A stretch of DNA of 37,576 nucleotides from Nitrosomonas sp. (GTDB taxonomy: Bacteria; Pseudomonadota; Gammaproteobacteria; Burkholderiales; Nitrosomonadaceae): positions 1 through 37,576 of the forward strand of contig JAHBZZ010000028.1 of assembly GCA_019635215.1 (NCBI GenBank), written 5' to 3'. Of the stretch, positions 1-37,576 are shown one piece after another. The stretch's first letter is position 1, and every line of letters begins with the position of its first letter. The notes beneath the pieces are model-generated. The model worked only from the letters and a program-made list of their open reading frames with translations, made no database searches and was not told the origin of the DNA. The position numbers and the translations under genes were made by a program.

Positions 1-228
1 CTCAGGAATAGACGACAATATCTCAACACGACTCTCATTCAGAAAGTGAGCGGGCAAACTATCCTGCTCAAAAAACCACTCATCATTCTGATTACAAATA
101 TTGCTCAATGAACAAATCAAATCGAGAGTTGCTATACCCATAGCAAGAGGGTCAACTCTTTGAGTAAATTTTGATAATGCAGTGCCAACCTTTGATAAAG
201 ATACTCGAACTGTATCAACAACCAGACC
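1..228 (-). other. Open frame running off the left edge, unrecognised
   Basis: On the minus strand this frame is open from just after a TAG at 229-231 down to base 1 (76 codons). The only ATG is at 139-141, followed by residues MGIATLDLICSLSNIC. It could be the 5' part of a gene continuing beyond the window, but I recognise no domain. It partly overlaps the plus-strand frame at 182-373, so at most one of the two is likely real. Real coding status is uncertain. It shows no DoxX-like membrane helices, so it does not look like the hvfD gene that often follows hvfC. Confidence 0.25.
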
Positions 229-373
229 CTATAACGTGAAAGGTATGGATGGTAAATTGCATCAAGTATCGATAACAAAAACTGCATCGGCTGATATACC
301 AAAAATAGGATCATTGGCCGGAAATCTAACAGCCGTAGAATTAGTCACAGGGCTACGGGAAAAATCAGGTTGA
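182..373 (+). CDS. Short hypothetical ORF at left edge
   Basis: A 63-residue frame starting at a GTG (MPTFDKDTRTVSTTRPYN...) and ending in TGA. The product is soluble-looking, rich in Thr, Ser and Lys, with no signal peptide, no membrane segment and no motif I recognise. No convincing ribosome binding site precedes the GTG, and the frame stays open upstream only to a TGA at 161-163. It lies downstream of, and on the opposite strand to, hvfC. It may be a remnant of a longer gene or may be non-coding. Confidence 0.25.
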   Translation: MPTFDKDTRTVSTTRPYNVKGMDGKLHQVSITKTASADIPKIGSLAGNLTAVELVTGLREKSG

Positions 374-473
374 CCTGATGCTACTGCTAAATTCTGATAA
401 GCAAAAACGGGAACGGGACAGTAAAAAAGCAAGCAAAAAAAATTATGCGGTGAAGATGAAAAAGCTTACCGGA

Positions 474-1295
474 TCACAGTGTAGCGATTTGATGTTGGGA
501 ACGAACGCCGAGCAAAATGGTTCGTTCCATAAGATCATGGAGTATTACGCGACCACCTTCGATTACGATATCAGATTGGACATGATTAAGTTCTACCGCG
601 ATCTGTTCCAGCAATGCTTTTCCATTCCTGCAGTCATGGCCTGTATTATCGATGATCAGCTGAAGCAATCGCGCTGTAACCGAATTAGCTTCCATAAAAT
701 GGATTTCATCCTTGACATCACGATATACGATCAGATAGGTAATCTGCTTATCCGGGGTTTGGGGCTGAAAATCAGCACTGATCCTATGTACCGGAAAATG
801 ATAACCGAGTACCCATGCCAAAGGAGATGCAACAGGAATGCCTGCCAATAAGTCATCACTTTTGTCTGGAATTTCAAATGAATTGCCATCTATTTTCTCA
901 TCCAGGATCGATAAAGCCAGTTCCACCCATTCATAATGCGCCAATTCCAACATAAACGGCGGATCATCGGGTTCGGTTTTGCGTTCATATTCGAGATATT
1001 TGAGAAATTCGCGCGGCATTTCCGGAAACAATGGCGTGTGCGACTGATGTTTTGCATAATAGTCGCGGATCATGGCATGCCAGCGCTGGTCAGGCATGAT
1101 GCTACGCAAAACCGGATAAGTACTGGCCATGAAGCCTTCGACATTGTTGTAAAACAATTCACGGTAAATTTTCATTCGCCGTGCTTCGACGTCTTCAGGA
1201 CACGGATTATGCTCAGGATCACGGATATGTGCGGCAAACGCGTACTGCAGATGCACAAAATCCGAACGATCAGGCGTGTTGTATGTTGTGTTCAA
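474..1295 (-). CDS. hvfC: DUF2063 family protein (HvfC/BufC-like), partner of a MNIO enzyme
   Basis: Protein of about 273 residues. The DUF2063 signature is clear near the N terminus: FVHLQYAFAAHIRDPEH, then RRMKIYRELFYNNVEGFMAS and YPVLRSIM. DUF2063 proteins are obligate partners of DUF692 enzymes and are thought to recruit and present the peptide substrate (family knowledge). The frame stays open to 1463, but that stretch is antisense-like sequence inside hvfB. I chose the TTG at 1295 because it directly precedes the conserved N-terminal region. This start overlaps the end of hvfB by 26 bases, which fits translational coupling; no strong ribosome binding site supports it. It is the last recognisable gene of the hvfABC cassette. 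Confidence 0.85.
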   Translation of the reverse strand: MNTTYNTPDRSDFVHLQYAFAAHIRDPEHNPCPEDVEARRMKIYRELFYNNVEGFMASTYPVLRSIMPDQRWHAMIRDYYAKHQSHTPLFPEMPREFLKYLEYERKTEPDDPPFMLELAHYEWVELALSILDEKIDGNSFEIPDKSDDLLAGIPVASPLAWVLGYHFPVHRISADFQPQTPDKQITYLIVYRDVKDEIHFMEANSVTARLLQLIIDNTGHDCRNGKALLEQIAVELNHVQSDIVIEGGRVILHDLMERTILLGVRSQHQIATL

Positions 1296-2127
1296 ATGGT
1301 TGCTGCCATTTTGATTGAATATGCTGAATCTGTTTGACTTCCTGTTCAAGCTTTTCGAATGCCGGAATATTAAAATCACGCTCCAGCAACGTCGGAATAA
1401 TACCAAAAAATTGATATGTTTTTTCCAGCAGTGACCAGACCGGATCGATAACATCAGCGCCATGCGTGTCGACGATCAGATCTTCCGCTTCGTTATAATG
1501 TCCCGCAATATGAATGTAACGAATGCGCTGAGCAGGCAATTGCCGTAGGAATGTTTCCGCATCATAGCAGTGGTTAACGCTATTGACATAAACATTATTT
1601 ACATCAAGAAGCAAATCGCAATCCGCCTCTTCGAGGACCTCTTTTAGAAAATCAATTTCCTCCATTCTCTTACCCGGCGCGGCATAGTAGGAAACATTTT
1701 CCATCGCAATACGCTGACCAAGGAAATCCTGAACACGTCTGATACGGCCGGCAACATACCGAACAGCTTCTTCAGTAAATGGAATCGGCAGCAGGTCATA
1801 GAGGTGACTATCATCGCTGCAATAACTCAGATGCTCGCTGTAGCAACGTATCTGATGCGTTTTCAGAAAACGTTTGAGCCGGTGTAAGAAAGCTTCGTCC
1901 AGTGGTGATGGACCACCGATAGATAGTGATAAACCGTGGCAAATAAAAGGATATTGTTCGGTGAATATACGCAGTTTTTTTCCATAGAAACCACCCACCC
2001 CAATCCAGTTTTCCGGCGCGATTTCCCAGAAATCGATAGTATTGCCGGGTTGAGCTGCCACTTCACGCATCAATGTGCGCCGCAGCCCTAGCCCGGCACC
2101 ATGAACAGGAAAATTACCGGTGTTCAT
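1270..2127 (-). CDS. hvfB: DUF692 / MNIO family enzyme (HvfB/BufB-like), Cys-modifying RiPP maturase
   Basis: 285 residues, the usual length of DUF692 multinuclear non-haem iron oxygenases (MNIO). Visible family signatures are GAGLGLR at the start, FWEIAPENWIGVGG, ICHGLSLSIGGP, CYSEHLSYCSDD, AMENVSYYA, LLLDVNNVYVNSVNH, IRYIHIAGHYNEAEDLIVDTHG and LLERDFNIP. These supply the His, Glu, Asp and Asn ligands of the iron centre. Characterised members (MbnB, HvfB, BufB) convert Cys residues of a precursor peptide into copper-binding heterocycles or related groups. The gene lies 19 bases after hvfA, whose EG(K/N)CG cysteines are the obvious substrate, and overlaps hvfC. Cytoplasmic, single transcription unit inferred. 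Confidence 0.95.
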   Translation of the reverse strand: MNTGNFPVHGAGLGLRRTLMREVAAQPGNTIDFWEIAPENWIGVGGFYGKKLRIFTEQYPFICHGLSLSIGGPSPLDEAFLHRLKRFLKTHQIRCYSEHLSYCSDDSHLYDLLPIPFTEEAVRYVAGRIRRVQDFLGQRIAMENVSYYAAPGKRMEEIDFLKEVLEEADCDLLLDVNNVYVNSVNHCYDAETFLRQLPAQRIRYIHIAGHYNEAEDLIVDTHGADVIDPVWSLLEKTYQFFGIIPTLLERDFNIPAFEKLEQEVKQIQHIQSKWQQPFEHNIQHA

Positions 2128-2146
2128 GATGATGGTAAATTGTCAT

Positions 2147-2512
2147 TCATTCCGCTTTATCGTTATATTTACTACCACCACACTTACCTTCACCACATTT
2201 ACCTTCTTTCTCGGCTTTTTTGCCGCCACAGTTTCCTTCCATGTTTTTCTTCATATCGCTGCCGCATTTACCTTCACCACATTTGCCTTCTTTTTCAGCT
2301 TTTTTGCCGCCGCATTTACCCTCATCATATTTACCTTCTTTGGCTTTATTCTCTCCGCCCCCGCCATAGGCCAATTGCATATATCCACTGGATAATTCAT
2401 TTATAGCAAATGGATTGGCATCAACCTCAGCAGAGGCATTGCTGGCTGCAAGCGTTGTAACCAGTGCGGTACCAACAGCAAGTGAGATAGGTTTAATCAG
2501 TTTTCTTGACAT
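2147..2512 (-). CDS. hvfA: HvfA/BufA-like secreted precursor peptide with EGKCG repeats
   Basis: 121 residues from the chosen start. The frame opens at 2524, but the GGAG at 2519-2522 is well placed (six bases) for the ATG at 2512 (MSRKLIKPIS...), giving a clean signal peptide: basic N terminus, hydrophobic SLAVGTALVTTLA, and likely cleavage after ASA near residue 28. The mature part begins EVDANPFAINELSSGYMQLA, typical of this family. A hydrophilic tail follows with exactly six cysteines (residues 67, 78, 83, 95, 106, 111), every one in an EG(K/N)CG motif. The tail is a near-perfect duplication of a 21-residue unit. Known relatives are modified by DUF692/DUF2063 enzymes and exported as copper-buffering peptides. 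The next genes downstream are exactly those enzymes. Confidence 0.92.
   Translation of the reverse strand: MSRKLIKPISLAVGTALVTTLAASNASAEVDANPFAINELSSGYMQLAYGGGGENKAKEGKYDEGKCGGKKAEKEGKCGEGKCGSDMKKNMEGNCGGKKAEKEGKCGEGKCGGSKYNDKAE
2177..2323 (-). repeat. Two-copy internal duplication in hvfA
   Basis: Two 63-base units, 2261-2323 and 2177-2239, encode the same 21-residue block with three EG(K/N)CG cysteine motifs separated by KKAEK. The only residue difference is Lys to Asn in the first motif of the second copy. A 21-base spacer encoding SDMKKNM separates them. The duplication doubles the number of modifiable cysteines from three to six. Confidence 0.85.
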
Positions 2513-2524
2513 CATTTTCTCCAT

Positions 2525-2935
2525 GGCTAGTTAAGAATACTTTAAGACGCTACTAGCCGGCTGTTGAAAAACGGTCTGCTAATAGCGTAAATTAGTACAA
2601 GATTCGTATTTTTATACTCTAATGTTGATAAGATTTATCATCAGCAAAACAGTGAGATAAAATAACACAATGATTACTAATAAATTAATCTTTTTTGACA
2701 ATCAAGTATCTACAAGCTCTTTCCTGCAAACACAACATTACATGATCTTGCTTTTTTTGCAAGCTGCTCTCTGTTAAACTCAGTTCTTCAAAAAAACACT
2801 ACTATTATCATTTATATTCTGTTTTGTGCAAGCTAATAAAAATTAAAAATTGAACAACCTTTTGTTATAAAAGATCAACCTAACCTTAAAAAAATAATTT
2901 TATATTAAAGCCAGATATCTATAGAGGAGCAATGA
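2525..2935. other. AT-rich divergent intergenic region
   Basis: About 410 bases without a gene between hvfA (leftward) and the membrane protein at 2936 (rightward). It is strongly AT-rich and must hold the promoters of both. I see no sigma-70 box pair good enough to assign. An imperfect inverted repeat, GCTACTAG ... CTAATAGC around a GTTGAAAAACG loop (2549-2589), lies just upstream of hvfA and could be an operator or a hairpin in the leader. Its role is unknown. Confidence 0.4.
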
Positions 2936-3664
2936 ATGTTTGATAAACGTAACCAGCTTGTTTTTTATGCCAATACATTGATTATCATGTTTGGTTTGAC
3001 TGTTATTCTATTTAGTGATTTTGTTTTGGTTGGTATCCTTTTTACAGTGATTGCCGCTATTCTGATTTTTGAACAAATCAAGCAAAACAAAGGCGCTTTC
3101 AGTATCACAGATCTGGAAAAAACACTGACAATAAGCGATACCTGTGGCACTCAAGCGACGCTGATACAAAAGCAAAACACCACAGCATGCCACATGGACA
3201 ACACCGTTTACTGGTTTAAAAGTATCAATCCGATCGGCATGATCACCAACTTCAGTATTAATGGACAATCCCCTATTGAACAAAAAAAAGATAACAACAA
3301 TAAATATCAAGTCTGTATGGCATTACCAGTAACTTTCAAGGCTACCAATGGTATTGAAACGACATTGAAATGCAGCTACAAGAACGCTTTTGGCCGCACT
3401 GAAGGCATACTGTCGCATACCGTTGACGATGAAACAGATCGGATTCGCCTCGTGGTCGATCTTCCTAAAGGCCGCCCCGTCTCAACAGCACGCGCCTATT
3501 GTATTCAGAATGGTGAAGAGGAAGCGCTGCTGCCACCATTGATTACTGGCGAAACCCGAATTGAAACAGAAGTAGTCAATCCGAAATTTGGTGCCGAATA
3601 TTGCCTGCAATGGAATTGGTCTGAGCCCAATCTCTTGCAGAAAATCGGATGCTATATCAAATAA
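2936..3664 (+). CDS. Hypothetical membrane-anchored protein
   Basis: 242 residues, preceded by a good ribosome binding site (AGGAG, seven bases before the ATG). Two hydrophobic segments form an N-terminal hairpin anchor: about residues 9-26 (VFYANTLIIMFGLTVILF) and 30-46. The rest is a soluble domain with five or more cysteines (for example CGTQ, ACHM, VCMAL, LKCSYKN, YCIQNG, YCLQW). Such a cysteine content would fit disulphides if the domain is periplasmic, but the topology is not settled. I recognise no family. It stands alone between the copper-peptide cassette and murJ, with AT-rich sequence on its left and no operon partner. Confidence 0.7.
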   Translation: MFDKRNQLVFYANTLIIMFGLTVILFSDFVLVGILFTVIAAILIFEQIKQNKGAFSITDLEKTLTISDTCGTQATLIQKQNTTACHMDNTVYWFKSINPIGMITNFSINGQSPIEQKKDNNNKYQVCMALPVTFKATNGIETTLKCSYKNAFGRTEGILSHTVDDETDRIRLVVDLPKGRPVSTARAYCIQNGEEEALLPPLITGETRIETEVVNPKFGAEYCLQWNWSEPNLLQKIGCYIK

Positions 3665-3936
3665 ATCATTGGATTATAGAAAAATTATCTTGAGGAAACA
3701 GCGCGACTGGCTTTTTCCTCAAGCCATACACCGATTTTCAGTGTCCGTATCTCCGTTCAACCGTACTCTTGACTTACAACAAAGGTCTGACACGAAAAAT
3801 ACCGGCGCCAATCAATGTTAACGGTGATGTATTCGCAATGAACATACACCTGATTCCGGTGATATTTCAACGTGCCGGCCTATCCTCGATCTAATGCCGA
3901 CATAACGACTCCAATTACCTTTAAGACACTGTAATC

Positions 3937-5475
3937 TTGAATCTTCTTAGAGCGCTGGCTGCAATAAGCGGCATGACATTTATTTCTCGCATTCTCGGTT
4001 TTTTACGTGATGTCATCATTGCACGCATTTTTGGGGCGGGTATGGCAACCGACGCTTTTTTTGTTGCTTTCAAAATCCCCAATTTATTGCGCCGCCTGTT
4101 CGCCGAAGGTGCTTTTTCACAAGCCTTTGTGCCTATTCTGGCCGAATATAAAAACAAACGCACAATGGAGGAAACACGGCAATTGATCGATCATGTCGCT
4201 ACATTGTTGGCTTTTGCACTTTGCGCCGTGACACTTATTGGTGTAGTTTCCGCGCCATGGATTATTTATGCGAGCGCACCCGGATTTTCAAGTGATCCGG
4301 AGAAATTCGACTTAACTATTGAATTACTGCGTATCACTTTCCCCTATATCTTATTTATTTCACTGGTTTCTTTTGCCGGCGGCATACTGAACACATACGG
4401 AAAATTTTATGTACCGGCATTAACCCCGGCATTGCTCAATGTCTCATTTATCATCTGCGCATTATGGCTTACGCCTTACATGGACCCACCTGTACTTGCA
4501 CTTGCCTGGGCCGTATTTATTGGCGGTGTGTTACAACTGATTTTTCAATTTCCCTATCTGTTGCGCTTAAAATTAATTCCACGCATTCGCCTTAAATCAA
4601 ATGATGAAGGTGCTTGGCGCATTATCAAACTGATGGGCCCAGCTGTATTTGGTGTATCGGTTGGACAAATCAGTCTGCTGATTAATACAATCTTTGCTTC
4701 GCTATTAATCACAGGAAGCGTGTCGTGGTTATATTACGCTGACAGACTCATGGAATTTCCGGCTGGGCTTCTGGGTGTTGCATTGGGTACAGTGTTGCTG
4801 CCTTCATTGGCAAAATATTATAACGATAATAGCAGTCATGAATATTCACGCCTGCTCGATTGGGGTTTGCGGTTGACTATGCTATTAACTCTACCTGCCG
4901 CGTTGGCGCTGGCCTTATTATCGATACCGCTGATTACCACGCTGTTTCATTACGGCGCATTTACCGATCAGGATGTTTTTATGACGCGCGATGCACTGGT
5001 TGCCTATAGTGTCGGATTGATCGGCCTAATTTTAGTCAAAGTACTAGCACCAGGATTCTATGCCAGGCAAAATATTAAGGCACCAGTCAAGATTGCAGTC
5101 ATAACGCTGATTGCAACACAACTGATGAATCTTGCATTCATTATGCCGCTTCAGCACGCCGGCCTGGCACTGGCGATAGGATTGGGCGCCTGCCTGAATG
5201 CGGGCCTGCTGTACCATAAGCTGCGCAGTGAAAATATCTACCGACCACAACCCGGATGGCGTGTCTTTATTCTTAAAATCTTTATCGCATTAATGATAAT
5301 GGGCGGCACACTATGGTTTGCGGCCGGTACAGATGCATACTGGCTAACCGGGACAGCCACCGACCGTGTTTACCGTCTTATTGGAATTATTATTCTTGGA
5401 GTTTGCAGTTATTTTACGATGCTCTGGATGTTGGGCTTCCGGCTAAGAGATTTTTCCAGGCAGCACTATGAATAG
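3937..5475 (+). CDS. murJ: Lipid II flippase MurJ (MviN)
   Basis: 512 residues, the usual length. The N terminus ([25 protein letters not shown], then [21 protein letters not shown] and [19 protein letters not shown]) is the MurJ signature, including the conserved Arg residues lining the central cavity. About 14 hydrophobic segments follow. MurJ moves lipid II across the inner membrane for peptidoglycan synthesis. The start is the TTG at 3937, because the conserved N-terminal Asn-Leu-Leu begins directly after it and no ATG is available; the ribosome binding site is weak. It converges on folE2 with a 19-base gap. It has no operon partner here. Confidence 0.95.
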
Positions 5476-5494
5476 TCGGAAATTTAATCATGAA

Positions 5495-6301
5495 TCAGTT
5501 GTCTTGCACTTTTTCATGCTGAATCAATGCATAGGCTGAATGATTATGAATTGATTCAAAATTTTCCGATTCCACAACATAAGCATCTATGCGGTTATCT
5601 TTATTCAATGTGTCGGCAACATCTCTGACGATATCTTCCACAAATTTAGGATTGTCGTAAGCCTTTTCAGTAACGTATTTTTCATCAGGCCTTTTCAACA
5701 AACCATAAAGCTCGCAGGAAGCATTCTCTTCAGCTATTTTGATAATCTCTTCTATCCACACGAAACTGTTGGTGCGGGCCGCTATGGTTACATGCGACCG
5801 CTGATTGTGCGCGCCATAATTCGATATTTTCTTGGAACAAGGACACAAACTGGTTACTGGAATCACCACTTTAAGGGTGAAGAAATATTCACTTTTCTTA
5901 ATTTCACCGATAAATGTCACTTCATAATCCAGCAGGCTTCTGACACCGGAAACGGGCGCAGCCTTATCGACAAAATACGGAAAAGTCATCTCAATATGAC
6001 CGGAATCACTTTCCAGTTTATCGACCATTTCCTGGAGGATGGTTTTAAAAGATTCCACTGAAATTTCTCGCTCATGACTGTTGAGTATCTCTACAAAACG
6101 AGACATGTGCGTACCTTTGAAATTATGCGGCAGATTGACATACATATTGAACATAGCAATAGTATGTTGCACGCCATCATCTTTATCAGCTACCACTACC
6201 GGATGGCGAATTCCCTTTATCCCTACTCTGTCAATCGCTATACGCCGTGTATCAGGTGTGCTTTGCACATCGGCGATGGGTAAATCGATTTCTCTATTCA
6301 T
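5495..6301 (-). CDS. folE2: GTP cyclohydrolase FolE2 (type IB)
   Basis: 268 residues, the standard size. FolE2 converts GTP to 7,8-dihydroneopterin triphosphate, the first step of folate synthesis, and is the metal-flexible alternative to zinc-dependent FolE. Family features are [20 protein letters not shown] at the N terminus, [18 protein letters not shown] in the centre, and the metal-site region [20 protein letters not shown] with Cys153 and Cys155. It is the last gene of the leftward run xseB-ispA-dxs-folE2, 120 bases after dxs, and may have its own promoter. This gene order is common in Nitrosomonas and related methylotrophic betaproteobacteria. Confidence 0.96.
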
Positions 6302-6421
6302 ATCATTTATCTCGTTTTATCTCATGAATGAGATTCATTATTTTTTCAAATCACTTAAAAAGGCATTTGACGAACGAATAACTTAGTTCCATAAAAAATA
6401 CATTTAGTTCAAGATAATCTG

Positions 6422-8266
6422 TCATGCGAGATATTTCTGCACCGATTGAATAATCCCGGCTTTATCCAGACCGCATTCAGCCAGCATCTGCGCATGGTCG
6501 CCATGATCCAGATAAACATCCGGCAATCCAAGCGTCAATATCTGGACAAGCATTTTCCGGCGGCATAACAATTCCATCACAGCACTTCCGGCGCCACCCA
6601 TAATGGTATTTTCCTCGACCGTAACCAGCAACTCATGTCCGGCGGCCAGATCTGCGATAAGTTTTTCATCAAGCGGTTTGATAAAACGCATATCGGCAAC
6701 CGTTGCATCCAAATCATCCGCCGCGGCCAGGCATGGCGACACCATGCTGCCAAACGCCAGGAAAGCAATTTTATTACCTTGCCGGCGTACAACGCCCTGA
6801 CCTATGGGCAGCTCAGTCATCTTCTGTTGAATCTCGGCGCCAGGTCCTGTACCCCGCGGATATCTAACCGCCGTCGGTGAATCCAGCTTAAATGCGGTAT
6901 ACAGCATTTGCCGGCATTCGTTCTCATCGGAAGGCGCCATTACTGTCATATTGGGAATACACCGCAGATACGACAGATCGAAACTGCCGGCGTGTGTTGG
7001 ACCGTCCGCACCCACCAGGCCCGCACGGTCAATCGCAAACAGCACCGGAAGATTTTGCAGTGCGACATCATGGATCAGTTGATCATACGCGCGCTGTAAG
7101 AAGGTCGAATAAATTGCCACAACCGGCTTCAGACCGTTGCATGCGGCACCTGCGGCAAAAGTAACCGCGTGTTGCTCCGCAATACCGACATCGAAATAAC
7201 GGTCAGGATAAGCCTGTGAAAATGCAACCAAACCTGACCCTTCGCGCATCGCCGGAGTAATCCCAATCAAACGCTTGTCCTTGGCTGCCATATCGCATAA
7301 CCAATCCCCAAATACTTTGGTATAGGCCGGTTTCCCGGTTTGCTTGACGACAATACCCTGCTCCGGATCGAATTTGCTGACGCCGTGATAGAGAATTGGA
7401 TCTTCCTCGGCAACCTTGTAGCCGGCTCCTTTCCGTGTCACCACATGCAGGAACTGAGGACCGTCGAGACACTTGATATTTTTTAATGTAGTGACCAGTA
7501 CCTTGATATCATGGCCGTCAATCGGACCAATATAATTAAAACCGAATTCTTCAAACAGCGTGCCTTCGGGTGTCACCATACCTTTGACATGTTCTTCGGC
7601 CCGCTTCGCTAGCTCCAGCACCGAAGGAACCACACCAAGCATTCTCTCGCCGGCACGGCGTGCAGTTGCGTAAAATTGCCCCGATATCAACTTGGCCAGA
7701 TAATTATTCAGTGCACCCACCGGGCGTGATATGGACATATCATTGTCGTTCAATATCACCAGTAAATTTGCATCCATCACACCGGCATTGTTCAATGCCT
7801 CGAATGCCATACCGGCACTCATCGCTCCGTCACCGATGATGGCAACTGCGCGGCGATCCGATTTTTCCAATTGTGCCGCAACCGCCATACCCAATGCCGC
7901 GCTGATCGAAGTACTGGAATGCGCAGTGCCAAAAGCATCGTATTCACTTTCATCTCTTTTGGGAAATCCGGATATTCCGTCTTTCATACGCAGCCTGCTC
8001 ATCGCTTCGCGGCGTCCGGTCAGTATTTTATGTGCATAGGTTTGGTGACCGACGTCCCAGATCAATTGATCATGCGGCGTGTTAAAAACATAGTGCAAAG
8101 CGACCGTCAGTTCAACCGTACCCAGATTGGAGGACAAATGGCCGCCGGTTCTTGAGACGGATTCGATGAGAAAATTGCGTAATTGCTTGGCGAACTCAGG
8201 CAAATCCTTAACATCCAGTTTGCGAAGTTGAGCGGGATAATTGATGTTATCTAACAGTGGATACAT
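6422..8266 (-). CDS. dxs: 1-deoxy-D-xylulose-5-phosphate synthase
   Basis: 614 residues, full length. Dxs condenses pyruvate with glyceraldehyde 3-phosphate, the first step of the MEP isoprenoid pathway, using thiamine diphosphate. Visible features are the N-terminal [20 protein letters not shown], the ThDP/Mg motif [18 protein letters not shown] (GDG at about 145) with NDN near 173, the transketolase pyrimidine-domain signature [15 protein letters not shown], and the C-terminal transketolase domain ([14 protein letters not shown]). It lies 35 bases after ispA, so the two are probably co-transcribed. This links precursor synthesis to prenyl-chain elongation. Confidence 0.98.
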
Positions 8267-8301
8267 TCAGTACTTGAAAATGGATTATCGATATATAGAA
8301 A

Positions 8302-9195
8302 CTAGAATTTACGCTTGATAATAAAATCGGTGACCTGACGCAGCCGGATCGCGGCTTCGCCAAATTCATGCAAAACCTGATCCGCATCATATTGCAGTTT
8401 TTCCGCCAACGCGCGCGCTTCGCGAATACCCAGGATACTGACATAGGTTGGTTTGTTATTTTCGGCATCCTTGCCAGCTGTTTTACCCAGTGTTGCTGTC
8501 GAAGCTTCCGCATCAAGTACATCGTCGACAACTTGAAAAGCCAATCCGACACATTTTGCAAAATGATCCAATTTTTCCAGCTGCGCGGCATTCAGAACGT
8601 TACTGCAATGCGCACCGAGCATCACCGCAGCTCTGATCAAGGCACCGGTTTTATGAATATGCATGAATTCGAGTTCGGGCAGTGTTAACATCCTGCCGAC
8701 ATTATCCAGATCAAATGCCTGCCCTCCGGCCATGCCACGTGAACCGGAAGCGCTGGCAAGTTGTTTGATCATCGCTAACTGCGTTTCAGCGTTATCGGAT
8801 AATTTTCTTTCAGCGAGTAATTCAAAAGCCAGCGTTTGCAAGCTGTCTCCGGTCAGAAGCGCGGTTGCCTCATCGAATTCAACATGACAGGTTGGTTTTC
8901 CGCGCCGTAACACATCATTATCCATACAAGGCATGTCATCATGCACCAGTGAATAACCATGGATCAATTCAACAGCCGCGGCGACAACGGTAACACGTGT
9001 CTCGTCCGCCTGACTTAATTCTCCGGCAGCAAAAGCAAGCAGCGGACGGACACGCTTGCCACCGTCAAGAATGGAATAACGCATTGCCTGATGCAAACGG
9101 ACAGGCACACAATCCACCGCTGGCAGCCGTGCATTCAGGAATGTCTCGATAGCAATCTGACGCTGGCTGGCCCAGCTTTGAAAATCAGTGGTCAT
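8302..9195 (-). CDS. ispA: Farnesyl diphosphate synthase (short-chain polyprenyl synthase)
   Basis: 297 residues, as in E. coli IspA. It joins isopentenyl and dimethylallyl/geranyl diphosphates to make farnesyl diphosphate. The first aspartate-rich motif is DDMPCMDND at 86-94, preceded by LIHGYSLVH. The second is DDVLDAEAS in the C-terminal half. DGGKRVRPLL (44-53) binds the isopentenyl diphosphate. The start overlaps the end of xseB by four bases (ATGA), and dxs follows after 35 bases. This is the classical xseB-ispA-dxs arrangement. Confidence 0.97.
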   Translation of the reverse strand: MTTDFQSWASQRQIAIETFLNARLPAVDCVPVRLHQAMRYSILDGGKRVRPLLAFAAGELSQADETRVTVVAAAVELIHGYSLVHDDMPCMDNDVLRRGKPTCHVEFDEATALLTGDSLQTLAFELLAERKLSDNAETQLAMIKQLASASGSRGMAGGQAFDLDNVGRMLTLPELEFMHIHKTGALIRAAVMLGAHCSNVLNAAQLEKLDHFAKCVGLAFQVVDDVLDAEASTATLGKTAGKDAENNKPTYVSILGIREARALAEKLQYDADQVLHEFGEAAIRLRQVTDFIIKRKF

Positions 9196-9449
9196 GAATG
9201 ATCGGATAGGGTGAATTTTTTCAGCATATCGTCCTCAAGAATACGTACCTGCTGTTGCGCATCCTGTAATTGCCCTTGGCAATACTGCAATAATTCAGCG
9301 CCGCGTTTATAGGCCGCCAGCGAAGCCTCGAGCGACATCTGACCAGCCTCCATTGCCGCAACGATATTCTCCAACTCGGTCGATGCCGCCTCAAAACTTT
9401 CCGGCAGATCAGATGGAGGAGGTACAGAATTTTTTGATGCTTTCGCCAT
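9192..9449 (-). CDS. xseB: Exodeoxyribonuclease VII small subunit
   Basis: 85 residues, the normal size. The core LPESFEAASTELENIVAAME then GQMSLEASLAAYKRGAELLQYCQGQL is the XseB signature, a two-helix coiled hairpin that binds the large subunit XseA. Exonuclease VII degrades single-stranded DNA from both ends. It is the first gene of the leftward xseB-ispA-dxs unit and overlaps ispA by four bases. xseA is not in the window. Confidence 0.95.
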   Translation of the reverse strand: MAKASKNSVPPPSDLPESFEAASTELENIVAAMEAGQMSLEASLAAYKRGAELLQYCQGQLQDAQQQVRILEDDMLKKFTLSDHS

Positions 9450-9601
9450 AAAAATGACTACAATGATTCTAAAAAATAGTTATAAAAACAAAAGAAATAT
9501 CCCAATTTCTAGCGATAATGCATCAAGCAATGCACATACCTGATCTGTGGCATTTTATCATGAAAGGTTTATGGCGCGATGTTGCTGCATGAATTATTTG
9601 A

Positions 9602-11299
9602 TTAATACCGCGTATCAGATAAACCTCGTGGATCACTCGCTGTTGTGGCCTTCTGCAATTGCTTATCATAATGAATCAACTGCATGTTCCCCCAGGTACG
9701 CGGCATGGTGCGCACGTCATGGCCTATAGACTCCAATGCACTCACCCATGACGCTCCAAAAGCATCGGGTTCAATTTGCAAAATATCCGGCAAATATTGG
9801 TGGTGGAAACGTGGTCTGGATACTAGCTTCTGCAGATCGGTTTCATGGTTATCGATGTAATCCAGAATAACAAGTAACAGCATACTAATGATACGTGAGC
9901 CACCTGGTGTACCCGCGATTAATATCCCGTTTTCGTTTTCCACAAAAGTCGGTGACATACTCGATAGCGGCCGCTTTCCGGGTGCGATGGCGTTTGCGCG
10001 CGAACCATACAGACCAAAGACATTGGGGATGTGTTCGCCGATTGCAAAATCATCCATTTCATTATTGAGCAATACACCGGTATCGCCCGCAACAAACCCT
10101 GATCCGAAAAAAGTGTTAATCGTCAGTGTTGCCGCAACGCGGTTTCCGGCGTTATCCAGAACCGCAAAGTGCGTGGTTTGAGCCCCTTCTGCCGGTAAAT
10201 TTTGCACTGGCGGCACAGCCTGACTGACGCCCGCTTTATCCGGATTGATGGTTGCCGCCTGTTGGCGTGCGTATGTTTCGCTCACCAGACGATCTGCCGG
10301 AACCGCAACAAAATCACTGTCACCCAACAGTTCCGTGCGATCCTTGTAAACCCGGCGTAGCGTTTCAATGACCAAATGAGTTTTCTGAATCGGTTTTTGT
10401 TTTTCGTCTAAAACTACTTCAAGGATATTCAACGCCTGAGCCAGCGTCAGGCCACCTGCCGAAGGCAATGACGCCGATGTGATTTGTGCATTGCGGTAAC
10501 TGAATTGAACCGGTTTCCTTTCAACGATGCGATAATTTTTCAGATCCTGTTCATGCCATATGCCGCCCGATGCACGCACGGCATGCACAAGTTTCCGTGC
10601 TACCGGGCCTTGATAAAAACCGTTTCCACCGGATTTGGCGATCGCCGCTAATGTTACGGCAAGCTGAGGCTGGCGGAATAATTCGCCCTCGGACAATAGC
10701 GCGCCATCCGGCAAAAAAACAGCCGCCGTATCCGGATACTGCGACAGTTTTTTTTCATGATCCCGCAGCGTCTGGGCAAAACGCCTGTCCACCTTGAAAC
10801 CATCCTGCGCCAGTTTAATTGCAGGTTCCAGATTATCGGCCAGTGTCAGACGGCCATAGCGCGACAAACTGGCAAATGCGGCCGGTGTACCGGGTATGCC
10901 TGCGGCTATCGGTCCATTGAGCGATTTGCCGGGCAGCGGATGACCCTGTTCATCCAGAAACATATCTTTTGACGCTGCGGATGGCGCTGTCTCACGGCTG
11001 TCGATCATCACACTGCGGCCTGTCTTTGCATGGTGCAGCAACCAAAAACCACCTCCGCCCAGGCCAGAAGCGTAAGGTTCCACAACCGCCAGAGCCGCAC
11101 CGACTGCGATGGCCGCGTCAAACGCATTACCGCCTTTTTCCAGAATTCTTTCCCCTACGGCCGTTGCAAGTGGATGCGCCGAAACAACGGTGCCTGAGGT
11201 CGTTGCACCGCCTTGCCCGGGAAACCAAAACAGCGCGACAACGATCACTACGAACCCAAGACATAGCGAATTGATCTTGGCGGCGAAAACTCTGTTCAC
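9602..11299 (-). CDS. ggt: Gamma-glutamyltransferase (periplasmic)
   Basis: 565 residues. An N-terminal hydrophobic segment (about 10-28) followed by GQGGATTSG looks like a signal peptide, so the enzyme is probably periplasmic. It cleaves the gamma-glutamyl bond of glutathione. The proenzyme is cut autocatalytically at the TTHF site: Thr375 would be the new N-terminal nucleophile of the small subunit. Other family features are the large-subunit GGGGFWLLHH (81-90), VMIDSRETAP (97-106, substrate-binding Arg), TINTFFGSGFVAGDTG, NNEMDDFA and GTPGGSRII. It lies 150 bases upstream of xseB on the same strand and probably has its own transcript. Confidence 0.95.
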   Translation of the reverse strand: MNRVFAAKINSLCLGFVVIVVALFWFPGQGGATTSGTVVSAHPLATAVGERILEKGGNAFDAAIAVGAALAVVEPYASGLGGGGFWLLHHAKTGRSVMIDSRETAPSAASKDMFLDEQGHPLPGKSLNGPIAAGIPGTPAAFASLSRYGRLTLADNLEPAIKLAQDGFKVDRRFAQTLRDHEKKLSQYPDTAAVFLPDGALLSEGELFRQPQLAVTLAAIAKSGGNGFYQGPVARKLVHAVRASGGIWHEQDLKNYRIVERKPVQFSYRNAQITSASLPSAGGLTLAQALNILEVVLDEKQKPIQKTHLVIETLRRVYKDRTELLGDSDFVAVPADRLVSETYARQQAATINPDKAGVSQAVPPVQNLPAEGAQTTHFAVLDNAGNRVAATLTINTFFGSGFVAGDTGVLLNNEMDDFAIGEHIPNVFGLYGSRANAIAPGKRPLSSMSPTFVENENGILIAGTPGGSRIISMLLLVILDYIDNHETDLQKLVSRPRFHHQYLPDILQIEPDAFGASWVSALESIGHDVRTMPRTWGNMQLIHYDKQLQKATTASDPRGLSDTRY

Positions 11300-11539
11300 G
11301 ACAATAAGCGACTTAAAATGAAAGGAATTGCACTATTGTAATTTAATACGCTTCGAACTGAACCTAAAAATCCGCCCTGGACTCTATTGATCCATGGCAA
11401 TGACTATGGCAAGATTCAGAGTCAGGGTCTGCGCATGTACGGTTATCTTGCTGTCCTCGCCAAGCGGAAGGACATATCCTGAGACAAGCCGCCATTCCGC
11501 GGCAATTTTTCATTCAATATTTAGAAACAAGAGGTTGCT

Positions 11540-11995
11540 TTGGAAGAATATATCGAACAAATCTCCAAGTATTTTACTAATGTCCCCTTGTGGCCTTTTT
11601 TTCTACTGGGCTTTATTGGCCTTGTTTCTCTGGCTATCGAAGCTGTCAACCGCAAGCGGCGCGACGCTGCGATTAAAAATTTTCGCGCCATGTTTGAGGA
11701 AGACTTGCCGGGCCTGTATCCCAACATTACGCGCTGGCCGGAAAACATCAATGCCTACTTATGCGCCCGCTTGCCGGAAATGCAGCATCATTTTGAAGTA
11801 TTGCGGGTCTTCATTCCGCAAAAACAACTGCGGGAATATAACATGGCCTGGAACAACTATTGCGACTTCTGCCGGGGTATTGTCGTTGAAAATGATGCTG
11901 CCGAAGCTCAACCATCGGCCCACAGTGATGACAATCGAAAACAGGAATTTCATAAACTTATTACCGGTTTACTCGAATTTGCCAAAACCAAGTAA
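11540..11995 (+). CDS. Hypothetical protein with one N-terminal membrane segment
   Basis: 151 residues from a TTG start; GAGG at 11531-11534 gives a usable ribosome binding site. One hydrophobic segment at about residues 16-33 (LWPFFLLGFIGLVSLAIEA) is followed by a basic stretch (NRKRRDA), so the C-terminal domain is probably cytoplasmic. That domain contains FRAMFEEDLPGLYPNI and a Trp/Tyr-rich MAWNNYCDFCRG. I recognise no family. It stands between ggt (divergent) and the phosphatidyltransferase (convergent). Length, ribosome binding site and amino-acid composition suggest a real gene. Confidence 0.65.
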   Translation: MEEYIEQISKYFTNVPLWPFFLLGFIGLVSLAIEAVNRKRRDAAIKNFRAMFEEDLPGLYPNITRWPENINAYLCARLPEMQHHFEVLRVFIPQKQLREYNMAWNNYCDFCRGIVVENDAAEAQPSAHSDDNRKQEFHKLITGLLEFAKTK

Positions 11996-12041
11996 TACTT
12001 CGTAATGCCTTTGTTCACGAAATCGCGTGGCAAGATACGCA

Positions 12042-12590
12042 TCATGACCGATTGGGCTGGTCTTTCATTGCACGGTAAAAATTATTCTTGAAAAACAGAT
12101 AGGTGTAATCAATCGCGGATAGCACACTGAACAGTATTGCCAAAATCAGCAGCCATTGCGGTATGCTCTCCAGTCCAACAAAACACAAGAACACCAAAAA
12201 CTGAAATACTGTCGCGGCTTTCCCAAGCACTCTGGGAACCACATTGAAAAAAGCGCGCCAGTTTTTCTCCCAGGCAATGAGTGATGCGCCGCAAAACACG
12301 GCAATTTCGCGTGCGCCGAACAGCATGAACTGCCACCACGCAATCTCCGTTTCCACAAACATAACCATTGCCACAACAAGCACAAAACACTTATCCGCGA
12401 TCGGATCCAGCAAAGCACCCAGCGGACTACCCCAGTTAAACCAACGGCAAAGCGCACCATCCAAATACTCGGTTGCCAACGCGATAAGTACTATGATCAG
12501 ACGATAATGCTCAGGCGCCAGTGGGAAAACAAAAGCCAGGATCAACCGTAAAACAGTCAGGCAATTCGGCAGTTGTCTCAACATGATCAT
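12042..12590 (-). CDS. CDP-alcohol phosphatidyltransferase family protein
   Basis: 182 residues with several membrane helices, as in PgsA/PssA relatives. These enzymes transfer a phosphatidyl group from CDP-diacylglycerol to an alcohol. The catalytic motif is usually D-x2-DG-x2-AR-x8-G-x3-D-x3-D. Here it reads E41-YL-DG-AL-CR, then G58, D62 and D66: spacing is perfect, but the first Asp is Glu and the Ala before Arg is Cys. The N terminus RQLPNCLTVLRLILAF is typical of PgsA. Phosphatidylglycerophosphate synthase is possible, but the substituted motif leaves the alcohol substrate open. The ATG at 12584 (MLRQLPN) is an equally good start. Confidence 0.85.
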   Translation of the reverse strand: MIMLRQLPNCLTVLRLILAFVFPLAPEHYRLIIVLIALATEYLDGALCRWFNWGSPLGALLDPIADKCFVLVVAMVMFVETEIAWWQFMLFGAREIAVFCGASLIAWEKNWRAFFNVVPRVLGKAATVFQFLVFLCFVGLESIPQWLLILAILFSVLSAIDYTYLFFKNNFYRAMKDQPNRS

Positions 12591-12881
12591 AAGAAAAACA
12601 CTTTAATTGTCAGCAGCGGCATCATCAAAGACCGCAAGATCATGCATTTATCTCCTTGAATACATTTATTTTATTCAGTTTACGTAAAAAAACCCATCAT
12701 CACATCAATCTCCAAATAAATAACCATATGAAGCAAGTCTAAATCGCCCAATGCAAATGACAAATGCAACCCCGCATATCAGTCGCTACCATGACTAAAA
12801 ATCAAAATCCAGCCATACCCACTGATCGGAAATACGATTAAAATTATGATTCCATATTTTCTCAACTACAAATATCCAAGT

Positions 12882-13112
12882 ATGCAGCAATTTGACCTGG
12901 AACTCGATGCACGCGGACTAGTTTGTCCGCTCCCTATTCTGCGTACCAAGCAATCACTGGCAAGCATGACGCATGGTCAGGTATTGAAAATTGTCGCCAC
13001 CGACCCAGGCGCCGTAATTGATTTTCAGGTTTTTGCCGAGCAAACCGGCAATGCATTATTGTCGATGTCCGAAACCGATCTGGAATTCATTTTTTTTCTC
13101 AGAAAACGGTAA
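12882..13112 (+). CDS. TusA/SirA-like sulfurtransferase
   Basis: About 76 residues from the ATG at 12882 (MQQFDLELDARGLVCPLPIL). The CPxP motif with Cys15 is the hallmark of TusA-family sulphur carriers, which accept persulphide sulphur from IscS and pass it on for tRNA thiolation, molybdenum cofactor or sulphur-oxidation pathways. The frame also has an ATG at 12846 that would add 12 residues. I prefer 12882 because family members usually begin a few residues before the first strand; neither start has a good ribosome binding site. The C terminus (LEFIFFLRKR) is complete. It is convergent with the accessory island and marks its left border. Confidence 0.85.
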   Translation: MQQFDLELDARGLVCPLPILRTKQSLASMTHGQVLKIVATDPGAVIDFQVFAEQTGNALLSMSETDLEFIFFLRKR

Positions 13113-13133
13113 CACCTTGATCAAATCGGTATG

Positions 13134-15983
13134 CTATTCGCCATCTTCAAATTCCGCATTGCTGAATTTGAGCGTATTACAATTCTCTTTGATGGTGCGT
13201 TGCAATCCTTCGTCAAAACCATCCCTGCTTCTGGCTTCAATCTCAACAGAGATCGTCACATCGACACCGTATTTCTCACTAAATTGCTGAACGACCTCAT
13301 CCATAATGGTGGCAAAATCCAATTTGGCTTTGACGGGATTCAGTGAAACGGTACCGTAAAACTGTTTCCTGGCAGCAGTTAATGCGGATATTTCCGTGTT
13401 TCCGGGTTGATCCAGGGTAGACACGGATGTCACCGTAGTGCTCGTTCCATCCGGTAGTGTTGTAGCGCTGCCACCAGCGCCGGTAACATTCCCGGCTTCC
13501 GTTGTCTGCTGAATTGATTTCTGCAAACACTCACGGTATGTAACAGCCGTTTCCCGATCAATCAATAGCGACGACTCATCCAATATACAACCAGCGTGAC
13601 AACCAAAGCTGAATCCAAGATAGCGTTCCCCTTCCTTGCCCGAAGCAAATGCAAAGTAGTCCTCACACTCAACACCCTGCACAATGGCATTACGAAAGAC
13701 AGTATCATTGACAAGTCGCGGCAAATACACATAGTGACAGCAATCCTGCCAGACTTTAACCGCATTCATTTCATTAACACCATCTTTAAAATACCATTGA
13801 TTCAGCGTGTTACGCAAATGAATGGGCGACCACTCATAAATCAGCCATTCCTCTTCACGCAATTTGTCTTCAATGGCCTGAATTAAATTGGATGCCGCCG
13901 GTGAAACTGAAACCGCTTCCCAGGTCAGTGTCGGTTTTCCTTTGATAAATTCTTCTGTCGGCGCAATCAGCCATTTATAGGTTTCCCGGACTAACTGTGA
14001 CAATAATTGTTCCGCGTTGTCACGATTGCGCTTAGCTTGATTTAAATGCGCCATATCCTGATTCAATAAGCCATTCTCAATATCCGCCGCGATGGATTGC
14101 CATGCCAGGAAAATACGCCCTTGCTCTCTTAAGCGATTCACAACATCATAATCCGCAGCGAGAAAAATCAGGCGATTCTGCTTTTGTCGTGGTTGCTCAC
14201 CGCGATTGCGCAAAATTTCTTCGGCGGCGGCAAATGCCGTATTAGCTTCACTGTGGCTATATGCTGCATTCGTCGGCAGTACCACCAGCCGTGGCCCCGC
14301 ACCATAATCATCAGGAATGTCCACCGAGGACGTAAATACATGAATACCGCTAAAGTGATGATTGCGGCCAAAAACACGGCTCACCCTTTCTTTTAACAAA
14401 GGCAACAATTCATCCCGGTCACTGATATTTTGCTTGCGGCTTTCCATTTCACGGCGAAGATTCGGTTTGGTATCCAGCCAGTATCTGTCCTGCTCAGAGA
14501 AAAGATAATGCAATTGGTCGCGCAACCGTTTCAACACATCTTCAAAAATACCCAATGTTTGTTCCGGTTGTACTGCGCCCAGCAGAATACGCTCGGTTTG
14601 AATACCTCGAATGGTTTGTTCCTTTATTGATGGCGCACTGCCCAGAAAAATCGTTCGTGTTGTGCGGCGGGCAGCCTGTACACTACCAAACAACGTATGA
14701 TGACCGTCAATCTCATAAGGCGCCGACCGTGGGCCATCCACTTCTCGCTCGATGACGGGCTCCCAACCCTGTGGCAGATAATGAATACTTTTGTTACGCA
14801 CATTACCGTCTTCGAGCGGCAATGATCCGGGCATTATCAATGCATCACGGTTATCGGAATTCCAAAGGCGATGAATGACGATAGCCATATATTGCAGCAC
14901 GCCACGGGTGCGCTGGAATTTATCCAGTGTAGACCAGTCTTCATAAAGCCTGTCGAAAATCTCCGGATGAATCGGGTACGAGCGGCACAGTCGTTCAAAA
15001 TACTCATTGGATTGCGTTTCAACTGGAAACTTAGCCGCGTGTTGCCGGTAAAAATCGGAAAACTGCCGGCTAATACCCTCAACCTGTGCACGCTCTCCGG
15101 GCGTCTCGAACAAACGGCGGCGCACGATTTCAAATGCTTCCTCAGTCCCTACCGGCTTCCAGACCGACTCCACCCGGCCAAAATATTTTTCCAGCGAATT
15201 CAGTGCGCGCTGGCCGGTGGTGCCGCCGATTTCCAGATCGGATTCCGGTAATGATGCGAGTAAAATCGCATTCGGTACAGCTTTCAAGGCCTCTGTCAGC
15301 GCCTGTATAAAGCTGATATTGGAGTCAAAAGTTCCCGCCCTATACTGCTTACCCCATTCCAGTTGCCGAATGAATGCAACTAATTCATCGATCAGAATGA
15401 CGCACGGTGCTGCCCGCTCAATCAGTTGCGTCAGAATTTCCTTGCCGGGTGACGTGCCATCCAAGTCGCTGTCGCGTATCATCTGATAGCCTTCTTCGCG
15501 CAGCAGTTGCCATGCGAGCTCACCCCAGAGTGTATTGACGGTAATCGCGCCATATTGCCGCGGCTGACTGGGCGAGAGCTTGATGCCATCAATGACTGCA
15601 ACACGGGCCTGCGGTAAACTTTGAATACCCGCGTCATCCAGTACCGGTGGAATACCGGTCAGTTTTTCCGTTCCCACCTGACGAGAAGCGAGATGATAGA
15701 CAGCCAGAAGCGTATGCGTTTTACCGCCGCCAAAAGCGGTTTGCAGTTGAATCACCGGATCGCCGCCCTGATTTGCCAGACGTTGCGCGACGGATATCAG
15801 CAACAATCTCATTCCTTCGGTGATATAGGTTCTGGAAAAAAACTTTTCCGCGTTTTGATATTCGTCCGTAGCCGTACCGCTGGCCACCTGACTGATGTCT
15901 GCTGCGAATTCAGATTGCTTGAACGTGCCCTCCAGTACATCCTTATGCGGAATAGCAATCTCTCTCCAGGGTTTTAAACTCAT
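13134..15983 (-). CDS. DUF499 domain ATPase (BrxC/PglY-like) of a putative defence system
   Basis: 949 residues. P-loop at 84-90 (FGGGKTH) and a Walker B segment at about 194-200 (CVILIDELV), matching the DUF499 (COG1483) AAA-like ATPases. Members act with DNA methylases in BREX-like and other modification-based defence systems; the precise biochemical role is not settled. The C-terminal part has a Gly/Ser/Thr-rich linker ([20 protein letters not shown]) before a final domain of about 90 residues with [17 protein letters not shown]. It is the last gene of the five-gene operon, starting 9 bases after the methylase stop, and a ribosome binding site (AGGAGT) lies in that gap. No frameshift seen. 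Confidence 0.9.
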
Positions 15984-15992
15984 CGTTGACTC

Positions 15993-18974
15993 CTAAAAGT
16001 CCAAATCAAGTATGTCTTGTGTGCCGCGATGGCCGATGTCATGTGATGCCGCGACAATGGCATGCCACGAACCGATCAGCTCATTGTAAGCGCGTGCTTC
16101 TTCAGCCCATTTCTTGCGTTCGCACAGGGTGTAGAGATGATAGGCAAGCTGGCGGATGGCTTCGCCTTTTTCCGGCATTTTAGCAAGCAACTCACCGGCT
16201 GCCGATTCGCCCTGATGGTTGAGCCGCCGGATCATCTGGTGACACGCCTCCCATACGGGCGTGCGATCATCACGGGTGGGATCCCAGTCTGATGCGTACT
16301 CACCCCATTTCAGCAGGCGCACTTTGCCGCCACCGGATTCCACCACGCCGGCATTGCGCACGCCGTCGACGCTAGTGCCCTTGGCGCGGGTCAATGTATC
16401 CGCTTCCCCAAACGGCCCCGCGCCCCAGCCATATTGATCAAACCAGCTCGCGCAGAACTGGGTATCGGCGTCAAAGCTGCCGGATTCCGGGCTGAGGTAT
16501 TCGGTGATCGCACGATTGATGAGTATCAGCGCATCATGCACGCGCATGCGCGAACCGTCCTGATTGAGTACTGCTTCGTATTTGGAGAAAATCGCCATAC
16601 CCGGGCCAATCGCCGCCTGCGCCAGATCAACCGGCGCTATCGGTGTCTGCCCTGTTTCGCCGCCGATCATGGTTTCCAGCGCCTCGGGCATCGCCTCGCG
16701 CAATTCACGCTGAAAATCACGGCGGGAAACATTCTGAGTATTGGGATCGCGTTTGCGACACACAAGTACAATCGATGAAGCCAGGGCGTTAGTACCAGAG
16801 CCAATCATCCTATTGGCCATTTCAGTCCGCATGGGCCAGGTACCATCAATAGAGAAACCAGCCTGGATTACCGCCTCCAGAAAGGTTTCCCAGCCAGTAC
16901 TGGTGGTGCTGCCTTCCCTGGTTTCCGCCTGCTTGAAGGCGTAATAGATAGTAACCGGAAAGGCTGGGTGCGCCTGTCCGGCCAGATTCCGGATGGCGCG
17001 GGTCATGCCGTCCATAAAGAAAGCTTCGGCCATCTCCTTGCTGCCATGTCGATACGGCGTGGCCACCAGCTCTTCGGCCTTGGGCACCGCCAACGTGGCA
17101 AACAAATCCGGATAGATACCACGTAACGAACGCCGCATCCAGACATAGAAAAAATCGGACAGATCGGCATAACCAATATTGTCGTAGTAAGGTGGGTCGG
17201 TTGAAATGACTTTATTTCGGCTAAGTGATTGGGTAGCTGCATCTTGTTGGTTAACTACTCCATTCGTCTTTAAGTAAATTTTTTCAATGACACGTTTGAC
17301 CCAAGAATTTGCACCAAGCCAATCCCCAGTAGATCCACTAAATGGGTTTATTTCAGTATAGTCCCAAACCATAGGTATTGCTTGTCGCCCAAATACATGG
17401 GTTACGTATTCTCCATGTGGTGCCCATGTGCATAAGTTTGACCAATAATCAGAGCAGCGATCAAGACTCATTGTAAAATAAATCGCCAATGCATCCCCAT
17501 AAGCCGACGCACCGATGCCGCCAGCATCCAATCCCAATCCATCATCGGTCATACCGACGGTTTTGGCATCGGCAATCACTTTCTCGCGGGCTTCCTGCAC
17601 CAGATCGGAGAAAGTGGTCAGCGCGACCAATTGGCGGGGAGTGAAGAGGTCACCATATTTTGTAAGCCCATAAAGCTGTGTTCGAATATCTCTTGGATTA
17701 TGATTGATTTCTGTATCGGGCTTCCAGGCCGGTTTTATAGAATTGGCTAGTAACTCTACTTCATCTGTTGGAGGAAGATAAACTCGACCAGCGTTTCCCT
17801 CTGCCACAATGGCCATCAATCTTTGTTTGAATGTTCCTGATTGACCTTGACTTCTTATTTCCGCAACTGGAATCGGTGATCCTGAAATCAGACATTGAAA
17901 ATTCCCGCCACGCCCTACTTTTGTTCCATTTTCTGCTTCTAAAGGTGGCATTCCAACTTTGACATTAAATCGATAGCTGTCGCCTTCCACTACCGGCTCT
18001 ACATAGGCCTCCTTTCCTTTTTTACTCGACAGCACAAAACTGGAAACCAGCGGCACATCGACATGACTAAACGCCGGATTAGGGCTTTTGACTGTTCTAG
18101 CCCACAACCAAGCGATTATCGTCAATTCCTGCCCCACATACGGACGCAGGTCTTCCCTGGGTGCATCACCGGGAGCGCCGGCATCTTGCTGACTCTCTTC
18201 TGCCGATGGGACGCCGGCGCTCCTGGCGACACCCTCAACCATTTCCGAGGTGATTTTTATTTTTGGATACAAGTGACCGATACGCTTGAGTGCCTCTTCC
18301 CGCATCCAATGACCATACCGACGCACATCTTCCGCCAGTCCCGTAGCACCAGGCCAGTCTTCCATCAAATGGCCGGAGTCTTTGCCTTGTGGCAGCGGAC
18401 CAATGGGTTTGCGACCGGCGAATTTAGGCGGGGTTTCGATCATCGCCTTGTTGATCATCACCGCAACCGGATTCAGGTCACTCGCATACGCCTCCAGCCC
18501 AAGACGCTGCGCTTCCAGTGGTATTGAACCCCCGCCCGCGAACGGATCATGAAATGCAGGCAGTTTTTCCGGGTCGAACAACTCCTTGGCTTGCGGATGG
18601 TTGCGGTTCAAATGGCAAGTCTCCCGCCAGCTTTCCCAAATCGCCGCACGTGCTCGATTCAGTACTTCCTCGTTATTGGTATTTTCCCATTTCACCAGAT
18701 CGCGGATGATCTGGAACAGTGCTTCTCGCTTGATCTCGGCTTCTTTTTTATTAACACCGAATCCAATTTCGCGCTGATAACCGGGGTCGTTAACCAGTTG
18801 CGCGAACAATACCGCCCGCGCCGCAGCCAAAGGACGCCTCGCCCACCACAGGTGCAGCGTGCTCGGGTGGCCGTGGCGGATCGATTTCTCCCGTGCGGCG
18901 GCGGCATTGATATCGTCCAGCGGCAAGGCGACTTCAATCAGTTTTTTTGGGGTTCTTATTGGGTATTTAGTCAT
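15993..18974 (-). CDS. DUF1156 adenine-type DNA methyltransferase
   Basis: 993 residues. The N-terminal DUF1156 region is [19 protein letters not shown] followed by [20 protein letters not shown]. The S-adenosylmethionine motif [13 protein letters not shown] is at 143-155, and the catalytic [20 protein letters not shown] starts at about 593, giving the amino-methyltransferase (N6-adenine or N4-cytosine) signature in COG1743-type order. Related enzymes (PglXI) modify host DNA in type 3 BREX; that link is family knowledge and the activity here is inferred. The start overlaps the HNH gene by four bases (ATGA). A GC-rich inverted repeat is inserted in frame at residues 251-272, between the catalytic motifs. 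The target sequence cannot be predicted. Confidence 0.93.
18172..18223. repeat. GC-rich inverted repeat inside the methylase gene
   Basis: Arms GGAGCGCCGGC (18172-18182) and GCCGGCGCTCC (18213-18223) are perfect 11-base inverted copies around a 30-base loop. On the coding strand this yields residues 251-272, with a low-complexity [20 protein letters not shown] segment, unlike the surrounding protein. It resembles REP-like or other dispersed palindromes that can insert into genes in frame. Dispersal elsewhere in the genome cannot be tested in this window. Confidence 0.6.
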
Positions 18975-19651
18975 TTCTGTAAAAAATGCTTGATGCAGGT
19001 GGCGTAAGGCTCGTAGCGGGTGTCATTGATTTCTCCAGCTAGATACGTCTGGCGGTCTGCTGGCTGCCAGGTCGCCAAGTCATCGAGGTCGGCAACGATT
19101 CTTTCTCTGTAGACAGCCAAGGCTCTGGCACGGGCACCGGTCAATGCACGGTCATTGAGACCAAAAACACGGATCGTCTCGGCGGCTCGGTGAGCGTCGT
19201 CTGCATTCAACCCACTGCGTACACGTACTTCACCGGAAGAATGAAAGTACAGGTAGTGCGTGGGGTCATGCTCATCGGGCTTGATGAGGTGATCAGGGTT
19301 GTAAGGCTGCGCACCATTGCGGTCTTTGTAATGACCGCAATGCGTATTCGCGTCACAGGCCAAAAAAAGATTTGGCCAGGCAAACGTTAGCTCAGGGTGG
19401 TGCGCAGGATTTTTTCGGCGGAAATGTTCAATATGGCCTTCGTGGTAGATGCCACCTTCACAGTAGGCACAGCGCAGGCCATATTCATTGGACTCTGGCG
19501 TCGTCACACCTGGAATGCCCTGCATCTGTACCAGTGCGGCACGTAGCAGGTGCTTGCACTCTGCGTCAAGATCATCCCAGTTCTGAATTTGATAGTCGTA
19601 TGCGGAAAGACAGGCCGGGGGCGCTGTACATGCACGATTAAGCTTGTGCAT
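18971..19651 (-). CDS. ptuB: PtuB-like HNH endonuclease (TIGR02646 type)
   Basis: 226 residues. The core contains a CxxC pair (CAYCEGG, 61-64), HIEHFRRK (73-80, the catalytic His), [19 protein letters not shown] (Asn94, Cys99, His104, Cys105, Lys109). This is the HNH/zinc arrangement of the TIGR02646 family, which includes the PtuB effector of Septu and of retron Ec78. PtuB is a nuclease activated in a complex with the PtuA ATPase. Here it begins one base into the stop codon of the ATPase gene (TAATG overlap), in the PtuA-PtuB order, and overlaps the methylase start by four bases. No reverse transcriptase is nearby, so this is not a retron. The symbol is by homology class only. Confidence 0.88.
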
Positions 19652-20982
19652 CAGTTCTGCCCCTCTGTCTTGGGGGACTGACGAAGTTTGAAGCTTTGAA
19701 AACGGATGAGCCGATCGGCATCCCGTATTACTGAGTGACCAGAGCCATAAACGGCGATCAATTTTTCACGCAACGCTCTACCTTCGGGTGTGTCATGAAG
19801 GCCGTCTTCAATGGCTGCGATGTAGTCGGCAATCAGTTGCGCTTCATGAACTGGCGGTATGGGGTTTACTCCCATGACATCGTTTAGTGCCACAGAGCTT
19901 TCCATCCCCATGATTTCCTGATCGGGCGATTGCGCCTGCCACTGATCTTCGCTGTCCTTGAACACGACTCTGATGTTGTCTCGCTTTACGGTAGAAAGCA
20001 CTTGCGGGCTGTGACTACTAACGATGAATTGCAGTCTGGGAAAGGCGTTGCGCAGACTTTGAATCACCTGTTGTTGCCATGTCGGGTGCAGATGCAGATC
20101 CACTTCGTCAATCAGTACAACGCCTGTACTTTCGCGCGGCGCGCGTTCTCTCAGATGACCATTGAGACGCGCGCAACGCAGGGCCAAATCGGCCACCAGG
20201 GAGATCATGGCGCGTACGCCGTCGCTGAGCATACTGATGGGCAGTGCGCCATGATCGGCATGCACCATGGCTAGTTCCTCGAACATCAGGCTGTAGTGAA
20301 AATGACTCCAGCCTTCGCTTACCATGACGGTATCGACGGCCTCAGCGATTCCTTGCAGGCGAGATTGCAAATTAGAATGTTCATAACCGGGTTGACTGCG
20401 CTGCTGAACTGCCGCCAGCGAGGCTTTTTTCATCCATGCCTGCAACTGCACAAAGCTGGACAAGGAGGACAAACAGTCTTTATAGCCTGCCGTGCGGCTT
20501 TCAGTGAGGATCGATTTAGTGCTGATGTTACTATGGCTGACCCATAGTCGCTTGGAACTGTAGTAGCGCACGACTGGCAAAGTCACATCTGCTTTCTGGC
20601 GTAACTCTGCTTGCAGCGATTTTCCCCAATTGGCCAAAGGAGCCGCCTCTTTTTTGGTAGTACGGCCTTTAGCACTATGCAAGGTACGCTGCCATTTAAT
20701 GTCTGGAGTACTCAGCGTGGCATCGATGACTACCGGAAAATTTTGTTGGTTTTCGAATCCATCCCCCACCACGCCATAACGGGCATCGGTACGCCGGATG
20801 TGCTCAGACTTTCCTTCGTCAAATGCACCTACAAAGGGGCCGAGGGCGGCAGCAACAGCTTCCAGAATTGTAGTTTTACCTTGACCATTACGAGCGGCGA
20901 GCACAGTCAGTTCGGGATGGAAGTCTATTTCAAAATTTTCAAAGCGGCGATAGTTGCGTAGTTTGAGTTGTGAGAAGTTCAT
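19651..20982 (-). CDS. ptuA: PtuA-like AAA/ABC-type ATPase
   Basis: 443 residues, similar in size to Septu PtuA. It begins [20 protein letters not shown], the N terminus of the RecF/OLD-like AAA_21/AAA_23 ATPases. Walker A is at 32-38 (NGQGKTT). [19 protein letters not shown] (252-270) is the ABC signature region, and [14 protein letters not shown] (287-300) is Walker B with the catalytic Glu, followed by [10 protein letters not shown] (H-loop). In Septu the ATPase assembles with PtuB and controls its nuclease. No Toprim domain is visible, so it is not an OLD nuclease. It overlaps the helicase stop by four bases and the HNH start by one, which implies coupled translation. Confidence 0.88.
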
Positions 20983-23900
20983 GTTTTTTCTCCTGGTAAC
21001 TCCGCTCTGATCAGTAACTGACCCAGATCGAGATTCTTGCTGGTTTCCGCCCAGTCCGGCTCCTGCGTGAAGGGCTGGCGCACGTAGAACGGGCCTTCGT
21101 GCCTGTCCCCGTCCACCAGCACGATAGCGAGGATGAATTTGTCCGCCTGGTTCAGGCCGTAGAGGATTTCATTGCGGCTGACCGTGATGGTACTTTGTCC
21201 TTTGACGCGGCCTTTGACCTCGATATGCCGATCGGGTTTAATGGAGCCGTCCGGGTTGGCCGGGGGTCGTGCTGTAATGTCCCATCCGCATTTTTCGCCG
21301 GAGACATCTTTTACCGCGTGTCCCAAACGCCTTTCGACTGCCATGACGGCATTCATCGCAATCTGTTCGATACGAGAGCGCATTTCGGCATCGGCGCAAA
21401 AGTTATTTTCCCCTTTGTATTGCGATAACAGTCCCTGTGGGATGACCAACGCGCCGCCAATCACCACCGGCGTACTGGAAACAACATTTTTCATCGCTTC
21501 CAGTTCGCGTTTACGTTGCGCCAGTCTTTCGGTGAGTTCATCGACACGGCGGCGCGCATTCTCCGGCTGGATGCGGGGTTGTTTCCCGGCAGCGACATCT
21601 TCACTGAGTTTAAGGTAGCGGTCTGACCAGTGGTTGATTTCCTTGACCAGCCGCTCATGAACCGCAGTCAGTATTTTGTCTGCCTGACGCTCCCGCCGGG
21701 CTTTTACTTCCTGATAGTGTTCGGGCACCAAATACCGGGAAGCGTGGGTGAGCGCCAGTTTTTCCAGATCATTATTGATCCAGGGCGCATTAAGAATAGA
21801 TTGCATCAGTTTGAGGTCGTATGCATCAATAGGTTGCAGATCGAGGTGCGGCGCCCAACCCGCATGGTTGGCATTGCCCTGCTGATCGATTTCGACAAAC
21901 TGTAAGCGGCGGGAAGCGACGCGTTGCTGCATACGATGATGCGTATCTCCACTTTCACGCACGCTGTGATCCACCATGAACAGCATTCTGGGTTCCAGTC
22001 CATCATCATTCGGATCGACCAACACAGCACCCTGTTTGAGTTTGCCGCGATGAGCGGACAGGATGAGATCGGTTGTGGCATACATCAACGGATGGCCGGG
22101 ATGTATCAGGTCGGCCATCGGCTTTCCATGCATTCTGGCCAGATTTTTCTCAAAGCAGATGCGTTCGTATTTCTTCAGTACCGGTGTGCGTGTTTCACCG
22201 ATAATCCGGTCACGCTCGCGAATGGCAGCGGGAACATGGCGCACTTCAAAGCGCCCGGATTCACGGGCACGCATTTCACCGCTGAGATTCTGAAAGGCCT
22301 CGGTAAAAAAAGCGCGAATGAAATAGGGTTGCAGCTTGCGGGCTTCCGCCTTTTCCATCTCTTCCTTGACGGCATAGAGATCCTCAAGATTCATATGCTG
22401 CTCGACCAGCGCATTGCGCCGCAGAATCGCTTTGAGGTGTTCAGTATCCAGCGCGCTGTCGATGATTTGACTGAGTCTGGCTTGTACTTCAGGAGACTCA
22501 CCATAGCGAATAGCTTCGACCAGCAATTCCTTGAGCGATATATTTTCAAAGGCTTCGCCGAGAATATCGAATACTTTTCCGCCAAGCGCCTGTTTTTCTA
22601 CTTCGAGTTTGTCGAACAAGCGCTGAAAAACATCACCTTCACGCGTTTCCCTGGCGATCAGATTCCACAGATGACAGACTTCAGTCTGGCCGATACGGTG
22701 GATGCGACCAAAACGTTGCTCCAGGCGATTGGGATTCCACGGCAGGTCGTAGTTGACCATGAGATTGGCATTTTGTAGGTTTACGCCTTCGCCAGCGGCA
22801 TCGGTCGCTACCAGCACTTGCACATCGGGATTGTTACGGAATTCTTCCTGCGCCTTGCGCCGGTCATCGCGGTTGACACCGCCATGGATGGTGATGACCG
22901 CTTCCGGCCTGCCCAGCATACCGCCGATACGGCCAACCAGATAATTGAGGGTATCCCTATGTTCGGTGAAAATAATCAGTTTGCGGCGATTGCCGCCTGC
23001 TGTGAACATTTCCGGACGATCCTGCAACAAGTGAGAAAGCTCTTCCCATTTTCTGTCATTACCGGATTGCACAATACCGAGAGCCTGATTTTCCAGGTCT
23101 TTCAGAATGCAGATTTCAGCTTCCAATTCATGAACAGTCTCAGCCGCCGTGGCTTGATCGACCACTTGATCGGCATAGTTTTCATATTCTTCTGCACTGA
23201 GTTCTTCATCAAGTTCATCGAAGTTGTCCGGTAGATCAATCTGTTTCTTGACGGTATACGTGCCCAGGGTTTCGGCGACGTTATTGTTTACGTTGTGACC
23301 CCGCGCAATAAGCTGCGTTTCCTTGAGTCGGGACTCAAGCCGTTTACGTCGGCGTTTAAGCGATTGATAAATGGCCTCGGGACTGGATGCCAGCCTACGC
23401 TGGAGCAGCGTCAATGCAAAACCGACTGTTCCTTTACGTTTGCTGCCAAGCTGATCGGCGCGGTTCATTTCGTTACGCACATAGTCGGTAACAGCGGCAT
23501 AAAGTGCCGACTCGGCATCCGACAGTTCGTAGTTGGCGCTATAGGCTCTACGTTCCGGAAACAACGGGGTGCCATCGAATTTGAGCAACTCTTCCTTGAC
23601 CATGCGCCGCATCATGTCGGAAACATCTACTTTATGCGCGCCTTCGCGAAATTTGCCGTAGAACCGGTCGCTATCCAGCAGGGACAGCCAGATTTGAAAA
23701 TCCTCTTCCTTGCCATTATGTGGCGTGGCGGTCATCAATAAAAAGTGGCGCGTTATGGAACCCAGCAATTCCCCCAATTGGAATCGCCTCGTTTTTTTGA
23801 TGTCGCCAGACCAGTAGGAAGCGGACATTTTGTGCGCTTCGTCAACAATGATCAGATCCCATTCGGTCAGCTTGAGCTTTTCCTGATATTCATCGTTACG

Positions 23901-24530
23901 GGAAAGTTGATCCAGTCGGCAGATGAGCTGGTTTTGCTCGTCGAAGTAATTACCGGAAATACATTGTTCCTGTTTCTCGCGGCTGAAAATTTCAAAATGA
24001 ACGTCAAACTTTTCCAGTAATTCATCCTGCCATTGTTCGGTGAGAGAACCGGGAGAGATAATCAGAATACGTTTGGCATCGGCGCGCATCAGCAACTCGC
24101 GGATCAGTAACCCGGCCATTATCGTTTTACCGGCTCCAGGGTCATCCGCCAAGACAAACCGAAGCGGCTGACGTGGCAGCATGGCCTCGTAAACCGCTGA
24201 GATTTGGTGCGGCAATGGTTCTACATTCGATGTATGCACAGCCATCATCGGATCGAACAGTGCTGCCTGAGAAATACGATAAGCTTCCAGGCTCAGCTTG
24301 AAATCCGCACCAGGCGCATCTAAAGCCCACGGACGGCCTACCTGAGCAGATTCAAGACGCGCTTCGTCGGAACGAAACAACATTTGCTCGTTGAGACGAC
24401 CCTGATTGTCTTTGTAATAGACGGTTAACGCATCGTCGCCAACGGATTCCACCTGCACCACGCGCACAATCTCACCCGCGTGGAGACCGAGAATCTGTGC
24501 ATCCTTTTTGATGTCTTCGAGTTTGAGCAT
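20979..24530 (-). CDS. SNF2-type helicase with C-terminal DUF3883 domain
   Basis: 1183 residues. The superfamily 2 helicase core has Walker [11 protein letters not shown] (129-138), DEAHKM (230-235), [10 protein letters not shown] (motif III), [14 protein letters not shown] (start of the C-terminal lobe), [13 protein letters not shown] and [17 protein letters not shown] (motifs V-VI). These place it among COG0553-type enzymes such as BrxHII and DrmD. A long helical region follows. The C-terminal DUF3883 segment has GWDI ... HIEVKGR near 1104-1108, resembling a PD-(D/E)xK nuclease-like fold; activity is not shown. It is the first gene of the tight operon, about 40 bases from a MITE. No Shine-Dalgarno sequence is evident before the ATG. 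Confidence 0.92.
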
Positions 24531-24570
24531 CGCGCTACTTTAATAGTATTAATAGAGAAGTATTTTATTC

Positions 24571-24711
24571 GAGACCTTTGCACGGCTACTACGCGGCACG
24601 ATAATTGCGTTAAAAATTTGCGAAAAATGCTCATTTACCCCGTGCAAACTCCGCTTTTTCGCAAATTTTTGCCTTATTCTCGTACCGCTCATGACACCGT
24701 GCAAAGGTCTC
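24571..24711. mobile_element. MITE, 141 bases, with IS5-type terminal repeats
   Basis: Perfect 15-base terminal inverted repeats GAGACCTTTGCACGG (24571-24585) and CCGTGCAAAGGTCTC (24697-24711). A 5-base direct repeat TATTC flanks both ends (24566-24570 and 24712-24716), as expected of a target duplication. Inside, AAAAATTTGCGAAAAA (24612-24627) and its exact complement (24655-24670) form a second inverted repeat, so the element can fold into a long hairpin. No coding frame. The same 15-base terminus opens the IS5-family element at 37349, its probable source of transposase. Confidence 0.85.
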
Positions 24712-24719
24712 TATTCATT

Positions 24720-26216
24720 TCAAACTCGGCCCTGCATAAACCGATCACGCAGCCACAGCTCGAGCCGATGTGTCGCCGTCACGTCGTCACGGTTATAATT
24801 CAGTAATTCCGATTTCAGCCGTTGTTTTTCAGCCGGATCGGTTTCAGCAAGAAAACGGTTAAACTGCACAATGGACCATTGAGAGCCGGATGCCGTATTC
24901 TCCCACTGAAAATTAACCAATTCAGGGTGCTTACAGATATCCTTCAGGCCGTAGCCCTGTAGCGGCAGCACCAGATTGTCCTGTACTGCCTTTTGCAGAT
25001 CAAACATCGGGCCGTGGTCGTTGCCCTGCGTTTTGCCGAGCAGCCACTGCACGGAGGCATGTTCAGTCATGTTATAGCGCTGCGCATAGTGTTTTATCAC
25101 CGCTTTTTCGTGATTGGAATAATGCGCCAGGATTACCGGTGAAAAAGTGATGCGATACTGCTCAATCTTTTCCAGAAAAGCCAGCCAGCCATCGTAGTCT
25201 GCGCCTTCATGATCAGTCCAGACATAATCGAAATCATGATGCGTGTGAGGCGGCACCAGCATCCCCCAGAGATAGACATGCCGCTCACGCGTCAAGGTAA
25301 GCGGGTTATCCTCGATATCAAAGTGTATCCAGTTACCTGTCGGTAATTCAATATTATTCAGTTGAAACACTTGATTCTGCAGATACGCCTGTGCCTGCAC
25401 CACGGCGCGCTGTTTGCGTTTTATGCCGGATAAATGGGGCACATCCGGTAAGGTTCCGGGATCCTGTGCTGCGAGTTGCGATATGGTCCGGATGCCCGCT
25501 GTGGCCAGATGTTCCGCTGAGCGGCCATGCACACCGTGCAACAGGGAAATATCCTCCTGATTGACGAAATGCGGCCGGCAGTGCTCAAAATAAGGACAAA
25601 TGCGGCACTTGCTGTGACTATAACGGACATCCGGTTGCACCAGTTGTTCACGCAATTGCCGCATATCCGCCAGAAACGCATCGACCAGTGCATCGGTTTC
25701 ACTGCCGATAACAGCTGTACGATTGCCACCCAGAAACACCATCACCGGCAGATCATTCTCTAACAATCTGCGATAAAGCCCCAGTTGTATCTTCAGTGCC
25801 CGTTTATTTTCATTTTGCGTTAACTTGGCATCCGCAGATTGATACTGACCGCTTTCATGGCGGATCAGAAAATCCGGAAAACCTACCAATCCGGCCTCTG
25901 GATTCATCAAATGCGCCTGATAGATGACAGCCACTCCCTGTTGCATGAGTGCCGTTGTGTGTTCGAATGAATCAGCATGATGTACATCATACTTGTCCTG
26001 TAGCTGCTTCAATATGCGTTGTTCATGCTCCAGTCCGGCATCAAACAAAAGGCGGGTAAATGCATCCACTTCAAAGTCAGATGTCCGATGCATGTTCAGC
26101 CATGCCCGGCGCCTGCAGGATGCCCAGGACGCAGCGTAGCTTGGCTTGATCAGGCGAATATCATGCTTGTCATATTCATTATCAATTGAAACTGTGCCTG
26201 GCGAATGTATGGTCAT
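24720..26216 (-). CDS. TM0106-family RecB-like nuclease with RNase H-like domain
   Basis: 498 residues. The N-terminal half is a RecB/Cas4-type PD-(D/E)xK nuclease: GFPDFL (Asp115), SADAKL (Asp129, Lys131) and QLGLY (Gln144, Tyr148). Cys34 plus the C-x2-C-x5-C triplet at 204, 207 and 213 (CRICPYFEHC) would bind a 4Fe-4S cluster, as in Cas4/AddB-like enzymes. The C-terminal half has an RNase H/DEDD-like exonuclease signature: WIHFDIEDNP (Asp-x-Glu) and YNRDDVTATHRLELWL. It lies upstream of the helicase on the same strand but is separated by a MITE 8 bases after its stop, and is flanked upstream by a second MITE. Membership in the defence operon is uncertain. Confidence 0.85.
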   Translation of the reverse strand: MTIHSPGTVSIDNEYDKHDIRLIKPSYAASWASCRRRAWLNMHRTSDFEVDAFTRLLFDAGLEHEQRILKQLQDKYDVHHADSFEHTTALMQQGVAVIYQAHLMNPEAGLVGFPDFLIRHESGQYQSADAKLTQNENKRALKIQLGLYRRLLENDLPVMVFLGGNRTAVIGSETDALVDAFLADMRQLREQLVQPDVRYSHSKCRICPYFEHCRPHFVNQEDISLLHGVHGRSAEHLATAGIRTISQLAAQDPGTLPDVPHLSGIKRKQRAVVQAQAYLQNQVFQLNNIELPTGNWIHFDIEDNPLTLTRERHVYLWGMLVPPHTHHDFDYVWTDHEGADYDGWLAFLEKIEQYRITFSPVILAHYSNHEKAVIKHYAQRYNMTEHASVQWLLGKTQGNDHGPMFDLQKAVQDNLVLPLQGYGLKDICKHPELVNFQWENTASGSQWSIVQFNRFLAETDPAEKQRLKSELLNYNRDDVTATHRLELWLRDRFMQGRV

Positions 26217-26238
26217 TGCATAATAATCATCTTGATCA

Positions 26239-26379
26239 GAACCTGTTCAAGATCTCGCTGAAGGGCGCATTGCTGCGTTAAAATCGAACTCAAAATGCTC
26301 ACATACCGCAAGTATGCTCCGCTTTTTCGTTCTATTTTGCCTTGCACTGTACCCCTTGATCGAGATATTGAACAGGTTC
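26239..26379. mobile_element. Second MITE, 141 bases, different terminal repeats
   Basis: Terminal inverted repeats GAACCTGTTCAAGATCTCG (26239-26257) and CGAGATATTGAACAGGTTC (26361-26379) match at 18 of 19 positions. The interior shares its order of short blocks with the MITE at 24571: TGCGTTAAAA, AAAATGCTCA, TCCGCTTTTTCG, TTTTGCCTT and GTACC. The length is identical. No clear target duplication is visible. It lies 22 bases upstream of the RecB-like gene and may supply or block its promoter. Confidence 0.75.
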
Positions 26380-26533
26380 GCAGAAAATAAATGTCACTGG
26401 TCTAATAAAATTGCGATTCTAGCAGTCATCGCATCACGCGGCGAGTCACTCAAAACACAAGCACATTTGTCCAGAGATATGACACCCCTGTCGTTTTTAC
26501 CGATCCATCAACAAAATCCGTAAAGCACTTTGT

Positions 26534-26563
26534 TTGCCGTTCACGTACTGGTACTGGTATACT
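26534..26563 (+). promoter_or_regulatory. Putative sigma-70 promoter of ffs
   Basis: TTGCCG at 26534-26539 and TATACT at 26558-26563 with an 18-base spacer. Transcription would begin near 26570, about 30 bases before the mature SRP RNA, consistent with a 5'-processed precursor. Nothing else is recognised between the MITE at 26379 and this site. Confidence 0.55.
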
Positions 26564-26600
26564 TCGCGATCTTGATGCATGCGCGCATCTGATAATTAAT

Positions 26601-26700
26601 GGCGGGCCTCCCCGCATTGCATGGTAGTGAATCTGGTCAGGTCCGGAAGGAAGCAGCCACAGCTATTTCTTGCAAGTGCCGGGGGTTCGGCTCGCCACCC
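26601..26700 (+). ncRNA. ffs: Signal recognition particle RNA, small (4.5S) type
   Basis: The universally conserved SRP domain IV loop GGTCCGGAAGGAAGCAGC is present at 26640-26657, followed by a symmetric-loop strand and GTGCCGGGGG. The ends pair: GGCGGGCC (26601-26608) with GGCTCGCC (26689-26696). The size of about 97 bases and the hairpin form fit the small bacterial SRP RNA that works with Ffh in membrane protein targeting. Location directly upstream of dnaX is typical of beta- and gammaproteobacteria. The 3' end is approximate. Confidence 0.95.
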
Positions 26701-26775
26701 CCGGCGCTTTCAGCAGAATCCATAAACAGCAAAAATCAAAACCGACTGTACCAATGTTGAGTGTCTCACTGATTT

Positions 26776-26783
26776 GCTATAAT
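26776..26783 (+). promoter_or_regulatory. Putative extended -10 promoter of dnaX
   Basis: GCTATAAT preceded by TG makes an extended -10 element (TGCTATAAT) 32 bases before the dnaX start. A weak -35 candidate, TTGA, begins at 26757. It would give dnaX-ybaB its own transcript separate from ffs. Confidence 0.5.
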
Positions 26784-26814
26784 GCTTTTTTAGTACTTCG
26801 GATTTTTTAGAAAC

Positions 26815-28485
26815 GTGTCCCAATCACAAGTTCTCGCACGCAAGTGGCGGCCCAGAACATTTTCAGAATTGACCGGGCAGGAACATGTCGTAAAAGCCTT
26901 ATCCAATGCGCTGAACCAAAACCGGCTGCATCATGCCTATCTCTTTACCGGCACACGCGGCGTAGGGAAAACCACCCTTGCCCGTATTTTTGCCAAAGCG
27001 CTGAATTGCGAAACAGGCATCACTCCGGCGCCATGCGGTACGTGTGCGGCATGCTTGGAAATCGACCGCGGCCATTTTGCTGATTTGATTGAATTGGATG
27101 CCGCATCCAACACGCAAGTGGATCATATGCGCGATTTACTGGAAAATGCGCTTTATGCACCCACCAATGCACGTTTCAAAATTTATATCATTGATGAAGT
27201 GCACATGCTTTCCAGATCAGCATTCAATGCCATGCTGAAAACGCTGGAAGAACCGCCCGGACATGTCAAATTCATACTGGCAACCACCGACCCGCAAAAA
27301 ATACCTGTCACTGTATTATCCCGTTGTTTACAGTTCAATCTCAAACTGATTCCTGCAACGCTGATCGCCGAATACCTGCAGACCATACTGATACAGGAAA
27401 ATATTGCATCCGATACCACTGCTTTGGAATTTATCGCGCGCGCGGCCCAGGGCAGCATGCGTGACGCACTCAGCATTCTGGATCAGGCCATCGCGTTTGG
27501 CGAAGGTCAGGTTATTGAAGCAACAGTACGCGAAATGCTCGGTGTCATCGATCACAGGCATCTGTATGAATTACTGGATGCGCTGGTTGCAAAAGATGGT
27601 AAACGGCTGTTATCGATTGCCACAGATATGGAATCGCAATGTCTTTCATTGGATACTGCTTTGCAGGATCTCGCGTCCATCCTTTACCGGATTTCACTGA
27701 CTCAGGCCGTACCGGATGCGATCAACGAGGATATCCCGGAATATCTCAGCATCCGGTCACTGGCCAATGCATTTTCGCCCGATGACATCCAGTTGCTGTA
27801 CCAGATTGCCCTGCATGGCCGTAACGACCTGCATCTGGCGCCGGATGAATACACCGGATTCACCATGACACTAATCCGTATGCTGGCCTTCATGCCGGAC
27901 GACTCTCCCCTGGAGAATCCACTGCCAGCACGGCAAAACAGCGTTTCAACAGCCCGGCAAAACAATGCTTCAGCAACTCGGCCGAATGAATCTGATACCC
28001 CAAAAATCGGTAAGTCGGAACCAGCACCAAAAACAACCGGTGCAAATGAACCGGCGGCTGCCGGAACAACCACAACAGCTATACCAGTATCTCAAAGCTG
28101 GCCGGAGCTGGTTAAACAGCTGAAACTGATCGGCATGGCCAAAATGCTTGCGCATCACAGCGAAGCGAAGCTATTGACGCACAACGCAATCGAGCTACTG
28201 ATCCCCGAAGCGCATAAGCACCTGCTCGACAAAAAATATCAGCAGGCCATTCAGACCGCAGTCGATACTTATTTCAGCAGACCGGTCAAACTCAGTTTTT
28301 CGATCGGCAGTATTACCGGTATAACGCCAGTCACACTTCAGCAGCTAGAAAACGAACAAAAGCAGGCCCATGCAATCGCAGCGATAGAGAAAGACCCCAT
28401 TGTGCAGGATTTGGTGGACAGTTTTGACGCAAAAATCATAGAATCCTCAATTAAACCCATACCCATCCAAGGAGAGAAAACATGA
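26815..28485 (+). CDS. dnaX: DNA polymerase III subunit gamma/tau
   Basis: 556 residues, starting at GTG ([20 protein letters not shown], the universal DnaX N terminus). Walker A is [10 protein letters not shown] (45-54); the zinc site is Cys65, Cys74, Cys77 and Cys80; Walker B is [24 protein letters not shown] and the SRC sensor (VLSRC) follow. It is the motor of the clamp loader. After about residue 365 comes a low-complexity linker with repeated ARQN-type units, then the C-terminal tau part. It is shorter than E. coli tau (643). I see no convincing slippery site for a gamma form. The stop overlaps the ybaB start by four bases. Confidence 0.97.
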
Positions 28486-28811
28486 AAGCTAATCTTGCAA
28501 ACATGATGAAGCAGGCACAGCAGGTACAGGAAAACATGCGGCAGATGCAGGAAAAGCTCGCCACAATCGAAGTGGAAGGCCAATCGGGCGCCGGTATGGT
28601 CAAGGTGATCATGACCTGTCGTCATGATGTCAAAAGTGTACAAATCGATAGCAGTTTGGTCGGTGATGACGATGACAAAGAAATGCTGGAAGATTTAATC
28701 GCCGCCGCATTCAACGACGCGGTCCGCCGCGTTGAATCCACCACACAGGAGAAAATGGCCGAACTGACCGGCGGATTGGGATTGCCGCCAGGCATTAAAC
28801 TGCCGTTCTGA
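28482..28811 (+). CDS. ybaB: YbaB/EbfC family nucleoid-associated protein
   Basis: 109 residues. Signature regions are [54 protein letters not shown] and the C-terminal [18 protein letters not shown]. YbaB forms dimers that bind DNA without strict sequence specificity. A ribosome binding site AAGGAGAG precedes the ATG, and the start overlaps dnaX by four bases. recR, which often follows, is absent here; rluB takes its place. Confidence 0.96.
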
Positions 28812-28833
28812 CCCTACATAACATTGCCACTTT

Positions 28834-29676
28834 ATGCCCGCGAACAAAATCCACAAACCGTTCAGAAAAAAAATGCCGTTGCGCGCGCCGGCCGTCGTCG
28901 CACCGGATAATGCAGCAGCAGAGATTACACACAAACTGCAAAAACTGCTGGCGCAAAAAGGCCTGGGTTCAAGACGTGAAATGGAAGCATTGATTGCCTC
29001 AGGCCGTGTCAGTATCAATGGCAGGACAGCTGTCCTGGGCGACCGTATCGGCGCACAGGACAGAGTTCAAATTGGCAAGCGCGTTATCCGCTTTGATTTT
29101 GCCGATCGTTTGCCGCGTATATTGTTATATCACAAGCCGGAAGGTGAAATCGTCAGCCGCAACGATCCGGAGGGCCGCCCGACTGTTTTTGACAAACTGC
29201 CGCACCTGAGGTCTTCCAAATGGATTGCTATCGGACGCCTGGATTTCAATACCAGTGGCCTGCTGATCTTTACAACCGATGGCGCACTGGCCAACCGTTT
29301 GATGCATCCCCGTTTCGAAGTTGAACGCGAATACGCTGTACGGACAATCGGAAAACTCACCGCAGCGCAGATCACACAATTAACCACCGGCATTCAGCTT
29401 GAAGATGGCGTAGCATCCTTCGATCTTCTTATCGAAGAAGGCGGCGAAGGCGTCAATCAATGGTATCGCGTTATTTTGAAAGAAGGAAAAAACCGCGAAG
29501 TCCGACGTATGTTTGAAGCCAGTGGCATGACAGTCAGCCGGCTGATGCGTGTGCGCTTTGGTCCGATCAATCTGCCCCCCCGGGTCAGGCGCGGGCAATG
29601 GCTCGAACTCAACGAGAAGGAAATCCGGCGTCTGCTGGCACTGCTTGCAAAATATGATCCTCAGCTGGGAAGCTGA
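28834..29676 (+). CDS. rluB: 23S rRNA pseudouridine synthase, RluB/RsuA family
   Basis: 280 residues. A basic N-terminal tail is followed by an S4 RNA-binding domain (about 31-90: KLQKLLAQKGLGSRREMEAL, GRVSINGR). The RsuA-type catalytic domain comes next, with the active-site motif GRLDFNTSGLL (Asp137) and KEGKNREVRRMFEA near the C terminus. RluB makes pseudouridine 2605 in 23S rRNA. RluE and RluF are less likely given the S4 domain and motif spacing. It follows ybaB after 22 bases and its end overlaps that of convergent prmB by 16 bases. The start at 28834 lies ahead of a Lys/Arg-rich leader. Confidence 0.92.
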   Translation: MPANKIHKPFRKKMPLRAPAVVAPDNAAAEITHKLQKLLAQKGLGSRREMEALIASGRVSINGRTAVLGDRIGAQDRVQIGKRVIRFDFADRLPRILLYHKPEGEIVSRNDPEGRPTVFDKLPHLRSSKWIAIGRLDFNTSGLLIFTTDGALANRLMHPRFEVEREYAVRTIGKLTAAQITQLTTGIQLEDGVASFDLLIEEGGEGVNQWYRVILKEGKNREVRRMFEASGMTVSRLMRVRFGPINLPPRVRRGQWLELNEKEIRRLLALLAKYDPQLGS

Positions 29677-30557
29677 TCACGGTGTAACAGAAACACAAAT
29701 CCATCGCCTGCGCTCGTTTCCAGCCAGGTAAACGGTATCTGCGGATATGCAGACAACAATGTATCGCGGTTATGGCCGATTTCCACGACAAGCAAACCCT
29801 GATCAGTTAAATGAGATGTGGCATCGGCCAGAATTTTGCGTGTTGCATCCAGTCCGTCATTGCCACTGGTCAACGCGTTCACAGGTTCATGGCGGTATTC
29901 ATCAGGCAATGTCGCCATCGCTTCCGCGTTGACATATGGCGGATTACTGATAATCAGGTCATAGCGCCTGCCAGACAAACCGGCAAACAAATCCGACTGA
30001 ATCAAATGAATCCGTTCCTGTAACTGATAATCCGCAATATTTCGTCTAGCAACCGCCAGTGCATCGCTCGACAGATCAGCTGCATCAATTTCCGCATGTT
30101 CAAATGCATGCGCCATCAATATGGCCAGACAGCCAGAACCAGTGCATAAATCGAGTGCGGTATGGATTTCACCGGCATCCGCAATCCATGGCTCCAACCG
30201 ATTTTGCAGCTGTTCCGCGATAAAAGACCGCGGAATGATCACGCGCTGATCGACATAAAATGCATAGTTCCCAAGCCAGGCTTCATGCGTCAGATAGGCC
30301 GCCGGTATTCTTTCGACAATCCGGCGCTCCAGAATCTCAAGCACCTGAATCACTTCTTCGTCGGTCAATCGGGCATCCAGAAACGGATCCAAATGGTCGG
30401 GTGGCAAATGCAAAGTATGCAGGATAAGATACGCTGCTTCGTCATAGGCGGTATTCGAGCCATGACCCAAAAAAAGCCCGGACTGGTTAAACCGGCTGAC
30501 CGCGAAACGTAATAGATCGCGTAATGTGTGTAAATGATTTTTTGCCTGACTCAACAT
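29661..30557 (-). CDS. prmB: 50S ribosomal protein L3 N5-glutamine methyltransferase
   Basis: 298 residues from the ATG at 30557; the frame is open to an ATG at 30605, which would add 16 hydrophobic residues not expected in the family. The N-terminal LHTLRDLLRFAVSRFNQSGL and FLGHGSNTAYDEAAYLILH are typical of PrmB rather than PrmC. The class I methyltransferase core has ALDLCTGSGCLAILMA (AdoMet binding) and the catalytic NPPY (205-208 here), followed by YRHEPVNALTSGNDGLD. It methylates a glutamine of ribosomal protein L3. Convergent with rluB, divergent from tadA. Confidence 0.93.
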   Translation of the reverse strand: MLSQAKNHLHTLRDLLRFAVSRFNQSGLFLGHGSNTAYDEAAYLILHTLHLPPDHLDPFLDARLTDEEVIQVLEILERRIVERIPAAYLTHEAWLGNYAFYVDQRVIIPRSFIAEQLQNRLEPWIADAGEIHTALDLCTGSGCLAILMAHAFEHAEIDAADLSSDALAVARRNIADYQLQERIHLIQSDLFAGLSGRRYDLIISNPPYVNAEAMATLPDEYRHEPVNALTSGNDGLDATRKILADATSHLTDQGLLVVEIGHNRDTLLSAYPQIPFTWLETSAGDGFVFLLHRDQLPS

Positions 30558-30706
30558 ACGATATTTATGATGGAATGTCCGTAAAATAAAAAGTAAAATC
30601 AGCATACCCGAAAGCGGCCGACTCTATCAAGGGCGCCTCTAAAAATTCAGCGTCTTCAATAAGGACAGGGCGAGAAAAAAATATTGACGCAGCATATAAT
30701 TAATAG

Positions 30707-31725
<1,019 letters not shown>

Positions 31726-31857
31726 CAGATGAACAAACATGTGCTTACAAACTATGAATGATTCAAGCTAATCGGCTCAGTCACGAATCCGTCAGGTCAT
31801 CGACGCAACAGTATTCTTACGACGAATAATTGGATTAAGTCCAGAAAAGGATATGCC

Positions 31858-33513
31858 ATGAATTCAATATGCATCGGAAGCCATTTGGGGAAATGTCATT
31901 ACACTTGTTTGGCAATTCTTTTATTACTGTGCAATACATCTGTCTTCGCCACGGAAGAATGGTCTTACATCATTAAACCGGGCGACAATTTATGGAATGT
32001 GACCGAGCGGCATCTCACCGGCATGCACTATGTCAGCCGTCTGCAACAATTAAATAATATCCGCAATCCGTATGTCATTCTACCGGGCACCCGGCTGAGA
32101 ATTCCCACCGCCTGGACAAATATATCTGAAAACGTCTATGCCCAAGTGATTAATGTGCATGGTACTGTCAATGTCATGCGTTCCGATCAGATTATGCTGC
32201 CCGCAACACCCGGCATGCAACTCATGGCCGGTGACCGGATTCAATCCGGCAATGATTCTTTTGTGACGGTAGAATTTGCCGACCAATCCCGCATGCGCGT
32301 ACAAGATAACAGTACGGCACAGCTGGATGAAATGAGAATTTTTGGCGATTATGGTCTTGTAGATACGCTGATTCATCTGGAAGAAGGCCGTACCGAAAAT
32401 TCAGTACCTGAAGAATCAACAACCACACGCTTTAGAATACAGACGCCTTCAGCCATTAGTTCAGTCAGGGGAACCGATTTCCGCGTGGGTACGCTCGAAT
32501 CACAGTCGGTTACTGTCAGTGAAACACTGAAAGGTACCGTCGAAGTCAGCGGCGCGGCAAAAAACATCACATTGACCGGAGGCTTTGGAACAATTACCGC
32601 TACTGGCGCACCGCCGGCACCACCGGTTAAATTATTGCACGCACCGGATCTATCCGGGACCAGCCATTATTATGAAAGCTTACCACTCGTTATCCGCCTG
32701 ACGCCGCTGGAAGGCGCCTGGACGTATCGCGCCCAGATTGCCATTGATCCGGAATTTAACACGCTCTGGTCGGAATTTACTACCGCGACTTTGCCCTTCC
32801 GTGACGGCAATATTCCTGATGGGCATTATTGGCTCAGAATCCGTGGCATTGATGCATCCGGCATCGAAGGTTTTGACGCCGCCATCCCTTTCGGACTCAA
32901 TGCGCGTCCTGAACCCCCATTTGTCACAGCACCATTACCCAATGGTATGACTGCGCCCGAAAATCAGGTATTTACCTGGACGATACAATCGGAAGCTTCT
33001 CATTATGCTGTCACGATCAGCCAGGATTCCGATTTTTCCAGCGTAGTCTATTTTAATCCCGAGGTTAAGGGGAACAGCATCACCTTGTCTGAATCACTCG
33101 CGCCGGGCCATTATTTCTGGCGGATTTTTTCAGTTTCCGCTGATGAAGGCGCCGGCCCGTTCAGTGATACCATCCCTTTCAGAGTACCCTACCCCGGTCC
33201 ACTTGTTGAAAACACGGAAATCGATAATCATGCATTAACCTTCGCATGGCGTGCGCCTGCTGAAGGACAAAGCTTTCATTTTCAATTTGCGCGTGATGCG
33301 GCCTTTACCAACATCATTTCCGACGAGATGACATCAGCCTCACGCGTTACCGTTGAGAATCCCGGCGGCGGCACCTATTATTTGCGTACTAAAACAATCG
33401 AATCTGACGGCTTTCAGGGACCTTGGGGATCACCACAAGTGATTGAGATACCGCGTGACATTCCCTACTGGTTATTATTCTTGATGCTACTGCCGTTGCT
33501 TGTGCTCATATGA
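31858..33513 (+). CDS. LysM-FecR domain periplasmic protein
   Basis: 551 residues. A signal-like hydrophobic segment (about 16-30, CLAILLLLCNTSVFA) is followed by a LysM domain (35-83: YIIKPGDNLWNVTERHL, LNNIRNPYVILPGTRLRIP), which binds peptidoglycan. A FecR domain comes next (about 97-245: VHGTVNVMRSDQ, AGDRIQSGNDSFVTVEFADQS, ISSVRGTDFRVG). Repeated fibronectin-like modules fill the C-terminal half (for example GHYFWRIFSVSADEGAGPFS, GTYYLRTKTIESDGFQGPWG). A final hydrophobic helix (about 535-551) anchors it in the inner membrane. The stop overlaps the CHASE2 gene by four bases. FecR-LysM proteins often pair with CHASE2 sensors, so it is probably the periplasmic partner of that receptor. Confidence 0.9.
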   Translation: MNSICIGSHLGKCHYTCLAILLLLCNTSVFATEEWSYIIKPGDNLWNVTERHLTGMHYVSRLQQLNNIRNPYVILPGTRLRIPTAWTNISENVYAQVINVHGTVNVMRSDQIMLPATPGMQLMAGDRIQSGNDSFVTVEFADQSRMRVQDNSTAQLDEMRIFGDYGLVDTLIHLEEGRTENSVPEESTTTRFRIQTPSAISSVRGTDFRVGTLESQSVTVSETLKGTVEVSGAAKNITLTGGFGTITATGAPPAPPVKLLHAPDLSGTSHYYESLPLVIRLTPLEGAWTYRAQIAIDPEFNTLWSEFTTATLPFRDGNIPDGHYWLRIRGIDASGIEGFDAAIPFGLNARPEPPFVTAPLPNGMTAPENQVFTWTIQSEASHYAVTISQDSDFSSVVYFNPEVKGNSITLSESLAPGHYFWRIFSVSADEGAGPFSDTIPFRVPYPGPLVENTEIDNHALTFAWRAPAEGQSFHFQFARDAAFTNIISDEMTSASRVTVENPGGGTYYLRTKTIESDGFQGPWGSPQVIEIPRDIPYWLLFLMLLPLLVLI

Positions 33514-36371
33514 TTTATCTGAAGCGTTTGAAGCGGTACAGCAATACGCTCGCTTTACACATTCCGTCGCTTCTGATCATCATCGCTATCATCGCATACA
33601 CGGAAATCATGGAACGTATTGATTTTGTGATCTATGATGTCATGAGCACATTTCAGGTGCAATCCAAAGATACGAATCTTGTCATTGTTGCCATTGACGA
33701 TGAGAGCATCCGGGTTCTTGGCGGCTGGCCATGGTCCAGAGGCGTACATGCCGAATTGATCAACCGCTTAAAATCTATCGACAGCCCGGCAGCAGCGTTT
33801 GATCTGCTGTTCTCTGAACTGCAGGCCAGCGATCCTGCCGCTGATTGGTTACTGTCCGAGGCAATCGCTGCACATGGCAATATTGTCTTTCCGGTTGCAC
33901 CGATATCGGCCGATGCATCCAGTTTTCTTACACTGGCCATGCCGCACCCGTTTTTTATCCGAAACGTTACGCTGGGACATACCGATATTGAACTCGACAG
34001 CGATGCGGTCACACGGCGCGTTTTCCTGCATGCAGGCATTGATACACCTTCATGGCCTGCATTAGGGCTGGCTCTTGCAGAGAAATCATCGCCGGCAAAA
34101 CACCGGTTCTCTGATTCAGACACTGCGACACCAGCCCGTCACGGCAGATTCTGGGTGCGCTCCGGGGAAGTGCTGATTCCGTTTGGCGGAAAACCCGGAA
34201 GTTTTCCGCAAATCAGCTATTCCCGCGTTTTATTTGATGACGGCGTGCTGGCCGGTCTTAAAGACAAAATTGTCATCATCGGTATGACCGCAACCGGTAT
34301 GGGCACACGTTTTGCAACGCCGGCATCGCTGGCAAACAGGCAGCCTATGACAGGCGTTGAATGGCACGCCAATGTTTATTCAATGATTCAGCATAACCGC
34401 ATGATTCATTCTGCCTCTAATACCGCGACAATCTTGATGACACTGTCATGGCTCGCGCTGATCCTGATTGTCACCGGTTCAATAAAAAAGAACTTCACGA
34501 TTCCGTTTTTGCTGGCGTTGCTGCTTTTTACGCTCATTCTGGTTTATCTGTCGTTACAACTGCAATACCTTTGGATACCTCCCGGTGCCGCGCTGCTAGG
34601 TATCATCGCCGTTCATCCGTTATGGAACTGGCACCGCATCAATCAATTTCTCCGTTCCTATCTGATCAATAAAATACAGTCAAGCACCGCGCTCGAAACC
34701 ATCGTCGACGGTGTGATCATCACAGACGCTAGAGAACACGTTATCTATCTCAACAGAGGCGCTGAAAACATTCTACGGACACAACTCAACCAAGTCACCG
34801 GCAAGCTTTTGCGCCAGATTGTGAACATCCAATCCGAAACAGGCCACTCCCCGGTTGATCAATCGCCAAAAATGCTGCCGGCGGAACCCGGGCTGGATAC
34901 TCCCGGAACATTTGAATGCCAGATTAAAACAACACTGGGTGATAAACGCAACGTTCGAATCACACGGAATCAGTTACATGACGAACAACATGTTTTGGTC
35001 GGCTCGGTCATTTCGATGACCGATATCACCGATACCGTCAGACTGGCGCAACGCGTAGCTTATCAAGAAGAATATGACGCGCTGACAAAATTACCGAACC
35101 GTTCAAAACTGTTATCCCGTTTCGACCAGTTGATCAGGTCAGCCCAAGAAACGGAAAAAATCATAACCGTATTTTTCGTTACCCTGGATAACTTTAAAAA
35201 AATCAATGACGCCATGGGCCATCAGGCCGGGGACAAACTGCTGCGAATCGTATCATGGCGCCTGAATAAAATCATCGTCCCCCAGAAAGGAGTCATTGCA
35301 CGTTGGGGCGGAGATGAATTCATCATCCTTTTTGATCATTTAAATGATAACCATTCGGTGACTGAAACCGCGCAGGAAATACTTCGCGTCATAGGTCAGC
35401 ATTCCGAAATTGAGGGTATGAAAATTTTTGTTTCAGCAAGTATTGGCATCAGTTTCTATCCGCAGGACGGCATGGCCAGCGACCTGGTACTGGAAAAAGC
35501 CGGCACTGCAATGTATCAGGCGAAACGTAAGGGTGGTAACCGCTTTGATCTATACTCGCCGCAATCATCCGTCATCTGGACGCGGGACCGGCTCGAGCTG
35601 GAAAAAGATTTACGTACAGCGATTGAGCGCAACGAATTGCAGGTTTTTTTTCAACCTATCGTCAATGTTGTATCACAGCATATTACCCGCATAGAAGCAC
35701 TGGTACGTTGGCAGCACCCTGAACGCGGTTTTTTGTCACCCAGTGAATTCGTACCGCTGGCTGAAAATATCGGACTCATTGAACAACTCGGCGAGCGCGT
35801 GCTTTCGATTTCCTGTCTGTCTACAAATCAGCTATTACGTGCGGGCTATCCAGTGAAAGTTTCCGTGAATGTCAACCCTCGCCAGCTTACCAACCCGAGT
35901 TTTCTGGACACGGTTTTTAAAACCCTGCATGACACCGGATTGCCTTCATCCGCGTTGATGCTGGAAATTACAGAAAGCGCTATTGTCAATAATACCGAAC
36001 GCGTCAACGAAATCCTGCAGCAAATTAAAGCTGTCGACATCCTGATTGCATTGGATGACTTTGGCACCGGCTATTCGTCGCTCACTTTACTACGTGAACT
36101 ACCGATCGACATTCTGAAGATTGATAAATCCTTCATCCGCACGCTGGATCAGAATCAGAGTGATCAGAAAATTGTCCAGGCCATTATTGGTCTGGGTGAA
36201 AATCTCGGGCTCACTGTTGTTGCGGAAGGCGTCGAAACTGAAAAGCAATCATGGATGCTGTTACAGCAGCACTGTCATTATCAACAAGGTTATTTTTTCA
36301 GCCGCCCTGTACCATATCCGGAGCTTCTTAAATTAGTCACCAAAAAAACAATCATGCAGAAAAATGTTTAG
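33510..36371 (+). CDS. CHASE2-PAS-GGDEF-EAL cyclic-di-GMP signalling protein
   Basis: 953 residues. Membrane helix at 18-30; periplasmic CHASE2 sensor (about 35-300: DDESIRVLGGWPWSRGVHAELI, VIIGMTATG); three helices at 306-370; PAS domain (about 388-510); GGDEF domain with intact GGDEF at 600-604 and LDNFKKINDAMGHQAGD; EAL domain with EAL at 729-731, NVNPRQL, EITESAI, DDFGTGYSS, KIDKSF and VAEGVETE. Both catalytic sites look complete, so it could make or degrade c-di-GMP. The inhibitory I-site RxxD, five residues before GGDEF, is replaced by PQKG. It is translationally coupled to the LysM-FecR gene, which suggests envelope-stress or wall-signal sensing. Confidence 0.95.
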   Translation: MIYLKRLKRYSNTLALHIPSLLIIIAIIAYTEIMERIDFVIYDVMSTFQVQSKDTNLVIVAIDDESIRVLGGWPWSRGVHAELINRLKSIDSPAAAFDLLFSELQASDPAADWLLSEAIAAHGNIVFPVAPISADASSFLTLAMPHPFFIRNVTLGHTDIELDSDAVTRRVFLHAGIDTPSWPALGLALAEKSSPAKHRFSDSDTATPARHGRFWVRSGEVLIPFGGKPGSFPQISYSRVLFDDGVLAGLKDKIVIIGMTATGMGTRFATPASLANRQPMTGVEWHANVYSMIQHNRMIHSASNTATILMTLSWLALILIVTGSIKKNFTIPFLLALLLFTLILVYLSLQLQYLWIPPGAALLGIIAVHPLWNWHRINQFLRSYLINKIQSSTALETIVDGVIITDAREHVIYLNRGAENILRTQLNQVTGKLLRQIVNIQSETGHSPVDQSPKMLPAEPGLDTPGTFECQIKTTLGDKRNVRITRNQLHDEQHVLVGSVISMTDITDTVRLAQRVAYQEEYDALTKLPNRSKLLSRFDQLIRSAQETEKIITVFFVTLDNFKKINDAMGHQAGDKLLRIVSWRLNKIIVPQKGVIARWGGDEFIILFDHLNDNHSVTETAQEILRVIGQHSEIEGMKIFVSASIGISFYPQDGMASDLVLEKAGTAMYQAKRKGGNRFDLYSPQSSVIWTRDRLELEKDLRTAIERNELQVFFQPIVNVVSQHITRIEALVRWQHPERGFLSPSEFVPLAENIGLIEQLGERVLSISCLSTNQLLRAGYPVKVSVNVNPRQLTNPSFLDTVFKTLHDTGLPSSALMLEITESAIVNNTERVNEILQQIKAVDILIALDDFGTGYSSLTLLRELPIDILKIDKSFIRTLDQNQSDQKIVQAIIGLGENLGLTVVAEGVETEKQSWMLLQQHCHYQQGYFFSRPVPYPELLKLVTKKTIMQKNV

Positions 36372-36382
36372 AACCTGGCAGA

Positions 36383-36744
36383 AAAGTAGGCTACGATGCC
36401 AACCATCAAATTGACGAGGAAATTGAAGGAGGAACGATGTCGGGTGTGCTCGATCTGGCAAAGATTCTTCAATTCGTTGAAGACTGCTTCGATCAGGAAC
36501 GCCGGCGCAGAATGGCTTTCTCGAACTCGGTGCGGAGTACGGGTTTCATGTTTTTTTGCCCCCGGTTCCAGAAGGCGATGCTCTAAAGTGGGCTCGAACA
36601 GGTGACAAAAATCATCCATAAGGCAAAAAGACTCGGTTAAACTGTCCATGGGCGTTTCCTGGGTGCAATTGATTGATGTTTGGAAACATAATCTTACGAA
36701 AAAAACTGATGCCCACCTCCTCTTTTTTATCCCGAACTCAGGTT
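36383..36744 (-). pseudogene. Internally deleted IS982-family transposase remnant
   Basis: The frame 36368-36649 reads MDSLTESFCLMDDFCHLFEP at the start, the N terminus of IS982 transposases. It jumps at about residue 40-50 to NELKNLCQIEHTRHRSSFNF and LVNLMVGIVAY, which is the IS982 C terminus. About 200 central residues, including the catalytic core, are missing. The last residues (FSARF) are not IS-derived. The element 5' end is visible as CCCGAACTCAGGTT at 36731-36744; the matching 3' end was not found. It cannot transpose by itself. It separates the GGDEF-EAL gene from the macA remnant. Confidence 0.8.
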
Positions 36745-36774
36745 AAGATACTAATCAGAACCATATCTGCTTAT

Positions 36775-37267
36775 CATAGTATTGATCGTCCAGAACTTGT
36801 ATCTGCGCCTGCAGCTGATCGATGCGCGCCGCGGCGGATTTAAGCGTCGCAGCGGCTACCTGTACATCTTCCAGCCCGTGGCGTCATCCTGTTCCATCTG
36901 TTGCTGGCGCGCATACTGCTGCTTCGCCAGTTCATGCTGCGCCCGCTAATCCGCCAGCTGGGCGCGTCCGGCATCGACGGGCATCGATTTCAGCCAGTAG
37001 TTGACCCTTCTCGACGGTATCGCCGACCTCGACATGCAGCCGTATGATCTGCCCGGAGACCTGTGCACCGATCTCGACCGATTTCAACGGTTGCAGCGTG
37101 CCGATAGCCGCGACGTTGACTTCGATATCGCTGCGGGTCGCCGGTATCGTCTGATAAGTGGAATCGGCATCGTGACGCCACCACACACTGGCACTGGTCA
37201 GCAGAGCGGTCAGGAGGCATAACAACAGCCAGTGGTGTTTACGCCGGCCCGATATGGAAGAGGCCAT
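36775..37267 (-). pseudogene. Broken macA-like membrane fusion protein gene
   Basis: Reading begins at 37267 with MASSISGRRKHHWLLLCLLT, a signal-anchor, then IPATRSDIEVNVAAIGTLQP and VEIGAQVSGQIIRLHVEVGD, the biotinyl-lipoyl-like domain of MacA/HlyD-type adaptors. After EIDAR the frame shifts. The expected coiled-coil sequence continues in other frames: DAGRAQLAD, then an in-frame TAG, RAQHELAKQQYARQQQMEQD, a second shift, and DVQVAAATLKSAAARIDQLQ. It ends near 36775 with no barrel or membrane-proximal domains. At least two frameshifts, one stop and a 3' truncation make it non-functional. No macB partner is in the window. Confidence 0.8.
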
Positions 37268-37348
37268 TCAATGAAATCTCAGTAATGATATGCCGGGCAA
37301 TATAAAACGTTTACCCAGAATCATTCTCAATCCCGTCACAATCACTTC

Positions 37349-37576
37349 GAGACCTTTGCACGGCAAATATGCTATTAGGCATGCCAAGATAATATAATAC
37401 CATTTTTATTCATTGATTTACTTGTCATGGGTTTAAGTCTGCTGATAGTTTTGTCACTCGAAGGACACGCAAAGGCAATTTTCCGAATCAAATGGATCAA
37501 CTGATTGATTGGAACACCATTGAGAAAGCGATTGAACAACATTACGCGCTGGTGTCTGATGCAACAGGCCGCCCAG
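37349..37576 (+). mobile_element. IS5-family insertion sequence, 5' end only
   Basis: The element opens with GAGACCTTTGCACGG (37349-37363), identical to the terminal repeat of the MITE at 24571. It runs off the window end, so its right end and target duplication cannot be seen. The transposase start region lies at about 37427 onward. Confidence 0.75.
37427..37576 (+). CDS. IS5-family transposase, N-terminal fragment, possibly frameshifted
   Basis: The frame MDQLIDWNTIEKAIEQHY then ALVSDATGRP (from the ATG at 37492) matches the N-terminal region of IS5-group transposases, where an IDW-type motif is followed by GRPAY. The same frame continues upstream as GFKSADSFVTRRTRKGNF without an ATG. An ATG at 37427 lies in the neighbouring frame, and one extra T in the run at 37432-37434 would join it to the frame as M-G-F-K-S-A-D. 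A one-base loss after the start codon is therefore likely, or translation starts at 37492. The gene continues past the window. Confidence 0.55.

What the first reader, a model, noticed from the sequence alone, without database searches (positions are those of the whole stretch)
13134..24530. Five-gene hybrid modification/defence operon: helicase, PtuA, PtuB, DUF1156 methylase, DUF499 ATPase
All five genes are leftward and fused by 4, 1 and 4-base overlaps, then a 9-base gap, so they are probably one transcript. Helicase (COG0553 type), DUF1156 methylase and DUF499 ATPase are classes used in type 3 BREX and related modification-based defence. The BREX hallmark PglZ phosphatase and BrxA/BrxF are absent, and an ATPase/HNH pair of the Septu class is inserted instead. 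I infer a system in which the methylase marks self DNA, DUF499 and the helicase scan or translocate, and PtuAB supplies the nuclease. DUF499-DUF1156-helicase clusters are known from defence-island surveys; the particular five-gene fusion is the part that may be undescribed.
Basis: partly seen in the sequence, partly recalled or inferred. Interest (0 to 1): 0.88.

Follow-up and report, generated by a model that had tools for sequence, protein, structure and literature searches.

The report
Septu pair nested in Hma operon
Five neighbouring bacterial genes turn out to be one known virus-defence system (Septu) sitting inside another known one (Hma), an arrangement already in print; a small extra is that the inner system looks stitched together from two different parents.

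Summary
In detail: five leftward genes (13134-24530) overlap by 4, 1 and 4 bases, then a 9-base gap. By profile they are HmaA, PtuA, PtuB, HmaB and HmaC: a complete Hma system (helicase, methylase, ATPase; also called Type-1 BREX-related) with a Septu type I pair between hmaA and hmaB. This is described: the 2021 paper that named Hma saw it often with Septu, and a 2025 paper cites "Septu in Hma systems" as its example of embedding. The same five genes lie on an annotated Rhizobium plasmid. PtuAB behaves as cargo: it occurs in 18 of 67 Hma loci, scattered over the HmaB tree, and its divergence hardly tracks that of Hma. HmaA carries its own conserved nuclease motif. One point I did not find in print: in this PtuA lineage the C-terminal tail and PtuB travel together and are swapped under the ATPase head, with a seam just after the H-loop. 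The window's PtuA is itself such a mosaic.

The parts
20979..24530 (-). hmaA: SNF2 helicase with C-terminal NOV_C (PD-(D/E)XK-type) nuclease domain
   Evidence: PADLOC PDLC00659 HmaA 2202.7 bits over residues 1-1179; motifs [22 protein letters not shown] conserved in 58-59 of 60 aligned HmaA, one A in the first being S in two
21093..21371 (-). HmaA residues 1054-1146, NOV_C domain, predicted nuclease
   Evidence: PF13020 78.7 bits; D1084 and E1104 in 59 of 60, K1106 in 60 of 60 aligned HmaA. That this domain is a PD-(D/E)XK nuclease is taken from PMC12839542 (section 29) and recall, not tested
19651..20982 (-). ptuA: OLD/ABC-type ATPase of Septu type I
   Evidence: PDLC00310 543.5 bits; PDB chain 8ee4_A PtuA E 2.4e-76
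19993..20982 (-). PtuA head (residues 1-330), nearest to L026, L134, L019 (57, 55, 55%)
19654..19962 (-). PtuA tail (residues 341-443), nearest to L077 (52%), a different locus from the head's nearest
18971..19651 (-). ptuB: HNH nuclease of Septu; with the PtuA tail it forms the presumed swap unit
   Evidence: PDLC00358 229.6 bits, TIGR02646 91 bits; nearest L077, 55-56%
15993..18974 (-). hmaB: DUF1156 amino-methyltransferase
   Evidence: PDLC00661 1749.5 bits; in 60 aligned HmaB, DPFAGGG is invariant except A146 (59 of 60) and DPPYYDN except D598 (58 of 60)
13134..15983 (-). hmaC: DUF499 AAA+ ATPase; the HmaC profile fits from residue 1, so no N-terminal HEPN extension
   Evidence: PDLC00662 1580.4 bits, residues 1-946 on profile 1-940 of 941

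Best explanation
A complete Hma (Type-1 BREX-related) defence operon, hmaA-hmaB-hmaC, into which a complete Septu type I pair, ptuA-ptuB, has been inserted between hmaA and hmaB so that both are probably co-transcribed. Hma most likely works like a restriction-modification system: HmaB methylates adenine at host sites, HmaC recognises or scans DNA, and HmaA translocates along and cuts unmarked invader DNA with its own C-terminal nuclease (inferred from families). PtuAB is an independent second-line effector: PtuA assembles with the HNH nuclease PtuB, and on infection PtuB cuts nucleic acid (DNA or a host tRNA in characterised Septu and retron-Septu systems) and stops phage growth. The two share a place and probably a promoter, not a mechanism. 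Within the pair, the PtuA tail and PtuB form one exchangeable effector unit on the ATPase head. Shown here: gene content, order, motifs, scattered and nearly uncorrelated inheritance, mosaic PtuA. Inferred: every biochemical step.
For: Near full-length profile matches for all five. Among 67 Hma loci with A, B and C in order (61 whole, 6 cut in A; 13 of 80 incomplete and set aside), a PtuA-like gene lies in the A|B gap in 18 and in the B|C gap in 0; those 18 and the window all match PADLOC PtuA models (19 of 19), and 16 of the 18 have a clustered PtuB (17 of 17 with the window match PtuB models). Other loci hold other named cargo (HEC-09, HEC-08, AbiL in A|B; HEC-02, HEC-01, HEC-06, PDC-M61 in B|C; HEC-05 in both; one representative of each cluster scanned). 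Septu label on the HmaB tree: 18 changes for 19 rows, at least 13 forced by starred branches, shuffled mean 16.7. Correlations of pairwise distances: Hma-Hma r 0.55-0.81 and PtuA-PtuB 0.58, each with 0 of 2000 permutations as high; Hma-Ptu r -0.07 to 0.09. The Hma of same-genus genome G013 carries HEC-09 and HEC-05 instead. Literature.
Against: No expression, methylation or phage data exist for this genome. Without the broken locus L085, HmaA and PtuA show a weak correlation (r 0.18, 63 of 2000 permutations as high), as linked neighbours might. Septu sits only in A|B, and its 1- to 4-base overlaps could mean translational coupling and some functional dependence. The one experimental study of HmaA is known to me only as a citation in PMC12839542. 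Payne 2021 calls HmaB an m5C methyltransferase, against the adenine call used here.
Confidence: 0.87

Rival explanations
1. One integrated five-protein machine: methylase marks self, DUF499 and helicase scan, PtuAB is the nuclease.
For: Tight overlaps of all five genes; the same five-gene order recurs, also on a plasmid.
Against: 22 of 67 Hma loci have under 200 bases between A and B, and 27 have more but no Septu there (26 of these 27 hold an ORF of 90 aa or more); HmaA has its own conserved nuclease motif; little co-divergence of Hma and Ptu; 30 of 32 PtuA loci (L134-L166 without the window's own L140) show no Hma gene within the 1.5 kb held on each side, a few of them being cut by contig ends.
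Confidence: 0.05
2. PtuAB is a guard of Hma: it fires only when a phage inhibits the Hma core (as PARIS is thought to do near BREX), so the nesting has functional meaning without physical integration.
For: Septu sits in A|B in 18 of 67 and in B|C in 0 of 67, which is more orderly than random cargo; PMC12839542 proposes that nuclease modules linked to OLD-ABC ATPases are backup effectors in BREX and related loci (passages and section 35 part 1).
Against: No direct evidence; most PtuA of this family found in genomes were not beside Hma, and unrelated cargo uses the same gap.
Confidence: 0.25
3. A degenerate or partial BREX type 3.
For: Homologous helicase, methylase and ATPase (BrxHI/BrxHII profile 320.8 bits on the helicase; PMC12839542).
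Against: No PglZ match in the whole genome. In 14 Hma genomes, own included, 5 have a PglZ match at E 0.001, 2 of them over the cut-off, and none near Hma: on another contig (G569, G366, G355) or about 0.66 and 0.94 Mb away (G853, G491). HmaC matches DUF499 and no other Pfam family at E 0.001.
Confidence: 0.02

Closest known systems
Hma system (Payne et al. 2021, PMC8565338) = Type-1 BR system (PMC12839542)
   Same: All three core genes in the order A, B, C; C-terminal nuclease-type domain on the helicase; no PglZ
   Different: Has the Septu insert; HmaC lacks the optional HEPN domain
Septu type I (PtuAB)
   Same: ATPase plus HNH pair with no reverse transcriptase gene between them; PDB relatives 8ee4 (PtuA) and 22bv (PtuB)
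   Different: Nested in Hma; PtuA head and tail have different nearest relatives
Hma embedded candidates (HEC, PADLOC; Payne et al. 2024 preprint, seen only as cited)
   Same: A defence module inserted between hma genes
   Different: Here the insert is the known Septu, not a new candidate
BREX type 3
   Same: Homologous helicase, methylase and ATPase
   Different: No PglZ; DUF499 rather than DUF6079, which PMC12839542 gives as the BrxC family

Membership tests
Hma / Type-1 BR | HmaA, HmaB and HmaC together | tested here: met
   2202.7, 1749.5, 1580.4 bits over nearly the whole profiles
Hma / Type-1 BR | C-terminal active PD-(D/E)XK nuclease on the helicase | tested here: met
   NOV_C hit and conserved D, E, K; sequence only, fold and activity not tested
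Hma / Type-1 BR | Phage defence dependent on the genes | not testable with these tools
   needs plating assays
Septu type I | PtuA ATPase plus PtuB HNH nuclease, adjacent | tested here: met
   PDLC00310 543.5 bits, PDLC00358 229.6 bits, 1-base overlap
Septu type I | No reverse transcriptase in the pair's operon (which would make it Septu II / retron I-A) | tested here: met
   hmaA, ptuA, ptuB and hmaB overlap, leaving no room for one; the rest of the genome was not searched for one
BREX type 3 | PglZ in the locus | tested here: not met
   0 PF08665 matches at E 0.001 in the genome
BREX type 3 | BrxA and BrxF | not tested
   ten window proteins scanned against PADLOC showed no such hit in the rows listed; the genome was not searched for them
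DISARM | DrmA, DrmB and DrmC with a DrmD or DrmMI | tested here: not met
   only the helicase resembles DrmD and, less, DrmA (388.8 and 235 bits against 2202.7 for HmaA; below the NCBIfam cut-off, 381.9 against 610); no DrmB or DrmC in the rows listed for the five genes; the genome was not searched

The most novel reading that the evidence does not exclude
In the PtuA lineage that inhabits Hma operons, the PtuA C-terminal tail and PtuB form one cassette that is repeatedly replaced under a conserved ATPase head, with the recombination seam just downstream of the H-loop codons (THSPQVLST). Hma operons would then be sites of effector shuffling at two levels: whole modules between hma genes, and half-modules within Septu. 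The tail would be the docking part that decides which HNH nuclease is mounted.
Probability: 0.55. Interest if true: 0.5.

Novelty: new member of a known kind. Interest (0 to 1): 0.3.

Why it matters
The five-gene locus itself is an ordinary example of one defence system embedded in another, and knowing that stops it being mistaken for a new hybrid machine. The tests here add an argument that embedded Septu is cargo, inherited largely independently of Hma. If the head/tail swap holds, it points to the part of PtuA that mounts PtuB, which could be checked on solved PtuA-PtuB structures, and shows how such a system changes its effector while keeping its sensor or motor.

Tried and rejected
Integrated five-protein machine: rejected. 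BREX membership: rejected on PglZ. DISARM: rejected on the weaker helicase score and missing partners. Defence hotspot at this site: not supported; two close relatives (G002, G037) have a lactate-utilisation cluster and permease between the same flanks, and PADLOC found nothing in the five of its proteins scanned. tRNA as integration site: none in the window. Foreign base composition: 1.5-kb blocks inside the operon are at 47-55% GC against 40-52% outside, not decisive. Phage carriage: no phage record holds HmaB over 80% of its length; 4 Sulfolobus virus records match about a third of it. Four IMG/VR contigs encode HmaB, one of them with nested Septu (L169). A larger independent sample of nested Septu was sought and gave two rows not held before (L169, L195); L171 and L185 are the same loci as L134 and L138, L198 the same as L169.

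L086, one of the 15 loci without cargo, has a tblastn match to HmaB stretched over 5 kb, perhaps a second copy. Nested and free PtuA sets come from different sources. Only 5 of 55 free rows have a head within distance 0.6 of a nested head, and one of these (L139) is itself one side of a swapped pair, so the swap may belong to this PtuA lineage and not to nesting as such. Nested head-tail and head-PtuB correlations are low but not nil (r 0.15 and 0.14; 40 and 38 of 1000 permutations as high). The trees are quick ones without bootstrap. Rows left out of the head/tail tests: L033 (PtuA lacks the tail), L064 (no PtuB row), 7 of 32 whole-genome PtuA loci without a recognised PtuB. Of 51 IMG/VR PtuA loci 32 entered the free set: the others had no recognised PtuA-PtuB pair, were truncated (L213, L223, L233), repeats (L198) or near-identical (L217, L230). 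L191-L194 repeat held loci. The PtuB of L169 is a weak match (55.9 bits). L047 is the same locus as L013/G013.

Papers: PMC8565338 abstract and passages; PMC12839542 passages, section 29 and section 35 part 1; PMC12255303, PMC11411939, PMC10855318, PMC13096335, PMC11980606 and PMC12948488 passages only. Payne et al. 2024 (preprint), Li et al. 2024 (not held) and the Liu et al. HmaA paper (not found) were not read. The head/tail swap was looked for in print only, as listings, in a library that lacks most preprints and subscription papers.

Full report
What is there. Overlaps are 4, 1 and 4 bases, then a 9-base gap. PADLOC profiles name them without ambiguity: HmaA 2202.7 bits, PtuA 543.5, PtuB 229.6, HmaB 1749.5, HmaC 1580.4. 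Pfam and NCBIfam agree on the classes. The host appears to be a Nitrosomonas: same-genus genome G013 carries its Hma on a contig of 32,865 bases that matches CASDLT010000011.1, an uncultured Nitrosomonas, in length and position of hmaB.

It is known. Payne et al. [quoted passage not shown] PMC12839542 (passages and sections) calls the same thing Type-1 BREX-related, says that nucleases including HNH may lie near or within the locus, and reports HNH nucleases paired with OLD-ABC ATPases in BREX and related loci. PMC10855318 lists 'HEC (Hma embedded candidates)'. [quoted passage not shown] Septu in Hma systems)'. A public record, Rhizobium rhizogenes plasmid pC6.5e, shows the same five genes in the same order, equally tightly packed.

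Is PtuAB a part of Hma or a passenger? A scan of GTDB genomes with an HmaB alignment returned the best 80 loci. In 67 of them A, B and C lie in order (61 whole, 6 cut in A; 13 incomplete). A PtuA-like gene sits in the A|B gap in 18 of 67 and in the B|C gap in 0 of 67. Twenty-two of 67 have under 200 bases between A and B, and 15 of 67 have room for cargo in neither gap. Other cargo clusters, one representative each identified, are HEC-09, HEC-08 and AbiL (A|B), HEC-02, HEC-01, HEC-06 and PDC-M61 (B|C) and HEC-05 (both). In draws not chosen by closeness of the gene, HmaB passes 1e-150 in 14 of 369 genomes of the class and 14 of 398 of the phylum, own genome included each time. Twenty loci from those draws were fetched; 15 show both an hmaA and an hmaB (one hmaA cut), and 2 of the 15 have nested Septu (L171, L185).

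On a tree of 68 HmaB (67 loci and the window), the Septu label (19 rows) needs 18 changes, at least 13 of them forced by starred branches; shuffled labels need 16.7 on average, and 458 of 500 shuffles were as low. So Septu is no more clustered than chance. Among the Septu-bearing loci (16 to 19 rows a test), HmaA, HmaB and HmaC distances correlate with each other (r 0.55, 0.67, 0.81) and PtuA with PtuB (0.58), each with 0 of 2000 permutations as high; all six Hma-Ptu comparisons lie between -0.07 and 0.09. One row, L085, has broken hmaA and hmaC frames; without it the Hma genes give 0.71 to 0.86, PtuA-PtuB 0.57, and the Hma-Ptu values -0.03 to 0.18. The highest, HmaA with PtuA, was reached in 63 of 2000 permutations, so a weak link between these neighbours is not excluded. 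Thirty of 32 PtuA loci from whole-genome searches show no Hma gene within the 1.5 kb held on each side, some of them cut by contig ends; four of those were checked over several kilobases on either side and have none.

How it probably works. HmaB has amino-methyltransferase motifs DPFAGGG and DPPYYDN, nearly invariant in 60 sequences. HmaA keeps its helicase motifs and, in its C-terminal NOV_C domain, D1084 and E1104 (59 of 60) and K1106 (60 of 60), the residues expected of a PD-(D/E)XK nuclease. So Hma need not rely on PtuB to cut. HmaC has no HEPN extension. Septu in one E. coli strain needs both the ATPase and the HNH motif and cleaves tRNA-Tyr (PMC13096335, passages); a review gives a PtuA:PtuB 6:2 complex and phage DNA or single-stranded DNA as targets (PMC12948488, passages). 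I read the locus as two defences on one transcript: a restriction-modification-like core and a second-line effector. None of the biochemistry was tested.

A mosaic PtuA. The window's PtuA head (residues 1-330) is nearest to L026 (57%), L134 and L019 (55% each), while its tail (341-443) and PtuB are nearest to L077 (52% and 55%). The pattern is general in the nested set. In 21 nested pairs, head (1-340) and tail distances hardly correlate (r 0.15), nor head and PtuB (0.14), but tail and PtuB do (0.91). In 55 free-standing pairs the values are 0.72, 0.74 and 0.81; the lowest head-tail value in 500 free subsets of 21 was 0.41. At matched head distance (0.30-0.50 and 0.50-0.60), PtuB distance exceeds 0.75 in 4 of 9 and 45 of 72 nested pairs and in 0 of 26 and 0 of 44 free pairs. 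Nearest rows agree accordingly: by tail and by PtuB in 13 of 21 nested, by head and by PtuB in 3 of 21; in the free set 32 and 28 of 55. Three pairs whose heads are sisters in the tree (L026/L134, L085/L138, L061/L139) keep 53-94% identity per 30-residue block up to about residue 330 and 14-40% after it, right behind the THSPQVLST motif, with PtuB at 22-23%. L139 is free-standing. A fourth pair, L055/L169, has heads at 76% but PtuB of different classes. For L026 and L134 (=L171), HmaA before and HmaB after the pair stay similar (HmaB first block 78 of 93), so the swap is confined to the PtuA tail and PtuB. Faster evolution of the tail does not explain this: in the three sister pairs each member's tail (47-83%) and PtuB (54-78%) are much closer to a row with another head. 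I found no account of it in the listings, which cover only part of the literature. The free set is mostly of other PtuA lineages, so the cause may be lineage rather than nesting.

Surroundings. In close relatives G002 and G037 the same flanking genes (a TusA-like gene on one side, a TM0106-family nuclease and dnaX on the other) enclose a lactate-utilisation cluster and permease instead. Similarity to the window stops at 13112 and resumes at about 24735, so the Hma operon fills nearly the whole interval. At E 1e-100, HmaB relatives are also on 56 of 72,556 plasmid records.

Verdict. The residue of interest is the head/tail shuffling of PtuA.

Noticed in passing
window 19651-20982 with 18971-19651; compare L026/L134, L085/L138, L061/L139, L055/L169: PtuA is a mosaic: ATPase head and C-terminal tail have different nearest relatives, and the tail goes with PtuB; the seam lies just after the H-loop.
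   Followed up: partly
window 13112-24735 versus L128 2513-7122 and L129 9345-13973: In two close relatives the same flanks enclose a lactate-utilisation cluster (LUD, LutB_C, CCG domains) and a lactate permease where the window has Hma-Septu.
   Followed up: partly
window 24720-26216: Gene for a TM0106-family RecB-like nuclease with an RNase H-type domain, 189 bases upstream of hmaA on the same strand; present in 44 of 61 same-genus genomes, own included, and within about 2 kb of dnaX in the five relatives looked at, so not part of Hma.
   Followed up: partly
L013 (same-genus genome G013) 4404-16223: The other Nitrosomonas Hma carries different cargo: HEC-09 (NYN domain) between A and B, HEC-05 (GmrSD-like) between B and C.
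   Followed up: yes
L169 (IMGVR_UViG_3300044948_000910): A contig filed as viral holds a complete Hma operon with nested Septu whose PtuB is of another class.
   Followed up: partly
L085 (Candidatus Accumulibacter phosphatis): The hmaA and hmaC stretches hold many stops in one frame (20 and 7) while hmaB and ptuA read open: a decaying Hma or assembly errors.
   Followed up: no
L036 14557-19506, L083 12753-15761: Large B|C inserts encoding proteins of 837, 809 and 1002 aa were not scanned or identified.
   Followed up: no
literature: Payne 2021 calls HmaB an m5C methyltransferase, while the PADLOC profile and PMC12839542 call it an adenine methylase; the DPPYYDN motif fits an amino-methyltransferase.
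   Followed up: no
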